A stretch of 64,000 nucleotides of DNA from a virus. A model generated the notes under the pieces. The model ran no database searches. It saw only the letters and a program-made list of their open reading frames with translations, and had not been told where the DNA came from. The stretch is taken from IMG/VR virus record IMGVR_UViG_3300028800_000089, positions 1-64,000 of that record. One strand, written 5' to 3'. Made by a program: the position numbers and the translations under genes. Of the stretch, positions 1 to 64,000 are shown one piece after another (positions within the stretch are counted from its first letter, which is position 1; each line of letters begins with the position of its first letter).

Positions 1-2
1 AT

Positions 3-401
3 AAGTTCAAGCGGTACTACACCGAATTGACGAGCCAAAACGAGTCCCTTTGTACCGAAAATGAAGCGCTTGAAAATGAGCTGCACAATACTAAATGTGC
101 GCTCGAAACGGTTCGCAATGATCGCAATAAGTTGATCGACGCCGAGAAAGCAGCGGCTCAGCCTGGGCTGCGCGTGGACTTCAACGTATTGCTGAGAGAG
201 CGAGACACGCTCAAGAAGCAGCTCGCCGCAATTCGCAGTGAACGCGATAAGTTGATCAATGAAGAGAACGCTGATTCGCGTGCTCTATGCTGTGCATTGA
301 ATGAAATTGCCCACCGGTCCAACGTATGTAGTAACTACGACCGTGCCGAGGCCTGTCAGAAGATAGCCCGTGACGCCCTACGAAATCGATACAAAGGATA
401 A
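3..401 (+). CDS. Coiled-coil early protein, 5' end outside window
   Basis: The frame is open from the window edge, so the true start probably lies upstream; a TTG at 27 is possible but has no clear ribosome site. About 130 residues are visible, rich in Glu, Lys, Leu and Asn with heptad-like spacing that suggests coiled coil. The last 40 or so residues (containing ACQKIARDAL) closely resemble the C-terminal tail of the next gene (ACQRIASNAI), so the two are tandem relatives joined to different coiled-coil lengths. No known family recognised; function unknown. Confidence 0.75.
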   Translation, partial: KFKRYYTELTSQNESLCTENEALENELHNTKCALETVRNDRNKLIDAEKAAAQPGLRVDFNVLLRERDTLKKQLAAIRSERDKLINEENADSRALCCALNEIAHRSNVCSNYDRAEACQKIARDALRNRYKG

Positions 402-402
402 T

Positions 403-1467
403 ATGAACGACGATCTCATAACGCCCCTAGCTGATATAGCCGCTCAGTGCCGAGGTGGTGGCGTTAGCCTCATAGCGACTAAGATTCTTGAAGCCATTAG
501 AGCCGATCCCCATAAGTATCTTCCAGAAGAACTATTTGGCCCCTCGCTCAAGGACATCTTGGAAACGGTAGCCAAGATCAAGGGGCTCGAAAAGGAGAAC
601 GAGAAGCTCAAGAAGCAACTTGCCGAGCAAGAGGAAGAGTTCAACCAAGCCACTATTATGTGGATGGAAGCAGTTCACGATGAGCGCACGGAGTTGCTGA
701 ACGCCCTGGATCGTGCTAACTCCGCCGAAGTTCAGGCTGCTGGGCTCCAAGTGGAGATTGACGGGCTGCATCATGACGAAGTCGAGTTCTGTGAGAGTCT
801 TAATAAGGTCTGTGATGAGTTCGGCATCGATGTCCCTGACGACTACGCTGCTGCGTTCCGTAAGGCGCTTACCGATACCAGCGTAGCTTCGTTCCATGAT
901 AGGGACCACGAATTAGCCGTAACTGAGCAGACCCTCAAGAATGCTCGTATCGACAATGATCAGCTCCGCACCGAGCTGCGTCACGCTGAAGAGCGTTACA
1001 CCGAAGCTGAGGCCGAACTGAAGAGTCTCAACAATGATTATCGGTGCATGAAAAATCAGCGCGATGATATCATGAAGATCTCAGACGATGATGCCGTGAA
1101 GCTCATGCAGGAGCGCGATGAAGCCAAGAAGGAACTGGCGGAGTTCACTGGGAAAGTTATAAAAGCTGTAGAGGGGGGTTTTGGTAGCCTATGGTTCGTT
1201 ACCAACGACAAGCTTCTGAACTCGTTAACCTTGAATATTCACGACCTGAAGACACAGCGCGATGAAGCCGTTCGTCTTGCTGACAAGATGCGCACAGAAC
1301 TAGCGCATCTCCGTGTAGTCGGTAAAGATGCCGAGAAGATCGCCAAGAAGATGCATGATTACCAACAGGCCCTTCTCAGGATTGCGCACCACACAACGGT
1401 ATGCAATGACTACGAGCGTGCCGATGCCTGTCAGAGGATAGCGAGTAATGCCATCCATGCCGAATAA
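403..1467 (+). CDS. Long coiled-coil protein, paralogue of preceding gene
   Basis: 354 residues from the ATG at 403, which follows an AAAGGA site just after the previous stop; an in-frame GTG at 370 would add 11 residues. Most of the chain is charged and heptad-like (about residues 55-95, 105-140, 175-240 and 280-330), typical of extended coiled coil. The C-terminal 35 residues repeat the IAH...VC.DY.RADACQ pattern of the upstream gene. No catalytic motif is visible. It could be a scaffold or a protein that binds a host factor; that is only inference. Confidence 0.8.
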   Translation: MNDDLITPLADIAAQCRGGGVSLIATKILEAIRADPHKYLPEELFGPSLKDILETVAKIKGLEKENEKLKKQLAEQEEEFNQATIMWMEAVHDERTELLNALDRANSAEVQAAGLQVEIDGLHHDEVEFCESLNKVCDEFGIDVPDDYAAAFRKALTDTSVASFHDRDHELAVTEQTLKNARIDNDQLRTELRHAEERYTEAEAELKSLNNDYRCMKNQRDDIMKISDDDAVKLMQERDEAKKELAEFTGKVIKAVEGGFGSLWFVTNDKLLNSLTLNIHDLKTQRDEAVRLADKMRTELAHLRVVGKDAEKIAKKMHDYQQALLRIAHHTTVCNDYERADACQRIASNAIHAE

Positions 1468-1678
1468 GTACTTTGTCGGCCTAACCCCGAATAAGTCCAA
1501 AGGCAAGGACTTATTCAGGGTTATTAGAGGCGATCCAGCGTACCTACCGTGGTACACCTTTGAAGGCATCCAGTTCATTAAAGTGGATATAAACGAAGTG
1601 GTTGTCTACGAAGATACTTCCGAAGAAACGGCTAGAGCTGTTTGTAAGGACTTAAATAGGAGAGCAAATGTTAAATGA
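1448..1678 (+). CDS. Small hypothetical protein
   Basis: 76 residues, starting inside the end of the previous gene, with GAGGA upstream of the ATG at 1448 (a second ATG at 1457 is possible). Mixed alpha/beta composition with no motif I recognise. It lies in a run of overlapping small genes. Confidence 0.65.
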   Translation: MPSMPNKYFVGLTPNKSKGKDLFRVIRGDPAYLPWYTFEGIQFIKVDINEVVVYEDTSEETARAVCKDLNRRANVK

Positions 1679-1862
1679 CCCAATCCCGTATCAATTAGCG
1701 TTTCTAAAGCGCCTTGTATCAAAACCAAAGGAATTGCGTAAGTATATTCCAGTTATCAACTTAGCGCAGCACAACATGCGAGTCATGTCGAACCGCCACG
1801 GTATCTACATGGTTGAGCGTCATATTGCGCGACGTGAAGCCCGAGCCAAGGAAACAACGTGA
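1668..1862 (+). CDS. Small basic hypothetical protein
   Basis: 64 residues. AGGAGAG precedes the ATG at 1668, and the gene overlaps both neighbours by a few bases, as in a translationally coupled early operon. The C-terminal half is Arg- and His-rich (ERHIARREARAK), suggesting nucleic-acid or membrane-surface contact. Family unknown. Confidence 0.65.
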   Translation: MLNDPIPYQLAFLKRLVSKPKELRKYIPVINLAQHNMRVMSNRHGIYMVERHIARREARAKETT

Positions 1863-2050
1863 TCGAGCAAGTGGCTGACACCTCAAGCTCATTCTCGCAG
1901 TGGTTCAGTGTTCTCTTCATGGCTACCGGATGCTTCTACGCCGGTTGGATGGCCCGTGATAAGGCTGGATGGAAAGAGTTTTATGAGAAGCTAGCTGAGG
2001 TAGAGGAACTCAAAAACCGCTACCTCGAAAAGCTCGGTGACAAGAAATGA
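1859..2050 (+). CDS. Small single-span membrane protein
   Basis: 63 residues from a GTG that overlaps the previous stop, with AAGGAA about 5 bases upstream. One hydrophobic segment at about residues 15-30, then a charged helical tail rich in Glu and Lys (about 38-63). This fits an inner-membrane peptide with a cytoplasmic coiled tail. Function unknown. Confidence 0.65.
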   Translation: MIEQVADTSSSFSQWFSVLFMATGCFYAGWMARDKAGWKEFYEKLAEVEELKNRYLEKLGDKK

Positions 2051-2295
2051 GGACAATACATTGGTACCCCCTCTACGATGGGTACATACCGATCAGCGCT
2101 AAGGTACTCCATTGTGGGCTCCGTGACGGCATGCCGACGATATGGTGTGAAGTCGATCCAGAGGACACGGAGAGGCAGCCGGTATTCATGTTCTCTACAG
2201 GGGCCATTCTTCCGGAAGAGGAGCAACTCCACCACATTGGTACCATAACCGGTATCGCTGGTGATCTCGTGTATCACTTCTACATAAAGCTTTAA
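2047..2295 (+). CDS. Hypothetical protein
   Basis: 82 residues in an ATGA overlap with the previous stop. The sequence is beta-rich, with Tyr/Ile/Val-containing strands and turns, such as a small barrel might give. No recognised motif. Confidence 0.65.
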   Translation: MRTIHWYPLYDGYIPISAKVLHCGLRDGMPTIWCEVDPEDTERQPVFMFSTGAILPEEEQLHHIGTITGIAGDLVYHFYIKL

Positions 2296-2302
2296 GGACT
2301 AA

Positions 2303-2461
2303 ATGAGCAAAGACGTTGAAGAAGGTAAGGGATGCCTGATGTTCGCCCTTGGCCTCGCCTTAGTGATTCTGTCTATTGGTGGGTGTACCTATTTAGAAAG
2401 CCTAGCAAATAAGAACAACGCCGAGGCTAATAGCCTGGAACACAGCTCGGAACACAGATGA
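2303..2461 (+). CDS. Tiny membrane protein or lipoprotein
   Basis: 52 residues, preceded by AAGGA. A charged N-terminus (MSKDVEEGKG) is followed by a hydrophobic segment (about residues 11-27) ending in IGGC, which loosely resembles a lipobox with Cys28. The tail is polar and Asn/Glu/His-rich. It may be a small lipoprotein or a single-span membrane peptide; the lipobox is weak. The stop overlaps the next start (ATGA). Confidence 0.55.
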   Translation: MSKDVEEGKGCLMFALGLALVILSIGGCTYLESLANKNNAEANSLEHSSEHR

Positions 2462-2721
2462 AAAAGCTTACTCTTAACGAAGTAGTAAAGCTCATCGAGG
2501 CCTCTGACATAGCACATGTGGAGGACGCCGTTGATGGTGGATATGTAAACTATATCGGTTGGAAGGACGACACCAACAGGGTGTACGTGCTAGGCATTGA
2601 GGACTGGGACGATATCCACCTTACCAGAAAGACAGTATTCGAGGCTCTGGATGAAGATCGTATTTCTGCGTTGAAACCAAAGATAGAACTACGTCTATAT
2701 AAAAGGATGTTAATCAAATGA
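2458..2721 (+). CDS. Hypothetical protein
   Basis: 87 residues, coupled by ATGA to the preceding peptide. Acidic and aromatic, with a helix-strand pattern; the C-terminus is basic. Not recognised. Confidence 0.65.
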   Translation: MKKLTLNEVVKLIEASDIAHVEDAVDGGYVNYIGWKDDTNRVYVLGIEDWDDIHLTRKTVFEALDEDRISALKPKIELRLYKRMLIK

Positions 2722-2963
2722 ATACTCCAAGCCGTGAAGTACACGGTTCAAGTCGGTTGCTATTTCGTGTGTATCGCTATGAAACAGACTACTCCGCTAA
2801 TGCCTCCTATGGCGGCGTCCACCTGGACCGCCCGACAAAGCGCGTCCTAGGCGAACTGACATCGGGGCAAGTTACTGAGTGGTCACCCAGTGGTGAGCAC
2901 GTCAATATCGGCGGCAAGTGGTACAGCCGTGGTGACGTTGAGATCGTTGAAGTCCTGCCGTGA
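2718..2963 (+). CDS. Hypothetical beta-rich protein
   Basis: 81 residues in an ATGA overlap with the previous gene. The composition (Gly, Ser, Val, Tyr, Arg) and regular hydrophobic alternation suggest a small beta barrel. No family recognised. Confidence 0.6.
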   Translation: MNTPSREVHGSSRLLFRVYRYETDYSANASYGGVHLDRPTKRVLGELTSGQVTEWSPSGEHVNIGGKWYSRGDVEIVEVLP

Positions 2964-2977
2964 GGAGAACGGCTCCG

Positions 2978-3232
2978 ATGACGCCGCAGGAACTCTTTGA
3001 GTACATGAAGGAACGGGGCATAACCCTCAAAGATCCTGGTAACATAACGGACATGGATGAATACCAGAATGGGCAACAGCCCTTTGAGGGATTCACCGTG
3101 AGCTGTAACAAGTGCAACGGTAAGAACATACAGCTCAAGGTAGCCGACTACCAGCAGACCGATTCCGGTACCGATTTCCCCACAGAGATAACCCTACGAT
3201 GCCGTGAATGCGGCTTCACCTTTACGAAGTAA
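2978..3232 (+). CDS. Zinc-ribbon protein
   Basis: 84 residues from the ATG at 2978, which has GAGGAGAA at a good distance; a GTG at 2960 is in frame but less likely. Two CxxC pairs (CNKC near residue 49 and CREC near residue 76) frame a short beta-rich stretch, the layout of a zinc ribbon. Probably binds nucleic acid or a protein partner. Confidence 0.7.
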   Translation: MTPQELFEYMKERGITLKDPGNITDMDEYQNGQQPFEGFTVSCNKCNGKNIQLKVADYQQTDSGTDFPTEITLRCRECGFTFTK

Positions 3233-3234
3233 CC

Positions 3235-3366
3235 ATGAAATACCTATACCTCGTACCAGCCGCATTCCTAACCGGAATGATCGGTATTATAGGAGCCAGC
3301 TTCGCCATTGGGCTCCTGTGCAGACTGATTCACCTCGGATGGAGCCTCGCATGGACACCGCTATAG
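3235..3366 (+). CDS. Tiny membrane peptide
   Basis: 43 residues, starting 2 bases after the previous stop. Nearly the whole chain (residues 3-29) is hydrophobic with Gly/Ala spacing, followed by a short Arg/His/Trp tail. Its 3' end overlaps the next start. Confidence 0.55.
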   Translation: MKYLYLVPAAFLTGMIGIIGASFAIGLLCRLIHLGWSLAWTPL

Positions 3367-3752
3367 GAGAACCCGGCAGAGCCACTGCTCGGGAGATGAT
3401 GCTCTCCGGTATGCTCCATGGAGCCCTCTTGGATGCTGCCGGCTGGGCCGGAGTCAACCAGAGCCTCAGGGATCAACGTGATGAAGCCCGGACTAAGCTC
3501 TTAGCGGCCGAGCAAGAGATTCGGGAACTGAAGGACGCTCTGACATCGTGCCATGAACATGCTGATGCCGCTTGGCATGAGCGTGATCAGGCGGTACAGA
3601 AATTAGAGGATGCCACTGAGCCTAAGTGCGAACATGGTGTCTCTCACTTCCTCTGTAGTAACCACCGAAACGAAGAGGAATGGCTGCGTTCACATATTCG
3701 AGCCATCGGATACGGACACCTACTAGGCCCATCCGAGCAAGGAGGAGCCTAA
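3351..3752 (+). CDS. Coiled-coil protein with Cys/His tail
   Basis: 133 residues from the ATG at 3351; the frame stays open upstream but there is no ribosome site there. Residues 45-95 are charged and heptad-like. A Cys/His cluster follows (CEHGVSHFLC), which could hold a metal ion. It resembles the coiled-coil genes at 403 and 3770 in style, but not clearly by homology. Confidence 0.65.
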   Translation: MDTAIGEPGRATAREMMLSGMLHGALLDAAGWAGVNQSLRDQRDEARTKLLAAEQEIRELKDALTSCHEHADAAWHERDQAVQKLEDATEPKCEHGVSHFLCSNHRNEEEWLRSHIRAIGYGHLLGPSEQGGA

Positions 3753-3769
3753 ACAACCCTAAGGACACC

Positions 3770-4078
3770 ATGCCAAACCCAGATAACCTCATCGATATCG
3801 TCAGGAACTACCGCGAGAAGATCAGGATTCTCGAAGAGGAGAACCAGAGGCTTCGAGCTGAGAACGACCCAGAGGCGCTGACTATTGTCCATGCCATGGG
3901 TGTCGCCTCAGCTAATGATGCACTACGGGAGCTGAAAGCTGAGAATGATCGGCTCAAAGAAGCCCTGGAGTTGGCCACGTTTTGTACGTGCCCTAACCCC
4001 GACGGCTCCTATCCCCACGATCCCTCGAACCATATGTGCAACAAGGATCAAATTGTGAAGTTGATAGTAAATGACTAA
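3770..4078 (+). CDS. Coiled-coil protein with Cys/His C-terminus
   Basis: 102 residues, start set by AAGGA four bases before the ATG at 3770. Residues 10-70 are a Glu/Lys/Leu/Arg-rich helix, probably coiled coil. The C-terminal part carries CTC...H...H.C, a possible small metal site. Function unknown. Confidence 0.65.
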   Translation: MPNPDNLIDIVRNYREKIRILEEENQRLRAENDPEALTIVHAMGVASANDALRELKAENDRLKEALELATFCTCPNPDGSYPHDPSNHMCNKDQIVKLIVND

Positions 4079-4262
4079 ACGCGGTAAACGCCGTAGCGGT
4101 GGAGTGGAGTGGCGCCCAGAACCGACATGCAGCAGATGCGGTAAACGAGGATCCCACCTTGTCCCGGCATCGTGCGGGGAAAAGGCGTTCTGGATCTGTA
4201 ACGGTACAAAGGAGTACGATGACTATGAGTTCCCCATTAGAAGTCTTGGACAGACTAGTTGA
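4071..4262 (+). CDS. Small zinc-binding basic protein
   Basis: 63 residues overlapping the previous stop. A basic N-terminus (MTKRGKRRSGG) is followed by CSRC and two further Cys (SC, IC), consistent with one zinc site. Possible nucleic-acid binder. Confidence 0.55.
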   Translation: MTKRGKRRSGGVEWRPEPTCSRCGKRGSHLVPASCGEKAFWICNGTKEYDDYEFPIRSLGQTS

Positions 4263-5043
4263 CGCATTAGAAAGCGGAAATGGTGCCAGCATCGGTGATG
4301 TCATGCAAGAGGCATACGCCCTGATTGACGGGGTAGCGTGTCAGAAATCCGATGTTGAAAAGATCCGTCGCGAAGAGTGGGCTAAGCACCAAGCTGAACG
4401 CGATGAAATAGTGAGCCGTCTCACCACTGAAGCCTACGATTGTATCTACGAAGGCGAGCCACCGGAGGAGCGTGAGGTACGGTGGAAGTGGGTCATGAAC
4501 GGTATCCAGAACATGAAGATTAAGCTAGCTAAGGTCACTAAAGAGCGTGACGAAGCCAAGAAGAACGAAGCCGTCTGCCACTGTGGTGCCCTGTTCTCTG
4601 AACATACACAGTCCGACAACCATGGTCCCGTTGAGATGACTCCCCCGTGCCCAAACGAGGAGAAGCTCCGGGACTTTGGAGTCCATTTGTCGCACTGCAA
4701 TTTCGGGGAGCACAAAGGTACCTGTAAGTACGGCGAGGACAACTGTCCTGCGCTGAGCGAGGGTTGGCGTTGGATCGGCAATGCCATTAACCGCTACGGC
4801 GAGCTACGTGAAGAACTCGGTGAACTCCATGAGCACTCCGAGGACTCCCTTAAGGAGCTGTGCTACAACCTGATAGTCAAGGATAAGGCATGGCGAGACC
4901 GCTACGTCGGTACCCTCATGTTGCTGGCCCACGACGGGTGTATCAGTGACAGCAGAGCCCGAGAGATTGCTGGCATGACCAATAATGCCTGGAGAGATAT
5001 GTTCAAACTCATGGTACGAGAATTGGAAAGTAAGTCGGGATGA
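4219..5043 (+). CDS. Early protein with central Cys/His cluster
   Basis: 274 residues. The ATG at 4219 lies four bases after AAAGGAG, the spacing used by neighbours; a second ATG at 4225 is possible. N-terminal helical region (about 1-110), then a CHCG...H...H...C cluster (about 115-170) of a type common in phage early proteins, and a helical C-terminal half. No enzyme motif recognised. Confidence 0.7.
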   Translation: MTMSSPLEVLDRLVDALESGNGASIGDVMQEAYALIDGVACQKSDVEKIRREEWAKHQAERDEIVSRLTTEAYDCIYEGEPPEEREVRWKWVMNGIQNMKIKLAKVTKERDEAKKNEAVCHCGALFSEHTQSDNHGPVEMTPPCPNEEKLRDFGVHLSHCNFGEHKGTCKYGEDNCPALSEGWRWIGNAINRYGELREELGELHEHSEDSLKELCYNLIVKDKAWRDRYVGTLMLLAHDGCISDSRAREIAGMTNNAWRDMFKLMVRELESKSG

Positions 5044-5249
5044 GGAATCAGAACTTCGTTAGGATCACTACGAAAGGTGACTTAGCCGCTGAGATGTATC
5101 GCCAGGAGCAGGCGGTTGCTATTCACCTCGCGAAACACTGCTCCACGTTGATTACCATGCTTAACGGTGGTATCGAAACGAACTGGCGCACCATTTATGA
5201 AGCGGCGCACGTACACATGGCCGAAGAACGGCATAAGGACCAACAATGA
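5040..5249 (+). CDS. Small helical hypothetical protein
   Basis: 69 residues, coupled to the previous gene by an ATGA overlap. Predominantly helical with several His near the C-terminus (HVHMAEERH). Family unknown. Confidence 0.65.
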   Translation: MRNQNFVRITTKGDLAAEMYRQEQAVAIHLAKHCSTLITMLNGGIETNWRTIYEAAHVHMAEERHKDQQ

Positions 5250-5926
5250 CTGAGACTATACAGACCTTTGGGAATATGCGTGAAATCGTTGAGGAAGCCT
5301 TCCCCAAGCTGGATATCCTGAAGTACTACCCATATGGGCCGAGGACGGATTGGAGCTACTGGCTCTGCGGTGATGTCGATCTGCGGAAGCAACACCTTGA
5401 GCGGTACAACAGGAAGCGGACCCGTGAAGAGATGGTTTACCGGATCGTCGAAGAGACCGGTAGAGCCATGAACTACCTGACATGTTGGGGCGACCATGCC
5501 GCCTATGATCACCAACGCGTCGAAGCTTTCTGTCTGTGGAATCTGTTCCACAGCGGTGTAGCCGGTTGGAACCTAGAAGCGGTAAAGGGTAAGACCGCTG
5601 AAGAGATTGAGACCATGGAGAAGTACCAGAAGCCCAGAATCGACAAGTACTACGGCCACGGTAAGTACGCTGATGCCAGGCAGAAGAAGCAGGAAGCCAT
5701 GCTGATGAAGCAATGGAAGCGTACCCCGGAGTCGTGGGCTGAGCACGAGCAGATTGAGCTGAACTGCAAGGTGGCCCATCGAAGGGACTACGGGATCTTC
5801 GAAATAACTCACTTCCCGCTGCGTCGGTTCTCGAACTGTTCCAGTGAGCCGGTCATCTTTTACACCAAACAGGAGTTAGCTGCCATCTTGTTGATGGTGG
5901 ACTGTGCTTTTGAAAACCTCTGTTAA
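5246..5926 (+). CDS. Hypothetical protein, 226 aa
   Basis: Starts within the previous stop. Rich in Trp, Tyr and charged residues, mostly helical, ending in a hydrophobic stretch. No motif I can assign. It directly precedes the alarmone-hydrolase-like gene and may be co-translated with it. Confidence 0.7.
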   Translation: MTETIQTFGNMREIVEEAFPKLDILKYYPYGPRTDWSYWLCGDVDLRKQHLERYNRKRTREEMVYRIVEETGRAMNYLTCWGDHAAYDHQRVEAFCLWNLFHSGVAGWNLEAVKGKTAEEIETMEKYQKPRIDKYYGHGKYADARQKKQEAMLMKQWKRTPESWAEHEQIELNCKVAHRRDYGIFEITHFPLRRFSNCSSEPVIFYTKQELAAILLMVDCAFENLC

Positions 5927-5934
5927 GGAACGAC

Positions 5935-6369
5935 ATGACCTTTGAAGTTAATGACGGAATGGTGGAGCGGGCTCGGGCCATAGCCATTATTGGCCATTTC
6001 GGGCAATACCGTCGTGACGGTGTTACCCCATATATTAAGCACCCAGAAGACGTAGCGAATCGTTGTAGCAACAACAACGAGCGCTGCGTCGCATGGCTCC
6101 ATGATATCGTTGAAGATACTCCAGTAAGCTGTGAGGCTCTAGCTGAAGTATTCCCGCCACACATCGTTCAAGCCGTTAGGGCTATTACGAAGTGGCCCGG
6201 TAAGACAGAAGCGGACTACATCGATTCCCTGGTGGCATGCCCACTAGCCGGTGTAGTCAAACTCAGGGATATGGCTTCTAACCTAGCGGATAAGCCGACG
6301 GAGAAGCAAAAGGAAAGGTATAAGCGCATGACTGACATCATCTTAATGAGATTAGCCAGTGGAGGCTGA
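5935..6369 (+). CDS. HD-domain (p)ppGpp hydrolase-like protein (small alarmone hydrolase)
   Basis: 144 residues, AAGGAACG before the ATG. The metal-binding layout of the SpoT/MESH1 hydrolase family is present: H21 near the start of the domain, YIKHP with H36, HD at 56-57, ED at 60-61, and VKLRD at 108-112. The length fits a single-domain small alarmone hydrolase with no synthetase part. In this family the enzyme removes pyrophosphate from (p)ppGpp or related alarmones in the cytoplasm. In a phage it could blunt the host stringent response or neutralise alarmone-synthesising toxins; that role is inference. Substrate identity is not provable from sequence. Confidence 0.8.
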   Translation: MTFEVNDGMVERARAIAIIGHFGQYRRDGVTPYIKHPEDVANRCSNNNERCVAWLHDIVEDTPVSCEALAEVFPPHIVQAVRAITKWPGKTEADYIDSLVACPLAGVVKLRDMASNLADKPTEKQKERYKRMTDIILMRLASGG

Positions 6370-6769
6370 AGTAGAGAAGTTCACACCGATTACGGTTGCT
6401 TTGAACAATGACTCGACGATTGGTGTACACGTCATGGGTTGGCAAATCGCTAACCTATATGAACATGAGCCCACTCTCTTGGATCTATGCACCCACACGT
6501 ACCTTGAAGACGGCGAACTCGGCAGGTTCTTTGTCGATGAGTTCAGACCGACTACCAAAATAGGCCACGCTATGTTGGTTCTTGAGAAGCTCCGTAAAGA
6601 AGGGGAGTACGTCACTCTCACGGATCTCGGACTCTTCTGGGATGTCGCCTTTAACATGGGCGATACCAGGCACCCCATCTGTGCCCACGATAAGTCGCTG
6701 CCATCAGCTATTTGTCGTGCAGCACTCCTGGTATTACAGGATAGGAAGCAACGTGCTGGCACCGTATGA
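6359..6769 (+). CDS. Phage ABA-sandwich-like protein
   Basis: 136 residues from a GTG overlapping the end of the HD gene. The pattern ..AM.VLE.LR..., then ..LPSAICRAALLVL near the C-terminus, matches what I know of small phage proteins called ABA-sandwich domain proteins. A relative sits at 6958. Biochemical role unknown. Confidence 0.65.
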   Translation: MEAEVEKFTPITVALNNDSTIGVHVMGWQIANLYEHEPTLLDLCTHTYLEDGELGRFFVDEFRPTTKIGHAMLVLEKLRKEGEYVTLTDLGLFWDVAFNMGDTRHPICAHDKSLPSAICRAALLVLQDRKQRAGTV

Positions 6770-6989
6770 TGACCAGCCCGTGGAGTTGGTTAAACGGTGC
6801 TACAAGTGCCCGGAGTGCTTTGACGGGCATATCGAGTTCACTGGAGTAATACTGCCGATGAACCCGATGCTGTTCAAGCATCACTGCCTCCAATGCGGAC
6901 ACGACTTCTGTCTGTCCGAGCAAACCGGTAGCCTCCACTACAAATACAAGGATTCCGATGATAACCGAAATAGAACACAGACTGCATAA
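6753..6989 (+). CDS. Zinc-ribbon protein
   Basis: 78 residues from a GTG at 6753 preceded by AGGAAG; the open frame runs further upstream but only as a shadow of the previous gene. CYKCPEC and HHCLQCGHDFC supply enough Cys for one or two zinc sites. The acidic-polar C-terminus overlaps the next gene. Confidence 0.65.
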   Translation: MLAPYDDQPVELVKRCYKCPECFDGHIEFTGVILPMNPMLFKHHCLQCGHDFCLSEQTGSLHYKYKDSDDNRNRTQTA

Positions 6990-7305
6990 AGAGTTGCTGG
7001 ATAGTTGTTTAGTTGCATATCGCGGGTATCTCTGGGGTGAGCGCCACGAGGTTGATAAAAGTGCGCCGTGGTCGCCACTAACCAATGTCGGTGAGGCCAT
7101 GCAGCTTATCGAAATCATGCGCAAGCGTGGTTACGACGTTGTCATAGCTACCTGTACTGGCTGTATGGGGCAAACCGGTGTATGGTCCGTAGATATTCTT
7201 CACGATGACGTAGATGATGTAGCCATGGTTCACCATGAAACGTTGCCAATGGCTATTTGCTTGTCTATCATCCAGATGCTCGATCTACGTAAACCCAAGG
7301 AGTAA
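6958..7305 (+). CDS. Phage ABA-sandwich-like protein, second copy
   Basis: 115 residues, AAGGA six bases before the ATG. Shares the VGEAMQLIEIMRKRGYDV and LPMAICLSIIQML pattern with the gene at 6359, suggesting divergent paralogues. It also carries a CTGC motif. Function unknown. Confidence 0.65.
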   Translation: MITEIEHRLHKELLDSCLVAYRGYLWGERHEVDKSAPWSPLTNVGEAMQLIEIMRKRGYDVVIATCTGCMGQTGVWSVDILHDDVDDVAMVHHETLPMAICLSIIQMLDLRKPKE

Positions 7306-7307
7306 CT

Positions 7308-7625
7308 ATGGTTATCAGAGAAGACGTCGAAGATGGCGGTCCCATCGCGTTTCCTCTGGGAACCGATGAGAGCACCATGATTCAATATGATATGGTCCGG
7401 CGCATGAACCAGACGCTGCGGGACCATAGAACACACGAACCCATCAACTGGCATTATAAGCCCGGAACAACTGGAGGCATCCGTTGTATCCTCAGATGTG
7501 CTGGTTCGTACTGCATGGACGATCCGTACACCGGAAAGCCGCTCAGTTACGGGGAGGTCTATGACATGCACGCCATGACCCTGTTGGTCATAGACGAAGT
7601 AGAAAAACGAGGAAAGGCTCTGTGA
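7308..7625 (+). CDS. Hypothetical protein
   Basis: 105 residues, start two bases after the previous stop, ribosome site AAGGAG. Mixed composition with three Cys and several His; the C-terminal helix is similar in position to those of the two preceding ABA-type genes, but homology is not clear. Confidence 0.65.
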   Translation: MVIREDVEDGGPIAFPLGTDESTMIQYDMVRRMNQTLRDHRTHEPINWHYKPGTTGGIRCILRCAGSYCMDDPYTGKPLSYGEVYDMHAMTLLVIDEVEKRGKAL

Positions 7626-7912
7626 AACAAATAACTAAGTCAGCATTACAGGTCAGTATAGGTTGCATGATTGGCACCATTGTATATGGCCTTTCAAACG
7701 GTCATTGGCTCGGTGCTGGGATAACTAATATCGAAATACAGGCCGGTATCTGGATGATGTACTACGTTGCCCCGAAAGGTGAGGAATGCGCCTTTTCGCA
7801 ATGCTCATCGGGGAAGATTCAAACGCCCAGGATCTCCTCAAGCTTCTCGGGATCAACCAAGGCGACATCCCGAGATACCGGTCGTGCTACTGGGATGGCA
7901 CCTACATCATAG
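7622..7912 (+). CDS. Putative small membrane protein with long 3' overlap
   Basis: A GTG in a GTGA overlap opens a 96-codon frame. Residues 1-55 look genuine, with two hydrophobic segments (about 8-24 and 33-50). The last 40 codons overlap the next gene by 127 bases and read as Ser/Thr/Arg-rich shadow sequence. Either the overlap is real, or the original stop was lost, or a -1 shift joins the two frames. Confidence 0.5.
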   Translation: MKQITKSALQVSIGCMIGTIVYGLSNGHWLGAGITNIEIQAGIWMMYYVAPKGEECAFSQCSSGKIQTPRISSSFSGSTKATSRDTGRATGMAPTS

Positions 7913-8217
7913 TCCACACCCGTACCGGTGGCGGAAATAGGGAGTTCTACGAATCACTGGAGAGCTGCCTTGAGAACTATCCGGAGTACTTCGAGGATCA
8001 GACGCGCTCCCCAGATGGTCCATGGAATGAGGATCTCCGGAAGATCCCGGGATACGTCAAGGACGAGGACTCAGACTTCGATTGTACCTATGCAGACTTC
8101 TATTATACGCCACCAAAAGGCGTTGAAGAGGCTCTAGCAGCCCTCCCAATTTCAGTGCCCCCAGCAGAGCGCTGGCAGGCCGTATTCAAAGCCCTTGAAG
8201 CTTTACCACAAACGTGA
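7786..8217 (+). CDS. Hypothetical protein, 143 aa
   Basis: ATG at 7786 after GGTGAGGA; an alternative ATG at 7801 also fits. Acidic and Tyr/Pro-rich, with no motif I know. It overlaps the membrane-protein frame upstream by 127 bases. Unknown. Confidence 0.65.
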   Translation: MRLFAMLIGEDSNAQDLLKLLGINQGDIPRYRSCYWDGTYIIVHTRTGGGNREFYESLESCLENYPEYFEDQTRSPDGPWNEDLRKIPGYVKDEDSDFDCTYADFYYTPPKGVEEALAALPISVPPAERWQAVFKALEALPQT

Positions 8218-8225
8218 AGTACCCC

Positions 8226-8633
8226 ATGCCTGACGTCGAACAAGCCGCCAATATGGCAAACATCGGTAAGCAAGCTCTTATCGACCTTCTCAACAATCTG
8301 ACTCAAGCCAAGGACTTCGTCCTGGGGCAGGCACCCGATGTCTGTCAGCAGTACGTGGCCCTCGGTCGCTTCGAGTGTCTCGTACAATTCATCGTTGCTG
8401 TACTACTCGGTATTTTTGCTTGGCGCTTCCCATTGTATGTCGCCAGGAAGTACCACGAGAACCATACGCCACATAGTGCTGACGATATCGGCTACATAAT
8501 GTTGGGCTTATTCCCAACTATCGGCGCTATTATCGGAACCATTGTCCTTATGGGCTGTGCTTGGACATCGGCAGCTGCTTGGATTGCTCCGAAGATTTAT
8601 TTGATCCGTGCCATCTCTGAACTCATCAAGTAG
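8226..8633 (+). CDS. Two-span membrane protein, tandem copy 1
   Basis: 135 residues. The start at 8226, rather than the upstream GTG at 8214, is set by alignment with the next gene: both begin M(P/A)DVEQA and share KQAL.DLLNNLTQAKDF, PDVC.QYVALGRF and W.APK.YLI. Two transmembrane segments (about 50-70 and 88-112) are flanked by a conserved N-terminal helix and a conserved C-terminal APK.YLI..I.ELIK. The size and topology would suit a holin-like or envelope-acting protein, but I do not recognise the family. Confidence 0.75.
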   Translation: MPDVEQAANMANIGKQALIDLLNNLTQAKDFVLGQAPDVCQQYVALGRFECLVQFIVAVLLGIFAWRFPLYVARKYHENHTPHSADDIGYIMLGLFPTIGAIIGTIVLMGCAWTSAAAWIAPKIYLIRAISELIK

Positions 8634-8640
8634 GAATAAC

Positions 8641-9051
8641 ATGGCTGATGTCGAACAGGCCAGTAGTCTGGCCTCTCTGGGCAAGCAAGCGCTTGTCGAT
8701 TTGCTGAACAATTTGACTCAAGCCAAGGACTTTGCCGTGGGGCAGCTCCCCGATGTCTGTAACCAATATGTAGCCCTCGGGCGATTCTCCTGCGCCGCGA
8801 TGTTCGTGTGCTCGCTGCTACTGGTCCTGTCAGCGGTGCTGTACGTCCGATGGATCAATAGGACCTATAGCAAATTTGAGAAGAACCACGATAACTTCGA
8901 TTCAGACGGAATGGTGCTGGCTTACGTCATACCAACTGGTGCCATACTAGTGTTAGCCACTGTTCTATTTTGTGCCTCCATGAATAGCGTCTCCTCATGG
9001 GTAGCCCCAAAGGTCTACTTGATCAGTGAGATTAGAGAACTTATCAAGTAA
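8641..9051 (+). CDS. Two-span membrane protein, tandem copy 2
   Basis: 136 residues, AGGAA before the ATG. Paralogue of the gene at 8226: the N-terminal 50 residues are strongly conserved while the membrane segments and the loop between them have diverged. That pattern suggests the N-terminal helix makes a conserved contact while the membrane part is under different selection. Ends in a TAATG junction with the next gene. Confidence 0.75.
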   Translation: MADVEQASSLASLGKQALVDLLNNLTQAKDFAVGQLPDVCNQYVALGRFSCAAMFVCSLLLVLSAVLYVRWINRTYSKFEKNHDNFDSDGMVLAYVIPTGAILVLATVLFCASMNSVSSWVAPKVYLISEIRELIK

Positions 9052-9407
9052 TGGCACAGTTCAAGTGGGTCAAGAAAGACATTGCTGAGATCAAACGTAT
9101 CGGCGCTACTAAGAAGCGCACCAAGAAGCTGTTGAATCAGTATAAGCGCCAAGGATGGTGCGACGCCGATACGTGGAACCTGGACTCGACGCTGGCTCGA
9201 TTGATAGTACCACGGCTCAAGCGGTTCCGGGATACGACAAAGAGTCACCCCGGTACCACAAAAGAAGCCGAGTGGAACAAGATACTAGACAAGATGATTG
9301 AGGGCTTCGAATACGCGGCATCACCGGAGTATTTCGGTTATGACGGTAAACAACTCGATGAAGCCCTGTTGCTGTTCGCTAAATACTTCAGACACCTCTG
9401 GAGTTAA
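9051..9407 (+). CDS. Conserved-type phage hypothetical protein
   Basis: 118 residues. The sequence carries a pattern seen in many small phage proteins of unknown function: D-x-W-x-LD followed by a helix ending in P(R/K)L..FR, then EW..ILDKMI.GFEY. The N-terminus is Lys-rich. Coupled to the membrane pair upstream by TAATG. Confidence 0.7.
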   Translation: MAQFKWVKKDIAEIKRIGATKKRTKKLLNQYKRQGWCDADTWNLDSTLARLIVPRLKRFRDTTKSHPGTTKEAEWNKILDKMIEGFEYAASPEYFGYDGKQLDEALLLFAKYFRHLWS

Positions 9408-9418
9408 CTAGGAAACAC

Positions 9419-9745
9419 ATGAAATACATTGTCTTCATAACTAATGACGGACAATATAGCGATTTCGAAATGCGTAATCTCTGTGTAGCTGCAACTTCAA
9501 AAGCGGCGCAGCAGATGGTCGAGAAAATAGATACGTGGATAGCCAAGTTCAATGCTGTACGTTCAGAAAAGCGGCTGACATATCTTGATATGCTTAAGAT
9601 AGTAGGAGGCCCACCTGTTCCCATGTATCCAGACTCGGATGGGACAGACGGCACCAACGGCAATATGGCTAACGGAGCTGCCTGCGGATTTTATAGTTTT
9701 CACGCCGACATAATGCCGGTACCCGAGTACTTCGAGGACAACTAA
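9419..9745 (+). CDS. Hypothetical protein
   Basis: 108 residues, ribosome site AGGAAA. An N-terminal strand-helix unit (MKYIVFITN..) is followed by a Gly/Asn/Asp-rich stretch. No recognised motif. Confidence 0.65.
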   Translation: MKYIVFITNDGQYSDFEMRNLCVAATSKAAQQMVEKIDTWIAKFNAVRSEKRLTYLDMLKIVGGPPVPMYPDSDGTDGTNGNMANGAACGFYSFHADIMPVPEYFEDN

Positions 9746-9758
9746 CCAAGGAAACACC

Positions 9759-10013
9759 ATGAAAGACATCATTTCTTCGTTCACCGTTCTACTCATCGCC
9801 TGTGGCTGGCTCCATCTCAGCGGCCTCGCTGAGATGCCTGACATCGCCGCAAAGTGCGTTATGCTAACAATTTACGCCCATCTCGCCCTAGGGGCAGTGT
9901 ATATCGTCAGATTCGCCGTGACGCGGCCTGGACCGAAAAAGGTTAAGAAGGCTGTAGTCAAACCGATCGCACGCGAAGAGATCGAACATCACCTCAGCCT
10001 AGTCACGGACTAG
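9759..10013 (+). CDS. Two-span membrane protein
   Basis: 84 residues, AAGGAAA before the ATG. Hydrophobic segments at about 6-22 and 32-51 are followed by a basic, cytoplasm-like tail (GPKKVKKAVVK). Not obviously related to the pair at 8226/8641. Confidence 0.65.
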   Translation: MKDIISSFTVLLIACGWLHLSGLAEMPDIAAKCVMLTIYAHLALGAVYIVRFAVTRPGPKKVKKAVVKPIAREEIEHHLSLVTD

Positions 10014-10023
10014 AAAGAACAAT

Positions 10024-10425
10024 ATGGACCGTAAACAAGCTCGCAGCATAGCATACATAGTAACCGCGTATGCAGAGGGTGAGAAGATAGAGTGCCGCGA
10101 CAGAGGCACTTCTGAAGAATGGATGGATGCTACATCACCAAACTTCGATTTCTACAGAACCGAGTACCGCATTAAGCCCAAAGAGGTGTACCGCCCCTGG
10201 ACCTTCGATGAGGTTCCCATTGGCGCGAAGGTACGCACCAAGCCCGGTGCTGGTAGTAGCTATTCGATGTACCGTGGAGTCATCACTGGTGTGAAGATAG
10301 AAGCCGGCACCGGTGTGCTCTTCGTCTCCATTGGTGGTCACAGCCGCGTCGATGTCCAATCGCTACTGGACAACTGGATCGGTGACAACGAGAGCAGTGG
10401 CGATGTCTGTGGTAAACTTGTCTAA
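10024..10425 (+). CDS. Hypothetical protein with YRIKP module
   Basis: 133 residues. The N-terminal half has the pattern W.D...P.FDFY..EYRIKP, frequent in small phage proteins of unknown function. The C-terminal half (about 60-120) is beta-rich and looks like a small barrel. Confidence 0.65.
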   Translation: MDRKQARSIAYIVTAYAEGEKIECRDRGTSEEWMDATSPNFDFYRTEYRIKPKEVYRPWTFDEVPIGAKVRTKPGAGSSYSMYRGVITGVKIEAGTGVLFVSIGGHSRVDVQSLLDNWIGDNESSGDVCGKLV

Positions 10426-10638
10426 ATGGGTGATGAGTTAGAGGAACTCGAAAGGGAGTTCGAAGAGTTTGAAAAGCGGTTTACCGCTATTGAGAAGGAC
10501 CTGAAACGGTCCAGAGAAGTCATCACCACATTGGTGCTGCGTAATGCACATGAAAAAGAACGACTAGACGCCGAGGAAGCCGACCGTAGACACCTAGCCA
10601 TGCTGGAGTCGCATGGCATAGAAATAAAGGCTGACTAA
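10426..10638 (+). CDS. Small coiled-coil protein
   Basis: 70 residues starting directly after the previous stop. Almost entirely Glu/Lys/Arg/Leu with heptad periodicity from residue 3 to 60, so a helical coiled coil is very likely. No other feature. Confidence 0.65.
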   Translation: MGDELEELEREFEEFEKRFTAIEKDLKRSREVITTLVLRNAHEKERLDAEEADRRHLAMLESHGIEIKAD

Positions 10639-10961
10639 TGGGGATGTACGACAATCTATGGTGCCGCAGGATTCTGCCTGACGGCCTGGACGGTAAAGAC
10701 TATACATTCCAGACCAAGAGCCTGGAATGTAACCTGTGGCAGTACGAAATTCTGGATAACGGTACGTTGGTTAGACACGATTTAAACGATGAAAGCTCTC
10801 AAGGTAGCTCCCGGAAATACCGAGTTATAGACCACCACGGATACGTCCTGTTCTATCACGGTGTCCGCAAGGGCATCGACATCGAATGGCACGAGTACAG
10901 TGCCAAGTTCACGGATGGTTATCTCGTAGAGATAACTGCCAAGCCAGTCAATACCTATTAA
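10638..10961 (+). CDS. MGMYD-type phage hypothetical protein
   Basis: 107 residues, TAATG junction with the coiled-coil gene. The start MGMYDNLWC and the beta-rich body with a Gln-Thr-Lys turn resemble a family of small phage proteins found widely and of unknown function. Confidence 0.7.
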   Translation: MGMYDNLWCRRILPDGLDGKDYTFQTKSLECNLWQYEILDNGTLVRHDLNDESSQGSSRKYRVIDHHGYVLFYHGVRKGIDIEWHEYSAKFTDGYLVEITAKPVNTY

Positions 10962-10969
10962 GGAGTCCG

Positions 10970-11089
10970 ATGCGATTACCGAACCTCTACCTCTTTTCTG
11001 CGGCGCTATGTCTAGGCATTGTCATCACGCTATGCGTGATGCAGTACTACCACTGCGCGCCGTGGCATATCTACGGTCAGTACCGCTGA
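10970..11089 (+). CDS. Tiny membrane peptide
   Basis: 39 residues with AGGAG four bases before the ATG at 10970. One hydrophobic span (about residues 5-24) rich in Leu, Cys and Ile, then a short Tyr/His-rich tail. The strong ribosome site supports it as a real gene despite its size. Confidence 0.6.
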   Translation: MRLPNLYLFSAALCLGIVITLCVMQYYHCAPWHIYGQYR

Positions 11090-11125
11090 CCTTTCCGTCT
11101 CACCATTCACTCCCCAAGGAACTCC

Positions 11126-11362
11126 ATGTCCGTTCATGCCTCTCCTCCTGGTCAAGCTCACGCTAACCGCCGTGCTCGTGCAACCGAGAACGCCAAGATC
11201 AACGCCGTAGGCGCCTCTGCGCGCCGTGAGCTGACTCCGAAGGAGTTTAGCGTCCGTAACAAGCATTTCCAGAAAGCAAAGCTGGGAAGCAAGGAAGCCA
11301 GGGACGCCATGGCCAAAGTCGCCCCGCTCACCGCTAAGGAACTTCGTCAAATCCCTGTTTGA
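11126..11362 (+). CDS. Small basic protein
   Basis: 78 residues, AAGGA before the ATG. Rich in Ala, Arg and Lys, polar throughout, with helix-forming repeats. This fits a DNA- or RNA-binding accessory protein, but there is no motif to prove it. Confidence 0.65.
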   Translation: MSVHASPPGQAHANRRARATENAKINAVGASARRELTPKEFSVRNKHFQKAKLGSKEARDAMAKVAPLTAKELRQIPV

Positions 11363-11368
11363 GGTATA

Positions 11369-11737
11369 ATGAAGATCAATGTCATCGCTGCTCAATTAAT
11401 CGAGAACTGTCGAAAGCCTGGCGCTGTCCTACTTCTGGCTGACAGACTCAGACAGGAGCACGGCGAGAAGGAACCGGTAGCTGACTCGGTACTACAATGC
11501 CGGGTCAAGCTACTGCGCCCGAATCCAGACATTTGTATTCGTGATAACCTCTATCCGGCTACCCTGGAGTTCGTTTTGAATCTCCTACTAGCGGACAGAC
11601 CGGTTTCCGATCAGAATATGCAGGCGTATGTCATGGACCTCAACGGTGGACATACCCTGTATCTGAGGCTCTTTTCTAACTACGCCGAGAGACTACACAG
11701 CTTTCTTGATCACGGCATCGTGATCGAGGAGTCCTGA
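11369..11737 (+). CDS. Hypothetical protein, 122 aa
   Basis: ATG at 11369 after GAGGTA. Leu-rich helical N-terminus, mixed C-terminus. No motif recognised. Confidence 0.65.
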   Translation: MKINVIAAQLIENCRKPGAVLLLADRLRQEHGEKEPVADSVLQCRVKLLRPNPDICIRDNLYPATLEFVLNLLLADRPVSDQNMQAYVMDLNGGHTLYLRLFSNYAERLHSFLDHGIVIEES

Positions 11738-11748
11738 ATAACTCGGAT

Positions 11749-12147
11749 TTGGGTCGATGCCTTGACATCGCGGTGCGTGAATTTGATCGGCACCGTGCCG
11801 ATACCTTCAAGCACTGGAGCTTTATCTTCCAAAAGGGCAAGCTACTGGAGTGGGGGCAGAACCGACTCGGGGATCCAACCGGGTTGAACAAGTTCGGGTA
11901 CCGTAACGAACGACACTCCATTCACGCTGAAGCCATGGCCTACCGTAAAGCGCGGGGACTCCTGGATCGTAGGCGTGAATGGGTATGTGTTAATGTCCGT
12001 TTGGGCTCAAAAAAGGAACCACGGGAGTCGTGCCCGTGTTCTCTGTGCCAGCACTACCTTTACTCCCTTGGTGGTCACGATTTCTGGTATACCACTGACT
12101 CGGGTTGGTTCAAACGCCTTGACACAAGAATAAGTAAAACGAAATGA
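11749..12147 (+). CDS. Cytidine deaminase-fold protein
   Basis: 132 residues; the TTG start at 11749 is uncertain because the nearest purine-rich site is far. IHAEAMAYRKA (about residues 56-66) followed by CPCSLCQHYL (about 95-104) gives the HAE...PCxxC zinc and proton-shuttle signature of the cytidine/deoxycytidylate deaminase superfamily. The order and spacing fit a minimal deaminase fold. The substrate could be a nucleotide, a base in nucleic acid, or another molecule. A second, classical dCMP deaminase lies at 62892, so this copy may do something different. Confidence 0.7.
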   Translation: MGRCLDIAVREFDRHRADTFKHWSFIFQKGKLLEWGQNRLGDPTGLNKFGYRNERHSIHAEAMAYRKARGLLDRRREWVCVNVRLGSKKEPRESCPCSLCQHYLYSLGGHDFWYTTDSGWFKRLDTRISKTK

Positions 12148-12395
12148 AGTTCTCTAACGATTCCGGGCATCTCTATCAATGCCCGGAGTGCAAGAAGAAG
12201 ATTATTTCGATGTACCGACACGACTACGTAGACTGTGGCTGCCCTAACCATGCAATGATTGACGGTGGCTCAGCATACGAGCGTTGCGGTTGGAAAAATT
12301 CGCCTCCAGTACTGATCAAGTTGAATCCGCGTATCGCCGTTAGAAAAGCCGCATACACCACCAGAAAAGCCCTTCAGGGCTTCTTCAAGGACTAA
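12144..12395 (+). CDS. Zinc-binding protein with basic tail
   Basis: 83 residues, ATGA overlap with the deaminase-like gene. CPEC and CGCPNH plus a later ERCGW could form a zinc ribbon in the N-terminal half; the C-terminal half is basic (RIAVRKAAYTTRKAL). Likely nucleic-acid contact. Confidence 0.6.
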   Translation: MKFSNDSGHLYQCPECKKKIISMYRHDYVDCGCPNHAMIDGGSAYERCGWKNSPPVLIKLNPRIAVRKAAYTTRKALQGFFKD

Positions 12396-12396
12396 C

Positions 12397-12570
12397 ATGT
12401 CAAAATACCCACCGAAGAAGGATAACCCCGGTGTCGTCGTTACGTCGATGCCGCCATCGGCGCGAGAGGCCCATAAGCGCATGAGGAACGCCCTCAAGCT
12501 CTCCGGCAAGCTCTCCCTGAAGGAAGTCACCAGAATCCGGCGTGACCGCCGCGACATGGGACGTGTGTGA
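12397..12570 (+). CDS. Small basic peptide
   Basis: 57 residues starting right after the previous stop, CAAGGA site. Lys/Arg-rich, with a predicted helix in the C-terminal half (VTRIRRDRRD). Resembles small nucleic-acid-binding phage peptides; no family known. Confidence 0.5.
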   Translation: MSKYPPKKDNPGVVVTSMPPSAREAHKRMRNALKLSGKLSLKEVTRIRRDRRDMGRV

Positions 12571-12754
12571 ACACAGTATTCTGGATCAGTTGGAGCCGAT
12601 AGGAGACGTTTACGACTTGCTAGTTAAAGCCGAGAAGATCCTGCGAAAACACCCCAACGAAGCCAAGTACTTGGGGCTCAAAGTATCTTCGCTGAGAGCC
12701 GATATACTTAAGCCTGCAAAGGCTATTAAGGAGGCATTCGAGAAGAGATTTTAA
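12563..12754 (+). CDS. Small helical hypothetical protein
   Basis: 63 residues from a GTG at 12563 that overlaps the stop of the previous gene; another GTG at 12542 would add seven residues. Helical, Lys/Leu/Glu-rich. Start uncertain, function unknown. Confidence 0.55.
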   Translation: MCEHSILDQLEPIGDVYDLLVKAEKILRKHPNEAKYLGLKVSSLRADILKPAKAIKEAFEKRF

Positions 12755-12779
12755 TCCACTGCAAACACAAAGGAAACCA

Positions 12780-13286
12780 ATGAGACACACTGTAATCACG
12801 GAAGTTGCTCCGGCGCTTGTCGCCCATATCAACTCCGAACTGAACGAAGACATCGACGCAAACTTCACAACTGCACCGGCTCCCTTCCCCATGGACCCAC
12901 CTTTTACCAAGGAGGAATGGGATATGGCTCGGGAGTATACCAAGGAGATCACGAGGGTTGGGCAGCTGATGCCCTACATCAAGTCCCTTGATATCACGGT
13001 TCCACTGAGCAATCCCTCAGGGGAGTGGGATATCATTGCTGGTTTGATGGGAGCCTTCTTCTCCAGGACGAGGGGGCCTGGGTACCATGATGGTATCCCG
13101 ACGCCACTGAGTGCCAAGAACATGAACAAGGCCAATGCCTCAGTTGATGGGCGTGTCCTGTTCATTCTGTCGCAGTGCATCTCTGATGCGCTAGTCAACA
13201 GTGGTACACAGAGATACATCGGTGGTTACATCGGTGATCCCTATGATGTCGCAGACAATATCCGTCGATGGATGAAGTCACTCTGA
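12780..13286 (+). CDS. Hypothetical protein, 168 aa
   Basis: AAAGGAAA before the ATG. Three parts can be seen: a helical N-terminus, a central Gly/Pro-rich stretch (FFSRTRGPGYHDG) and a C-terminal Gly/Tyr/Asp-rich segment. No recognised domain. Confidence 0.7.
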   Translation: MRHTVITEVAPALVAHINSELNEDIDANFTTAPAPFPMDPPFTKEEWDMAREYTKEITRVGQLMPYIKSLDITVPLSNPSGEWDIIAGLMGAFFSRTRGPGYHDGIPTPLSAKNMNKANASVDGRVLFILSQCISDALVNSGTQRYIGGYIGDPYDVADNIRRWMKSL

Positions 13287-13296
13287 AGGAGTAGCC

Positions 13297-13632
13297 GTGG
13301 CTGAGATCAAGAAGCGTACGGGGCACAGCCCCGACGTCACCGAACGCAACAAGGCCAGACACAAGGAGCGCGAAAAGCGCAAGATGGCGTCTGGCCGCAA
13401 AGCCAAAGGAGGGCACCCCACGGTGACTTTCAAGGCTAACGTCGAGGCTGAGGACCAGCACCGACGGAGACAGCTCGATGCGAAGAATTACCGGAAGTAC
13501 TGCACGATGCCGCCCCACTTGGTGCCCAAGAGCCTGAAAAAGCGGCTACGGGGCAAGGACTGGTTCGTACACCAGTCTATCAAAGAAAAGCTGAAGGAGG
13601 CTCACGAAGAGCCTGCTGCGGCCCAAGTCTAG
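13297..13632 (+). CDS. Highly basic protein
   Basis: 111 residues from a GTG after AAGGAG. Very rich in Lys, Arg and His (for example NKARHKEREKRK), with an Ala/Glu-rich end. Probably binds nucleic acid. The stop codon lies inside an inverted repeat, CTAGACGA at 13629-13636 with TCGTCTAG at 13659-13666. Confidence 0.65.
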   Translation: MAEIKKRTGHSPDVTERNKARHKEREKRKMASGRKAKGGHPTVTFKANVEAEDQHRRRQLDAKNYRKYCTMPPHLVPKSLKKRLRGKDWFVHQSIKEKLKEAHEEPAAAQV

Positions 13633-13666
13633 ACGAATTATCCGTAGAACAAGGAACATCGTCTAG
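13629..13666 (+). promoter_or_regulatory. Inverted repeat spanning stop codon and intergenic gap
   Basis: CTAGACGA and its exact complement TCGTCTAG are separated by 22 bases, with an AAGGAA purine site in the loop. As RNA this could fold into an 8-bp hairpin and influence translation of the next gene. No T-run follows, so it is not a classical terminator. Confidence 0.4.
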
Positions 13667-13672
13667 GGGCTA

Positions 13673-14293
13673 GTGTTGTCAAGCAATGAGGTGAATAGAA
13701 CCATTCACAATCTAATTGCTACTGCTCTCTTCGATGAGCGTGTACCAGCTAAGCTGCTGCATCTCTTCGGAGGAGTACCGGTACAGGATTGCGGCATCGT
13801 CTGTCAGATGGAGAAGTTAGCGACGATTAAAGGCGACATTCTGGGTTCCGTGGTATTGAACAAGTGTAACATGCCGGCGTTCAAAGCGGCACGTACCGTG
13901 TTCAACATAATAGCCATAGATCTTGTCAATCGGATCCTCCGCATTGTCAAGTACGTCACGAAGTACCGCAAGGGACATAATGACGCAGGCTATTTTCACA
14001 GAGAGTTCAAGCTTGCACGACTTGTACTCAGTATTGATAGAAGACATAACTGGCTCAGCCAGATGACTGTCGAGAGATTATGTGCCGCTGTAAATGGCCT
14101 GAACACGTACTGTTCGGAAGCTTCTTTGCAGCGATCTCACACTTCGGAACTCTTAAATGATTTCCGGAGTCACGTTCGCAACCGCCCCAGGCGGAAGATA
14201 TACAAAGCACATGAACAACAGCAGCATACTCACGTTCGAACTCCCGCAGGTCAGCAAAGACTGCAAGCCGGAATTCACCGCCAAGCGAGCTGA
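13673..14293 (+). CDS. Hypothetical helical protein with long 3' overlap
   Basis: Frame of 206 codons from GTG 13673 or TTG 13676, near AGGGG. The first 160 residues are a credible helical protein rich in Arg/Lys/Leu. The last 45 codons overlap the next gene by 137 bases and are Arg/Gln/His-rich, as expected of shadow sequence, so the functional end is unclear. The overlap may be genuine or reflect a lost stop. Confidence 0.55.
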   Translation: MLSSNEVNRTIHNLIATALFDERVPAKLLHLFGGVPVQDCGIVCQMEKLATIKGDILGSVVLNKCNMPAFKAARTVFNIIAIDLVNRILRIVKYVTKYRKGHNDAGYFHREFKLARLVLSIDRRHNWLSQMTVERLCAAVNGLNTYCSEASLQRSHTSELLNDFRSHVRNRPRRKIYKAHEQQQHTHVRTPAGQQRLQAGIHRQAS

Positions 14294-14915
14294 GATCGTC
14301 GGCGGATTGATCACGAAAGCCATAAAGGAGCCGGATACCAAGTATGGTTTCCTTCTCCGGAATGGCGGTCAGGTCAAGGTGATTCTGGGTTTGAGCGGAC
14401 ACACGATCACGAAGGGATGTGGCCCCGAGGGGCTCCCTGAGGATCCCTATGAGCGGTCAAAGATTTGGTCCCAAGCTGCGAGAGATATGATCAGGGAGAT
14501 GAACCTCCTGGTCCGCTATGGCCGTTGGGCGGCGGAAGTCGATCGTATCGAAACCATTACTGCTACAGACGAAAGGGAGAAGGCTACCGTGAAGCTGATG
14601 CAGCTCCATGGCACTGAGATCCCGGGGACCAGCTCTGGTGCGTTGCACCGCGTCATCGGTCGTTGTTTCAACATCAAGAAGTACTCTGAGATCCACGAGA
14701 AGCTGCTGAGTGAGTATAAGCGGCTTACCGTAACTGAGGCCCCAGCCGAGAAGGCGGAGGCTATTCAGGAGAAGCGTATCGATATCGTCACGGACCCCAC
14801 AGAGACGCCTGCTATCGCTATCCCGATGGAAGTTCAAGATGAACTGCTGGTAGCCCTCGAAGGTGCTGCCAGCGTGGCCTCCTTCTCGGGTACGACCGAG
14901 GAAGAGACCAAGTAA
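14157..14915 (+). CDS. Hypothetical protein, 252 aa
   Basis: ATG at 14157 has GGAA at a fair distance; an ATG at 14211 is the alternative. Residues 20-200 are mixed helix/strand with conserved-looking Gly and charged residues; the C-terminal 60 are Glu/Ala/Thr-rich and probably flexible. No known domain. Its stop is followed 11 bases later by the giant hairpin at 14926. Confidence 0.7.
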   Translation: MISGVTFATAPGGRYTKHMNNSSILTFELPQVSKDCKPEFTAKRAEIVGGLITKAIKEPDTKYGFLLRNGGQVKVILGLSGHTITKGCGPEGLPEDPYERSKIWSQAARDMIREMNLLVRYGRWAAEVDRIETITATDEREKATVKLMQLHGTEIPGTSSGALHRVIGRCFNIKKYSEIHEKLLSEYKRLTVTEAPAEKAEAIQEKRIDIVTDPTETPAIAIPMEVQDELLVALEGAASVASFSGTTEEETK

Positions 14916-14925
14916 GCTAGCCGCA

Positions 14926-15006
14926 AGGCTGCTCCAGATCACTCGATACGGTATTGCGGCCCCTGGCCGTGGTACTGTGTCCTGTGGTTTGGAGCAGCCT
15001 CTTTTT
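14926..15006 (+). terminator. 75-base near-perfect hairpin with U-tail (terminator or structured RNA)
   Basis: Bases 14926-14942 pair with 14984-15000 (17 pairs, two G-U). After a symmetric 2x2 internal loop (TC/CT), 14945-14961 pair with 14965-14981 (17 pairs, five G-U), leaving the 3-base loop CCT at 14962-14964. The structure is followed by CTTTTT. The T-run fits an intrinsic terminator, but 34 base pairs is far longer than needed. The G-U pairs mean the fold is better as + strand RNA than as a DNA palindrome. It may be a terminator, an RNase III substrate or a stable small RNA. Confidence 0.8.
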
Positions 15007-15042
15007 ACTAGGACGTACTACGATGCGCTTTATTTTTTAGCT

Positions 15043-15342
15043 ATGACCAAAATCGTCAAAGACGGCATCTACTTAGATCCCGATCTATATATTCAGCTTG
15101 GATCACCGGGAATGATTAACTTCTTTGGTCACGTCAGAGACCTCTTGTTGGTCCCTAGCGTTGGACACCGGGTGACACAACGGAATAACAAACCATTTCT
15201 CAGCACATCAGTTGCTGAACGCAAACTCATTAGGCCAGGTACTTATGAGGCTAAAATAGTCCATTTGTTTACCTGTGATGCCTATGTCATTGAAGGAGCA
15301 GCTATCCCGTACTCGGAGTCAGTAGATGAACGCTTTAAGTGA
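15043..15342 (+). CDS. Hypothetical protein, 99 aa
   Basis: First ATG downstream of the giant hairpin, at 15043. It lacks a good ribosome site, while a better AGGA-spaced ATG at 15023 opens only a five-codon frame (MRFIF). The frame continues upstream through the hairpin, which is unlikely to be coding. Beta-rich sequence, unknown family. Confidence 0.6.
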   Translation: MTKIVKDGIYLDPDLYIQLGSPGMINFFGHVRDLLLVPSVGHRVTQRNNKPFLSTSVAERKLIRPGTYEAKIVHLFTCDAYVIEGAAIPYSESVDERFK

Positions 15343-15541
15343 GAACATCTTCATTCAGGACCTGATTGCCAAGTGGGAAGACGAACTACTCTTCCTCGGT
15401 GATAGCGGTCATCCCAATTACCATGGACTCAAAAATGCCCTAACTGATTTGCAGAAGAAGTTAATCGAAGAGCAAAAGTACAACCACCAGCTAAGCATCG
15501 ACGAAACCACGGACATGGATCCGGCTTACTTACATGCCTAA
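15326..15541 (+). CDS. Small acidic helical protein
   Basis: 71 residues overlapping the previous stop. Helical, acidic, with a Lys/Glu-rich middle. No motif recognised. Confidence 0.6.
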   Translation: MNALSENIFIQDLIAKWEDELLFLGDSGHPNYHGLKNALTDLQKKLIEEQKYNHQLSIDETTDMDPAYLHA

Positions 15542-15550
15542 AGGGTTACA

Positions 15551-15859
15551 GTGATCAAACCAGGTTCATTTTCAATAGTACCAATAGAGGACTACTACAT
15601 CGTAAGGCGCGGCTCTTGGTGGTCTACTACATACGTATCACGTACGTTTGTAACAGACGAAGATGGCAATATACGCCTAGCATATTGCTGGGGCAAGCCA
15701 CTAGACTCCGCTGCTATACTTGGAACTGTAGAGAAAGCTAAAGAGGCTATTAAAGAGGCCATTATCTACACCGGCATCTGCATTAAAGACAAGAACCGTA
15801 TCAAGCGTATCCGTCAGTCCCGTAAAACCATCACCGTCCCACCGTGGAATAACCCATGA
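15551..15859 (+). CDS. Hypothetical protein, 102 aa
   Basis: GTG start after AAGGG. Beta-rich N-terminal half with a Trp-Trp pair, then a basic C-terminus (KDKNRIKRIRQSRK). Unknown; an RNA- or DNA-binding tail is possible. Confidence 0.6.
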   Translation: MIKPGSFSIVPIEDYYIVRRGSWWSTTYVSRTFVTDEDGNIRLAYCWGKPLDSAAILGTVEKAKEAIKEAIIYTGICIKDKNRIKRIRQSRKTITVPPWNNP

Positions 15860-16059
15860 AGTCAGACAACGTCGATTTTGAAGATGCCGCAGCTCAGTAC
15901 CAGGCTCTCGTAACGAGTGTCGCTACGACGCTGTGCCAGTACAACCGAGTAACCCGCGATATGCCGAGACAAGCCGAAATTGATAAGGCCACCCCCGTAG
16001 CCAAGAGCATTATCGGTAGCATCACCAAGTGGATCTACCAAGGCGAGGGCCGACGGTAA
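15856..16059 (+). CDS. Small helical protein
   Basis: 67 residues in an ATGA overlap. Acidic N-terminus, helical body. It resembles a generic small phage helical protein and shows no family signature. Confidence 0.6.
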   Translation: MKSDNVDFEDAAAQYQALVTSVATTLCQYNRVTRDMPRQAEIDKATPVAKSIIGSITKWIYQGEGRR

Positions 16060-16478
16060 TGCCGTACGACGGTAAATACATCGCCGTTGATTTCGACGGC
16101 ACCTGCGTCGATCATCGGTACCCCAATATAGGCGCCGACGTCCCGTACTGTGTCGATGTCCTACGACTACTTTCTGCCGCTGGTAAAAAGCTTATCCTCA
16201 ACACCATGCGTAGCGGTAAGGAACTACAAGACGCCGTAGATTGGTTTACTTATAAGGCAATTCCTCTTTACGGCGTTAACCACAACCCCGACCAGGATTC
16301 TTGGACAAAGAGCCCTAAGGTATACGCCGAGATTTACATAGATGACGCCGCATATGGGTGCCCGCTCGTTGAACGAGCGGCATTCCGTAGACCATTCGTT
16401 GATTGGTATGAAGTAGCTAAGGATCTACTGGGCTATGTAAAGCCTGAGTGGACTCCGCAACAAGGATCGTTGATATGA
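16059..16478 (+). CDS. HAD-superfamily phosphatase
   Basis: 139 residues from the ATG in a TAATG junction. AVDFDGTCVDH (D11 nucleophile, D13 acid/base) is motif I of the haloacid dehalogenase superfamily. NTMRS (about 51-55) fits motif II, and the Lys of SPKVYAEIYIDD with the following acidic pair fits motifs III/IV. The size matches small cap-less HAD phosphatases. The substrate may be a nucleotide or a polynucleotide end; the RNA ligase gene 750 bases downstream makes an end-healing role conceivable but unproven. Confidence 0.8.
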   Translation: MPYDGKYIAVDFDGTCVDHRYPNIGADVPYCVDVLRLLSAAGKKLILNTMRSGKELQDAVDWFTYKAIPLYGVNHNPDQDSWTKSPKVYAEIYIDDAAYGCPLVERAAFRRPFVDWYEVAKDLLGYVKPEWTPQQGSLI

Positions 16479-16987
16479 CTAAAGCAAAACAACAAGTCAG
16501 CGAAAGTGCATGGTCGCGAGCTATTAGAGAATCCGAGCAGGAGGTGTTTCGCCGTATAACTGGCTCGTATGATATTAGTGGTGAACACAATGAGTACAAA
16601 TCCGGTAACTACAAAACCATAGAAGAGTTCGCTACGGCACGTCGCCGCGATGTACTCAAGCGCATCGAATTGTTTGAGGCAGCTGACGACGAATACGTCA
16701 AGGCTCGTCAAACTTGTGATCAAGCCAATTTAGCCATATTTAACGATCGCAAAACCGTTAGTGACCGTGAGTACCAGGTACTACTGCAAGCAATAGATGT
16801 TTGGAAAGAAGAGCGGACTGAGCGTGAGCGAGAACTTGCCGGCAAGATACCGCATATCGACGGTGGCAGACCGTTCCAAGAGGGTATTATACACTACGCC
16901 GAACGGGCATTACTTCTACTGGATCAAGCACTAGAGAAACTAGCGATATGCCGAGAAGGTCTTAAAAAGGTGACTAATGGCGGATGA
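16475..16987 (+). CDS. Helical hypothetical protein, 170 aa
   Basis: ATG at 16475 with AAGGA eight bases upstream. Charged, mostly helical; residues 60-130 could form an antiparallel coiled coil. No known domain. It sits between the HAD gene and a zinc protein in one coupled string. Confidence 0.65.
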   Translation: MTKAKQQVSESAWSRAIRESEQEVFRRITGSYDISGEHNEYKSGNYKTIEEFATARRRDVLKRIELFEAADDEYVKARQTCDQANLAIFNDRKTVSDREYQVLLQAIDVWKEERTERERELAGKIPHIDGGRPFQEGIIHYAERALLLLDQALEKLAICREGLKKVTNGG

Positions 16988-17234
16988 TGCTGACTACACC
17001 CTATTCCTGTGGCAGTGGTGCCCCATGTGCAAGGCACCATATATTGAGTGTCCGAAGTGTAAGAACAATACCTGTAGTGCCGGATTCGGAGAAGTAGACG
17101 GCAAAACCTGCCAGGTCTGCAATTTGGCGTATCAATACGCTCACCTGTGTTATGACAATGACCTAGCCCCTAAAACCAAGAAGCAAATAGCTTCTTTCAA
17201 CAAGAAAATCCAAAAGAAAAACGGAGCCACGTAA
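16977..17234 (+). CDS. Multi-Cys zinc protein
   Basis: 85 residues. Three CxxC-type units (CPMC, CPKCKNNTC, CQVC) can hold two zinc ions. Basic C-terminus (KKQIASFNKKIQKK). It directly precedes the RNA ligase with a one-base junction; a role in RNA binding is possible. Confidence 0.65.
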   Translation: MADDADYTLFLWQWCPMCKAPYIECPKCKNNTCSAGFGEVDGKTCQVCNLAYQYAHLCYDNDLAPKTKKQIASFNKKIQKKNGAT

Positions 17235-18433
17235 TGTCGTTCTTCGGCGTAACTAAAGAAACCATCGGTGCCATCGAGCCCATCAAGGGTGCTGACAGAA
17301 TCGTCAAGGCAACCCTTAAAGGCATGGACCTATCATTCGTTGTATTGAAAGACCAATTCAAAGTCGGTGATGAGTGCGTCTATATCCCCCTAGATGCCAT
17401 TGTTCCCGATGCAGTTCTCGAAAAGATGGGTCTCCAGGGCAAGCTAGGGGGTCACGCTAAGAACCGCGTGAAGACCATTAAGCTGAAGGGTACCTACTCT
17501 CAGGGTATCGCGACGGACCTATCCCTGATCAAGGATCTTCTGGCTAAGAAGAAAAGTCCAACGCCAGAGCAGATTACCGAGTTTCTGGGCGTTACCAAAT
17601 ACGACCCCGAGAGCAAGAACGAGATCAAGGATACCCCAGAGCAGCAGGATCGCCGCACCAAGCGTTGGCCCTGGCATAAGAAGCTTCTCCGTACGCTGTT
17701 TGGCTACGGCTTCACGAAGTGGCTCTACGGTAAACCGCCTGGCGTCTTGATTCCCCTCAATACCCTAGGACTGCCGGTTTACGATATCGAGGGCTGCAAC
17801 CGCTATAAGGACCTCACTGAGTCCCTTATGGATAAGGAAGTCTGGATCTCGCTCAAGATCGAGGGTCAGAACGCAGCTGTGCTGTGCCGCAAAGGTAAGA
17901 TCTACGTGAACCAGCGGCGGTTCACCATTGAGAAAGACAAGAATAACCCGCTATGGCAGATCGCTGAATCCCATGGGTTCATCAACTTGGCCACGAAGCT
18001 CTACGCGGAGAAAAAGGAAGACGTTCTTATCTATTTCGAGGCCTGCGGCTCGAATAAGGGCGCCAGTGGTATCAGCGGCAACATTTATGGGTTCGACGAG
18101 TACAAGGGCTACATCTTCGACATCAAGATCGGTAACAAGTTCTTGAACATCGATGAGATCCACGCTGTTCTCGGTGACCACGGCATGATGTCATACCTAG
18201 TACCAGTACTGGCAGCCAATATCAAGCTATCGGAGTGGCTGAAGTACCTGAGTCTGCCGTCAGTCGAGAAGGCTGCTGAGCAGAAGAGCATCCTCAACAA
18301 GAATGGGAACTGTCTAGAGGAAGGTATCGTGATTCACCCCATGGAAGAGCAGTACGCCCACGAGCTAGGCGGTCGTCTGATTTTGAAGTACCGTTCAAAG
18401 GCGTATTTGGCTGCTAAGGGCGACGATGAGTAA
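17234..18433 (+). CDS. RNA ligase, DRB0094/Rnl5-like
   Basis: 399 residues. The N-terminal 100 residues match the domain that precedes the nucleotidyltransferase in DRB0094-type RNA ligases (PIKGADRIVKATLKG, FKVGDECVYIPLD). The core carries motif I KIEG (the Lys that takes AMP, near residue 214), motif III-like IYFEACG, motif IV EEGIVI and motif V LKYRSKAYL. Such enzymes seal RNA 3'-OH/5'-phosphate ends, often in nicked duplexes. In phages RNA ligases repair tRNAs cut by host anticodon nucleases; that is a reasonable but unproven role here. The insertion between the two halves (about 100-185) is longer than I would expect. Confidence 0.85.
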   Translation: MSFFGVTKETIGAIEPIKGADRIVKATLKGMDLSFVVLKDQFKVGDECVYIPLDAIVPDAVLEKMGLQGKLGGHAKNRVKTIKLKGTYSQGIATDLSLIKDLLAKKKSPTPEQITEFLGVTKYDPESKNEIKDTPEQQDRRTKRWPWHKKLLRTLFGYGFTKWLYGKPPGVLIPLNTLGLPVYDIEGCNRYKDLTESLMDKEVWISLKIEGQNAAVLCRKGKIYVNQRRFTIEKDKNNPLWQIAESHGFINLATKLYAEKKEDVLIYFEACGSNKGASGISGNIYGFDEYKGYIFDIKIGNKFLNIDEIHAVLGDHGMMSYLVPVLAANIKLSEWLKYLSLPSVEKAAEQKSILNKNGNCLEEGIVIHPMEEQYAHELGGRLILKYRSKAYLAAKGDDE

Positions 18434-18677
18434 AAGTCTCGCTCAGGCCGCTGGGGCATTGACAATGGTTGAGCTGGATAACTGCTCAGATGAGTTTCGA
18501 AAAGGCTTTATCTGCGCCCTAGATTTTCTGGATGGCACCGAGGGGGGTTTACAGCATTTGGAGACGCCCAAGGATAAGCGCTGGACTATTATTTCTATAA
18601 ACGGAAATGATAGCAATGAGACTTATCGGATAAAGCGTGGTCGTGCTATGTTTGACAGATTTGGCTGCACTGTATGA
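18426..18677 (+). CDS. Small hypothetical protein
   Basis: 83 residues overlapping the ligase stop. Mixed helix and strand, two Cys. No family recognised. Confidence 0.6.
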   Translation: MSKSLAQAAGALTMVELDNCSDEFRKGFICALDFLDGTEGGLQHLETPKDKRWTIISINGNDSNETYRIKRGRAMFDRFGCTV

Positions 18678-18940
18678 GTAAGCCACCGACTAAAGAGCTG
18701 ACACACGAGTTGATGAAGATGCAGTTCAAGGTCATAGGGCTGAACTATGACCCCGAATTCTGTAAGACCGAGAAGTGGTATACCACACACTCGTGGACCA
18801 AAGAAGAGAAGGCCGAATTTAAGAAGCAGTTCACTAAGCGGCTGCGGGAGTTTGGCTGGGCTCTAACGAGGATTAATCAAGAGTTCATGTGGTGGGATCT
18901 AGCTTATGGTTGGAAAGATGCCCACAGTAAAGCCGCTTAA
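18674..18940 (+). CDS. Hypothetical protein, 88 aa
   Basis: ATGA overlap with the previous gene. Contains a Lys/Glu/Phe-rich helix with a KEEKAEFKKQFTKRLRE stretch and a Trp-rich end. The layout is typical of small phage proteins without known function. Confidence 0.6.
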   Translation: MSKPPTKELTHELMKMQFKVIGLNYDPEFCKTEKWYTTHSWTKEEKAEFKKQFTKRLREFGWALTRINQEFMWWDLAYGWKDAHSKAA

Positions 18941-19310
18941 GGCTTCCCGCTCGGCCGTTGTACGGTGCATCGTCCATAGTTATCATAACGTGGACGGTGC
19001 CCGGGAGTTCGAGATATTCTATCAGGAGCATGTTAATCTAGACTTTATTGTAGGCGCTAAGCATGACTGGGTCACCGAAGAACTTGCCAGTGAGATAGAT
19101 GTTATTCTCGATGACATATTCCATGAGCATCTCCGTGAAATCGATGAGTTCTATGCCGAAGTAGTATCACCTATGTTCGTCAGGTACTACACGAAAGAAA
19201 CGATAGAAGGCACAGAGCGGAGATTCGAGTGTTGGCACAAGAATGCCAAGGTCAAACGTATTACTGAAGCCGAAGCTGAACAATACCTAACTAAGGAATA
19301 CAGTGGCTAA
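18918..19310 (+). CDS. Acidic helical hypothetical protein
   Basis: 130 residues from the ATG at 18918 (GGAAAG adjacent); an upstream in-frame ATG at 18906 would add four. Rich in Glu, Asp, His and aromatic residues. No motif recognised. Confidence 0.6.
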   Translation: MPTVKPLKASRSAVVRCIVHSYHNVDGAREFEIFYQEHVNLDFIVGAKHDWVTEELASEIDVILDDIFHEHLREIDEFYAEVVSPMFVRYYTKETIEGTERRFECWHKNAKVKRITEAEAEQYLTKEYSG

Positions 19311-19536
19311 ACCACAGATATACGTTACTTCCCCGAAACCGGACGAAGATAATTTAAGCGGATCCGATATGAGTGATTTCAATGTATTCACTGATCTAAC
19401 GTCCGCTAAGGGCGATGCCTATGAATTGCTGGACTCCTGTGATATCGACGACATGGAGGAGGCTATCATTTACAAGCTAGTCCCGATCCTCTCCATTTCA
19501 CGGGCTAAGACACAGTACGTCGAGAAGAAGCTGTAA
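19303..19536 (+). CDS. Small acidic protein, tandem copy 1
   Basis: 77 residues from a GTG overlapping the previous gene. Shares its plan with the next gene: a strand with S..P near the start, an Ala/Lys helix, then (I/R)YKLVP(I/V)L, so they are diverged tandem paralogues. Function unknown. Confidence 0.65.
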   Translation: MAKPQIYVTSPKPDEDNLSGSDMSDFNVFTDLTSAKGDAYELLDSCDIDDMEEAIIYKLVPILSISRAKTQYVEKKL

Positions 19537-19763
19537 TGCCTCACGAGATGTTTATCGTCTCCAATGAGCCACTAACACTAGAAGGTGGCGTCAACATTGA
19601 AGACGTAGCTGGGTCATTGAAGCAAGCCAAGGATTGGGCGAAAGAGGAGTTGCTGAATCATTACGATGGCGACAACTGTGGTCGCTACATCTATAAATTG
19701 GTGCCGGTATTGAAGGTCTACCGTGAAGAGCAACCACCCAAGATCACCGAAGTAAAACCCTAA
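19536..19763 (+). CDS. Small acidic protein, tandem copy 2
   Basis: 75 residues in a TAATG junction. Paralogue of the gene at 19303 through the IYKLVPVLKVYRE end and the preceding helix (SLKQAKDWAKEEL). This plan of an N-terminal strand, a K-A-x-x-W/F helix and a C-terminal strand also recalls the triplet at 41420-42211. Confidence 0.65.
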   Translation: MPHEMFIVSNEPLTLEGGVNIEDVAGSLKQAKDWAKEELLNHYDGDNCGRYIYKLVPVLKVYREEQPPKITEVKP

Positions 19764-19771
19764 GGAACACC

Positions 19772-20053
19772 ATGACCACCAAGATCTACGACGAACCCAT
19801 TCACATTGTTACCACGTCGATCATCGACGCCCCCAGCATGCTGCCGAAGACCGACCCGATTCTTGTGAAGTACTACGTAGACCACTGGGATCCCAGCAGC
19901 CTCTACGTTCCCGACGAGGTATTCGAGGCCATCAAGTGCAACCCCTCTAGGGATCACATGATCCGCGCTCACAAGGCAGCCCAAGCCATCCTGACTGAGG
20001 ATGAGCCGGAGCCAGTCGAGGTTGAGGAAGAAGTCTATGAGTCATCGTTCTAA
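19772..20053 (+). CDS. Hypothetical protein with acidic tail
   Basis: 93 residues, AAGGAA five bases before the ATG. The last 20 residues are almost all Glu, Pro and Val (EPEPVEVEEEV), a DNA-mimic-like acidic tail; the rest is unrecognised. Confidence 0.65.
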   Translation: MTTKIYDEPIHIVTTSIIDAPSMLPKTDPILVKYYVDHWDPSSLYVPDEVFEAIKCNPSRDHMIRAHKAAQAILTEDEPEPVEVEEEVYESSF

Positions 20054-20537
20054 GCTTATTTCAAAGAGCATAGCGTTATTGAAAGAGATCCGGAAGGTAG
20101 AGAAGCAGGAAAAGGCCCTCTACGCTAGACGGTTTAAACTCCAATCGATATTCGATAAGAAACTCGGTACACTCATTTTGGAGACTAACGCGCTGGCCAA
20201 CTACAATTGGTACGCCTCAACGACGCAGTTCTGGTTGGGCTCACAGCTAAGTGATGTCCGTAATAGCAAACTCATCGAATTCAAGGAGTTGATGTACGAC
20301 GACCACCATGGGTTAAACGCTCAGTTCTGGGATAATACCGTCGGCTTACGGATCTGGGATAACAACATCGATCTCAACTTCCATGACGGTGAGACGATGG
20401 CTCGGTTCATTATCGAGAACAAGCTCACCGTTGACACCAAGCGGCTCGATGAGGTTATCTCCAAGTTCCAAGCCGATCTAGAGGGATACCTCCAGGCTCA
20501 GCGCTATGCCAAGCCGCTCTGGGTAGACCGTGATTAA
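20037..20537 (+). CDS. Hypothetical protein, 166 aa
   Basis: ATG at 20037 with GAGGAAGAAG upstream; earlier in-frame codons overlap the acidic tail of the previous gene and are less likely. N-terminal basic coiled-coil-like helix (about 5-45), then a beta-rich part with FWLGSQ and FWDN motifs. Unknown. Confidence 0.65.
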   Translation: MSHRSKLISKSIALLKEIRKVEKQEKALYARRFKLQSIFDKKLGTLILETNALANYNWYASTTQFWLGSQLSDVRNSKLIEFKELMYDDHHGLNAQFWDNTVGLRIWDNNIDLNFHDGETMARFIIENKLTVDTKRLDEVISKFQADLEGYLQAQRYAKPLWVDRD

Positions 20538-20727
20538 TCTGTGCCGCATTCTGACGATGCCAAAAGCACAACAAGAGGCTATTATTACTATGGGGCCACG
20601 CTACGAATTAGTATCGTTCGAAGATGATGGAACCGCCAATCTGTCTCACGTCGAATGGGGCGATACCGTACACGTAAGGACAGACGGTAAATTCGCCGTC
20701 CACGATATGATGGGAAGACCTAAATGA
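20530..20727 (+). CDS. Small hypothetical protein
   Basis: 65 residues from a GTG overlapping the previous stop. Beta-rich C-terminal half (WGDTVHVRTDGKF). No motif recognised. Confidence 0.55.
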   Translation: MINLCRILTMPKAQQEAIITMGPRYELVSFEDDGTANLSHVEWGDTVHVRTDGKFAVHDMMGRPK

Positions 20728-21008
20728 CTAAGAAACTATTCAAAGTCGTCTGTACCCGTGAAGAGACTATTTACGTTGCCGCCGATAGTCACGAGGAAGC
20801 TGAGAATTGGGCACAGAAGCATCCCGATGAATGGGAGGAAGACGTAAACAATCCGTTCTGGGATGCCCAGGCATTCGATGCCAAGGAGCCATTAGCAGAC
20901 GGCTGGACCGGCGGCAGCCTGTGCTACGGCGAGCACTGCAACAGGTATAGACCACAGAAGAACCGCGATGTCATGTGCCAAACAGTGCTAGATGGGAAAC
21001 TTGAGTAA
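20724..21008 (+). CDS. Hypothetical protein, 94 aa
   Basis: ATGA overlap. The opening strand (LFKVVCTREETIYVAADS) followed by an Ala/Glu/Trp helix is common in small phage proteins whose role is unknown. Three Cys near the C-terminus. Confidence 0.6.
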   Translation: MTKKLFKVVCTREETIYVAADSHEEAENWAQKHPDEWEEDVNNPFWDAQAFDAKEPLADGWTGGSLCYGEHCNRYRPQKNRDVMCQTVLDGKLE

Positions 21009-21023
21009 TTAAGGGATTAAATA

Positions 21024-21701
21024 GTGGCACCACTGAAATTACATAATCAAAAATTCGGAAAATTAATCGTGTTAGATAAAGCGCCAAAAATTCCAACCCG
21101 TAACGGTAAGACTTTTGGTAAAACCCAATGGATCTGTAAGTGTGACTGCGGAAAAATTAGAGTAGTAGACGGTTCAGCCCTAACAACCGGTCATACAACA
21201 TCATGCGGGTGTAACTGGAGCACGGCAGAAAGACGTTCTGAGATTTCTGTTAGAAATACCTCGCACGGTAAAAGCAAAACGAGAATTTATAGTATTTGGA
21301 GACACATGATAGAACGTTGCGAGAAGCCTAACACAGAAAATTATGCTAGATACGGCGCCCGGGGTATAACGGTCTGTGAACGGTGGCATAATTTTGAGAA
21401 TTTTTATGAAGATATGAGTTCTACATACAGCGATGAACTGACATTAGATAGAAGAGATGTCCACGGTAATTACGAGCCCCTGAATTGTAGGTGGGCCACA
21501 AACGCCGAGCAAGCTCAGAATACTACGAAAAATAGATATTACGACTATAACGGCGAGAAACTTTGCCTCATGGAAATAGTGCGGCGCAAGAGGCTATATT
21601 CATATGCAACTGTACACAATAGATTAAAAAACGGTATGACTTTAGATGATGCTTTAAACAAACCCTTGCGCGGTTCTGTTAAGTTTGGTCAGGCCGGATG
21701 A
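21024..21701 (+). CDS. HNH-type homing endonuclease-like protein
   Basis: 225 residues from a GTG. An N-terminal zinc-like unit (CKCDCGK...TSCGCN, about 37-75) is followed by YGARGITVCERW...F..F and LDRRD..G.YEP.NCRWAT...Q..N (about 110-165), the arrangement of stand-alone phage HNH/AP2-like homing endonucleases. The C-terminus looks like a DNA-binding helix region. The coding sequence is visibly richer in A and T than its neighbours, which suggests recent arrival. It ends 23 bases inside the terL 3' end on the other strand. Confidence 0.75.
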   Translation: MAPLKLHNQKFGKLIVLDKAPKIPTRNGKTFGKTQWICKCDCGKIRVVDGSALTTGHTTSCGCNWSTAERRSEISVRNTSHGKSKTRIYSIWRHMIERCEKPNTENYARYGARGITVCERWHNFENFYEDMSSTYSDELTLDRRDVHGNYEPLNCRWATNAEQAQNTTKNRYYDYNGEKLCLMEIVRRKRLYSYATVHNRLKNGMTLDDALNKPLRGSVKFGQAG

Positions 21702-23391
21702 ATGAGTTAGCCAAATCCGGCCATGCTCCGGTGGCGTGATAGATCGCCATTACAGCGTAGTTAGTAGCGTTGACTATATCGTCTGTACGGCGTGACAGTC
21801 TTTTAACAAGTCGTCTTGGCGATCCACTCGGGCTATCAGTGGATTCCTCGATGATGTTTAGGAAATCCTTGAGATGATCATCAAGATATCGCGGGTCATT
21901 GGGAAGTCTTACTAAGCCTCTCTTAATTAGTTCGCAGAGTAGGAGTAGACTGCGGGGTTTATCTAGTGTGTAGCTGGAGCGGACGCCACGAACTTGTGGA
22001 GGATTGTAGTAGACGATCGGTCTATTATTGGCCATTACCGCGTATGTAAACGGTACTATTTTGTCAGCTGGCCAACCGGCCGATAGAATCATACTCTCCC
22101 GTACGTTGCCTTGACCGCCTGCATCCAGAGCTAGATATGCAGAACGGCTTGCCATTGCTGATCTAACAATCACTTCTGTTTCGCCATTGATGTCCATAGT
22201 ATATGGAGTCTTGTAATACCAGGAGATGTCCACGACTCCGGTAGGAGTCAGATTGGCTATGGCAATTGCTGTGTTGCTAATGAAGTCATCCGTGTCAGAG
22301 GACTTTTCTTTACCCTTACCACCGAAGTCTACCCCGATGGTTGTCATGATTGACGGAACCGTATGGGTTAACTCCGGTGGTACAGAAAGTGCTGTCGCGG
22401 CATTTCTCAACTCCTCTGCCGTAATTAGTTTAGAACCGCTGTCAAAGGCCAGTCCAAGAATCTCATTATAGAACTGGTATACAGGTTTCTCCTTTCTGAA
22501 ATCTGTTATGATTCTCCAGTTCTTCGGCAGATCGTAATGCATCGGCAGAATGGGTTGACTAACATGATAGCCAGCAAATGATTTGACGCGGCTAGGAAAG
22601 TCATGGATAAACCGTCCGAGACGGCTATTAATGGGTTTCTTACATTTCGCACAGGACAGCGTGGTCTCACCGACCATCTCCAGGAGATCGCCGGGGACAG
22701 TACCACGGTTCAGGTGACCGCAACTCACGTTGTGACACGGTATATGCCAGACCCCTTGCGAGCTGTCTTCCCAGAGCAGGCTGAGTGTGTTATCGAAGGT
22801 CTTCGGAGTTCCAGTATATTTGACGAGCTTATAGGGACTTGCAGACATACCACTTTCTATGATTGGTAAGTCCGAGGTGTCTAAGTCAGCGACCTCATCG
22901 GCTAGAATAGCATCAAGGTTCAGACCACGGAGTCTATCGGGGTCACCTTGTGAGTAACCATAGAACAGACTCGACATATTGGCTAGCGTCCGTTGGAGGA
23001 CGTTGTCAATGTTTGACTCGCCTCTGAACAAGGAGTCCCTAAATGGTGAGCCAGAGATGAACGGTCTGACGTAGTTCTGACTGAACCGCCGAACCTGTTC
23101 GTACAGTGGGGTAACGGTCAACTGGTTGAAGTGTGGGATAAGCGCCGCCATGATGATCTGCGACGCAGCCAATGACGTACTTTTACTACACTGTCTTCCG
23201 GTCTTCCAGACCATCCTTCGCGGTATATTTTTCAGGTGATACAGCGGCTCAAACATGAAGTGGCTATACTCCAGGCTGTACGGCTTGTTCTTCAACCTGA
23301 AGATCAGCGGCAGCAACGGGACTATGCTTCCATTGGGGTCGTTGGCCAGAATCCTATTCAGTAATCCAAGAAACTCTTTAGTCGGCAACAT
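21679..23391 (-). CDS. terL: Terminase large subunit
   Basis: 570 residues, the only gene on the minus strand. The ATPase part has a Walker A-like KTGRQCSKST (about 63-72) and a Walker B hydrophobic strand ending in DE (ILADEVADL, about 160-168). A Cys pair region (CHNVSCGH...CAKC, about 215-250) may bind zinc. The nuclease part begins with the RNase H-like strand IGVDFGGKG (about 350). Length fits phage packaging motors that cut and pump DNA into proheads. The GGGGAGGT site lies somewhat far from the ATG at 23391. No small subunit gene is visible nearby. Confidence 0.9.
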   Translation of the reverse strand: MLPTKEFLGLLNRILANDPNGSIVPLLPLIFRLKNKPYSLEYSHFMFEPLYHLKNIPRRMVWKTGRQCSKSTSLAASQIIMAALIPHFNQLTVTPLYEQVRRFSQNYVRPFISGSPFRDSLFRGESNIDNVLQRTLANMSSLFYGYSQGDPDRLRGLNLDAILADEVADLDTSDLPIIESGMSASPYKLVKYTGTPKTFDNTLSLLWEDSSQGVWHIPCHNVSCGHLNRGTVPGDLLEMVGETTLSCAKCKKPINSRLGRFIHDFPSRVKSFAGYHVSQPILPMHYDLPKNWRIITDFRKEKPVYQFYNEILGLAFDSGSKLITAEELRNAATALSVPPELTHTVPSIMTTIGVDFGGKGKEKSSDTDDFISNTAIAIANLTPTGVVDISWYYKTPYTMDINGETEVIVRSAMASRSAYLALDAGGQGNVRESMILSAGWPADKIVPFTYAVMANNRPIVYYNPPQVRGVRSSYTLDKPRSLLLLCELIKRGLVRLPNDPRYLDDHLKDFLNIIEESTDSPSGSPRRLVKRLSRRTDDIVNATNYAVMAIYHATGAWPDLANSFIRPDQT

Positions 23392-23506
23392 ACCCGTTCA
23401 TACATGTACCTCCCCGAAATGCAAGAACCAATAGTGTCTGCGCGGACACTATCGTAGTTAGCTAAGCCGCGTAGCTGGCTCCGCACATTAGCGGCCGAGG
23501 TATTTC
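23392..23506. promoter_or_regulatory. Divergent control region between terL and rightward genes
   Basis: 115 bases with no gene. It holds an 8-6-8 inverted repeat, ATAGTGTC (23431-23438) and GACACTAT (23445-23452) around TGCGCG, suited to a dimeric regulator or a small hairpin. A second weaker repeat (GCCGC...GCGGC) follows. It must hold starts for both directions, but I cannot read convincing sigma70 boxes. Confidence 0.5.
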
Positions 23507-23716
23507 ATGCGTATTAAGAAGATCATCTCGGTGATATCAGGTATCATCGTTATCGTAGCTGTTCTCGAAGTGACGGGGATCCTGGATCTCCTGTTTCACG
23601 GAACAGTTTTCGCCGCAGCCCTGTTGGGGGCTAGTTTCCTAGTTGGTACCGCTAAGTACTGGTATGGCAATGCCACCGACTCACGGACCAAGGAATGGAA
23701 CCAAACAGGTTGTTAA
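23507..23716 (+). CDS. Small two-span membrane protein
   Basis: 69 residues, GAGG six bases before the ATG. Hydrophobic spans at about 5-24 and 28-48, then a polar tail. First gene of the rightward unit after the divergent region. Confidence 0.65.
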   Translation: MRIKKIISVISGIIVIVAVLEVTGILDLLFHGTVFAAALLGASFLVGTAKYWYGNATDSRTKEWNQTGC

Positions 23717-23721
23717 ACACA

Positions 23722-23749
23722 GAGGGTGTCCGAGAACGCCCTCACTTTT
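23722..23749 (+). terminator. Short hairpin with T-run
   Basis: GAGGGTGT (23722-23729) pairs with ACGCCCTC (23736-23743) around CCGAGA, followed by ACTTTTG. Eight pairs with one G-U and a weak T-run: a possible intrinsic terminator or attenuator just after the membrane gene. Confidence 0.5.
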
Positions 23750-23759
23750 GAAGGATCAT

Positions 23760-24107
23760 ATGTCAGCAATAAAGAAGTACCAAGAATTAAAGGGGGCAAT
23801 ACGTGATGCCGAGAACTGGGGCAGTCTTGTCAATAAACGTTATGCCGGTGGTGGCGGGTTCGGTAAGATTACTGGCACCCACGTAAAGTTAGACATCTAC
23901 TATCAGGGGCACGATGGTGCCAAGAACTATCACGGTATCCCTAACGAGCAGTTACAGCGTGCTCTGAATGAGGTCGTTAACACCAATATTCATTATCACA
24001 TAGCTCAGGCTCTCGACAAAATGCGGAAGCAGCTCGGTGAGTTAGCTCAAGCAGCCGCTGACGAAGCAGACGAGATCCTTAAGGATACCGAACTAGCCAA
24101 GGCCTGA
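23760..24107 (+). CDS. Hypothetical protein, 115 aa
   Basis: ATG at 23760 after AAGGA; earlier in-frame codons run through the hairpin and are unlikely. A Gly-rich turn (YAGGGGFGKI) sits in a beta-rich middle; the C-terminal 45 residues form an Ala/Glu/Asp-rich helix. Unknown. Confidence 0.65.
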   Translation: MSAIKKYQELKGAIRDAENWGSLVNKRYAGGGGFGKITGTHVKLDIYYQGHDGAKNYHGIPNEQLQRALNEVVNTNIHYHIAQALDKMRKQLGELAQAAADEADEILKDTELAKA

Positions 24108-24108
24108 G

Positions 24109-24786
24109 ATGCACGAACCGGAGTTCCTCGGAGACACCGTGCAGGAGATGATGAGTTATTACCTCACTGCTACGATGATGAGTCACAGCGAAAATTACAG
24201 TAACTGGTGGCGCTTCTTCAGACATAAACAAGAGCGCTACGACGAGTTAAGTAAAGCAGAGTGCAGAGGACTCCAGGGCTTCGGTCGTGTCGGCAAGTAC
24301 TGTGGCAGCTTGGCATGTCCAAGTTGTTGGTACCGCACCCAATCACGGTTGTTAAGTCGTTTCGTAGAAATGGATTACCCATACTACGTCTGGAGGTATC
24401 TCGACACGATTCCTCTTGACGAGGAAATTAGTGAAACAGCGTATAAACGAGTAACGAAGCCTAGGAGATGGAACCTAGGGTTCTATATGAGGTACGTCAC
24501 AGTCATTGGTGGTACCAAGCATGGGATCTGTAGCCTGTCAGGCATAGACGATCCCAGCCAATTCCGGGATACCGGAAAGGTCGCTAAACAGTACAAGGAG
24601 ATGGGCGTCGTAGATGAGCTTCTGACGTCCAAGGACGAGGCTCTCAGGGTGTGGACCCAGGACTGTGTACCCCCGTTTCTGAACCTCGATATCGACGAGA
24701 CTAATGGGGACTACGAATTGGTTATTGAAAAGTTCAAGGACTCCCCACGATGGGCAAGAACGGGGAGAGCAGAAAAGTGTTCTTAA
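24109..24786 (+). CDS. Unrecognised protein with KYCGSLACPSC motif
   Basis: 225 residues. Near residues 55-75 the motif GRVGKYCGSLACPSCWYR contains two Cys pairs, such as found in zinc-binding sites of some replication initiators, but nothing else supports that family. The rest is aromatic and basic. Its last codons and stop (TGTTCTTAA) form the 5' arm of the first long hairpin downstream, so 3'-end structure and coding overlap. Confidence 0.65.
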   Translation: MHEPEFLGDTVQEMMSYYLTATMMSHSENYSNWWRFFRHKQERYDELSKAECRGLQGFGRVGKYCGSLACPSCWYRTQSRLLSRFVEMDYPYYVWRYLDTIPLDEEISETAYKRVTKPRRWNLGFYMRYVTVIGGTKHGICSLSGIDDPSQFRDTGKVAKQYKEMGVVDELLTSKDEALRVWTQDCVPPFLNLDIDETNGDYELVIEKFKDSPRWARTGRAEKCS

Positions 24787-24834
24787 TAATGGAAAGTATA
24801 TATAGTACTTTCTCGAAATAAGAACACTTTTTTA
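24773..24834 (+). other. Structured element, copy 1: hairpin with 6x6 internal loop
   Basis: Outer stem 24773-24785 pairs with 24819-24831 (13 pairs). Internal loop ATAATG (24786-24791) faces TCGAAA (24813-24818). Inner stem GAAAGTA (24792-24798) pairs with TACTTTC (24806-24812), loop TATATAG. Followed by extra T residues, so it could also end transcription. Copy 2 keeps the same internal loop exactly. Confidence 0.8.
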
Positions 24835-24843
24835 GTTTTCCCA

Positions 24844-24954
24844 AAATTTGTTCTTAATAATGGAAAGTATATCTATTCTATCTATATTATAAGGCTTATT
24901 AGGATCTAAGAAATTAATAGAAAGATAATACTTACTCGAAATAAGAACAAATTT
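24844..24954 (+). other. Structured element, copy 2: same loop, long apical insertion
   Basis: Outer stem 24844-24856 pairs with 24942-24954 (13 pairs). The same internal loop, ATAATG (24857-24862) against TCGAAA (24936-24941), is followed by inner stem 24863-24870 with 24928-24935 (one mismatch), then 57 AT-rich bases that fold only partly. Two outer pairs differ from copy 1 by compensatory change (A-T to T-A, G-C to T-A). It lies just before the SbcD gene. Possible RNA regulatory or processing element, or an origin-like DNA structure. Confidence 0.8.
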
Positions 24955-24981
24955 CTATAAACCACTAAAGGATAACATGTT

Positions 24982-26082
24982 ATGCCAGAGCCTATTGCGG
25001 TTGCGCTAGGCGACATCCACTTGGACCCGAAGATATGGTCCAGTATAGACGCTGTAAGAGGAGACGCTGAGCTGGGTTACAGCGAATTCATTAGAGTGGC
25101 TCTTCAATTAGGAGTGCCACCAGTGATTGTCGGTGACCTGTTTGACACCACAAAGCCTACCCCGGACCTCGTAGCGATTCATCGGCGCCAAATGGATCGC
25201 TGTCAGAAAGCTGGAGTCCCAGCGTACTTCATTCAGGGCAATCATGACCTCCAATCAACACCCTGGGCTAGTGCCCTACATGACTGGCCCAAGTACGTTG
25301 GCTCCGGGGAACCGTTTCAGTTAGGTCGTCGGATGGCCCTGGGATTCGATTACAGCCACAAAGAAGACATCAAGGCCTCACTAGAGGGGTCACAGAAGAA
25401 ACTCTTTCCTAGCGACGGGAAATGCCTCCTGTTCCTCCATCAGGCCGTTAGGCAAGCCCTGGGCTTCGAGAATGCCTGGAACTGTGACTTGGACTGGATC
25501 CCGGAACAGTTCGGACTGACAGTAATTGGCGATATCCATAAAACGTTGGATTTCGAATTATCAAGTAACCGGAAAGCCTGCTATACCGGTTCCGGTCATG
25601 CCAGGGATATCACACAGATCGGGCCTAAGAGCTGCATCGTCATAAATGACGATTTGTCATATTACCGGCACCCCATGGCTTTTAGGCATATCAAGAAGTT
25701 CGTCGTCGTAGACGAAAAAGGTCTCGCTGACGTCCAGAGCTGGCTGTCTGAGGCGTGTGCTTCAGAAGAAGCTGGCCCTCTCCTACCATTTGCCTGGATC
25801 CACCATAGTCCGGAGCTGAATTCTGCTTTCAGTGATATCTACAAACAATTCGTTGAAACACGAAAGGCCATCATCCACCGAGACAAGGTCTTGGACATCC
25901 AAGATGCTGAAGAACTAGAGATCTCTCAGGATACTGAAGACATCTCTATTCCAGCATTGCTAAATACATTAGTAAGTTCCGACAAAGAGCCGGAACTACA
26001 TAGCTTCTTATTACACCTCCTTGAACCAACCTCTAACCCAGTCGATGTACTCCTAAAAAAGAGAGAATCCGTCAATGCCTGA
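24982..26082 (+). CDS. sbcD: SbcD/Mre11-type nuclease subunit
   Basis: 366 residues, AAAGGA before the ATG. Calcineurin-like phosphoesterase motifs run in order: GDIHLD (D11, H13), VGDLFDTT (about 50-57), QGNHD (about 86-90), then GDIHKT (about 179-184) and GSGHARD (about 202-208). These ligate two Mn ions in Mre11/SbcD/T4 gp47 nucleases, which pair with a Rad50-type ATPase to process DNA ends. The partner SbcC lies at 29239, but four ubiquitin-system genes are inserted between the two subunits. The stop overlaps the E2-like start, so translation is coupled. First gene after the twin hairpins. Confidence 0.9.
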   Translation: MPEPIAVALGDIHLDPKIWSSIDAVRGDAELGYSEFIRVALQLGVPPVIVGDLFDTTKPTPDLVAIHRRQMDRCQKAGVPAYFIQGNHDLQSTPWASALHDWPKYVGSGEPFQLGRRMALGFDYSHKEDIKASLEGSQKKLFPSDGKCLLFLHQAVRQALGFENAWNCDLDWIPEQFGLTVIGDIHKTLDFELSSNRKACYTGSGHARDITQIGPKSCIVINDDLSYYRHPMAFRHIKKFVVVDEKGLADVQSWLSEACASEEAGPLLPFAWIHHSPELNSAFSDIYKQFVETRKAIIHRDKVLDIQDAEELEISQDTEDISIPALLNTLVSSDKEPELHSFLLHLLEPTSNPVDVLLKKRESVNA

Positions 26083-27589
26083 TCTAGTCTTAGTTCGCTC
26101 CGAGGAAATGACTCGCGAGCAACTCCGTGGTATCGGTCTTCGGGTCTACGGTGAGCCACAATATGGTGGCCACTTCGTTGCCCGTGAAGCATTACTTGTC
26201 AAAATCGGTGAATCCGGTCGTAGAGTCAACGGTACCAATATCGTAGAATCCGGAGCTGCAACATACCGTGTCGCCAATATTGTGTTCCGCGATGGCTCCA
26301 AAGCCGTAGCAACTGTTGATCCTAATTCGGTTCGTTTGATCCAATGGGGTGTCGTCCGTGGTGGCGATGTCGGTATGCTGAACCGTGTCGAGTGGCCGAA
26401 GATCCTGAAGAACACGTTGGTCCCCGTTATCAACCGCGATATCGTCATCGACGTTCCTCACGGTGAATACGGCTGTGTCGCACACAATACCGTTGAAACC
26501 GTATTCAAGGTCCACGTCTGGGGCAGCCCGGAACCGCGAAACGGAGACGAGGAAGCGTATAACCCACCACGGACTCTATGGGGCCACAGACTGCCAACGG
26601 GCGACCGTATGTCAGCGGGTCTCTGGACCGAGGGTGTCAACGTCATTTCACCGGAGTCACCGGCCGACAAGCCCATTGCGTGTTTCGACGAGGGTAACCT
26701 CTATATCTACGCCGATCTCTGTCATACCGATAGCACCCCAGAAGTGCATATCTTCGGTGAGATCATCAAGTTCGTAGCCGCCAATTATGCTGCCGCAAAG
26801 GGCAGAGTCGATGATCCCGTGGTTATGCGCAACAATTACGTCAACTTAGTCGAGAAGCGTAAGGCCCTCCAGGTCCGCGAGTTCACGAACGAGTTGGAAA
26901 GTGTCAGAAGCCACCTTCACGATCTGAATCGTGACGTAGTCGTGCAGATCCGCGAGGAGAAGCGTATCCTCAAGGATCTCTCTGCGTTAGACAATGATGA
27001 CGCATTCAATATCGAGCGGTTCGCCTCGGAGTACGATCGTCTCGTAGCCAACCCGTTGATTAAGTCCGTTAAGATGATGAACGGTAACATCACGGTGCGC
27101 ACCAACACGCTGTGCGTCACTGACCCCCGGACGAGCATCGAACACGAAGTCGGTCGGATGATGATTCACTTGGATATCAAGCGGTACAACGTCGTTGTAA
27201 CGAACTTGGATCGCCAGGTCCATGGATTGCAGAGCAACATGCATGGCCCACATGTGTTCGCCAATGGCCGTATGTGCCTCGGCAACATGGAAGAGGTTCT
27301 ACCGAAGCTCGTTGCCCAGTATCAATTAGCGGATGCTATTGAGCTAGTAGTTGCCATTCTCCAGACCTGCAATGTCGATGACCCAGCAGGCCGGAAGGTC
27401 AATTGCTGGCCATTATCGGAGAAGCAGAAAGCTAAAGATGCCGCAGCGAAGGCTGAAGCCAAGCGCCTCGCGAAAGCAGTTAAGACCGATGGCACCATTG
27501 AAGTTGATACCAGAGCGACAGTTGATGATGGCATGTTAGATGGTACCGAAGAAGACGTCACTACACCAGTTCCAGAGGCAGCATTCTGA
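26075..27589 (+). CDS. E2-like ubiquitin-conjugating protein (cassette A)
   Basis: 504 residues. The C-terminal part (about 330-450) carries HGPHVFANGRMCLGNM, which matches the E2 core HPN-x-G-x(V/I)CL: H393 followed by candidate catalytic C401. It is followed by helices (AIELVVAILQ) and a D-x-x-G....WP turn, as in prokaryotic E2-like families. Residues 265-310 look coiled coil; residues 1-250 are an unrecognised beta-rich region that could bind targets. The tail is Ala/Lys then Asp/Glu/Thr-rich and probably flexible. Coupled to SbcD upstream and, by a TGATG junction, to a JAB protease downstream. E2 identity rests on the motif and the E1/JAB/Ubl neighbours. Confidence 0.8.
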   Translation: MPDLVLVRSEEMTREQLRGIGLRVYGEPQYGGHFVAREALLVKIGESGRRVNGTNIVESGAATYRVANIVFRDGSKAVATVDPNSVRLIQWGVVRGGDVGMLNRVEWPKILKNTLVPVINRDIVIDVPHGEYGCVAHNTVETVFKVHVWGSPEPRNGDEEAYNPPRTLWGHRLPTGDRMSAGLWTEGVNVISPESPADKPIACFDEGNLYIYADLCHTDSTPEVHIFGEIIKFVAANYAAAKGRVDDPVVMRNNYVNLVEKRKALQVREFTNELESVRSHLHDLNRDVVVQIREEKRILKDLSALDNDDAFNIERFASEYDRLVANPLIKSVKMMNGNITVRTNTLCVTDPRTSIEHEVGRMMIHLDIKRYNVVVTNLDRQVHGLQSNMHGPHVFANGRMCLGNMEEVLPKLVAQYQLADAIELVVAILQTCNVDDPAGRKVNCWPLSEKQKAKDAAAKAEAKRLAKAVKTDGTIEVDTRATVDDGMLDGTEEDVTTPVPEAAF

Positions 27590-28326
27590 TGTTCAATCCG
27601 CACAAGTTCGAGACCACTGTACTAGGCGTCCCATCGGTAAAGGTTTCGTTTAGGGCAGCAGTAGACATGTGGACATTAACTGACTTAGTCAACACCGAAG
27701 TCGGTTGGTTGACTACGGCGCGCATGGTCAAGGAACCCAATGAGACCGTCATCTACGTTGATGACGTCTACTTGTTCAAGCAGCAGGTTCACTCGACGAC
27801 TACGGAGCTGACATCCGAGGGTCTGTCGATGCTGGGTACCCAATTGATTGCCGAGGACCAAGCTGCTGGTGTTGATCCCACGTTGTGGCGAGCCAACAAC
27901 CTCCGGGGCTATTTCCATAGTCACGTCCACATGGACGTCATGCCCTCCGGACAGGATGAGCAGCAGACCATCGATTTCCGCGACAAGTACGAGTATCCCT
28001 GGGTCCTTCGGGGTATCGTCAATAAGAAGCACAAGATGAAGCTCGATCTGTATTGGTTCGAGCGCGATATGGTCATCAACGATATCGACTGGGAAATCGA
28101 TTATACCACCTTCGGTGACCGCAAGGAACACTGGGGCAAGGAAATCGAGAGCCTCGTCGAATCGTTGTATTCAGCGAATAAGAGCACTCCTATTTCGTAT
28201 CCCGTCGGTAATTTTACGGATCCCCATCGTGGTCCGTCGGAATTCAGGCGTCTCGGGGAGTTTGCTCCGAATAGCACTCGTCACTACGGACAGCCATCGC
28301 TAGTTGGCTACCATCATGGCGACTAA
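27589..28326 (+). CDS. JAB/MPN-family metalloprotease (cassette A)
   Basis: 245 residues. The complete JAMM zinc site is visible: E37 (TEVGWL), H110-S-H112, then S120 and D123 in PSGQD, with exactly the HxH-x7-S-x2-D spacing of active enzymes (the usual Pro after HxH is Val). Such proteases cut behind ubiquitin-like domains, maturing precursors or removing Ubl from targets. The C-terminal 80 residues are extra and Pro/Ser-rich. It sits between the E2-like and E1-like genes, so a role in Ubl maturation or deconjugation is the natural inference. Confidence 0.85.
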   Translation: MFNPHKFETTVLGVPSVKVSFRAAVDMWTLTDLVNTEVGWLTTARMVKEPNETVIYVDDVYLFKQQVHSTTTELTSEGLSMLGTQLIAEDQAAGVDPTLWRANNLRGYFHSHVHMDVMPSGQDEQQTIDFRDKYEYPWVLRGIVNKKHKMKLDLYWFERDMVINDIDWEIDYTTFGDRKEHWGKEIESLVESLYSANKSTPISYPVGNFTDPHRGPSEFRRLGEFAPNSTRHYGQPSLVGYHHGD

Positions 28327-29017
28327 TCTCACTGATACCATTCGACATCTCAAGGTCTTCTCACCGGTCAAGTTCGACAATACCAGAATCGATGTAATCG
28401 GCGTAGGTGCCACTGGCAGTCGTATTGCCATGGCCCTTGCCAAGCTCGGTGTCCTGAACCTGCATATCTGGGATTTCGACAAGGTCGAGTCCCACAATAT
28501 TGCGAATCAAATTTATGGGAACAATGATATCGGCAAGTTCAAGGTAGACGCCTTAGCCGATCTCATCAAGGCCCAGACCAATTTAGACGTGACCAAGCAC
28601 AACGAGGCCGTCAATGGTCGTTCCGCGCTGGGTTCCGTTGTATTCCTGCTTACCGATACGATGTCTTCCCGGAAGGAGATCTGGGAAGGCGCGATTAGGT
28701 ATAAGCCATTTATTGAAGTCATGTTCGAGACCCGCATGGGTATCGACCTAGGCAGGACCTATTGGGTGCGCCCAACCTCGCCTGATGACGTCAAATTCTG
28801 GGAGTCCACGCTCTGCGGCGACGAAGAAGTCGTTGTTGTCAGTGCCTGTGGATCACAAATTACCGTTGGTTCCACTGCCGAGATCGTTAGCGGTCTCGCG
28901 GTGTGGAACTTCATTAATTGGTTCAATTGGTATTCTGACACGACCAATAAGGTCGAGCAGATGCCGAAAGAGACAATTTTTGGTGTAACTCCCCCAGCTA
29001 TCCTAACCCGTTCGTAA
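28316..29017 (+). CDS. ThiF/MoeB-type E1-like Ubl-activating enzyme (cassette A)
   Basis: 233 residues from the ATG at 28316, overlapping the JAB stop; a TTG at 28304 is possible. Adenylation motifs: IGVGATGS (G29, G31, G34), DFDKVE (D53, D55) and N61 followed by I.NQ, where the usual Arg of N-x-x-R-Q is missing. C178 in SACGSQ aligns with C173 of the second E1 in this window and may carry the Ubl thioester. No zinc CxxC pairs of MoeB type. A minimal E1 of this kind adenylates a Ubl C-terminus and hands it to the E2. Confidence 0.85.
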   Translation: MATNLTDTIRHLKVFSPVKFDNTRIDVIGVGATGSRIAMALAKLGVLNLHIWDFDKVESHNIANQIYGNNDIGKFKVDALADLIKAQTNLDVTKHNEAVNGRSALGSVVFLLTDTMSSRKEIWEGAIRYKPFIEVMFETRMGIDLGRTYWVRPTSPDDVKFWESTLCGDEEVVVVSACGSQITVGSTAEIVSGLAVWNFINWFNWYSDTTNKVEQMPKETIFGVTPPAILTRS

Positions 29018-29028
29018 GAAAGAATCCC

Positions 29029-29235
29029 ATGAATATCACCATCGGCAAGTTCCCCGGCACCTCCATCCGTTCCATCGTCCTCCCCGAGGGCGCCAAGGTC
29101 CGTGATGCCCTAGCGGCCTCAGGCATTGACAGCACCGGCTTCGACATCCGTATCAATGGCAGCGCCGGCACTGTTGACAGCCCGGTTTCTGAAGGTAATG
29201 CTGTTCTCTTGACCCAGAAGATCAAGAGCAACTAA
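29029..29235 (+). CDS. Single ubiquitin-like/ThiS-like protein (cassette A)
   Basis: 68 residues with the pattern of a beta-grasp sulphur-carrier/ubiquitin fold: two N-terminal strands, a helix (KVRDALAASG), then IRINGS...VDSPVSEGNAVLL, which aligns with VVRVNGT..SIGSPVRHGDFVQI in repeat 1 of the triple-Ubl protein at 31563. It ends in QKIKSN with no Gly-Gly, so either another residue is used or it works by non-covalent binding. Lies between the E1-like gene and SbcC. Confidence 0.75.
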   Translation: MNITIGKFPGTSIRSIVLPEGAKVRDALAASGIDSTGFDIRINGSAGTVDSPVSEGNAVLLTQKIKSN

Positions 29236-29238
29236 CCC

Positions 29239-31560
29239 GTGATTTTGACGCGATTACAAACGACAAACTGGGGCTGCCTGAAGTCCGTAGATATCCGGTT
29301 CAGCGAAGGCTTGACCGGTATTCTAGGGCCTAATGGCAGTGGTAAATCGACGCTACTCGATGCGCTTCGATTTGCCGTTACCGGTGAGTCAGTCGCGTCA
29401 GGACCACGAGCTGACAATATCACCTTGGGCGAACGTACTGGATCAGTTACGTTGGCGTTCGCCCACGGGGATAGCAGCTACGAGGTTAAGCGCGTTCTAG
29501 AGCCGTCGCGGCAGCAATTGAAGTTTCCCGGTGGAACCGTTAGTCGGCAGGCTGAGATCGAGGAGAAGCTCACGCTTCTTCTCGGTACCAGAATGGATGC
29601 GTTGCTCAACAACGTGTTCATCGCCCAACACGATATCGACGCCATTCTATTCAAGACCAATACCGAGAGACTCCGGGAGTTCCAGGACACCTTCGGCTTA
29701 TCCAAGGCCGCTGAGGTATACACCCTGCTGTCCACTGAGATCTCCTCGCTAAGCGTCACCACTGGGCTGGAGCAGCAATTACAGGTTACCGCCGGAGCAT
29801 GCCAAGACGTTACCAAGGAACTCAACGAATTACGGGAACAGCTCCGCCTCACTGAGGACGAGCTGTTGGAATTGTCGAAGTACGAGGAGAGGTTGAGGCA
29901 TTACAGAATAGCTCAGCAAAGCGCATCAGCTAAACGGCAAACCGAAGAGGCTCTTTCCCTGGCGCAGCAGCGCTATATAGAGTCCGACAAGGTTCTGGGT
30001 ATAGCCAAGGATGAGCACGCCATTATTGTGCAGCGCTTCACAGCGATGCAGCCAATGGCAGCCGAGCAGGCCAAGGAGCTGGATCAAGCCAAGGCTACAG
30101 CAGCACAGCGCCGACTATTGGATAGCGAGCGCCATAATCTTGAATCCAATAAGATGAAGCCAGAAGCTGAACTGGGTAGTCATGATGAGCTAATCAATAA
30201 GCTCTCAGAAACCCGTTCTAAGCTCAAGGCTATTATCGGTAAAGAAGCGCCTCTCCCGCAGACGCCCGAAGATAAGGATCTCGCTCAAAGAGTCGAGGAG
30301 CTGACGAAGCAATTGTCGGAGCTTCGACGCGATGATCCCAATTTGGCACTTATAGAAGCTGACATCCACCGGATCAAGCACGAACTCGAAACGTTCGCCG
30401 GTGGTCAGTGTCCTACGTGTCATCGTCCCATTGATAATTTCGACGACGCCGAGTTGAAGCGCCAAGCACAGGTTAAGCAAGTAGAGATTGCGAAGATCAA
30501 AAGTGATCAAGCCAAAAGAGTAGCTGAAGCGCAGAATGATTTGGCAGTTATTTCGAAGCGATTAGAAGAGCGTCGTAAAGCCGCGATGACAGCTGTCATC
30601 AATATGCTTGAGGCGACTAAGAAGCAATACGACAAGCTCGTGTCAGACAAGAATGCGCTGACACAGCAATGGGAGACCTATAACAGGTGTCATGCCAGAT
30701 TGAGTGCTATTCGCGCCCAGCTGGACAGCACCCCAGATGTAGGTACCGATAAAATAGAAGCGCTCCAGAAGGCTGTGGAGCAATTCAGGGCACTACAGGA
30801 TCAAGTTCAGAAATCGGAGTCTGAGGTTCGTATTAAGCAAGCAGCCCAAGCGTCTTGTACGTCAGAGGTTACAAGGCTCAAGGATTTGTTGCTTAAGGTC
30901 AGTGATAGCAAGTTCGAGTTGTCCGAAGCTGAGTTGCAAGAGGCTCAACTGAAGATTGAGTTATTGTCTGCGCGGACACAAACTCGGAACGAGCTAACTA
31001 CGAAGATTGGCATTACTGATGCCAAGCTGATCCAGCTCCGGAGTTCCGTGGATCAATTGAAGAAGCAGTACGACCACGAGCGCAATGCCGCCAAGTGGTC
31101 GTCACTGTGCTCAAGAGCCAGGGAGGTCGTTCACGTTAACGGCTTACCGGCTCTGATGATGCGGGAGTATGCCAATAAGATCAACAAGCGCATGGCGCAC
31201 TACATGTCGATCTGGGAGGCCCCGTTTCAATTCTACCTGGATGGCGACCTGTCGTTTAAAGCCAAGTTCAGTAGTGGCTTTGAGCTACCGGCGCACCGGT
31301 TAAGCGGTGGTCAGAAGATTGTTGCCAGTACTAGTTTCAGGCTGGCGATGTCCGATACCTTCGCACGGTCAGTTGGACTGTTGATACTCGACGAGCCAAC
31401 GAACCATTTAGATGAAAGTAACGTTGTGCATTTGCAGCAATTGTTACTCAAATTAAAGCAGTTTTCCGGGAGTACCGGAAGACAGATACTGATTGTAACC
31501 CACGCTGAATCACTAACCAGCTTCTTTGATCAAACCATCAAATTAGCTAAAAAGGAATAA
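29239..31560 (+). CDS. sbcC: SbcC/Rad50-type SMC ATPase
   Basis: 773 residues from a GTG three bases after the Ubl gene. Walker A GPNGSGKST (about 30-38), long coiled coils (about 170-390 and 395-620) on either side of a zinc hook C391-P-T-C394, ABC signature LSGGQK (about 688) and Walker B LLILDEPTNHLDE (about 714-726). This is the full layout of Rad50/SbcC/T4 gp46. It clamps DNA ends together with SbcD (24982). Flanked on both sides by Ubl genes, an arrangement not expected for an ordinary phage recombination operon. Confidence 0.92.
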   Translation: MILTRLQTTNWGCLKSVDIRFSEGLTGILGPNGSGKSTLLDALRFAVTGESVASGPRADNITLGERTGSVTLAFAHGDSSYEVKRVLEPSRQQLKFPGGTVSRQAEIEEKLTLLLGTRMDALLNNVFIAQHDIDAILFKTNTERLREFQDTFGLSKAAEVYTLLSTEISSLSVTTGLEQQLQVTAGACQDVTKELNELREQLRLTEDELLELSKYEERLRHYRIAQQSASAKRQTEEALSLAQQRYIESDKVLGIAKDEHAIIVQRFTAMQPMAAEQAKELDQAKATAAQRRLLDSERHNLESNKMKPEAELGSHDELINKLSETRSKLKAIIGKEAPLPQTPEDKDLAQRVEELTKQLSELRRDDPNLALIEADIHRIKHELETFAGGQCPTCHRPIDNFDDAELKRQAQVKQVEIAKIKSDQAKRVAEAQNDLAVISKRLEERRKAAMTAVINMLEATKKQYDKLVSDKNALTQQWETYNRCHARLSAIRAQLDSTPDVGTDKIEALQKAVEQFRALQDQVQKSESEVRIKQAAQASCTSEVTRLKDLLLKVSDSKFELSEAELQEAQLKIELLSARTQTRNELTTKIGITDAKLIQLRSSVDQLKKQYDHERNAAKWSSLCSRAREVVHVNGLPALMMREYANKINKRMAHYMSIWEAPFQFYLDGDLSFKAKFSSGFELPAHRLSGGQKIVASTSFRLAMSDTFARSVGLLILDEPTNHLDESNVVHLQQLLLKLKQFSGSTGRQILIVTHAESLTSFFDQTIKLAKKE

Positions 31561-31562
31561 CC

Positions 31563-32228
31563 ATGTCTATCGCCATCACTCTCGAACTAAACGGCAACCG
31601 CGAGGTTCGCGAGGTTTCGTATGTCACCAATGTCAGCGATCTGCTGAACGCACTGTCGCTATCGCGTGGCTCAGTCGTGCGCGTCAACGGGACCGAGGCC
31701 AGCATCGGCAGCCCCGTGCGTCACGGTGACTTCGTTCAGATTTCCGTCGTAGCCGTGGCCCCGGTCGCTGCGACGACCCCAGGCGGTAAGGTCCTGTTCA
31801 TCAACAATGATGGTGCAGGCTTCGCTGACCCGGTTGCTTTCGCGGCCGGTACCAATCTCGGTCAGTTCATCGCTGAGCGTGATATCTCCATTTCCGGCAA
31901 GATGATTCGCGTCAACAACAACCTGGCCGATGCCGGCTACGTTCTCCGTGACGGTGATAAGATCTCGGTTACCCCGCTCAAGGTCGAGGGTGCCGTGGAG
32001 ATGATCAAGGTCCTGTACATCAACAACGACGGTTCAGGTTTCGCTGAGCCAGTGCAGGCTATTTCGGGCGTCACGCTGTTCCAGTTCCTTGCTCAGCAGG
32101 GCTCTGATCCGGCCGGCAAGATGGTCCGTCTGAACAACGATATCGCTGCCGGGACGACCGTGCTGCGTAACGGTGACAAGATCTCCGTTACCCCGCTCAA
32201 GGTCGAGGGTGCCGGTTCGCGTAATTAA
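31563..32228 (+). CDS. Triple ubiquitin-like protein (polyUbl)
   Basis: 221 residues made of three beta-grasp repeats: 1-66, 76-144 and 148-217. Repeats 2 and 3 share (K)VL(F/Y)INNDG(A/S)GFA(D/E)PV, KM(I/V)R(V/L)NN and GDKISVTPLKVEGA. The 43 bases from 31953 and from 32172 differ at only two positions, so this duplication is recent or homogenised. Repeat 1 resembles the single Ubl at 29029. A linker with Gly74-Gly75 precedes repeat 2, and VEGA ends repeats 2 and 3; these are candidate JAB cut sites giving several Ubl units. The final GAGSRN would be the tail. Likely the modifier pool for the E1/E2 enzymes. Confidence 0.8.
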   Translation: MSIAITLELNGNREVREVSYVTNVSDLLNALSLSRGSVVRVNGTEASIGSPVRHGDFVQISVVAVAPVAATTPGGKVLFINNDGAGFADPVAFAAGTNLGQFIAERDISISGKMIRVNNNLADAGYVLRDGDKISVTPLKVEGAVEMIKVLYINNDGSGFAEPVQAISGVTLFQFLAQQGSDPAGKMVRLNNDIAAGTTVLRNGDKISVTPLKVEGAGSRN

Positions 32229-32265
32229 TCATTAATTGCGTATTACTGTATCAATTAATCGTTAA
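32223..32265 (+). promoter_or_regulatory. Direct repeat pair, possible operator
   Basis: AATTAATCATTAA at 32223-32235 and AATTAATCGTTAA at 32253-32265 differ by one base and start exactly 30 bases apart, about three helical turns. Within them ATTAATTG and CAATTAAT also form an inverted repeat. The first copy overlaps the polyUbl stop codon. This is the only gap between the two Ubl cassettes' genes and could bind a regulator. Confidence 0.5.
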
Positions 32266-32282
32266 CTACACAAACCACAAAG

Positions 32283-32314
32283 CCCCCATGGTAACCCCAT
32301 GGGGGTGTCTTTTT
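32283..32314 (+). terminator. Strong intrinsic terminator
   Basis: CCCCCATGG (32283-32291) pairs perfectly with CCATGGGGG (32297-32305) around TAACC, followed by TGTCTTTTTC. Nine GC-rich pairs and a T-run make this the clearest terminator in the window. It ends the SbcD-to-polyUbl unit. Confidence 0.85.
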
Positions 32315-32324
32315 CAGAGAACAC

Positions 32325-33122
32325 ATGACTACACTCGTCGCACCGGGCGTCACGCTCAAGGATTTCATCTTTGATCTCTTTAATGAGGATAAGAGCAATG
32401 CAGAAGTCGCCAAGATTTTGGGCGATACCTGCGATTACGATAAAGTCGCAGCTTACCGAGTGGCCTGGAAAAAGGCTACCGGTCATGAAGACATGCATCA
32501 TACCACAAAGCATCTCCTCATCGATAAGCCCTTAGCAGGCGTGACTGATGCCCTTATCTATGAAACCAACGGTTTCAAGGATAACGGTGATAAAGGTGAG
32601 ATGACTATAGCTTTTGAACGGCACGGTAGGACCGTTTCCAAGAGCAAGAAGGATGGCGATGTCAAGAAAGTCACATACGCCGAACTAGCCAAGATTAACG
32701 GTAATACCGGTAGAATATTCGACGGCGTAGCCTGTGATGGTTACGGCGAGGAATCCATGAAGCTGCTGGCCATGGGCATAGTGCAGCTGATCAAACCAAC
32801 TGGAGGTTGGCTGTGGATCACGAATAACCTGCCCAATAAGTTCTGTAGTAGACTACCTCTACTCCAGGCAGTTGCGTGTAATTATTATCGTACCCCGACT
32901 CCCGAGGAAGCTGACTTTATTGACGCAGTAGCTAGATATTGCTTCATGTGGGGCTTCCTAGCTGACCCATTCCAGTCGATGGTCTTCGGTGGTGGTGGTA
33001 AGGGAATTATACAGACTGTGTTCAAGTTGAGCCAATTGCCGATGCCCAAGTTCGAAGGTGATCAATCTTGGAAGAAGGAGCGATTGGAAATAGCCAAGTT
33101 AATCAATGACGTGGAGGGATAA
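32325..33122 (+). CDS. Hypothetical protein, 265 aa
   Basis: ATG soon after the terminator; CAGAGAA precedes it. The N-terminal 50 residues could form a helix-turn-helix (SNAEVAKILG...VAAYRVAWKKATG). The middle is Gly/Lys/Asp-rich and the C-terminal half helical. Not recognised. It opens the second transcription unit that leads into cassette B. Confidence 0.7.
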   Translation: MTTLVAPGVTLKDFIFDLFNEDKSNAEVAKILGDTCDYDKVAAYRVAWKKATGHEDMHHTTKHLLIDKPLAGVTDALIYETNGFKDNGDKGEMTIAFERHGRTVSKSKKDGDVKKVTYAELAKINGNTGRIFDGVACDGYGEESMKLLAMGIVQLIKPTGGWLWITNNLPNKFCSRLPLLQAVACNYYRTPTPEEADFIDAVARYCFMWGFLADPFQSMVFGGGGKGIIQTVFKLSQLPMPKFEGDQSWKKERLEIAKLINDVEG

Positions 33123-33421
33123 TGAATGATGTAAAAGAGTTAATTAACAAGTTCAAGCTGAAGCCATATCCTCATGACAGAGGAATGGCTAGAGACCTGA
33201 TCTGTCCTAATTGTGGTAATAGAGATCAGTTCAAGATATCTGGTGTCTGTGTCGCCGTTATCGACGGTGAAGGCTATATTCACGAGGTAACCGGATATGA
33301 GTTCCATGATAGGAGCCTCTGTCTGTGTTTCGGATGTGACAAAGAGGACGACGTCTCAGTGTTTAAGGCCAAGGGCCTAGACGCCGAGCTTTCTAAGGTA
33401 AGTAATGTCAGTAATACATGA
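33122..33421 (+). CDS. Zinc-ribbon protein
   Basis: 99 residues in a TAATG junction. CPNCGNRDQFKI (about residues 28-39) and CLCFGC (about 67-72) frame a beta-rich segment, a zinc ribbon like those of primases and transcription factors. It overlaps the start of the large E2-like gene and so is probably co-translated with cassette B. Confidence 0.65.
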   Translation: MNDVKELINKFKLKPYPHDRGMARDLICPNCGNRDQFKISGVCVAVIDGEGYIHEVTGYEFHDRSLCLCFGCDKEDDVSVFKAKGLDAELSKVSNVSNT

Positions 33422-35723
33422 CGGAGCAGACGTTTCATGGCAGCCTGATTACGAGAGCGAAGCTTCCGAGTTCTTTGAACGGCTTCGCGCTCGCCAAGCT
33501 CGTACAAGTATAGGAATCCCAGTTGACTTGACGCAACAAGCGACAATCAGCAATGACGGTCGTATGGTGATGGTATCGACCCCAACGCGTCCAGTAAGTA
33601 TAATGGACGTGGCGGAGGATGCGACAGATCGGTTTACTAGGGAGCAGCACCAGCTTTTGGAGCGTATACAGCGCGGGGAAGGCGAATTTTCTATTCTGTC
33701 GAGGCCTTATAATACCGTGAGAGTAGATGAGAGTGATGAATCGGATAGGCTTGACTTACTCAATAATTTGCCGCAGCCAATTAGTAACGCCGTAGCAGGT
33801 ACTTCAGGGCCGAATACGGACGCAGCTGACGCATTACACCATGCCATGGAAGTAATGCGTAACAGCCTGGCTATCCCACAGGATATGATGGTACCAGTTG
33901 TCAGACCCATGCCGCATCTACCGTTTACGGTATCATCAGAGGTGACGAGACCATGGCTGATGACATCCAATGAATTGCGGCTCGATTCGGTACATGTTAA
34001 TAATGAATTCAGGTTTTTATCAGCAAGCACAGGACGAACACCCCAGGAACAACATGTGAGAGAACTTCCAGCGGATAAAGCATTAGCAGTAGAGAAGCTA
34101 GTCCAAGAGGCACTTCCACCGCAAGAGATGTCGCCAATTGTTGCGGAGCAGCACACTAGCCTAGTAAAGTTGGCTAAGGCCTTCTACTTAGGTTACTTAG
34201 AGGGCAACAACGGTAGCCACAGAGACGTCAATGAGTCGCTGTACAACACCATGCGCCAGGCTATCGGTCGCTGGCACGGCGTCTTGTCCGTCAGAAACGA
34301 TTCCGACAAGCCGGGCTATATCATGTCGCAGCTATTTAGGAACAACGCCGATTCCCTGACTCTGGAGAAGCTAAACGCCATTAAGAACGGTACCAACCCG
34401 TTCACCGCTGCTCCCCCAGTGGTATCAGACGATATCGTGAAGCGGTTCATTATTGAGATGGCCGGTATGTTGAACGCGAAGATAGCAGTCCTGGTCATGG
34501 ATATGAGTTCGAACCTAGAAGGTGGGAGTGCTCCGCGTGGCGGTGCCCGCTTTACTACTGGTGACGTGACGCTGACCGATGAAGGCGAAGATATCATGGT
34601 TGGCCCAGTCGCGTTGGGTAAGTTCGATGTAAGTGTTAACATATACGACTTCGGCTTGGTCTGCGGTAACCAGGAGTCCGGAGTAAATGACATCGTTAGA
34701 ATATCCGCTCAGACCCCGGTATACCCCCGTAACGAACGTGGTGGCTTCGTCCACCCGCACGTCGAGGGATCTAGATTGTGTTTCGGTGACGGCCTAGCTG
34801 TTGCCGGCAATCTCGTACGTGCTGGGCTCATTGCTGATCTGTTCCAGTACGTTGAGCGTATTCTCATGACCTATGGGTCATCGCCGTACATCGATTTGAG
34901 TGAATGGACCGATTTGGATCATTGCAGCGTCTGCTCGGCTACGATACAGCCCGATGATGCTTATCACGATCCCCATAGCGGCCGAGACCTCTGTGAGGAA
35001 TGTGTAGGGCACTGTGATATCGGTAATACCGATGTCGATAGAAGGTACATACGGCACTGCTCTAAGTGCAATCTACACTTCGATGAGCGCTCGTATTACG
35101 GTAGAGTCGAAGAGGAACGCCGCCGTGAGACCAGGTTTATCTGTCTTCGCTGTGTCGAGAAGGAGCAGGTAGAGGCAGCTAAGCTCGCAGCTGAAATCGC
35201 CTCTAAGGCTATGGATACTACAACGACGCCAGCCTTCCCAGTAGTTGCACCGACCCCGGGCAAGAACTGCCCAAGTTGCGGTGCTAGTATCGGTGAGGTG
35301 GTGGTCAATCCGGATGGTTCAGTAGTAGTTGAAAATAAGATTACTGGCTATGATCCCATTATGCAGGTTATGACCTGTGATCACTGTGACCCAGCTGGTT
35401 ATAATTTGTCCAATGCCGTGTGTACCCCAGGGATGCGTGAAGCATACCTAGCGACGCTTATGGCGCATTACGTACCACACGACTTCATTCAGGACATCTT
35501 CATCAACAATGAAGAGAGCTTCGAATCCGAGGCTGATAAGGCTGAATGGCGTGCCATCGATTGGTACACGTTATTGACAACATTCCGGAATAACCTCATG
35601 GATCACGGGCCGCTACGTCAAGATATGGCTTTCGCAGCCGTAATCGACAAGCTCTGTGAATTAGCTGAATACAACATATTCTCAGAACTGACGTATCGCC
35701 TTGCAACACCGAGAACAGCATGA
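33405..35723 (+). CDS. E2-like protein with multi-CxxC zinc region (cassette B)
   Basis: 772 residues. Around residues 380-500 the sequence ends in GFVHPHVEGSRLCFGDG, which aligns with the E2 motif of the protein at 26075 (HGPHVFANGRMCLGN): H451/H453-region and candidate catalytic C459, then helices (LIADLFQYVERIL). Directly after comes a zinc region: C507/C510, C530/C533 with H536, C552/C555, C580/C583, then C622/C625 and C658/C661. The first four pairs could be a treble-clef or RING-like binuclear site, which would make an E2-E3 fusion; that assignment is inference. Residues 1-370 are unrecognised, with a helical domain at about 250-330. ATGA junction with the JAB gene. Confidence 0.7.
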   Translation: MSVIHDGADVSWQPDYESEASEFFERLRARQARTSIGIPVDLTQQATISNDGRMVMVSTPTRPVSIMDVAEDATDRFTREQHQLLERIQRGEGEFSILSRPYNTVRVDESDESDRLDLLNNLPQPISNAVAGTSGPNTDAADALHHAMEVMRNSLAIPQDMMVPVVRPMPHLPFTVSSEVTRPWLMTSNELRLDSVHVNNEFRFLSASTGRTPQEQHVRELPADKALAVEKLVQEALPPQEMSPIVAEQHTSLVKLAKAFYLGYLEGNNGSHRDVNESLYNTMRQAIGRWHGVLSVRNDSDKPGYIMSQLFRNNADSLTLEKLNAIKNGTNPFTAAPPVVSDDIVKRFIIEMAGMLNAKIAVLVMDMSSNLEGGSAPRGGARFTTGDVTLTDEGEDIMVGPVALGKFDVSVNIYDFGLVCGNQESGVNDIVRISAQTPVYPRNERGGFVHPHVEGSRLCFGDGLAVAGNLVRAGLIADLFQYVERILMTYGSSPYIDLSEWTDLDHCSVCSATIQPDDAYHDPHSGRDLCEECVGHCDIGNTDVDRRYIRHCSKCNLHFDERSYYGRVEEERRRETRFICLRCVEKEQVEAAKLAAEIASKAMDTTTTPAFPVVAPTPGKNCPSCGASIGEVVVNPDGSVVVENKITGYDPIMQVMTCDHCDPAGYNLSNAVCTPGMREAYLATLMAHYVPHDFIQDIFINNEESFESEADKAEWRAIDWYTLLTTFRNNLMDHGPLRQDMAFAAVIDKLCELAEYNIFSELTYRLATPRTA

Positions 35724-37120
35724 CAAACATCACTGATATCAAGTTAAAGTTCACCCCGTATTCACGGGCCAAGCTCCAATTCATCTGTGATCACTATGAT
35801 CACGAGGTTGGAGCCATGGGCATCGCTGAGACGGCTGACCCATTCCTGGTTACTGATCTGTTCATTCCGAAGCAGAAGTGCTCCCCGGTATTCGTGGAGA
35901 TGGACCCCAGCGACCTAGCTGATTCCATGTTCATGACCTATTGTGACCCCGACGGTCCGCATAAGTTGAAGCCCCATCAGGTCGGTCGTATCTTCATTCA
36001 TACTCACCCGACGGGCTGCTTGGATCCGTCTCCGCATGATGAAACCATCTTCGCGGAGTCCTTCGGTTCGCAGCCCTGGGCAATGATGGTCATCCTACCA
36101 AAGGGTGGTCGTCTCTATGCCCGTGTCCGTGTAGCACTTGGAAACGATATTAACCTCCAGATGCGCATCCCCGACGAGATGGTTATTACCACCGACTTCA
36201 AGGGTGCAGATCATGCTGCGTGGAAGGCGGAGATCGATCCGAAGATTACGTCCGAGGTTTTTACTTATCAGGGTACTTCGGATGCTAAGCCGGGGTACAA
36301 AGGGATCGTGAAGCTTCCAAGCGGATACTGGGGTAAGCGCCTCAGTAAGAAGCAGCTGAAGCGTGCCGCTAGAGCCGCCGCCCGTGAGGGAGCTGCACAG
36401 CGTCAGGAGACTATTGAGGAAGCGGCTAAGAATATCGTAGTCCAAGGGGAGGAGGAGCTGTCCAACATTCCGTTTCCCTTCCAGCACGATACCCAGCAAG
36501 ACGCCGACGGAGATTCCCTTATTGCGTCGAGCAAGTACGTCGATGCAATCTATTCTGAATTGGCTCTTCGGTGGGTTCCGCCGTGTACCGCTGAAAGAAT
36601 CGAGTACCTGAAGAGCTTCGGCTTTACTCATGTAATCGATGATGAGAAGCATACCGAGCGGTTTACTATACCACGCGGTGATACGTTCTTCGATCTGCCG
36701 TTCAAGCAGGCCTGGGCGTTCGTAGAGGAAGAAGAGGGTCTAGCAGCTGAGCGCGAAGATTTCGAGCGTGCCATGCATATTTCGACGCACATGCGGAAGT
36801 ACGGTGACGTCCTCTGCACCGGTGATTTCGTTACGAATACTTACAAGAAGGTCAGAGCAGACTGTCTCTGGCAGCTCAAGGGATCCACTGATGCCAGTGA
36901 CGCCCTTGTGCTTACCCGTGATGAGATGCTGATTGCCGAGCAAGTCGTTGCCGGAACGTTGACGGCAGACGAGGCCCTGAATCGCATTCCCGATGTCGTT
37001 GACGAGCAAGAGGTTATAGAGAGTAATGGAGTATTCACGGAGTATTGTGCTTCGACTCCAGAACCAACAACGAGAACACAAACTGAGGAGGAATACCTTC
37101 TCATGCTAGGGGAAAACTAA
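35720..37120 (+). CDS. JAB/MPN metalloprotease with long C-terminal extension (cassette B)
   Basis: 466 residues. The N-terminal domain (1-150) has a canonical JAMM site: E29 (HEVGAMG), H94-T-H96-P, S104 and D107 in PSPHD. This is closer to the consensus than the cassette A enzyme. A basic helical segment follows (KRLSKKQLKRAARAAARE, about 210-228), then an acidic linker and a C-terminal helical domain (about 270-466) that I cannot assign. The extension may recruit particular substrates. Overlaps both E2-like and E1-like genes by a few bases. Confidence 0.85.
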   Translation: MTNITDIKLKFTPYSRAKLQFICDHYDHEVGAMGIAETADPFLVTDLFIPKQKCSPVFVEMDPSDLADSMFMTYCDPDGPHKLKPHQVGRIFIHTHPTGCLDPSPHDETIFAESFGSQPWAMMVILPKGGRLYARVRVALGNDINLQMRIPDEMVITTDFKGADHAAWKAEIDPKITSEVFTYQGTSDAKPGYKGIVKLPSGYWGKRLSKKQLKRAARAAAREGAAQRQETIEEAAKNIVVQGEEELSNIPFPFQHDTQQDADGDSLIASSKYVDAIYSELALRWVPPCTAERIEYLKSFGFTHVIDDEKHTERFTIPRGDTFFDLPFKQAWAFVEEEEGLAAEREDFERAMHISTHMRKYGDVLCTGDFVTNTYKKVRADCLWQLKGSTDASDALVLTRDEMLIAEQVVAGTLTADEALNRIPDVVDEQEVIESNGVFTEYCASTPEPTTRTQTEEEYLLMLGEN

Positions 37121-37803
37121 TGCCAGCAGAACCGACGCGCTTTGATCGTCAGTCCACCGTCATCCCCACTGAGGAGCTACTTGCTACCTCAGCGGTGGTG
37201 ATCGGTGTAGGAGCCATTGGCAGGCAGGTAGCTCTCCAGCTATCTGCCTGTGGTATCGGTGAATTGCATCTCGTCGATTTCGACACCGTTGACATCGTCA
37301 ATGTCGGCCCCCAGGGCTATAAGCCAGCTGATGTCGGCAAGCCCAAGTGTGCTGCACTGATTGCAGACTGTATCGCCCTGAATCCCGACGGTGTTAACAT
37401 TGCCCACGAGATGCGCTTCTGCGATGCCATCCGTGGTGACGTCTATTTCTGCTGTGTCGATAGTATTAAGACCCGTGGCCAGATCTTCGACGAGGTAGCT
37501 AAGCTGCCGGACACCGAGTTGTTCATCGATGCCCGTATGTCAGCTGAGACGATCCGTGTTATCACCGAAGACAACTTCGTTGAGCCACAGTATCGTGGTA
37601 CCATATTCGAGCCAGCAGAAGCCTTCCAGGGGGCCTGCACCGCGAAGTCCACCATCTTCACAGCCAATATCGCTGCTGGTCTGATGGTGAGCCAGTTCTC
37701 TAAGTACCTCAGGGGCATGGCATTAGAAAAGGACTTCAATTTGAACCTGCTGTCCCTAGAGTTGTTCCCTACACCAAAGACAATGGCAGCAGCGGCGCGA
37801 TGA
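37120..37803 (+). CDS. ThiF-type E1-like Ubl-activating enzyme (cassette B)
   Basis: 227 residues, TAATG junction with the JAB gene. VIGVGAIGR (G29, G31, G34), VDFDTVD (D53, D55) and N61 are at the same residue numbers as in the cassette A enzyme. The Arg finger motif is changed to N-V-G-P-Q. C173 in GACTAKST is the aligned candidate for thioester formation; several other Cys (101, 111, 112) are present. About the size of minimal bacterial E1s. No own Ubl gene follows, so it may use the polyUbl of cassette A. Confidence 0.85.
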   Translation: MPAEPTRFDRQSTVIPTEELLATSAVVIGVGAIGRQVALQLSACGIGELHLVDFDTVDIVNVGPQGYKPADVGKPKCAALIADCIALNPDGVNIAHEMRFCDAIRGDVYFCCVDSIKTRGQIFDEVAKLPDTELFIDARMSAETIRVITEDNFVEPQYRGTIFEPAEAFQGACTAKSTIFTANIAAGLMVSQFSKYLRGMALEKDFNLNLLSLELFPTPKTMAAAAR

Positions 37804-37967
37804 AGTGTAAGGAGTGTGATATTGAGATGCAGACACACCCCGTGCATGAAATAGCGGATCTCCACTTCTGTGACATCTGTCACAAGGTATTGCTTTCCGA
37901 CGAGATGGGGGTAACAGAGTATAAGAAGGGTGAGTTCCATGAATGGGAGGAGTACATAAGTGATTAA
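37800..37967 (+). CDS. Small zinc-knuckle protein linking cassette B to helicase
   Basis: 55 residues in an ATGA overlap with the E1-like stop and itself overlapping the helicase GTG. KCKEC (3-6) and CDIC (24-27) give a four-Cys zinc site; His and acidic residues fill the rest. Its position makes it a candidate partner or adaptor of the Ubl enzymes or of the helicase. Confidence 0.65.
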   Translation: MKCKECDIEMQTHPVHEIADLHFCDICHKVLLSDEMGVTEYKKGEFHEWEEYISD

Positions 37968-39411
37968 CTTAACCTACAACGGCAGGTTGATGCTACTAAG
38001 GCCTGCCGCTCTAGGTAAGTCTTTCGAGAGCGACTGTACCGTGACGGTGATGCAGAATCAGGCACCGTCACCGGAGAATCATTGGAGACGCACCAGAGTG
38101 CCGGTGCCATGCCCGATGTATTGGTACGACAAGGACCCCGTCAGTAAAGAAGAGGTCTTCGTCACCTACATCGGGTATGCCCCAAGAATCATCGCCGGCC
38201 TAGAGAAGCTGGGGATGGATATCATCTACGATGACCGCAGGCCCTGTGGCTTGCCTACTCCTGATCTGTCCATCCTCCGTGGTATCGAATGGCGGTACCG
38301 ACAAGCCGAGGTATTCTCTGGCTTACTGGCGCATCGCGGTGGTATTATCAAATGCCCAACGGCGTATGGTAAGTCCTTCATGATCCGTCAGTTAGCCAGG
38401 GTGTACCCGACATCTAAAATTGTCGTTACAGTAGCTTCGTTAGACGTAGCTAGAACATTGTTCGACGAGCTGAAGCTGACCATTCCGGACCTAGGCTTTT
38501 GTGGTACCGGTGGCCAACGCCCCGGCAGGGTAACGGTCGCTGTATCCAAGAGCCTAGAGCATTGCCCCAAAGACGCTAACATCGTGCTCTGCGATGAGGC
38601 CCACACGCTATGCACCCCAACATACATCAAGTTGCTGAATCGATTCACTAAAGCAAAGATGTTCGGTTTCACTGCTACCCCAACTGGGCGCAGTGATAAC
38701 GGTGACGGCTTCCTAGAGTGTATTTTTGGTCCAATCATATCAGACGTTAGTTATCAAGAAGGTGTAGCACATGGAAACATTGTTCAGATTGATGCCCGTA
38801 TATATAGGTCTCCTCTTGGCCCTGACGTTTCCGGTATTAGCAATAAAGCTACAGCAGACCGCTTGGGGATTATTCGTAATGCCGATCGGAATACTCTCGT
38901 TATTCGTGCTGTTCGAGAGTTGGAGGAAGAGCTAGGCCCGTCTGCACAGATTCTTGTCATGGTCGATAAGATCGAACACGCCTACCTCTTGGGACAATCA
39001 CTACCGGACTACACGATTGTGACTGGGGTGCTCCAGAAGGAGCGTATCAACGAACTGATCAGTAACGGAGCCATGACCACGGATCAGGTCCTATGCAGTG
39101 CCAAAGACCGCGACATCCATAGGAGAGCCTTTGAGAAGAATGAGTTGAAGCGTGTCATCTGTACCCGTGTCTGGGAGAAGGGCGTAGACTTCCGTGACTT
39201 AATGGGTCTTGTTCGTGCCGATGGCCTAGCGTCGCCTATTGCGGCTGGCCAGATTCCTGGTCGCTTGAGTCGATTGGCAAAGACCGTAGAAAAGAAGAAT
39301 GGTCTCCTAGTGGATTTCTACGATAGTTTCAGTAAGAATCTATTGAGCCGTTCGAGACAGCGTATCAAGGAATACAAAGGCAATGGTTGGAACATCACCT
39401 ATAGGGACTAG
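37960..39411 (+). CDS. Superfamily 2 helicase, UvsW-like
   Basis: 483 residues from a GTG. Motif I TAYGKSF (about 131-137), motif II CDEAHT (about 211-216), motif III GFTATPTG (about 239-246) and motif VI GQIPGRLSR (about 430-438) are in order. The N-terminal 110 residues are a separate domain, as in T4 UvsW and related phage helicases that remodel branched DNA and recombination forks. Overlap with the small zinc gene places it in the same operon as the E2/JAB/E1 genes. Confidence 0.88.
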   Translation: MINLTYNGRLMLLRPAALGKSFESDCTVTVMQNQAPSPENHWRRTRVPVPCPMYWYDKDPVSKEEVFVTYIGYAPRIIAGLEKLGMDIIYDDRRPCGLPTPDLSILRGIEWRYRQAEVFSGLLAHRGGIIKCPTAYGKSFMIRQLARVYPTSKIVVTVASLDVARTLFDELKLTIPDLGFCGTGGQRPGRVTVAVSKSLEHCPKDANIVLCDEAHTLCTPTYIKLLNRFTKAKMFGFTATPTGRSDNGDGFLECIFGPIISDVSYQEGVAHGNIVQIDARIYRSPLGPDVSGISNKATADRLGIIRNADRNTLVIRAVRELEEELGPSAQILVMVDKIEHAYLLGQSLPDYTIVTGVLQKERINELISNGAMTTDQVLCSAKDRDIHRRAFEKNELKRVICTRVWEKGVDFRDLMGLVRADGLASPIAAGQIPGRLSRLAKTVEKKNGLLVDFYDSFSKNLLSRSRQRIKEYKGNGWNITYRD

Positions 39412-39413
39412 AT

Positions 39414-40016
39414 ATGGACATTAGTGAAGCGCTGAAGACTGTCGATTTCAAAGACGAACGTGGACGGCATACCGTGCCGAAGCCAGCTGTTGTCGCTTTA
39501 GCCCAAACGATTTTCGACTGCTTCATTACTGCTTATCCCAACTATGTCGGTGGAGCCGCGCCTGTTTCTAAAAAGCATGCCATTGCTTTTTATAAAGCGG
39601 CACTGCTGTGTCTCCGTCGTAAAGAGGATCCGCAAGTCTTTGTGGTTAAGCAACTACGGGGTATGGCTGCCATAGGAAAGTTCTTCCCGAAGCTGATATA
39701 CTCAGAGAAGGTGATCGAGGCCTGTAATGATGGTAACGACGTAAAATTAGACATTATAAGGCATTATAAGGCTCAACTTGCGCTCTTTGATTCGCGTTGC
39801 AAACTGTACGGTCCACTCAATGCCTTAACCGATGAAGCAAACGGATTTTCTCCATTATTCAGATACATAGCCGCAAGGGAGTATGGCATGAAAGCGTTGG
39901 CTCAGTCCTTCGCTGCGGCTGCACTCCTGGAATTGAAGACCACCCCATCAGCCCGAGAGGTTTTCGGTGACGACAGACTTAAAGATCTGGGAAGTGCTCC
40001 TACCGGAACACTTTAG
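39414..40016 (+). CDS. Hypothetical protein, 200 aa
   Basis: ATG two bases after the helicase stop. Helical, with a Lys/Arg-rich middle and an Ala/Leu-rich C-terminal half; it overlaps the DnaB-like gene by 50 bases. Its position between two helicases suggests a replication accessory such as a loader, but there is no motif to show it. Confidence 0.7.
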   Translation: MDISEALKTVDFKDERGRHTVPKPAVVALAQTIFDCFITAYPNYVGGAAPVSKKHAIAFYKAALLCLRRKEDPQVFVVKQLRGMAAIGKFFPKLIYSEKVIEACNDGNDVKLDIIRHYKAQLALFDSRCKLYGPLNALTDEANGFSPLFRYIAAREYGMKALAQSFAAAALLELKTTPSAREVFGDDRLKDLGSAPTGTL

Positions 40017-41418
40017 GATCTTTCTAGCGCAGGTACTACGTTCGTCGAGCATCGCTGAATTAGCGTGCCACACGATCATGCCTGAACATCTTAAGTCTGC
40101 CGGCGCAACCCGAGGGCAGGCTCTCATATATAGAATCATTAAGGATTACTACGACGCCAACAAGATCTGTCCCGATGACGGAGTCTTGATAGCTGAAATA
40201 GGCAAGTTCTGCTCGATGTCCCTAGGAGGGCGTCCAGACGTACTGGAAGACATCAAAGAGGAGTTCACCCAGTTCAAGCGCTTCAGGCCCAATGTAGACG
40301 CCCGTAGCGAGCCCCATATTAGAGTCATGATCAAGACTATTGCTGAACGGTGTATCCACCGCCCAGCAATGGAAGATCTACTGAACACGGCTCTTACCAA
40401 CAAAACAATGGAGGGGCTCGGTAAGCAGATCCAGGATATCGAGGCCAAGCAAGCCGCGATCTCCGGGGGTATGTCGTTTAACAGAATCATCTCGACCCCG
40501 TCTGAAGTGACTGGTGAACGTGTCAGCTCTGGGATCCCCTGGCTGGATTCCAGACTCGGTGACGGCAAAGGGCCAGTCAATGGCTGTGGCGTCGGCATCA
40601 TCGCCGGGCAAGGCGTAGGCAAGACTGCCCTTGGTATCCAGCTAGCCGTAGCCCAAGCACTCCAGGAGCGCCATACCCTGTTGGTGCTAGCCGAGGAAGG
40701 CCTCTCAAAGGCTGTTAAACGCAGAATTATCTCGTGTGCCACTGGAGTAGCTACAACAGAGCTAGAGGCCGCTAAAGACGATCTAGAGGTCGTAACGAAG
40801 GCTTCTAGTAACCCAGTAGCCATGGCCAAGCGGTTTGCTGCGGTTGATAAGTACGTCCACGTCTTGGATCTCATCAAGAACAGTGGTGACTTAGATGCCA
40901 TTATCAGCGAGATCAATGCTAAGAAGCTGAGTAACAGCGACTTAAGCTATGTCTACATCGACTGGGCCGGTCCAATTGCTGACCGGATGCTGCAACGCGG
41001 CAACAAGGCCCTGAAGTCTAAGTACGACGCCCTCAAGATGTTACAAGGCGAAATAGCTCAGTGTGCTGCTAGGAACAACATCATTATCTCGATTAGTCAT
41101 CAGATGGCTGCTAAGCAATTCAAGATGGGACCACGCGCTGAGAATGACCACTACTGCGGCCAGGACTGTAACTCGTTCACCGAAATGTTGAAGTATGCCT
41201 TTGTCATTAATCCCCGTGATATCAATACCGGCATATCGATCTTTAAGATCGCTAAGGCCCGTGATGACAAGCCCGATGTGAAGATCCCGATTAAGCTCAA
41301 AGGTGAGTTGAGTCAGTTCGTTGACTGTAGCGCTCAATTCGAGATCCAGGCGAAGTCCAATCGGCTCACTCCAAAGTTGGAGAAGGAAGCCAAAGCAAAC
41401 CAGCTACCAGAGGAATGA
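39967..41418 (+). CDS. DnaB-like replicative helicase
   Basis: 483 residues from a GTG with GAGAGG upstream. Walker A AGQGVGKTALG (about 216-226) and a hydrophobic Walker B strand YVYIDWAGP (about 321-329) lie in the RecA-like C-terminal domain, with an N-terminal helical domain (1-170). This is the arrangement of superfamily 4 helicases such as T4 gp41 and DnaB, which drive the replication fork with a primase. The primase gene is 800 bases downstream. Confidence 0.85.
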   Translation: MTTDLKIWEVLLPEHFRIFLAQVLRSSSIAELACHTIMPEHLKSAGATRGQALIYRIIKDYYDANKICPDDGVLIAEIGKFCSMSLGGRPDVLEDIKEEFTQFKRFRPNVDARSEPHIRVMIKTIAERCIHRPAMEDLLNTALTNKTMEGLGKQIQDIEAKQAAISGGMSFNRIISTPSEVTGERVSSGIPWLDSRLGDGKGPVNGCGVGIIAGQGVGKTALGIQLAVAQALQERHTLLVLAEEGLSKAVKRRIISCATGVATTELEAAKDDLEVVTKASSNPVAMAKRFAAVDKYVHVLDLIKNSGDLDAIISEINAKKLSNSDLSYVYIDWAGPIADRMLQRGNKALKSKYDALKMLQGEIAQCAARNNIIISISHQMAAKQFKMGPRAENDHYCGQDCNSFTEMLKYAFVINPRDINTGISIFKIAKARDDKPDVKIPIKLKGELSQFVDCSAQFEIQAKSNRLTPKLEKEAKANQLPEE

Positions 41419-41419
41419 A

Positions 41420-41677
41420 ATGGCTAAAGCTAAGAAGACCAAGGTTTGGGTTACCGTTGAGAATTACCTTGAAGATGTCAGTGTTAACGTTTTCAAGACC
41501 CGTAAGAAGGCCGTTGAGTGGTTCGAGGGTATGGTACGGGATCAATTAGATATCCACGATAAAGACAGGCATGACGAGATAGTAGAGGAAGCTCTCAAGC
41601 TTATGATGTTCTCGTATCCCGGTGACGGCTACCAGCCCTGCACCATCACAGTATACCAAGTGAACATGTGGGAGTAA
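41420..41677 (+). CDS. Small protein, triplet copy 1
   Basis: 85 residues from the ATG at 41420, AGAGGAA upstream. Plan: Lys-rich start, strand (VWVTVEN), turn, strand (VNVFKTRKKAVEWFEGMV helix), acidic helix, C-terminal strand. The next two genes share this plan, with W.V at the first strand and A(V/I)(E/D)(W/D/E)F in the helix. Unknown function. Confidence 0.65.
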   Translation: MAKAKKTKVWVTVENYLEDVSVNVFKTRKKAVEWFEGMVRDQLDIHDKDRHDEIVEEALKLMMFSYPGDGYQPCTITVYQVNMWE

Positions 41678-41678
41678 C

Positions 41679-41954
41679 ATGGCTAAGGCCAAGAAAAAGA
41701 AGTCAGTAAAGATACCAACACGTATATGGGTGGTAACACACCGCCGTGGTGACGAGGTATGCGCATGTTTATTTAGGAAAGAGAAGGACGCCGTCGAAGA
41801 TTTTGAGACTGCTATAGCCGGAGTCTTGGGCACAGAAATAACGGATGGCGAAGTAGCTGATATAATTAAACAGGCACATGAGTACGACGGTTACTGCTAT
41901 AACGAGGATCAGTATGACGGTGAAATTACCCTTCGTACTGAGTGGCTCCATTGA
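41679..41954 (+). CDS. Small protein, triplet copy 2
   Basis: 91 residues, starts one base after the previous stop and opens with the same MAKAKK. Aligns with copy 1 through (I/V)WV, a K-x-A-V-E-x-F helix and the final strand; carries an extra acidic and Tyr-rich insert. A diverged tandem duplicate. Confidence 0.65.
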   Translation: MAKAKKKKSVKIPTRIWVVTHRRGDEVCACLFRKEKDAVEDFETAIAGVLGTEITDGEVADIIKQAHEYDGYCYNEDQYDGEITLRTEWLH

Positions 41955-42211
41955 TTACTATAGTCGAGAAGCAGGTAGTCTGGGTAGTAGGATTAATTCG
42001 AAGTAATAAATCCTTTTCATTCAAGATTTACGGTCAAAAGCAAGATGCTATAGATGAGTTTACTAAGTGTATAAAAAGGGTATTACGAGAAGACGCTACT
42101 ATAGACGAAATAGATTATGAGACAGCGCTAGGAGTAGCTAATAAGTGTTACCAGTACCTCGAAGGTGAAGACATTGCCGTTATCACTTTAGATTCAGACG
42201 TCGTCAACTAA
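41942..42211 (+). CDS. Small protein, triplet copy 3
   Basis: 89 residues from GTG 41942 or TTG 41951, no clear ribosome site. Shares VVWVVG, KQDAIDEFTK and the terminal strand with copies 1 and 2. The coding sequence is more AT-rich than its siblings. Three adjacent paralogues in the middle of the replication genes are unusual. Confidence 0.6.
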   Translation: MAPLITIVEKQVVWVVGLIRSNKSFSFKIYGQKQDAIDEFTKCIKRVLREDATIDEIDYETALGVANKCYQYLEGEDIAVITLDSDVVN

Positions 42212-42225
42212 CCAAAGGAAAGCGT

Positions 42226-43305
42226 ATGTTAAATAAGCCTCTTTACGAGGTCCTACATGCGCGCTTTGGCAGGGTGCGCATTACCAATGAAAACGTCAGG
42301 CGCCAGGAGCGCCGATGCCGAGATGGTACCACAGAAGTCATTCAGGCCGGTGAGAACTACGGTGTCAATTGCCCGATTTGTGGGGACACCAAAGGTAGAT
42401 TATCGATCTCATATCTCTGGCTAGAGAAGCCTCCTCTGAGTCAATATCGTAGAACCGAATTGGCACATTGCTATAATGAGGAGTGCCCGGTTCGCGAGGA
42501 AGCCTTCTGGAAGCCGCTCCTGCCAGAGATCGAGATGGCTAAGATCGGCCTGTTGGTCAGCGGTAATAACGAGGAGATTACTGAGATCAAGGAGATCAAG
42601 GAAACCCGTAAAGTAGCTCTACCAAAGGGGTTCCAACTACTTGGCGAGTTGCCTAAGGACCATCCGGCTCGGGCGTTCGTATTGAAGCAGTACAGCGGTA
42701 ACTTGCTGCCTGACTATTTGTCGGAGCACTACGGTGTCGGCTTCACCGCTGAGTCCGACCCGCTGTATCCCCGTTCAGCTAATCGCATCATATTCCCTGT
42801 CATGCTCGGTGGTGAGCTAGTGTTCTGGCAAGGTAGAACCACGATCGATGTTGATCCCCGGTGGTACATCCCACTGGGCTGTATTAAGCCGGTATACAAC
42901 GGTGATAAAGTAGCCCCTATGGACATCCCGGTCATTGCAGAGGGTATTCCCTCCGCTATTGCCTGTGGCCACAACGGAGTTGCCTTGTTCGGTAAGACCA
43001 TAACGAACCAGCAACTGGACTACATCGCCTCACGGTGGTCATCGGCTATTATCGCTACCGACCCCGAGACCTTTGTACCGGACCCTAGAGAGCGCGGGGG
43101 TAAAGTCATATTTGCACAGCAACTCAAGGAGAAGCTGGACCGCAGATTGAAGATACCTTCCCGTATGATTCGGTGGCCCCTGGAACTGCTGGAACTGGGG
43201 CGCAGAAATAACAACGGTGAGAACGTCAAAGTGCCGGACCCAGCAGATGTCGGCATGGCAGTCATGAGTAAACTGATAGGAGAGGCTTCCCGTGGAATTG
43301 CCTGA
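42226..43305 (+). CDS. DnaG-type primase
   Basis: 359 residues, AAAGGAAA before the ATG. N-terminal zinc-binding part with CPICGD (about 49-54) and CYNEEC (about 82-87); C-terminal TOPRIM part with PVIAEGIPSAIACG (the Glu near 240) and ATDPE (about 280-284), which replaces the usual DxD by D-P-E. These make RNA primers at the fork with the DnaB-like helicase. The gene overlaps the polymerase start by 14 bases, so the two are made together. Confidence 0.82.
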   Translation: MLNKPLYEVLHARFGRVRITNENVRRQERRCRDGTTEVIQAGENYGVNCPICGDTKGRLSISYLWLEKPPLSQYRRTELAHCYNEECPVREEAFWKPLLPEIEMAKIGLLVSGNNEEITEIKEIKETRKVALPKGFQLLGELPKDHPARAFVLKQYSGNLLPDYLSEHYGVGFTAESDPLYPRSANRIIFPVMLGGELVFWQGRTTIDVDPRWYIPLGCIKPVYNGDKVAPMDIPVIAEGIPSAIACGHNGVALFGKTITNQQLDYIASRWSSAIIATDPETFVPDPRERGGKVIFAQQLKEKLDRRLKIPSRMIRWPLELLELGRRNNNGENVKVPDPADVGMAVMSKLIGEASRGIA

Positions 43306-46300
43306 AATACATAATAACTATAGACTCAGCGCGTTCCCCGGTCTGAGCCCCGAGATGTTTCTGGCAAAGGTCTGCAATGAATCCCTTCCCCTACCAGAAC
43401 TGGAATGCCCGGGAAACTTGGTCCACCTCCCAGCCACATGGATGGGTGGTGTAGGTTCAAGCATCCCCATTGATGACGAGGACTACGCTGATTTCATTAA
43501 TCAGCGCCAAGGCTGTAAGACCGGAATGCCGGTTATGGTGATTACGGAGAAGCCGAGCTACGAAGACATCGAATGCGGCGTCGCCCTGAGCCCAGCATCT
43601 GAAGCCGGTACGTTTATGCGTAACGAGCTAGAGGCTGCTGGGATCAACTTGAACGATGTCATAGTCACCCACGGGGCAAGATTCGCTTTGCCGGCGCATC
43701 TCAAGTCGTTGAAGCCGCAGCACCTCAAGGTGAACTCAACGTACATGCTAGCCGATATCCAGGCATGTAAGCCCAAGGTGATTATTGTCTGTGGTGCCAA
43801 AATGCTGTCCCACCTATTTGGGGACAAGACCAAACTGGACACCGTACGCGGTGACATCCTAGACTTGGACCTGAGCAAGCACTTTGAGAACGGCCACAAG
43901 TGCAAGGTCATAGCCACGGTAAGCCACTTGGGGTTCATGAGTGGCTACTCCGATATCGCAGTATTCCGTAGCGAGCTGAAGCGTGCAGTAGGGGTACTCA
44001 ATGACGTTGTTATCGAGAAACCCAAAGTAGAGGAGTACCTAGTACTCGACACAGCAGACGCCGTAGAAGCGCTCTGTGATAGGCTGATCCAGGAGAAGCC
44101 CAAACGTATTGTGTTCGATACCGAGTTCGGTAACGATGTTGCCCGTGAGGAGTACCGCTACACCTTATCGGTGCAGCTAGCCTGGGGTAAGGGTAGAGCA
44201 GCATTCATCAAGCTCAGGGATCAAGTCGAGCAGGCCCCGTACGATGTTGAGGTTCCCTATGGGAAACCCAATAAAGACGGTGTCCGCAAAACGAAGACCA
44301 AGACGATCCACCCAGAGAACAAGTGCGGAGTCAAGTTCCTTAGTGACGCCGATGAGCGCCGTATCTGGATAGCGCTTACTAAGCTGTTTCTCACTAAAGA
44401 GATACAGATCGGTGGTCAGCACATGCGTGTTGACGTCGAGGAGTTTGCTAGAAACGGTGCTTCGATTGATAGGCGTATCGCTGATGGCTTCGACATCATG
44501 CTGGTACATTATCTCCTACACGGCGATGACAGCCACGGCTTGGACCACCTTGTCCGTGAGTACCTACCTGAAGTTGGGGCGTACTGGAGAGAACTAGAGG
44601 AATGGCTGTCCGGTAATGGTCGTAAGGCGCGGTTACAGTTCGGTTACCGTGATGTACCACTACCGATATTGATACCGTATGGTCTCCGAGATGCCGATTA
44701 CAGTTGGCAAGTCGCTGAACTCCTTGAAAAGGAACTTGATAGGTTCCCCAAGCTGAAGCACTTGTATTACAATACCACGGCGTGGGCTAGCCTCCATCTC
44801 TTGGACGTCGAGCGACACGGGTTATTGATTGACGATGAGCGCCGCATGGAACTCCGCGAGGAGTACTACCCGGTGTACTGTGAGCTACTCGATAAGCTTC
44901 GGAAGGCGATTAATTGGCCAACCTTTGAGCCTACGGCCAAAGGCGACATGGCGTATTTGCTGTTCAACCGGCATGTCTACAAAGACCGTGACAAAGCCAA
45001 AGCAAAGTGCCCCGAGGGAGCTGTCCTATTTGACTGCGAGCCGCTGTACAACACCGATAAGTATCCGAAGGCCTGGGAGCTTGTTGTAGCCGATGGTCAA
45101 GAAGCGTATAGCACGCCGTCTACTGAAGTAGATGCCATTATAGCGCTGACACATGAGCACCCCGATAACTCGTCATTGGTACTTCTGAGGCATATCAGCG
45201 TACTAGGCAAGATGCTGTCGTCTTGTCTTAAACCGATTACGCTCAATGACTTCGGTGTTCCAGTAGACGGTAATGGGTTCGCTGAGAATATCCGAAACGA
45301 TGGCCGTGTAACATCTCACTTCTCACAGTTAACGGCTACAGGTAGGTATACGTCAAAGAAGACGAATCTACAGACGTGGGTGAAGAAGCAGGAAGCTGCG
45401 GTATTCGAAGCGCTGGTCTACCATAAGTTCGGTCTTCCTATCAAGGAATACGAACGTCGTGCCTTTAACGGAGACCCCGATAAGGGTCTTCCACGATACG
45501 AAGGGCCAGACCGTATTGAAGTAGACGATCAGATCCACCAGACGAAGTTCAAGTCCTGCGTTACTGCCCCAGAGGGTTACGTTCTCATTGAAGTTGACTT
45601 CAAGAACGCCGAGATCCGTTCATGGGCGTTCTGTAGTGGTGACACCAACCTGATTAAGGTCATCTCGCAGAACCGCGATATCCACTCCGAAGTAGCAGCT
45701 GTCAATTTCAAGCTACCAGAGGCTGAGGATCTACCGAGGCTGTTGAAGCAACTCGATGAAGGTAAGAAGGACGAATATAAGAAGTGGGTCGAAGCGTTTA
45801 AGAAGAATCACGACTCACTGAGAGTCGTTGCTAAGGCTGTATTGTTCGGTTTGATTTACGGTAGAGGTCCAGCAGCACTTGCCCGTGAGATTGGTGCTCA
45901 GGGTGTTGCCACGACCAAGGATGAATGCCAGCTTCTCATTAACTATATCGCTAAGATGTACCCAGTGGCATGGAAGTGGCTACAGGGTAACGCTGACTTC
46001 GCCGTTGAGCACGAATACCTGGAAAACGCCTTCGGTGCAAGAAGGTACTTCCCAGGAATCCGTAAGTTGTCGGCCAAGCATCAGGCTGCTGTTCGTCGTG
46101 AAGCCATGAACTCGAATCTACAGGGCCTCGTGGCCTACTTACTGGCCCAAGCCGGTAAGAACTTCTACAGGTTCAAGTACATGACTGACGCAGGCAAGAA
46201 CATTGATTTCAAGGTAATTCTTCCGATTCATGACGCCTTCCTCATCGAGTGTAAGATCGAGGATGTCGAGAAATGCAAGGCCGTAATCAAGCTCTGCATG

Positions 46301-46399
46301 TCAACGGCAAACAAGATCCCAGGCACCGACCACTACTTAGATGTAGATATCGAAGTAGCAAAGCGTTGGAGCGAAAAAGAGGATAAGAAGGCAGCTTAG
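43292..46399 (+). CDS. DNA polymerase, family A, with UDG-like and 3'-5' exonuclease domains
   Basis: 1035 residues from a GTG. Residues 60-235 look like a uracil-DNA glycosylase-type domain (ITEKPSYED...GTFMRNELEAAGI, IIVCGAKMLSHLF). Residues 265-470 form a DnaQ-like exonuclease opening with VFDTEFG. The Pol A part has motif A VDFKNAEIRSWAF (about 768-780), motif B KAVLFGLIYG (about 847-856, the usual Asn replaced by Leu) and motif C PIHDAF (about 977-982). A UDG-like domain ahead of Pol A is known from phages such as SPO1; whether it still binds uracil or is only structural is unclear. The phage replicase. Confidence 0.92.
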   Translation: MELPEIHNNYRLSAFPGLSPEMFLAKVCNESLPLPELECPGNLVHLPATWMGGVGSSIPIDDEDYADFINQRQGCKTGMPVMVITEKPSYEDIECGVALSPASEAGTFMRNELEAAGINLNDVIVTHGARFALPAHLKSLKPQHLKVNSTYMLADIQACKPKVIIVCGAKMLSHLFGDKTKLDTVRGDILDLDLSKHFENGHKCKVIATVSHLGFMSGYSDIAVFRSELKRAVGVLNDVVIEKPKVEEYLVLDTADAVEALCDRLIQEKPKRIVFDTEFGNDVAREEYRYTLSVQLAWGKGRAAFIKLRDQVEQAPYDVEVPYGKPNKDGVRKTKTKTIHPENKCGVKFLSDADERRIWIALTKLFLTKEIQIGGQHMRVDVEEFARNGASIDRRIADGFDIMLVHYLLHGDDSHGLDHLVREYLPEVGAYWRELEEWLSGNGRKARLQFGYRDVPLPILIPYGLRDADYSWQVAELLEKELDRFPKLKHLYYNTTAWASLHLLDVERHGLLIDDERRMELREEYYPVYCELLDKLRKAINWPTFEPTAKGDMAYLLFNRHVYKDRDKAKAKCPEGAVLFDCEPLYNTDKYPKAWELVVADGQEAYSTPSTEVDAIIALTHEHPDNSSLVLLRHISVLGKMLSSCLKPITLNDFGVPVDGNGFAENIRNDGRVTSHFSQLTATGRYTSKKTNLQTWVKKQEAAVFEALVYHKFGLPIKEYERRAFNGDPDKGLPRYEGPDRIEVDDQIHQTKFKSCVTAPEGYVLIEVDFKNAEIRSWAFCSGDTNLIKVISQNRDIHSEVAAVNFKLPEAEDLPRLLKQLDEGKKDEYKKWVEAFKKNHDSLRVVAKAVLFGLIYGRGPAALAREIGAQGVATTKDECQLLINYIAKMYPVAWKWLQGNADFAVEHEYLENAFGARRYFPGIRKLSAKHQAAVRREAMNSNLQGLVAYLLAQAGKNFYRFKYMTDAGKNIDFKVILPIHDAFLIECKIEDVEKCKAVIKLCMSTANKIPGTDHYLDVDIEVAKRWSEKEDKKAA

Positions 46400-46492
46400 T
46401 CTTGACTTTATTGGCCTACTGGTATGGTGGTCAGTGCTATTAGCTATGTGGCTAGTAACACACATGAACCACCTTAAAAACAAGGAAACAAA
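46400..46492 (+). promoter_or_regulatory. Gap between polymerase and SSB-like gene, possible promoter
   Basis: TTGACT at 46402-46407 is followed 15 bases later by TATGGT preceded by TG, a weak sigma70-like pair with short spacing. The same stretch also encodes an open hydrophobic run without a standard start codon. AAGGAAA precedes the next ATG. Confidence 0.35.
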
Positions 46493-47605
46493 ATGACTAC
46501 TTACAGCAACAGCACTGAGAAAAAGGGCTTTTACCAACAGTGCTTCCACGATAATACCCTAGGCGTTCTTAAGCCGACTACCTCGGGGATTACTGAGTTC
46601 CGACCGATTCCAGAGTATGTCGATGGTCTAGCTCTACCAATGGTTAAGAGCATGACCCCAGGCGGCCCTGACCTATCGAACATCATTCTCGAAGAGGTCC
46701 TAATCAACGCCGGCAATACCTCAAAGTTCAACGGTATCTGCCGTCCGTCTGACGCGACTCCGGAAATGAATGCGATCAGCTATATCTTCAGCGGCTTGTA
46801 CATCCGTATTAAGAGCCGTGTGAAGAAGGGCCAGGTACCGACCGAGCTACAGGCCAAGATCTCTGATCTCCTGTTGTCGCGTCCGAACCCCAAGGGCGAT
46901 GGCCATTTCAGTTATCTACCACGCGCCTCTGAGAATGGTTTCATCCAGGGCATCGGTCTGTCACTGAACAGTAAGGCTTTCGATAAGCCGCGTAGCCGTC
47001 AGGCACTGTGCTTGACCAAGCCGGCAGTTGGCAAGCTATTTGAGCTAGCAGCACAGTGTGCCAAAGAGGGTAAGGATATCTTCAGTCCCAAGGACGGGTA
47101 TACCATTATCGTCAAGGGCCTGCCAAAGGATCCGTCACAGGGCCGTAACGTTCCGATGTACCAAGTCGAACTAGGCCGTCAGATCCCGATTCCAGCGGAT
47201 AAAGCAGCCCAGCTGTGGACCCCATGGGAGAAGGCCATTAAGCGGTACACCGTCGCTGAATGCATCGCTATTGCGATTAAGCTCTATGGCCGTGATGTCG
47301 TCGAATTTGTGTTCCCCGACGAAGTCGCAATGTATGCCAGCAACAGTCGAGCTGCTTCAGTAGCGTCCGCTGCGGTACAGCAGCCGACACCTCCGAAGGC
47401 GCCCGAGAGTAAGCCGGCAGCGACTGGTCAAGAGCTAGCACTGGACACTGGAGCACCGGTACTAACTGATGAGCCGGAACCAGAGTCAGAGGAAGCCGCA
47501 CCAGCAGCAGCGGCAGCCGCCGCAGCAGCGGGTGGTACAGGTAAGGTTAAGACACCAGAGGAAATGGCTAAAGAGTACGAGAAGATGCTTACGGATTTGG
47601 CCTAA
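46493..47605 (+). CDS. Putative single-stranded DNA-binding protein
   Basis: 370 residues, AAGGAAA before the ATG. N-terminal 280 residues form a mixed-fold globular region; residues 290-350 are Pro/Ala/Glu-rich with a run of Ala and an acidic DEPEPESEE stretch, then a short helix. A globular core with a flexible acidic tail, lying between polymerase and recombinase genes and followed by its own terminator, fits a phage SSB expressed at high level. No OB-fold motif can be proven by eye, so an alternative replication accessory role is open. Confidence 0.5.
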   Translation: MTTYSNSTEKKGFYQQCFHDNTLGVLKPTTSGITEFRPIPEYVDGLALPMVKSMTPGGPDLSNIILEEVLINAGNTSKFNGICRPSDATPEMNAISYIFSGLYIRIKSRVKKGQVPTELQAKISDLLLSRPNPKGDGHFSYLPRASENGFIQGIGLSLNSKAFDKPRSRQALCLTKPAVGKLFELAAQCAKEGKDIFSPKDGYTIIVKGLPKDPSQGRNVPMYQVELGRQIPIPADKAAQLWTPWEKAIKRYTVAECIAIAIKLYGRDVVEFVFPDEVAMYASNSRAASVASAAVQQPTPPKAPESKPAATGQELALDTGAPVLTDEPEPESEEAAPAAAAAAAAAGGTGKVKTPEEMAKEYEKMLTDLA

Positions 47606-47619
47606 GCAATAAACACCGA

Positions 47620-47655
47620 GCCGCTCCGGGGTTTTCCCGGGGCGGTGTTTGTGTG
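47620..47655 (+). terminator. Intrinsic terminator after SSB-like gene
   Basis: Bases 47620-47630 pair with 47636-47646 (11 pairs, two G-U) around GTTTT, followed by GTTTGTGTG. The flanking AAACACCG/CGGTGTTT offers an alternative, longer outer stem. The T-run is interrupted, so partial termination is likely. Confidence 0.6.
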
Positions 47656-47678
47656 TCAACACTTTAATAAGGAATAAC

Positions 47679-48935
47679 ATGGCAAGACCTAAGTCTTCTC
47701 CAGTCAGTGATATCGACGATATCACTAAGTCATTAATCGGTGATCTCAACAAGGAGGGAGCCAGCACAACGGCTTATCTCCAGGGTGAGCACGCCGAGCA
47801 TACCTTCGGACCATTGATCCCGCATCTGGCGTTTCAATGGCTAGTCGGTGGTATCAACGTACTACCGTGTCAACGCCATATCGGTGTATCAGGACTACCG
47901 AAGTCCTTCAAGTCAACACTGCTTATGGACATCGGTAACTGGTATCTCCGTGCCGGTGGCATGCATCTAGCAATCGATAATGAAGGCAAGACGTCAGCGT
48001 CCATGCTTGACGCCCTGACGAAGTACGATCCAGAGACCGAGAAGCTAGCCCTTACCCGGCGCATCTTCAGGGAGACTGGTTCCGTTGAGGAATGGCAGAA
48101 CATCGTTACCGCTGCAATCAAGCGGGCTAAGAAGGTAGCTGACCGTCCTAAGGGACAGCGTATTCCGATTTTGATTACGATTGACTCGCTTAACGGTAAA
48201 TCCTCGGACGCCACTGCGGACAAGATCAAGAAAGAAGGATCCGCTGACGCCAGAGCATTCCCCGTTGAAGCAGCTCAGATTACTAGGTTCTTCAAGGGTA
48301 CCGGTCTGATTGGTACCACAGCCAATATCGGCTATGTCCAGCACCTGGTACAAGATATCGGCGCTCCTCCGGGTTATGGTGGCCCAGTCTATAAGGAATC
48401 AGGAGCGGCTATTTCATCGTATCAAGGCAGCGTCCATCTCCGTGTCCGTAAAGGCGCGGCAGTAGATAAGGCTAGTCACCCAGCAGCCCGTATTGAGGGG
48501 CCACCAGTAGAGGGCTACACACTCTGGCTACAGACCGAGAGATCATGCCTTGGACCGGATCATCGCCAGCTAGCCGTAGACGTACTCTGGCAGTACATCG
48601 ATGCCCCCGACGGTAGTGCCCAGCAGTTGATGTGGTACGACTGGGATGGTGCTCTAGGTCGTCTATTGGTTGAGATGATTTACAACGACAAGGTCCTGCA
48701 CACCTATGACAGGGATCGTCTTAAAGCGGCCCTAGCATTTACACAGCCCAAGACTAATCATGTCAAGTGCGCTGAGCTGAATCTCGATGAGGTCTCGTTC
48801 ACTGAGTTCGGTAAGGCTATCCAGGCCAACCCAGAAGTCCGTGAGAAGATCTCGAAATTCCTCAGAATCGTTAAATACCCCGACGTCCAAGAAGCCGATA
48901 TCGAACTCGGCTCAGGAGAGGAAAGTGACGAGTGA
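47679..48935 (+). CDS. RecA/UvsX-like recombinase
   Basis: 418 residues from the ATG at 47679 (AAGGAA upstream; an earlier in-frame ATG at 47649 lies in the terminator region). Walker A-like SGLPKSFKSTLL (about 70-81), Walker B-like LITIDSLNG (about 168-176) and an acidic C-terminus (EADIELGSGEESDE). The order and size resemble phage UvsX/RecA proteins that catalyse strand exchange. The P-loop is not the strict GPESSGKT form, so a RecA-fold accessory ATPase is the alternative. Confidence 0.75.
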   Translation: MARPKSSPVSDIDDITKSLIGDLNKEGASTTAYLQGEHAEHTFGPLIPHLAFQWLVGGINVLPCQRHIGVSGLPKSFKSTLLMDIGNWYLRAGGMHLAIDNEGKTSASMLDALTKYDPETEKLALTRRIFRETGSVEEWQNIVTAAIKRAKKVADRPKGQRIPILITIDSLNGKSSDATADKIKKEGSADARAFPVEAAQITRFFKGTGLIGTTANIGYVQHLVQDIGAPPGYGGPVYKESGAAISSYQGSVHLRVRKGAAVDKASHPAARIEGPPVEGYTLWLQTERSCLGPDHRQLAVDVLWQYIDAPDGSAQQLMWYDWDGALGRLLVEMIYNDKVLHTYDRDRLKAALAFTQPKTNHVKCAELNLDEVSFTEFGKAIQANPEVREKISKFLRIVKYPDVQEADIELGSGEESDE

Positions 48936-49110
48936 TACAACTATTCCTGCTTCTCGTAGTCCCCAAAGGCTACATGGAGCTAGAACAGTACTTAAAGAAG
49001 CACCGGTGGGACATATGGCTGGGGGACGTCCCGTAGTGTACCCCGATGATTATGAGGATGACATTTATGATAACGGCGTAGAACCCGAACCCGAAGACGA
49101 CAAGGACTAA
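48925..49110 (+). CDS. Small acidic-tailed protein
   Basis: 61 residues from a GTG with GGAGAGGAAA upstream, overlapping the RecA-like stop. Polar N-terminus and a C-terminal half made mostly of Asp, Glu, Pro and Tyr. Could interact with the recombinase; unknown. Confidence 0.55.
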   Translation: MTSDTTIPASRSPQRLHGARTVLKEAPVGHMAGGRPVVYPDDYEDDIYDNGVEPEPEDDKD

Positions 49111-49111
49111 C

Positions 49112-49633
49112 ATGGGCGAGACTAACGGAGACCCGGTGGCATCTGCCTTCGGATCTATGTCTGATGAAGAGAAGCGCGATAACTTCGATGTATCAACGTC
49201 GAAGCTCATTCTCAAGCAACTCGGTATTCCTTCGTCGAAGATCAATCGATTGGAAGACGAATTGGGGCCAGCGTTCGGATCGGATTGGATCAACACCCAT
49301 ATCTTGAACAGCGAAGATGCCTATGTCTGGACTTCTCGGTGCTTCAAATATGATTTCAACGACTTCCTGTTGAACCCCGATAAGGCCGATCTCCTAGACG
49401 ACTTCATGGCTGGGCCGATTGCTAGCGGCGAGAAGCTGTACACCGTGAACCACGTTATGGTGTTTAAGCACCATGCCATGGGTCGCTTTGTCATCAGTAA
49501 CTACCCATATAGTTATGGGCCATCGATTTACATCCCAGGATGGACCGCTGACGGCGACTCCGCCCATATCGTTCCATTCAAGGATTACTTCAGGAATCAG
49601 TTCGGTGACAACTTCGGGTATAAGCTGCTATGA
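49112..49633 (+). CDS. Hypothetical protein, 173 aa
   Basis: ATG one base after the previous stop. Helical acidic N-terminal half, then an aromatic/His-rich beta region (FKHHAMGRFVISNYPYSYG). No family recognised. Confidence 0.65.
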   Translation: MGETNGDPVASAFGSMSDEEKRDNFDVSTSKLILKQLGIPSSKINRLEDELGPAFGSDWINTHILNSEDAYVWTSRCFKYDFNDFLLNPDKADLLDDFMAGPIASGEKLYTVNHVMVFKHHAMGRFVISNYPYSYGPSIYIPGWTADGDSAHIVPFKDYFRNQFGDNFGYKLL

Positions 49634-49941
49634 ACCTAGTAAATGTAGAAGGGGGTGACATCGTTATTCGAATCCCCATTAGCGGCTTAAGCAACAGCTC
49701 TCTGGTACCAGCTGAGTTGTTTAACGACTTCAGTGAGCCCCTGTTTAAGGTGACGGATGCCAAAGCCTTTTCTAGGGCTTTCATCGAAGAGCTTAACCAC
49801 GAAGATGAGGATGGCTCCACCCCTGTAACACAACTTCTGGACGCAGTGTTCCTAGCCGCTATTGAAAACGGCGCGGACGGTGTAGAAGAATTAGATCAAC
49901 CAATAAGGAAACAGAATGAGCGCACTAAGCGTAGCCGATAA
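49630..49941 (+). CDS. Hypothetical acidic protein
   Basis: 103 residues in an ATGA overlap. Beta-rich start, acidic helical body and a short basic end (RKQNERTKRSR) that overlaps the next gene by 26 bases. Unknown. Confidence 0.6.
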   Translation: MNLVNVEGGDIVIRIPISGLSNSSLVPAELFNDFSEPLFKVTDAKAFSRAFIEELNHEDEDGSTPVTQLLDAVFLAAIENGADGVEELDQPIRKQNERTKRSR

Positions 49942-50785
49942 ATCATATAAGGCGCTGCTAGACAAGTTCGCTGCCGCAGTACGCGGTGGTGAAGCCGATA
50001 ATCTCAAGCGGTATCACAGTATCGGTGAACTCTTTGACACTTTCGCTGAGGGTGCCGAGCGGAACACCTACGGTGAGCGTACCGTTGACCAACTAGCCGA
50101 GGACCTGACTGAGAGAGGTCTACTAGTTGATATCAAGGACGGCAAGCGGTTCCTGTACTGGGCCAGAAGCATCTATGAGGACTACCCCGACGTCGATGAT
50201 CTAATGACCCTAGCTGAGCAGGGCTTTACCGTTACCCACGCCAAGTCCTTGTTCGTCTTAGACGACGAGTTCCGGGCTAAGGTCGTAGCACGTCTAGCCA
50301 ACCCTGATGGCAGCATCATTAGCACCCGCGAGTTAGATGCCGTTATTAAGGAAGAGGCCCGTGGTAAGGCCGTTGAGTCCATCGCTAAGATTGCTACCCC
50401 AAAGAAGGAGGACGCCTCAGGGTTCCCGCCAGCAGAAGGGGAAGGAGAGGGGCCAGTAGCGGGTACCCCAGTTGAGGAGGCTAAGCCAGCGGTTAAAGCG
50501 GAGAAGGAGCCAGCTAAGAAGCCAGCTTCAGTAGCTCGTGCTGAGCCCATGGATATCCCTCATCCACTGAAGACTTTGGCGTCAATGGAGAAGCTGATCA
50601 GCCGTGCCATTACTGAAGTTCCTGACGTGCTTATCGTACTGAAGGAAGTGACTAAGAGAGGCTTCGACAGTGACTCAGCTCAGAAGAAGTTCCGGGAACA
50701 TGTCGCTAATCTGAAGTCTGCACTACAGGCTGTCATTGAGCCGCTACAGATCCTACTTAATGAGACCAAAGACTCGGAGGAATAA
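49916..50785 (+). CDS. Hypothetical protein with Pro/Ala/Glu linker
   Basis: 289 residues, AAGGAAA before the ATG. Three parts: an N-terminal helical domain (1-155) with YGERTVDQLAEDL, loosely recalling DUF1016-type N-termini; a Glu/Pro/Ala/Lys linker (about 160-215); and a C-terminal helical domain (about 220-289). A two-domain adaptor or DNA-binding protein is possible. Not assigned. Confidence 0.65.
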   Translation: MSALSVADKSYKALLDKFAAAVRGGEADNLKRYHSIGELFDTFAEGAERNTYGERTVDQLAEDLTERGLLVDIKDGKRFLYWARSIYEDYPDVDDLMTLAEQGFTVTHAKSLFVLDDEFRAKVVARLANPDGSIISTRELDAVIKEEARGKAVESIAKIATPKKEDASGFPPAEGEGEGPVAGTPVEEAKPAVKAEKEPAKKPASVARAEPMDIPHPLKTLASMEKLISRAITEVPDVLIVLKEVTKRGFDSDSAQKKFREHVANLKSALQAVIEPLQILLNETKDSEE

Positions 50786-50997
50786 TGGAAGAAGGTGAAT
50801 TCACTACGTATCGGGCACCACCATTGCTGGTACGTGTATTGACTCATCGTGGTATTATGTCGGAGGTCCAGACTCAAGAAGGCAAGATCATGGATGTCTT
50901 GACTTGCAGTCTGGATAAACCATTTACGCCACATGAGTCCGTTGTACGAGACTGGCCGGTTGCTAACCCAAACAGGGCAGTAAAGACATATGGTTGA
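50785..50997 (+). CDS. Small hypothetical protein
   Basis: 70 residues in a TAATG junction. Beta-rich with a Pro-rich end. No motif recognised; overlaps the NADAR gene by eight bases. Confidence 0.6.
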   Translation: MEEGEFTTYRAPPLLVRVLTHRGIMSEVQTQEGKIMDVLTCSLDKPFTPHESVVRDWPVANPNRAVKTYG

Positions 50998-51520
50998 TCT
51001 CATTCATTGCATGATCGGTGAGTACCGGTGGCTGTCGAACTTCCATGAATGCCTTGTATGGTACGACGGCCTCTGGTATCCATCGTCAGAGGCAGCGTAC
51101 CAGGCACAGAAGACGTTGGATGAAGGTCAGCGCGAAGCGTTTACTACCATGACGCCAAAGGAAGCCAAGAAGGCTGGTATGAAGGTCAAACTTCGCGGTG
51201 ACTGGGACGACATCAAAATCGATGTCATGGATAAGTGTCTAAGGTCAAAGTTCAGCAAGGAGATCAACCCCAACCTGGTCAGCTCACTTCTGGGTACCGG
51301 CAAAGCGGAGATAGAAGAAGGCAATTGGTGGAAAGACAGCTTCTGGGGTATCGCCTATGGTAACAGAGACGACTGTATCACGGGTGTCAATCGCATCGGT
51401 GGCCGAAACGAGCTAGGCAAGCTACTGATGACGATTAGGTGGGCATTGAGAAACACCGTAACTACTGACGACTTGGTCAAGGTAATAAACGAGGAAGTAT
51501 GTCGGAAGCAAGAGCCCTAA
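50990..51520 (+). CDS. NADAR-family protein (YbiA-like)
   Basis: 176 residues. The family signature is clear: (E/Y)RWLSNFHECLVWYDG (11-26), PSSEAAYQAQK (31-41, with E34 and K41 as key residues), then GNWWKDSFWGIAYG (about 111-124) and GGRNELGKLLM (about 137-147). NADAR proteins act on ADP-ribose-linked or riboflavin-pathway substrates, and some reverse ADP-ribosylation of nucleic-acid guanine made by DarT-like toxins. A phage copy could protect viral DNA from such a toxin or take part in NAD turnover; which one is inference. Confidence 0.85.
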   Translation: MVDLIHCMIGEYRWLSNFHECLVWYDGLWYPSSEAAYQAQKTLDEGQREAFTTMTPKEAKKAGMKVKLRGDWDDIKIDVMDKCLRSKFSKEINPNLVSSLLGTGKAEIEEGNWWKDSFWGIAYGNRDDCITGVNRIGGRNELGKLLMTIRWALRNTVTTDDLVKVINEEVCRKQEP

Positions 51521-52320
51521 AGAAGGTAGAGAAGAACTCAGCCAAACTGTTGAGCGCTTTCCTACCTTTTGAGAACAGCATTATAACCAAGGATGTAGCC
51601 CTCCAGCTTGCCAGACGGGCAGACTACATCCTTGATAGGTCAGAGATATTCGAGAACGTCTACCCCACGATCTTGCAGTACGAGTCCCAGGTCATGACGG
51701 CTAAGACAGCAGATTTGCTGTCACGGCAGATAGCGGCACGTCTCCTGGAACTTGAGGCCCGAGTGGTTCCAGCATTCCAGTATGTTGTAGTACCGGAGTG
51801 GACCCCATTGGAGATCATTGCAGTTAAAGAAGCGGTATGGCGTGACACCGAGAAGGGGCAGCAGTTCTCGTTCCTATGCCTATCTGGGACGGCGGCAGGA
51901 CACATTTTAGTAAAGAAGTTCCCGGATAAGTTCCTGTCGTATCTGGCGTATCAAATTGGGTTCAACAAGCGGATGAACTACAACTACGAGCCCAAGGTCT
52001 TCTTGGGACTACGGATCTCGGGGTTACTGATACCGTCACAACGCGAGTCAGGACAAACAGATATATCGGAATGGCAGATCTCGAAGAACATGAAGAAGCG
52101 CAATGTCGGTATCCTCAAGCTGAGGACCCGGTACGACAAGCTTCATAAGGAAGGTCCTGAGTGCCCTAATGGATTTGACAATGCCTGCGAAGACTGTATG
52201 AAGAACTCCAATGACTGCCCGGCATCATATATCAGGATGATCAATGGAAGACCTATCATGGACAAAGGAGCAGCCAAAGCTCCTACAGAACGATCCCTTA
52301 CCGAAGCCGCACCAAGGTGA
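51499..52320 (+). CDS. Hypothetical protein with C-terminal Cys cluster
   Basis: 273 residues overlapping the NADAR end. Helical N-terminal half; around residues 222-245 a CPNGFDNACEDCMKNSNDC cluster could bind zinc or an iron-sulphur centre. No catalytic motif recognised. Confidence 0.65.
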   Translation: MSEARALKKVEKNSAKLLSAFLPFENSIITKDVALQLARRADYILDRSEIFENVYPTILQYESQVMTAKTADLLSRQIAARLLELEARVVPAFQYVVVPEWTPLEIIAVKEAVWRDTEKGQQFSFLCLSGTAAGHILVKKFPDKFLSYLAYQIGFNKRMNYNYEPKVFLGLRISGLLIPSQRESGQTDISEWQISKNMKKRNVGILKLRTRYDKLHKEGPECPNGFDNACEDCMKNSNDCPASYIRMINGRPIMDKGAAKAPTERSLTEAAPR

Positions 52321-52810
52321 GCGAAAGGTATTAACAGATGTCCCACGGCACAGCGAGCAGTACCACAAGGCGCCTGATAGGCTTGACCCAGGAATGTGCT
52401 GGATCATACCGGGTCTTGCTTATATGCAGCTTAGAATGGATAAATCTCTATTTGATCTCTGTTCTTGGGCTCGCAACCTGCCTGTACCAGTGGTGTCGCA
52501 CATAGCACCGTATCACCTGTTCGTTACCCCATGGGATCGCTATGGCCCCTGGTTCCAGTCGATCCAGGGCATCTCCAAGGCAGACTCACTGTTCTGCATC
52601 TCGTATCTGGAGTCCTTTGAGTTCCGCCGGGATCTGACTGAGAGATGGGTACTTCGATTTGAGCCCGTCACAATTACTGACCCCTTCAATGGCATGTCAC
52701 CGGTAACCGTGCAGATGGTACTCCCCAAACGTCTTGGTGGGGAGCTATACGTCATAGAGCGGAATGTACCGGGCACCCCGTTGTTGATTAATTCGCAGCA
52801 ATGCACTTAA
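52244..52810 (+). CDS. Hypothetical protein, 188 aa
   Basis: The ATG at 52244 has AGGA eight bases upstream but overlaps the previous gene by 77 bases; an ATG at 52394 is the alternative. Trp/Pro-rich, with a beta-rich C-terminus. Unknown. Confidence 0.6.
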   Translation: MEDLSWTKEQPKLLQNDPLPKPHQGERKVLTDVPRHSEQYHKAPDRLDPGMCWIIPGLAYMQLRMDKSLFDLCSWARNLPVPVVSHIAPYHLFVTPWDRYGPWFQSIQGISKADSLFCISYLESFEFRRDLTERWVLRFEPVTITDPFNGMSPVTVQMVLPKRLGGELYVIERNVPGTPLLINSQQCT

Positions 52811-53109
52811 CACGAACAAAGTTAGGTGAGATCCCTAGTACGATGACCTTTGGCGGGATGGTCATGACGACGGAGTCTCCGGAGAAGGTGTTCGCATTCG
52901 CATTAGCGGATGGCGCTAAACCACACGTCTTCGATTATGATATCGATGAAGACGGGTTAGCTTCTCTAGCCAATTTAATGAGATCCGAGCATATCCTAGC
53001 GGTCATCAAAGGGCGTAGAGTCAACTTCGCCGTTGAGTCCGTAGTAACGGTTGACTTGGATACCGTCAAGATTAACGACCGCATGCCTCTTTCCCTAGAT
53101 GGAATTTAA
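52801..53109 (+). CDS. Hypothetical protein, 102 aa
   Basis: Starts in the end of the previous gene. Alternating strands and an acidic turn (YDIDEDG) suggest a small alpha/beta domain. No family recognised. Confidence 0.6.
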   Translation: MHLTRTKLGEIPSTMTFGGMVMTTESPEKVFAFALADGAKPHVFDYDIDEDGLASLANLMRSEHILAVIKGRRVNFAVESVVTVDLDTVKINDRMPLSLDGI

Positions 53110-53110
53110 T

Positions 53111-53581
53111 ATGGCCCGCAAGAAGACTGTCATCAAACAAGACATCAAGTACCGCGATGGCGACATCAAAGTACAGTATGTCGCTAGGCTAAACGCAGAG
53201 CTACCAGCGGAACACAGTAGGATTATCCAAGCTATACGCACAGCTATACGGTACCTGAAGACCCTGAGTAGGTCCCAGCATACCGCAATCAGATCGGCGT
53301 TGTTCCAGTTGAGCAACTGCATCGAAGAGCTACCACCGGACGCGAAGCCCGAAGTGTATGCCAGATCGATCGCCTATATGAGCTATAGCATGGATGAAGT
53401 ACTCAAGAAAATACTCGCAAAAATGTCGAACTGCAAAGTTGATTCCCTTACACTGGCAAGGTTCCAGTTGGAGTACGGTCAAACTCCTAAGAAGCGGGAT
53501 CGTGACGACCTGATGTGTGCTAAGAGAAGCACAAAGCGAAAGTACAATGACGACGACGAAGAGCGCCGAGACGATGACTAA
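53111..53581 (+). CDS. Helical protein with acidic-basic tail
   Basis: 156 residues from the ATG at 53111; an ATG at 53099 would add four. Helical body and a C-terminus of mixed Arg/Lys and Asp runs (KKRDRDD...DDDEERRDDD). Possibly nucleic-acid-linked; unknown. Confidence 0.6.
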   Translation: MARKKTVIKQDIKYRDGDIKVQYVARLNAELPAEHSRIIQAIRTAIRYLKTLSRSQHTAIRSALFQLSNCIEELPPDAKPEVYARSIAYMSYSMDEVLKKILAKMSNCKVDSLTLARFQLEYGQTPKKRDRDDLMCAKRSTKRKYNDDDEERRDDD

Positions 53582-54245
53582 TGGCCTCATTGATTTAGTA
53601 GATGATGAAGTAACGCTGATCGGTAGTCCTCCATATGATTTCCCGAGCACTATCGGACCCAATTTAGTTAACAAGCTATTCGAGTACCCACAAGACGATC
53701 ACCGATTCCTGGGGCTGCTGTCCAGTGACTTCACGTCAAAGGCCAGGGAGCGGTTTATGCAGACCTGTAGATCCCTAGGCGGCGTGTTCTGGAACCAGTA
53801 CCGCAAGAATGCCACCCAATGGGTATCGGTGACCAGTGAGAATGGAAAGTGGTGTATCGATAGATTCTCCATGATTTATGAAGCCGAGGTAGCAGCCCCT
53901 AAGATAGAGCGAATTGCTATCACCAATAGGAAGCTGAAGTTCGTCCTGACCCCACGGGGATGGAAGACCTTTGACGAGTTCGAATGGCTGTTCAGCGAGA
54001 CGGTCCTAGCGCATATCGAGAAGTTCATGTTGCAACAAACCGAGCGACACGAAGCCCAGATGTCGAGCCTCTGTGAGATCAGCAAAGTAATTAGATCGGA
54101 GTTCACGACACGACAAATAGCCGTCGTCTCCGATAAAGGTGTCGAGGTCCAGCCTGTATCAGGCCTAGCCTGCTTGGACACCCATAAGTGGAAGCTCCCC
54201 AAGGGTCTGGAGTTTCTTGATGAAGTCGATGTAAACAGTGATTGA
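53574..54245 (+). CDS. Hypothetical protein, 223 aa
   Basis: ATG at 53574 overlapping the previous stop; earlier in-frame ATGs lie deep in that gene. Mixed alpha/beta with several Trp. No domain recognised. Last gene before the promoter at 54267. Confidence 0.65.
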   Translation: MTNGLIDLVDDEVTLIGSPPYDFPSTIGPNLVNKLFEYPQDDHRFLGLLSSDFTSKARERFMQTCRSLGGVFWNQYRKNATQWVSVTSENGKWCIDRFSMIYEAEVAAPKIERIAITNRKLKFVLTPRGWKTFDEFEWLFSETVLAHIEKFMLQQTERHEAQMSSLCEISKVIRSEFTTRQIAVVSDKGVEVQPVSGLACLDTHKWKLPKGLEFLDEVDVNSD

Positions 54246-54266
54246 CACAATAGTTATACCTAAGTA

Positions 54267-54294
54267 TTGACATCCGGCATTGTCGCTGTATGTT
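54267..54294 (+). promoter_or_regulatory. Sigma70-like promoter
   Basis: TTGACA (54267-54272, perfect -35) and TATGTT (54289-54294, four of six for -10) are 16 bases apart in the gap before the gene at 54322. Transcription would begin near 54301 with a short leader holding AAGGAA. A second TTGACA at 54242 lacks a good partner. Confidence 0.65.
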
Positions 54295-54321
54295 TCCGTT
54301 GAACCACTAACAAGGAACCAA

Positions 54322-54609
54322 ATGCTATCGTTTCCCTATGAAGTTAACGCCCCAGAGAAGCCAGTGGGCACATTCGTTGTCACCATTAAGATGCCTATCC
54401 CAGAGAAGGCTCTCCCGTCCGATGTTATTAACTACATCCGCTCTCCTGGTGTGAAGAACGATCTCAACGATACCTGGGTCAAGAAGAACGCCCCGAATCA
54501 TGGCATGGAAGTTCGTGGTGGTCCTCGCCCCGTACTCGAAAACGCCGCTGATCGTACCAGCCGGATCGTCGCCTATGAGCAGGACTTCAAGCTTTGCCCG
54601 AGAGTGTAA
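54322..54609 (+). CDS. Hypothetical protein, 95 aa
   Basis: ATG at 54322 with CAAGGAA upstream. First gene after the promoter. Pro/Lys/Val-rich, beta-like. Unknown function; the strong local signals suggest good expression. Confidence 0.7.
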   Translation: MLSFPYEVNAPEKPVGTFVVTIKMPIPEKALPSDVINYIRSPGVKNDLNDTWVKKNAPNHGMEVRGGPRPVLENAADRTSRIVAYEQDFKLCPRV

Positions 54610-54612
54610 GTC

Positions 54613-55080
54613 ATGGTGAATTTCCATGATATCGTGGCGCCGCAAGGAGAAGTAGTTCCGCCGGACTTGGTCATCAAGTACCTGACGTCAACGAACATGG
54701 CGGAGCACGAAGCCGAATTCAGGACCTGTATCGATATGGTCGGCGGTGAGGACTATCAGGGTCCAATGCTGAGGGTCTACGTCATCTCCATGGTGGCGCT
54801 CCTGATGCTTGTCGGCGGGGTCAAATGGATCTATATCCAGAAGATCATCAACGCCCTCAAGACCCGTAGCGACGAAGATCTCCAGCAAGACGCTGTAGCC
54901 TTCGTTAATGGCTCCGATTTGATCGTACCATGCAACGGTGAGCCAGGGGTGGCTATTTACGATTTGAACACCATGAAGCGCATCCCGGATCCCTCGGAGT
55001 TCCAGTTGGTATCCTCGATCTATTCAGTTCGAGACATCTGGGCTCAAGCCGAGTCCATCCTCATTCCGCCGAAACGGTAA
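54613..55080 (+). CDS. Single-span membrane protein
   Basis: 155 residues. A hydrophobic span at about 56-74 (VYVISMVALLMLVGGV) separates an acidic N-terminal part from a C-terminal domain of about 80 residues. Coupled to the resolvase gene by TAATG. Unknown. Confidence 0.65.
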   Translation: MVNFHDIVAPQGEVVPPDLVIKYLTSTNMAEHEAEFRTCIDMVGGEDYQGPMLRVYVISMVALLMLVGGVKWIYIQKIINALKTRSDEDLQQDAVAFVNGSDLIVPCNGEPGVAIYDLNTMKRIPDPSEFQLVSSIYSVRDIWAQAESILIPPKR

Positions 55081-55607
55081 TGCGTATATTCGGGTGCGAC
55101 CCAGGGGCAAGCGGCGGTATAGCCTACATACGGGACGGTACCGTAGTAAGCGCTATACCGATGCCGCTGAACGATGACAACCAAATCGATCTACCGGGCC
55201 TATCTATGTGGTTCACGGCTTGCGTAGAGACTGCTTCGGCGCACACCGTGGTGTACATCGAAAACGTACACAGCATGCCTGGTCAAGGAGTGGCTTCGAG
55301 TTTCCAATTCGGTAGGAACCTAGGAAAGCTCGAAGGTGTAGTCGGCGCTAAAGGGCTGCGTACGAAGTACGTAACCCCACAGGGTTGGAAGAAGAAGACC
55401 CTCATAGCCGACAATGTCTACATGGGCATGGACCTAGAGGACAAGGCTAAGCGCAAGGTGGTCCAGAAGAAGGCCGCTGTTGCTTGGGCACAGCAGAAGT
55501 TCCCTGAGGTGAATCTGATTCCAGAACGTTGTCGTGTCCCCTCTGATGGTATGGCAGAAGCTCTTTGTATCGCGTATTACGGTTATCTCGTTGAAACCCC
55601 GACATGA
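55080..55607 (+). CDS. RuvC-like Holliday junction resolvase
   Basis: 175 residues with an RNase H-like fold signature: FGCDPGASGG with D7, YIENVH with E61, and PSDGMAEALCIA with D156 and E160 as the acidic pair. FQFGRNLG (about 76-82) is also typical of phage and bacterial RuvC-like resolvases. It would cut branched recombination or replication DNA before packaging, working with the helicases and recombinase of this window. Confidence 0.85.
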   Translation: MRIFGCDPGASGGIAYIRDGTVVSAIPMPLNDDNQIDLPGLSMWFTACVETASAHTVVYIENVHSMPGQGVASSFQFGRNLGKLEGVVGAKGLRTKYVTPQGWKKKTLIADNVYMGMDLEDKAKRKVVQKKAAVAWAQQKFPEVNLIPERCRVPSDGMAEALCIAYYGYLVETPT

Positions 55608-55613
55608 GTCCTG

Positions 55614-55982
55614 ATGCTCGTTTCTATAACATCACTGTCTCTGGACGAAGTAGCAATTGCTAAGACAGCATTAACCGATAAATTGCTGCACGAAATAGGC
55701 GGTATCTTTACATCTAAGGGGGAAGATGATACTGCCTTCGGTCTATACCTGTATTCCATTTTTGAGAAGCGCAACTTCAAATGGTACTGTATCGACCACA
55801 CCGATGGAGCCATTTCGAGGCTGACATTCTCTAACGCCTCTAACCCGAGGCTGCTATCGTTTAGAGGTGCCAACGTCAGAATTGCCCCAGCCGATGCTGA
55901 TTCCTTCGAGCTACTGGTACAGCAATGTGACGCCGTCAAGCCATCCGGCAAGCGGCAAGAAAACAAAACCTATATAGGATAA
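55614..55982 (+). CDS. Hypothetical protein, 122 aa
   Basis: ATG at 55614 near the resolvase stop. Mixed alpha/beta with Phe and Ser; no motif known. Confidence 0.6.
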   Translation: MLVSITSLSLDEVAIAKTALTDKLLHEIGGIFTSKGEDDTAFGLYLYSIFEKRNFKWYCIDHTDGAISRLTFSNASNPRLLSFRGANVRIAPADADSFELLVQQCDAVKPSGKRQENKTYIG

Positions 55983-55996
55983 CAAGGTTAAAGGAA

Positions 55997-56389
55997 ATGA
56001 CTAAAACAGCCGCCGCGAAAAGGGTATTTCACGAAATCTACGATGATTCATACTGGGGTTCTGGCCGCACAGATCCCAATATGCACTCCAAAGAGATATT
56101 AGACAATAGAGAGAGCTTACGTTGTTCGAAGGGCTTGACTAAATGGTATGCTCATAAAGCCGGTATCACAAATAAGTTCGATCATACCGAGGCTTATAAA
56201 ACTAAAGCCGGCGCAATTGTATTATTTACGTCACCATATAGTGTTACATCAGAGGATGCGGCATACTTTATTTCGCTCGGTATGAGCGAAATACCCCCAA
56301 TGTACTGTACGACAGCTAGAACTTTTATGATCGAATTCCCTAACGGTTACGTATTGCGCGCATGGCGTAATAAGCTTCTTAAGAAATAA
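55997..56389 (+). CDS. Hypothetical protein, 130 aa
   Basis: AAAGGAAA before the ATG. Basic and aromatic, with a central helix (GLTKWYAHKAGI). Codons end more often in A or T than in its neighbours. Unknown. Confidence 0.65.
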   Translation: MTKTAAAKRVFHEIYDDSYWGSGRTDPNMHSKEILDNRESLRCSKGLTKWYAHKAGITNKFDHTEAYKTKAGAIVLFTSPYSVTSEDAAYFISLGMSEIPPMYCTTARTFMIEFPNGYVLRAWRNKLLKK

Positions 56390-56398
56390 GGTAAGAAT

Positions 56399-57532
56399 AT
56401 GCCAAAAACTACGCCGCATGCCAAGCACGCCGATTACGATAAGCAGATCCGAAGCCACGCCGATAAGGCTTTCGAGATAGCTGCGGAGAAGCCAGAGATC
56501 CGTGAGGAAGGCAAGAAGTCACATGACCGCTTGTTCAGCTGGCTCATGGATATCCACGAGAAGTCCAGTAAGCCAGAGTCCTTCGTTACTGACGGCATGG
56601 TCAAGCTTGTATTAGACGAACTATATGAGCCTCAAACCGCTGGCCGTACCACTGACAACCCGGATTCTGATGATGTCCGACGCGCCCTAGAAAAGCTGTT
56701 CGCAGCTACCTTCAAGAATGGGGCTACCCTATCTCGGCAGAACGGCGACAGACCCTGGGAGCAGACCGGCTTCTTCAGTGATCCCAAGGATGCTAAGGCC
56801 GTATTCGCTAAGGTCGGTAAGGACCTATACCAGCCTCTGGGCTTCGATGATGGTGAGTGCTACTTACCAATCGATGTCAGCAAGATGCTGTGGGGCCGTG
56901 AATGGGCTCTAGCCTTCGTTGTACCGATTGCCCCGGCTTTCGAGGTTGAAGCCACCCAAGGTGCCGAAGCTGATAAGGGCATGGACCCAGTCATGCTTGA
57001 GGTGCTGAAGGTCTGTCATACCGATATCAGTGAAGAACTCGAAGGCTTCATGAAGGCCCGTGACGGGACCGACGAAGAGAAGAAGGAAGCCAATTACCGT
57101 CTCCGTGAGACCATTAAGCTGTGTCGTATCCGGTACAAGGATCTCGATGACAAGATGGACAAGGTCACCCAGGATCGGCCGGAGTTCGGTAAGAACTTTG
57201 AGAACGCCAATATCGGTGAAGTCGCCCATGCCTGTCTCGAATTCTTGGCTCTAAAGATCGACTCAGCCCTCGTCCGAGGCAAGATCCAGGAGACATCGTT
57301 GGTCATTCCGAAGGCCGATGAGAACGGCGCCACGCTTCTGGAGACCATTAGGGACAAGATCAACAAAGAGCTGAAGAAGACCAATCCCGATGGTGATTAC
57401 TTGGCCAGTATGATTGCCGCCGCCGCAGCGGCGCATGCTCCACTACGGCTGAAGCTCGACGAGATCAGCAAAGACACACACATCAATGAAGCAGCACAAA
57501 TCCTCGTGGAAACCATACATGATATTCGCTAA
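56399..57532 (+). CDS. Helical hypothetical protein, 377 aa
   Basis: AAGGTAAG before the ATG. Charged and helical, in two halves separated by an acidic linker near residues 185-195. An Ala run (MIAAAAAAH) lies near the C-terminus. Large enough to be an enzyme or structural organiser, but no catalytic motif can be seen. Confidence 0.7.
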   Translation: MPKTTPHAKHADYDKQIRSHADKAFEIAAEKPEIREEGKKSHDRLFSWLMDIHEKSSKPESFVTDGMVKLVLDELYEPQTAGRTTDNPDSDDVRRALEKLFAATFKNGATLSRQNGDRPWEQTGFFSDPKDAKAVFAKVGKDLYQPLGFDDGECYLPIDVSKMLWGREWALAFVVPIAPAFEVEATQGAEADKGMDPVMLEVLKVCHTDISEELEGFMKARDGTDEEKKEANYRLRETIKLCRIRYKDLDDKMDKVTQDRPEFGKNFENANIGEVAHACLEFLALKIDSALVRGKIQETSLVIPKADENGATLLETIRDKINKELKKTNPDGDYLASMIAAAAAAHAPLRLKLDEISKDTHINEAAQILVETIHDIR

Positions 57533-58022
57533 AGCGTTAGGACTCCTAGTCCTGACAGCATCTACACTCTTTGCCCCCATGGTAGAGGTTAAGGATGCAC
57601 CAACTACACCGTACACAGTACCATGCCCGGACCCAGTCGAACAACCGATTAAGGTCGAAGAGCCTGCACCAGCGGAACCAGAGATCAATGTCCACCGCAT
57701 CTGGGCCAAGGTAACGGCGTGCTCACCAGAGGACCCTCAGGACAAGGAGTACTACAAGCAACATGGTTATCGAGGTGCGACATACAACATCGCAGCATAC
57801 TACCAACAGTTTCCCAAGGGAACCCAGATTTATGTGCCAGGGTACATGGTTAGTCATGGCGACAAATACTGGGAAGTGGATTCGCCTGGAGGAAGCGTTA
57901 TTCGACGTTCACACCGGCAAGGCGTTGTCCAGATAGATGTTAAGTTCAGGACGTATCACTCAGCGCAGGAATGGGGGGTCAAGTGGATGTACATCGACGT
58001 GATATACCCGGACAACCGCTGA
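57519..58022 (+). CDS. Secreted 3D/double-psi barrel-like protein
   Basis: 167 residues from the ATG at 57519 (GTGGAAA upstream); an earlier in-frame ATG at 57486 lacks a site. Residues 1-17 are a signal-peptide-like hydrophobic segment, followed by a Pro/Glu-rich linker. From residue 52, KVTACSP...TYNIAAYYQQFPKGTQI, WEVDSPGG and IDV.F.TY..A.EWG fit 3D/RlpA-type domains, which bind or cut peptidoglycan. A periplasmic role in lysis or envelope change is likely but not proven. Confidence 0.6.
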   Translation: MIFAKALGLLVLTASTLFAPMVEVKDAPTTPYTVPCPDPVEQPIKVEEPAPAEPEINVHRIWAKVTACSPEDPQDKEYYKQHGYRGATYNIAAYYQQFPKGTQIYVPGYMVSHGDKYWEVDSPGGSVIRRSHRQGVVQIDVKFRTYHSAQEWGVKWMYIDVIYPDNR

Positions 58023-58735
58023 AGTTCGGTGATGTCGCCGTAACCTTCGTAGTTGATACCTCAGCCGCTATACTGGGCTACGAAGCTCTTATAGCGCTGG
58101 GGATCCAGGAGATTGTATACAACCAGCAGAAGAACCGGTACGGCGATTTCATGTATCGACTGTATGGGGCGGGTTACTACCGTGATTGGTTACGGCGGCG
58201 CCCCCTGTCTATATCGGGCTCACATTTCTGTGGGGAGTCAAGAACCCTCAGCCTCTGCGACTCGCTTCTAGAGGTATACGAGGCAACTGACCGTAGTAAG
58301 CGCAATGTCGTTGTAGTCATCAGATTTAATCGAAACGATGACAGTGAAGCAGTGGCCTGCGACAAGCAGACCAAGGAGTTCTGCGAGCACAGCGTCAATC
58401 AAGTCCTCTACGTCGGCTTGAACCATGATACTAACATAGCTAGTTCACGGTACGGCATCCCCAAGAGTCATACGCTGATCTGTGGCGTAGACAGCTTCCG
58501 CGATGCCATGAGGTCCTGCGACAGCTCCATTAGTAGGCTCAGGGCCTTAGCGGATATCCATAATTGCCATAGGGCCTTCTCAGTAACAGCCTTTGACACT
58601 GAGGACCGGCGTAAGGCGTTCCCCATGGAATGGAGAGGTAACCGGGAGTACCACAATAAGATCGGGAAGCTAGATGAGTACAACAATCAAGTCAATTGGA
58701 AGCTGAATGGTCTCCACAGCAGATTTGCCGTTTAA
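57971..58735 (+). CDS. Hypothetical protein, 254 aa
   Basis: Starts inside the previous gene; the ATG at 57971 abuts AGGA, and GTG 57983 is an alternative. Two alpha/beta-looking halves, several Cys and Arg. Not recognised. Confidence 0.6.
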   Translation: MGGQVDVHRRDIPGQPLKFGDVAVTFVVDTSAAILGYEALIALGIQEIVYNQQKNRYGDFMYRLYGAGYYRDWLRRRPLSISGSHFCGESRTLSLCDSLLEVYEATDRSKRNVVVVIRFNRNDDSEAVACDKQTKEFCEHSVNQVLYVGLNHDTNIASSRYGIPKSHTLICGVDSFRDAMRSCDSSISRLRALADIHNCHRAFSVTAFDTEDRRKAFPMEWRGNREYHNKIGKLDEYNNQVNWKLNGLHSRFAV

Positions 58736-59150
58736 CGTTTACAGCAGGCATACCGTAGAGAGCTGGCTCAGTATTAGGGTATCACGGCGTATCGGTAGGA
58801 GCCACCTATCTGTACATCGCAGTGATGTCGCTCAGACCGAGGATCTCTTCATACAGGCCTATGAGACTGATCTCATCAGGATAGGGCCAGACAAGATCTG
58901 GGCGACCTGTAATGGGTATCCCACGGCTACGGTGCTGAAGTATTTGAGGATCCTGACTGGGCTCAAGTGGAAGCTTGACGGTGGCTGCGTTGCTGTTTCA
59001 ACACCGCGACAGACGTGGTTTATGTCGCCCAAAGACATGGTCGCTATCAAGCAGGTTTACAACGGTGGATTAATTGAGTATATTTTCCCTGATAACGTGG
59101 TGCTACCACAGGTTAACCCGATTCATGTCAACGAGTTGTGTCGCGTTTAG
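58707..59150 (+). CDS. Hypothetical protein, 147 aa
   Basis: GGAAG four bases before the ATG, overlapping the previous gene. Basic N-terminus, beta-rich middle. No family recognised. Ends just before the promoter at 59158. Confidence 0.6.
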   Translation: MVSTADLPFNVYSRHTVESWLSIRVSRRIGRSHLSVHRSDVAQTEDLFIQAYETDLIRIGPDKIWATCNGYPTATVLKYLRILTGLKWKLDGGCVAVSTPRQTWFMSPKDMVAIKQVYNGGLIEYIFPDNVVLPQVNPIHVNELCRV

Positions 59151-59157
59151 CATAGCT

Positions 59158-59186
59158 TTGCTATACCACCGTGCCGTACCTATAAT
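59158..59186 (+). promoter_or_regulatory. Sigma70-like promoter with perfect -10 box
   Basis: TTGCTA (59158-59163) and TATAAT (59181-59186) are separated by the ideal 17 bases. The expected start, near 59193, falls in the palindrome GGTCC-CA-GGACC (59191-59202), a possible operator. It drives the gene at 59217. Confidence 0.75.
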
Positions 59187-59216
59187 TGCTGGTCCCAGGA
59201 CCCCAGAGGAGAGCGC

Positions 59217-59780
59217 ATGTTCGAAGGCATTACCTTTACTCCAGAACTCCCACCAATCGACCAATTATTCAAGAATGCGACCGTAGTAGAGACCCTGTGC
59301 ATAGGTCACTATATTCACGTAGATGCTTATGGCTACATAGTTTGGGTGAACACCGGTCGGTCACTACATAACGTATCTAACGCAAATCCATTTACGAACC
59401 TCCAGCGGGCCGTCCTGTTTATCCAGGCCTACCATGACGCCATGAAGACAGGAAATCAGGCTCTCATCGACGAGTGCCTGCTGAAGCATCACATTGAGGT
59501 GGAATCCGATAGGACCCCTCCCGTTGTCCTGTTACCCCGGGATGACGAGCTGTACCAATTCAATGAGCAACACCTCACTGGCGGTGACTCCCTGGTTACG
59601 TTGACTCGTAGACAGGCCATCGAGTTTACTAGAGAGGCCGTTAAGCGTATTTCAGATGAGGAAGGTTACAGGCACCCCGCTGACTTAAGCGACGAAGCTA
59701 TGTTAGGAGAGTTCATCGCGGTTCACTGGGCCTGGAAAGTCGGAGAAGAGAAAGTAAAGGTCGCCACTACGGCGGCTTGA
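59217..59780 (+). CDS. Hypothetical protein, 187 aa
   Basis: GAGGAGAG before the ATG, downstream of the promoter. N-terminal beta region, then helices; shares a FIQAY helix with the preceding gene. No motif known. Confidence 0.7.
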   Translation: MFEGITFTPELPPIDQLFKNATVVETLCIGHYIHVDAYGYIVWVNTGRSLHNVSNANPFTNLQRAVLFIQAYHDAMKTGNQALIDECLLKHHIEVESDRTPPVVLLPRDDELYQFNEQHLTGGDSLVTLTRRQAIEFTREAVKRISDEEGYRHPADLSDEAMLGEFIAVHWAWKVGEEKVKVATTAA

Positions 59781-59791
59781 TTATCACTCCC

Positions 59792-59807
59792 GAGGTTATA
59801 TAACCTC
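59792..59807. promoter_or_regulatory. Perfect 16-base palindrome
   Basis: GAGGTTATATAACCTC is its own reverse complement and lies in the 53-base gap before the metallophosphoesterase gene; two more flanking bases on each side pair beyond one mismatch. There is no following T-run, so an operator for a dimeric regulator is more likely than a terminator. Confidence 0.6.
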
Positions 59808-59833
59808 AGGAATCATTCCAAAGAAGGATTACT

Positions 59834-60976
59834 ATGCCGGAAATCATGACACGCGAACTAGCCGAAGACACCCTAGAAGCCTGGGAAGACGCTGGTCGCA
59901 GTGGTAGAGCAGCAGCACGAGAACTCGGTATCCCACGGTCAACCTTTAGAGATCGGCTAGCAGCCGCTCAACGCCTACTGGGTATTCACCCCGGCGCAAT
60001 GGTGCCCGTGCCGGTTCCCGAGGGACACAGAACTACACGGACTACAGTACAATACGATGGTGAAGGCAACATCGAGCGGGAATGGCGCAAGCTAGCTCCT
60101 CAGGCTCAGCTTCTACAGGAAGTGGCTGACGAGCTATGCGCCCAAGTCGAGGGCAAGTGCCCCAAGCTACCGAAGCCCGATAAGGACCTACCGGATGACG
60201 TGATGTTCCACGTCGGTCTCTGGGATCAGCATATCGGCATGTTGGCGCATGCCTCAGAGACCGGTGAAGACTACGATCTCAAGATCTGTGAGAAGCTCGT
60301 AGTTGGAGCCATTACTAAGTTGGTAGCCGAAGCCGGCGAATTCGGTAAAGCCGTACTGGTGTGCGGCGGTGACTTGTTCCACAGTGATACCCGCAAAGCC
60401 ATCACTGAGCGCGGAGGTAACCACCTCGATGTTGACTCCAGACAGTTCAAGATCTGGGAAGTCGCCACGCGCATCCTACATACCTGCGTTAACCTCATCG
60501 CATCACGGTGTAACTCCATCAAACTCGTCGTGATCCCCGGTAACCATGACTGGGAGTCATCATTCCACTTGTCGAGACTACTTGAGGCGTATTACCGTAA
60601 TGAGAAGCGTGTCGAAGTCGTAAACACTCCAGCCACGAGACAATACGTCCAACACGGTACAGTCCTACTGGGCTTCCACCATGGACACCTCGTCAAGCCC
60701 AAGGATCTCCCTAGCTTGATGGCTGTCGAACAGCCCAAGGCTTGGGGCGACACAACGGTACGTCATTGGTTCATGGGTCATATCCACCGAAACGTCGTGG
60801 AGTCCATGCACGGTGTCGTTATGGAGCATATGGAGTCATTGGTATCTCCAGATGCTTGGTCCGCTGAAATGGGCTATATCGGTTCCCAGCGGCGCCTAAC
60901 CGGCTTCCTCTGGCATGCCAAGCACGGACTGCGGAAGCGTATTTATGTCAGTGCCAAGGAAGTACTCGACGAATAA
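59834..60976 (+). CDS. Helix-turn-helix metallophosphoesterase
   Basis: 380 residues, AAGGA before the ATG. Residues 8-50 form a helix-turn-helix (SGRAAARELGIPRSTFRDRL). The catalytic part has GLWDQHIG (about 128-135), CGGDLFHSD (about 177-185), PGNHDW (about 235-240), GFHHGH (about 278-283) and GHIHRN (about 315-320), the order of calcineurin-like phosphoesterases. It probably acts on DNA, given the DNA-binding front end. It is distinct from SbcD at 24982 and has no ATPase partner nearby. Preceded by a palindromic possible operator. Confidence 0.82.
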   Translation: MPEIMTRELAEDTLEAWEDAGRSGRAAARELGIPRSTFRDRLAAAQRLLGIHPGAMVPVPVPEGHRTTRTTVQYDGEGNIEREWRKLAPQAQLLQEVADELCAQVEGKCPKLPKPDKDLPDDVMFHVGLWDQHIGMLAHASETGEDYDLKICEKLVVGAITKLVAEAGEFGKAVLVCGGDLFHSDTRKAITERGGNHLDVDSRQFKIWEVATRILHTCVNLIASRCNSIKLVVIPGNHDWESSFHLSRLLEAYYRNEKRVEVVNTPATRQYVQHGTVLLGFHHGHLVKPKDLPSLMAVEQPKAWGDTTVRHWFMGHIHRNVVESMHGVVMEHMESLVSPDAWSAEMGYIGSQRRLTGFLWHAKHGLRKRIYVSAKEVLDE

Positions 60977-60983
60977 GGAACAT

Positions 60984-61160
60984 ATGGACATACAAGAGCT
61001 AGAGAAAGCATTTCGTGATTCAGGAATAACCAACGTCGTGTGGGACTGTAGCCCACAGGTGCAAGCGGTTATAGACCATCCAGACTTCTGTAAAGTAGAT
61101 GAAGAGGTCCTACGCAGGGCTGAACTCAGCTGCCAACGAATCAAAGAGCGAATGCGATAA
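60984..61160 (+). CDS. Small helical protein
   Basis: 58 residues from the ATG at 60984 with AAGGAA upstream. Acidic and Cys-containing, helical C-terminus. Joined to the next gene by a TAATG junction. Confidence 0.6.
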   Translation: MDIQELEKAFRDSGITNVVWDCSPQVQAVIDHPDFCKVDEEVLRRAELSCQRIKERMR

Positions 61161-61576
61161 TGCTACCACAAGAAGATGCAGAACAGGAAGGGGAGGGCGA
61201 ACAGCTCTCCTCTTCTGAGTTATTGGAGGCTGCCAACAGCCTTAAAGGCGTATTCAATAAACTGGTAGACGCGTATGCCAGCAATAACGACGATGTCACC
61301 ATCAGTTCGTACATAGCTGCGGTACAGCGGAATCCAACTCACGTTGCCGTGCTGATGAAGATGCTGGGATACATCCTTGCTGAGAGCGTCAATCAGAAAG
61401 CATCGATTACTATCACGACTACTAAGAAAGGCGTGAATGGAGCCGAGAACTCCGTCCTGACCTTTATGGTGCGTGACGCCACTGATGAGTATCCCGCGAA
61501 GTCCATGGAGATCATTAAGCAGGCCTTCGATAAGACGCTAGATGACTACAAGAAATCCGATCCCCGGTTGAACTAA
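61160..61576 (+). CDS. Hypothetical protein, 138 aa
   Basis: Acidic, low-complexity start (EDAEQEGEGEQ), helical middle, Thr/Lys-rich strands. No domain recognised. The next gene starts in the stop codon. Confidence 0.6.
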   Translation: MLPQEDAEQEGEGEQLSSSELLEAANSLKGVFNKLVDAYASNNDDVTISSYIAAVQRNPTHVAVLMKMLGYILAESVNQKASITITTTKKGVNGAENSVLTFMVRDATDEYPAKSMEIIKQAFDKTLDDYKKSDPRLN

Positions 61577-61752
61577 TGACAAAGCTAACAATACTTAATG
61601 ACGATTTCCACGATAGATCAGTATTCGAGATCAATGGTAAGCACTACGCCCACGTCAGTGGCCACGAGATGAACACCGAGTTCTGGCTAAAGTTGATCAA
61701 GAAACTAGGTATTACAGTAGTTATACAAGACGTAGAGATAGTCCATGATTGA
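61576..61752 (+). CDS. Small hypothetical protein
   Basis: 58 residues in a TAATG junction. His-rich centre (HYAHVSGHEM) then a helix and final strands. Its 3' end overlaps the next gene by eight bases. Too short to assign. Confidence 0.6.
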   Translation: MTKLTILNDDFHDRSVFEINGKHYAHVSGHEMNTEFWLKLIKKLGITVVIQDVEIVHD

Positions 61753-62326
61753 GTTCACTAAAGAGAACGTCATGGCTATGATTCGTAAGGATGTCGAAGA
61801 TCGTATATCTAAAATAAGGACGTTGACCGAGGCGGACTACGAGAACGATCAGAAACCAGCTATAGTACGGAAGCTGTGGGATCTCAACCAGGTCAATGAC
61901 ATGGTATTCTACTCGTTGATGAACAAGCTCCACGTTTACATGACTCTAGAGGGCTGGGAGAATCTTGAGTCGGTAATGGGTAATCTCTTTGATGATGCCT
62001 ACTTCGGTATCTATTATGAGCCTATCCTCGAAGAAGACGATAACGTCCATGTGGCGTCGTTTCATTTCAAATGGTGCGACGATAGTTACCAAGGTACGGT
62101 TAAGCCCAGTGAATGGCCGGCGCTCTTGGATTGGTATTTGGATTTCGCTAAGAAAGAGAATCAGTTCCACGAGGACCTAGAGAAGGACTTAGAGGGGTTC
62201 TTGAACAGTGACGGTAATGGTAGATGTTTTGCCATTATCGGAGACTATTGGGATGAGTATCCCAAGGTGTTCAGAACTGCATACGATTGGTGGATAAAGA
62301 ATAACAAGTACAAGGAAGCAAAATGA
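61745..62326 (+). CDS. Acidic hypothetical protein, 193 aa
   Basis: Strongly acidic and Trp/Tyr/Phe-rich, with long helices. No motif known. The acidity could indicate DNA mimicry, but that is speculation. Confidence 0.65.
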   Translation: MIEFTKENVMAMIRKDVEDRISKIRTLTEADYENDQKPAIVRKLWDLNQVNDMVFYSLMNKLHVYMTLEGWENLESVMGNLFDDAYFGIYYEPILEEDDNVHVASFHFKWCDDSYQGTVKPSEWPALLDWYLDFAKKENQFHEDLEKDLEGFLNSDGNGRCFAIIGDYWDEYPKVFRTAYDWWIKNNKYKEAK

Positions 62327-62895
62327 CAACATACGTAATCGCTGTAGTCAACTCGACTAAGCTATACCCCAATATCGATCCATTCATCCCACAGCCGGCC
62401 ATGGGTAACATGCTGCCGACGACCAAGGGATACGATGAGAAGTTCCAGGAGAAGCTATTCAAGATCCAGTCAGAGATCGTAGCTGATCCCCTGTTCGCTT
62501 ACCCAACAGACCTGTCGCTGGCATACTACACTCCAGCCAAGGTAGGCCAGCTACCGGAGAAGCTCAAGGTACAGCGCTTCGTCGGTGATGAGATCCGCAT
62601 CAAGCAACTGGGTCTACCGGTAGACGTGGATCGCAACGACTTCGTTGTGACCGGCGTCAACCCATTCGTTGACCGTGCATTGCTCACCGGCTTCTTGGCA
62701 CGCACCAATGCGTCGCTACCATGCTGGTGCAAGCCCGACACCGAGGTCCTGGATATCTGGAAGTTCCTCAGCAGCTCCAATGACTGGCGCACCGTCGCCA
62801 CACTATGGGATCTCAGTAAGGACCCCATGGAAGCTACTAGGGAGATGATTGATCGTCTCCTGGCTACCCGAATGTGGATGGCAGAGGCTAAGTGA
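62323..62895 (+). CDS. Hypothetical protein, 190 aa
   Basis: ATGA overlap with the previous gene, AAGGAAG site. Beta start (TYVIAVVNS), Pro-rich middle, helical end with CWC. No family recognised. Overlaps the dCMP deaminase start. Confidence 0.65.
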   Translation: MTTYVIAVVNSTKLYPNIDPFIPQPAMGNMLPTTKGYDEKFQEKLFKIQSEIVADPLFAYPTDLSLAYYTPAKVGQLPEKLKVQRFVGDEIRIKQLGLPVDVDRNDFVVTGVNPFVDRALLTGFLARTNASLPCWCKPDTEVLDIWKFLSSSNDWRTVATLWDLSKDPMEATREMIDRLLATRMWMAEAK

Positions 62896-63440
62896 GCGAC
62901 GACTGTTACGTCTCAGCAGCCCCAATCGATGTCTCGTGCTTACTAGTAACTGCGCTATGGGCGCAGATACGATCAAAAGACCCCAGAACCAAAGTAGGTG
63001 CTGGGGTCTATGATCCAGTTAGTGGAGCCATCTACTTGGGGTACAACGGCTTGCCGCCTGGGGTGCCGGATCTGAAGTCCATCTGGGACAACAGAGACGC
63101 GTACTCCCCGGGGAACAAGTATCAGTACGCCATTCATGCTGAAGCCAATGCTATCCGTAAAGCTGCACTGGCACTAGGTGACTTATCGAATTGTATTCTT
63201 TATGTAACCCATTATCCGTGTCACAGTTGTATGAAGGACTTCATTATCCCATTCGGGATCAAGCATGTTGTCTACATGCAGTCCCGTGAGGATAAGGCTT
63301 CAGAGGAGCTGGCTAGTGCCAGTGACATTGAAGTCGTTAGGTCCATGCTTGACGTTGATGTCATTAACGGGACCACCAAGGATTGGGCCGGATGGCCTAA
63401 GACTATCACTATCACTGAAAGAAAGAGTCAGTTCACATGA
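62892..63440 (+). CDS. dCMP deaminase
   Basis: 182 residues from a GTG. YAIHAEANAIRKA (about 75-87, zinc His and catalytic Glu) and THYPCHSCMKDFI (about 107-119, two zinc Cys) are the deoxycytidylate deaminase signature; RSKDPRTKVGAG near residue 28 is the typical N-terminal substrate strand. It converts dCMP to dUMP for dTMP synthesis during phage replication. No thymidylate synthase is visible in this window. Confidence 0.9.
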   Translation: MSDDCYVSAAPIDVSCLLVTALWAQIRSKDPRTKVGAGVYDPVSGAIYLGYNGLPPGVPDLKSIWDNRDAYSPGNKYQYAIHAEANAIRKAALALGDLSNCILYVTHYPCHSCMKDFIIPFGIKHVVYMQSREDKASEELASASDIEVVRSMLDVDVINGTTKDWAGWPKTITITERKSQFT

Positions 63441-64000
63441 CCGCTGAATGCCATGAACTAAGTAGGCGTAAAGACGGTACCCATGAGATGTTTAGCCTCC
63501 GGGAGACCCCGTGGCACAAGCTCGGTAAGGTACTAGAAGCAGAGATTACTGATGACCAAGTCCTCGTTGAGGCTGGTCTGAACTGGGAGGTACTCCAAGA
63601 GGAGGTATTCGCCGCTAATAACCACGAAGGTGCCGATGGCGCTTTCCAAGCTATCCCGGGCTTCAAGGTCCTGAAGCGCAGCGATACCGGCTTCCCGCTA
63701 TCCATCGTTGGAGAGCGCTACAGAGTGTTCCAGAACCACGAGATGGTCAAGGCCATGCGTCTTATCGCTAAGGACCTACACGTTGTGTGGGAAACTGCTG
63801 GGGCGCTTAGGGGCGGTCAGATCGTGTGGACCATGGGCTACATGCCGGACTTGGTCTATAACGTGAAGAACGACGCCATTAAGACCTACATGCTGATCAC
63901 CAATGGTCACGGTAACGCTAAGTCGTTAATGCTTACCCCAACTACAATTAGAGTCGTTTGCCGGAATACGCTGCGTATGGCTACTGCCGGCAATGAAGCA
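63437..64000 (+). CDS. DUF932 (phage/plasmid-like) protein, 3' end outside window
   Basis: 188 residues before the window ends, ATGA overlap with the deaminase. The pattern ETPWHKLGKVL, a Val/Glu helix, GERYRVFQN and a long beta region ending in TTIRVVCRNTLRMA matches the DUF932/TIGR03299 family found on phages and plasmids. Its function is not established. The gene is still open at base 64000. Confidence 0.8.
   Translation, partial: MTAECHELSRRKDGTHEMFSLRETPWHKLGKVLEAEITDDQVLVEAGLNWEVLQEEVFAANNHEGADGAFQAIPGFKVLKRSDTGFPLSIVGERYRVFQNHEMVKAMRLIAKDLHVVWETAGALRGGQIVWTMGYMPDLVYNVKNDAIKTYMLITNGHGNAKSLMLTPTTIRVVCRNTLRMATAGNEA

Follow-up and report, generated by a model that had tools for sequence, protein, structure and literature searches.

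Ubiquitin-like (Ubl) conjugation in prokaryotes is best known from archaea and from bacterial defence operons, which raises the question of what two sets of such genes do in the replication region of a tailed phage. The window, a stretch of 64,000 nucleotides, belongs to a 66-kb IMG/VR tailed-phage record, and both Ubl cassettes lie in its replication region, as the original prediction of two phage-borne E2-JAB-E1 sets with Ubls had placed them.

Two cassettes form one conserved gene run

The genes make up one tight run, SbcD–E2a–JABa–E1a–Ubl1–SbcC–triple Ubl–two small ORFs–E2b–JABb–E1b–helicase, in which they are closely packed and for the most part overlap (Table 1). The run had been predicted to begin at 24982; this position starts the SbcD gene and hence not a gene of the Ubl system, while the rest of the run was as described. 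The two cassettes surround DNA-repair nuclease genes, with SbcC enclosed and SbcD adjoining. SbcD and SbcC (Mre11/Rad50-type) thus flank cassette A, a feature that the prediction had not stressed. The block is kept gene for gene in two further viral contigs, one of them distant, and is therefore not a product of chance; a distant 179-kb phage shows synteny over the complete double arrangement, and the helicase ends the syntenic block in 3/3 double-cassette contigs. The 265-aa ORF had no Pfam match and no relative that we could find in the 179-kb phage, and a Pfam scan of the 99-aa ORF was likewise without a match. E1a has an ATG at 28316 and an alternative TTG start at 28304.

Table 1. Features of the double-cassette block (positions in the window).
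Feature	Position	Strand	Evidence
SbcD-like metallophosphoesterase (Mre11-type), first in run	24982..26082	+	PF00149 E=3e-6; 42.5% identity with 179-kb phage copy
E2a: N-terminal ~250 aa without assigned function, coiled coil, UBC-like domain (~res. 254-468), HGPH...C401	26075..27589	+	family HMM; UBC profile match; AF2; Foldseek
JABa: JAMM/MPN+ isopeptidase, EXn-HSH-x7-S-x2-D	27589..28326	+	invariant JAMM residues; family profile to RPN11 3.7e-6
E1a: short E1/ThiF-like adenylating enzyme, clade A	28316..29017	+	PF00899 5e-17; tree; family profile to UBA5 2e-16
Ubl1: 68-aa beta-grasp modifier, cassette A, C-terminus ...TQKIKSN	29029..29235	+	family A8 profile to SAMP2/ThiS/MoaD
SbcC-like ATPase (Rad50-type), between both Ubl genes	29239..31560	+	phrog_77 SbcC 1e-44; 37% to 179-kb phage copy
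Triple Ubl, C-terminus ...KVEGAGSRN	31563..32228	+	repeat alignment; 179-kb phage has single Ubl at same place
Beta-grasp repeats of triple Ubl	about 31563-31757, 31788-31994, 31998-32213	+	repeat alignment
265-aa ORF between cassettes	32325..33122	+	kept in sister contig
99-aa ORF with CxxC motifs	33122..33421	+	kept in sister contig only
E2b: UBC-like domain (~res. 315-510), HPHVEGSRLC459FG, then several zinc-knuckle-like CxxC motifs	33405..35723	+	E2 HMM; AF2; alignment
JABb: JAMM/MPN+ isopeptidase with C-terminal extension	35720..37120	+	invariant JAMM residues; HMM
E1b: short E1/ThiF-like enzyme, clade B	37120..37803	+	PF00899 1e-20; tree
ResIII/SNF2-type helicase	37960..39411	+	PF04851 6.5e-9; relatives in L001, L065, L094

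Family profiles identify E1, JAB and Ubl proteins

Single-sequence scans (Pfam, PHROG, NCBIfam and PADLOC) gave clear matches for the E1s only; JAB and Ubl stayed below threshold and the E2s had no match, so that family profiles were needed. Searching phage records by tblastn with both E2s returned no matches, and single-protein and two-row queries of viral contigs recovered the sister contig only. The family was opened by a diverse ten-row E1 alignment.

Both E1a and E1b score above the PF00899 cut-off and, as predicted, share the GxGxxG, DxD and N layout at identical residue numbers (G29, G31, G34, D53, D55 and N61). The ThiF-fold set of GxGxxG, DxD, N, K and the catalytic D falls in invariant columns of the phage E1s. 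Against PDB sequences, the E1 family profile matched UBA5, ThiF and MccB, with UBA5 best (2e-16). UbaA was also among the E1 matches. Cys173 is invariant in 10/10 E1s and lies in the part of the alignment that holds UBA5 'REGVCAAS', a second stretch that contributes only 0.7 bits. The Arg of the N-x-N-R motif of UBA5 (NMNR) and PaaA (NINR) is absent from all ten phage E1s compared, which carry N-x-x-[NPG]-Q instead. Judged from the alignment, the missing Arg weakens the case for canonical adenylation chemistry, but would not affect the family assignment, because the latter rests on the profile match.

Intact EXn-HxH-S-D sites had been claimed for both JABs, and the five JAMM residues (E37, H110, H112, S120 and D123) indeed proved invariant in 23 sequences including JABa and JABb. 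The JAB family profile matched RPN11 (about 4e-6), CSN5 and JAMM1 among PDB sequences.

By their family profile, which against PDB sequences matched SAMP2 (closest, 6e-9), MoaD and ThiS, Ubl1 and the triple Ubl are beta-grasp relatives, in agreement with the single and the triple Ubl originally described. Ubl1 is 74% identical to its counterpart in the sister contig and 39% to that in the distant phage. The Ubl C-termini read [KE]-G-[GANE] in 31/41 cases. Ubl1 ends in KIKSN and its relatives in KIKGN, so the terminal glycine is missing in the source phage and its sister; the tail of the triple Ubl is KVEG/AGSRN. Tandem Ubls in which each copy has the same tail occur in three other loci (L051, L065 and L042). 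The clade C (crAss-like) loci yielded no convincing Ubl, and a small ORF beside the PhiXhv E1, considered as a Ubl candidate, bore no resemblance to Ubl.

E2-like proteins keep an E2-type active-site motif

The two predicted candidate cysteines are present, Cys401 of E2a in HGPHVFANGRMCLGN and Cys459 of E2b in HPHVEGSRLCFGD, and both are kept in the sister contig. Across 38 diverse E2 relatives the active-site motif H, C, G is invariant. Its variants, HPH/HSH/HGPH...C, have His as the third residue, whereas eukaryotic E2s have HPN (Asn). The E2 family profile matched UbcH5/UBE2L3 marginally among PDB sequences (UbcH5 1e-3), making E2 the exception in the profile searches that had been proposed as a check; in this match, HPH...C aligned on HPN...C85 of UbcH5 with the Cys on the catalytic Cys.

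Absence of a UBC fold had been named as a possible refutation. The AF2 model of E2a (pLDDT 93) has a UBC-like topology, in the order alpha1, four-stranded sheet, active site, alpha2 and alpha3, and its best Foldseek PDB match was an E2, UBE2H (prob 0.94, E 0.017, TM 0.44). For E2b the structural evidence was weaker: its model (pLDDT 78) has the same topology as E2a, and the Foldseek matches were weak, with UBC-superfamily RWD/UEV domains making up most of the top ones (E 0.22 or worse). Nevertheless, E2b is tied to E2a by profile, as the two find each other and an E2 HMM built without clade B recovered E2b (E=1.5e-8). We consider a UBC fold probable for both E2s, though not proved and with modest support from Foldseek. 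Top matches of a BFVD structure search were only uncharacterised or unnamed viral proteins. In the CxxC-rich tail of E2b, zinc motifs are visible in the alignment.

Cassettes are widespread in phages and fall into two lineages

The E2-JAB-E1 cassette, which as a rule has a Ubl of its own, is spread widely among viral contigs and occurs also in crAss-like and Flavobacterium phages. As to the other proposed refutation, that the genes are never together in related phages, they do stand together: E2, JAB and E1 are all present in 44/74 loci (Ubl in 33), in most loci in the order E2-JAB-E1. Single cassettes are common in phages. G040 has a second E1-like match, but with no adjacent E2 or JAB it did not qualify as a double cassette. 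In crAss-like gut phages the E1 gene is annotated 'thiamine biosynthesis'; the main text of a crAss-like survey (PMC7886860) mentions neither ubiquitin nor JAB nor ThiF, and the open-licence literature searched yielded no report of a phage E1-E2-JAB-Ubl system.

In the E1 tree, E1a and E1b fall into two deeply separated clades (support 100/97 and 99/96), each of which also occurs singly in other phages, so that the word 'duplicated' in the original prediction is not supported. Like the family identities of E1, JAB and Ubl and the conservation of active-site residues, the synteny and the two deep lineages are established at the level of sequence.

The replication and recombination neighbours are SbcCD, a helicase and DnaB in the source phage; primase, UDG and exonuclease in crAss-like phages; exonuclease VIII and primase in Flavobacterium phages; topoisomerase and ligase in Xanthomonas jumbo phages; DNA polymerase, exonuclease and SSB in L015; and DnaB-like protein, primase and polymerase in L065.

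A proposed pathway and its alternatives

We propose that the locus encodes two complete and reversible pathways of Ubl conjugation and deconjugation, whose probable targets are phage or host proteins of DNA replication and recombination; we give this reading a probability of about two in three. The Ubl would be trimmed at its C-terminus, and tandem Ubls separated, by JAB. E1 would adenylate the Ubl and then carry it on the conserved cysteine, from which it would pass to the HPx...C cysteine of E2; E2 would join it to the target, and JAB would also take it off again. Ubl1 may work with E2a in pathway A and the triple Ubl with E2b in pathway B, with the CxxC-rich tail of E2b as a candidate E3-like part that binds the target or DNA. 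We infer the Ubl-E2 pairing, the order of transfer, conjugation itself and the targets. Replication and recombination proteins are likely targets because the cassettes of several phage groups have such genes around them, and those of the source phage have SbcC between them and SbcD next to them. However, this context is weak evidence, since the replication regions of large phages hold many unrelated genes, and only this context bears on the original suggestion of replication control or the disabling of host proteins. More tentatively, and at somewhat less than even odds, the locus may represent two parallel tagging circuits, each equipped with a modifier, E1, E2 and isopeptidase of its own, that control an Mre11-Rad50-type nuclease and the replisome, use polyubiquitin-like precursors in some relatives, and make up a core module of ancient origin in many tailed phages, including crAss-like phages with their E1 labelled thiamine biosynthesis.

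The machinery might instead serve counter-defence or host takeover, with host proteins (nucleases, defence proteins) tagged and inactivated or with JABs stripping host Bil/CBASS-type conjugates. Bacterial Ubl systems act in anti-phage defence (see PMC10097602), so phages have reason to carry such machinery, and the phage E1s resemble PADLOC E1-E2 models. Stripping, however, would need JAB alone, and the conservation of full E1/E2/Ubl sets together with replication genes in several phage groups is more in keeping with a core function than with an accessory one that changes fast; we regard this explanation as credible but unlikely. That one cassette is a redundant or decaying copy from a recent duplication inside the source phage deserves next to no weight: the shared E2-JAB-E1 order would fit, but the E1 tree rejects it, the double block is syntenic in the 179-kb phage and the catalytic motifs are intact in both copies.

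The Ubl matches to ThiS/SAMP2 and the E1 match to ThiF would also suit a sulfur carrier, in which a Ubl thiocarboxylate, like that of ThiS/MoaD, serves as sulfur donor for a nucleotide, tRNA or cofactor and the E2-like protein is an adaptor; SAMP2 itself does both jobs. Yet a UBC-like domain with an invariant Cys is kept in the same gene run, no desulfurase, rhodanese or sulfur acceptor was recognised among the genes scanned, and tandem Ubls suit modifiers better, which leaves this reading improbable. We judge it slightly more improbable still that the E2-like proteins are non-catalytic RWD/UEV-type adaptors for Ubls acting non-covalently: the weak RWD and UEV matches of E2b and the HPH in place of HPN point that way, but the active-site H, C and G are invariant in 38 diverse members and the catalytic residues of E1 and JAB are kept too.

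Relation to known systems

Full E1-E2-JAB(-Ubl) sets are found here on the invader side, widespread in phages and beside replication and recombination genes. If the proposed conjugation pathways work, phages would use ubiquitin-like tags to regulate DNA proteins of their own or of the host, related machinery would stand on both sides of the phage-host conflict, and genes of crAss-like and Flavobacterium phages that now bear the labels 'thiamine biosynthesis', 'metalloprotease' or 'hypothetical' would gain a testable function. Genetics is possible, as bacterial hosts are named in the records of crAss-like and Flavobacterium phages with cassette relatives.

Bil, a bacterial anti-phage defence, likewise comprises Ubl, E2, JAB and E1, and our E1 profile matched BubCD (3e-9); Bil/BubCD-type operons differ in serving bacterial defence, and the PADLOC scan gave no E2, JAB or Ubl match. 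Type II CBASS combines E1, E2 and JAB activities in Cap2/Cap3, and Cap2 was also matched (1e-9). However, Cap2 is a single E1-E2 fusion acting on a CD-NTase, whereas the phage E1 and E2 are separate genes with their own Ubls, the PADLOC match ran through the E1 part only, and no CD-NTase was noticed in the phage gene run; we therefore rejected membership. The PRTRC plasmid cassette (ThiF, E2-like, JAB, Ubl) has similar gene content in a mobile-element setting. Membership in it was rejected too, with the E1s at 35.5 and 28 bits against a PRTRC_ThiF cut-off of 144.75 and no match to other PRTRC models.

The archaeal SAMP/UbaA/JAMM1 system is similar in that SAMP2 is the closest PDB Ubl and JAMM1 and UbaA are among the JAB and E1 matches; it is not known to have a dedicated E2, whereas the phage has one per cassette. 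The UFM1 pathway shares the short E1, UBA5 being the best PDB match, and maturation leaves UFM1 with one terminal Gly, with which ...EG/A and ...KG/N in the phages may be compared; the pathway is eukaryotic, and cysteine proteases, not JAB, deconjugate.

Nearest to the phage cassettes, among the bacterial E1/E2/JAB/Ubl operons (groups 6a-6e) of Iyer et al. 2006 (PMC1779556), are groups 6d and polyUbl 6e. These have the same activities in one operon, and in 6d each of E1, E2, JAB and Ubl has a gene to itself. As described there, the systems occur in bacteria, plasmids and ICEs, whereas here the replication regions of phages hold them, and the source genome has two, with SbcCD; a phage case described there is the tail TAPI/TAPK pair. 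In the same account, the E2s of 6d are without the classical His and those of 6e are termed inactive, whereas the phage E2s keep HPH...C. Group 6e, like the phages, has polyUbls, there of two to three domains; the tandem-repeat Ubl genes of the phages form a viral parallel to polyubiquitin.

Component identity and gene arrangement

Re-examination of the sequence bore out the predicted gene set, as well as the cysteines of the E2 motifs, the JAMM residues and the layout of the E1s. Cassettes A (E2a, JABa, E1a and presumably Ubl1) and B (E2b, JABb, E1b and presumably a triple Ubl) lie in one single-strand run of overlapping or tightly spaced genes. Intervals run from -17 to +11 bases inside a cassette and among the Ubl/SbcC genes beside it, and are larger after the triple Ubl (96 bases) and before the helicase (156 bases). 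The window, bases 1-64000 of a 66,193-base IMG/VR virus record, also encodes DnaB-like helicase and SbcCD-like genes.

Features located in the window and in related loci (L numbers, gathered through E1 searches; L094 is the 179-kb phage)
Feature	Locus	Position	Basis or remark
Homing-endonuclease-type-looking ORF	window	21024-21701	by eye; adjoins terminase
ORF of like appearance, matching position	L001	2729-3508	
Terminase-like gene (570-aa ORF)	window	21679-23391	by eye
E2a N-terminal ~250 residues	window	26075-26830	separate region
NADAR-domain gene	window	50990-51520	PF08719, 4.8e-24
CRISPR-like array	L094	about 14000-15300	24-base word x9; upstream of SbcD-E2a run
626-aa ORF	L094	15469-17346 (-)	beside array; no Pfam match
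Three head-to-tail Ubl repeats	L065	8671-9336	each ending EPIKGN; one Lys after last
Three Ubl repeats	L051	2264-2893	tail KQIKGN
Two Ubl repeats	L042	8882-9289	tail AVKGG

In single-sequence library scans, only the E1s exceeded threshold (PF00899, 5e-17 and 1e-20); the JABs reached 0.06 and 0.03 against Prok-JAB, the Ubls matched weakly and the E2s gave no match. Because these scans backed the E1s only, we built component families and searched their HMM profiles against PDB sequences. The expected families were recovered for E1 (UBA5, 1.9e-16; also ThiF, MccB, UBA1, Cap2 and BubCD), JAB (RPN11, 3.7e-6; also CSN5 and JAMM1) and Ubl (SAMP2, 5.5e-9; also PF1061, MoaD and ThiS). The E2 result was marginal: judged on E-value, its match to UBC enzymes is suggestive rather than strong, since a UbcH5B fusion (1.1e-3) was followed mostly by UBE2D and UBE2L3 at 0.02-0.1, where titin fragments scored alike. 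The profile alignment pairs the phage Cys with the catalytic Cys, and HPH with HPN. An E2 HMM lacking clade B retrieved E2b (1.5e-8), and one from clade B alone retrieved E2a (1e-9).

A UBC-like topology emerged for E2a, whose AlphaFold2 domain model (pLDDT 93, pTM 0.78) runs helix, four-stranded meander, active-site loop and two helices, and retrieved UBE2H first in Foldseek against the PDB (probability 0.94, E 0.017, TM 0.44 on target; a long N-terminal coiled coil depresses the query-side score). The E2b core (pLDDT 78) has the same element order and obtained only weak matches, with RWD and UEV domains on top at E 0.22 or worse. C-terminal to the UBC part, E2b and its relatives from large phages carry numerous CxxC motifs, and this tail could be an E3-like or nucleic-acid-binding part. 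The E2a N-terminal region has relatives in L001, L065, L094, L105 and L115. Cassettes in L064, L083 and L088 contain two successive E2-like ORFs, the second low-scoring and perhaps inactive or a partner.

Two lineages in one replication region

The original prediction read the pair as a duplicated system. In a 74-row E1 tree, E1a fell within a clade of 14 rows, supported at 100/97; the clade holding E1b is separate, has 17 rows (99/96) and includes many members on 130-180 kb contigs. A third clade (100/100) comprised crAss-like and Flavobacterium phages. Both lineages also occur alone in other phages. In the sister contig (IMGVR_UViG_3300028800_000073, 79.8 kb), the entire block is kept in unchanged order: SbcD comes first, both cassettes follow and the helicase closes it. 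Identities are 60% (E2a), about 73-75% (JABa), 88% (E1a), 39% (E2b) and 77% (E1b). The distant 179-kb phage (IMGVR_UViG_3300023202_000205) has the order SbcD-E2a-JABa-E1a-Ubl1-SbcC-Ubl2-E2b-JABb-E1b-helicase at 24-60% identity per gene, its second Ubl being single where the window's is triple. Because the clades are separate, each also occurs alone, and synteny extends to the 179-kb phage, we conclude that the pair is a long-standing partnership of two lineages around SbcCD rather than the product of duplication.

Among 40 whole viral records searched, two cassette-borne E1s occurred in the sister and the 179-kb phage; a second E1 match in a third record was weak, had no E2 or JAB beside it and was not counted as a double cassette. 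L065 (187 kb) carries only cassette A, with a triple Ubl, flanked by SbcCD and helicase/DnaB genes. The array and adjacent ORF of the 179-kb phage are possibly a phage-borne CRISPR system.

Distribution

Among named phages, tblastn with the E1s matched Flavobacterium phages (Fpv1 etc.), crAss-like phages and Xanthomonas jumbo phages; a frequent annotation of the gene in these phages is thiamine biosynthesis. E2-like genes stand beside E1 in crAss-like cr85_1 (HSHICGIPIGDFERFETPCLG), Fpv1 (HSH...FCIG) and PhiXhv-12 (HPHMAVPSSQESHGSLCLG), and JAB-like genes adjoin E1 in crAss-like and Flavobacterium loci. Searching viral contigs with a ten-row E1 alignment yielded 215 relatives, of which 80 loci were kept. 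Our survey comprised 74 non-redundant loci, including the window, sister and distant phage, some interrupted by contig ends; E1 is present in 74/74 by construction. Component HMMs detected E2 in 52/74 and JAB in 59/74. As predicted for related phages, the genes occur together: E2, JAB and E1 in 44/74 loci, and all four components in 33/74. One Ubl match (L072) looks spurious from its position. The order is E2-JAB-E1 in nearly all loci, with Ubl usually directly before E2 or after E1.

In one scan of cellular genome contigs, most of the full cassettes were on short MAG contigs that may themselves be phage. Obscuribacterales/Melainabacteria contigs (L105-L109, L113; one of 805 kb) also bear full cassettes, with Ubls ending ...GN, so the system exists in a cellular or prophage form as well.

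Predicted function

We give roughly a two-in-three probability that the phage encodes two reversible Ubl-tagging pathways. From gene context, proteins of DNA replication and recombination would be the likeliest targets, because genes for these processes neighbour the cassettes across groups: SbcCD, helicase and DnaB in the window; DnaB, Sak4, primase, UDG, Holliday-junction resolvase and exonuclease in crAss-like phages; primase, UDG and exonuclease VIII in Fpv1; ligase and topoisomerase in PhiXhv-12; DNA polymerase, exonuclease VIII and SSB in L015; primase and polymerase in L065; helicase in L078; and Erf in L066.

In 12 loci (L016, L017, L018, L021, L022, L023, L024, L035, L040, L048, L055 and L067), which span more than one E1 clade, the cassette is followed a few kb further downstream by an AAA+ ATPase (PF00004); the same search detected none in the window. 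In L033, a ClpB/ClpA-like protein follows shortly after E1.

Relation to known systems

Bacterial E1/E2/JAB/Ubl operons and polyUbls have been known since 2006, when Iyer et al. (PMC1779556) described them, and the CBASS E1-E2 case since 2023 (PMC10097602; PMC12355090). A search of the open-licence literature turned up no description of E2-JAB-E1-Ubl cassettes in phages.

By a loose pattern, 31/41 Ubls have the tail motif [KE]-G-[GANE] followed by no more than six further residues. The motif mostly reads KGN in Ubls of lineage A, EGA/EGE in those of lineage B and KGG in others; the window's Ubl1 tail, KIKSN, is an exception common to the sister. The tandem phage Ubl genes resemble polyubiquitin precursors, repeats 2 and 3 of L065 being nearly identical as printed.
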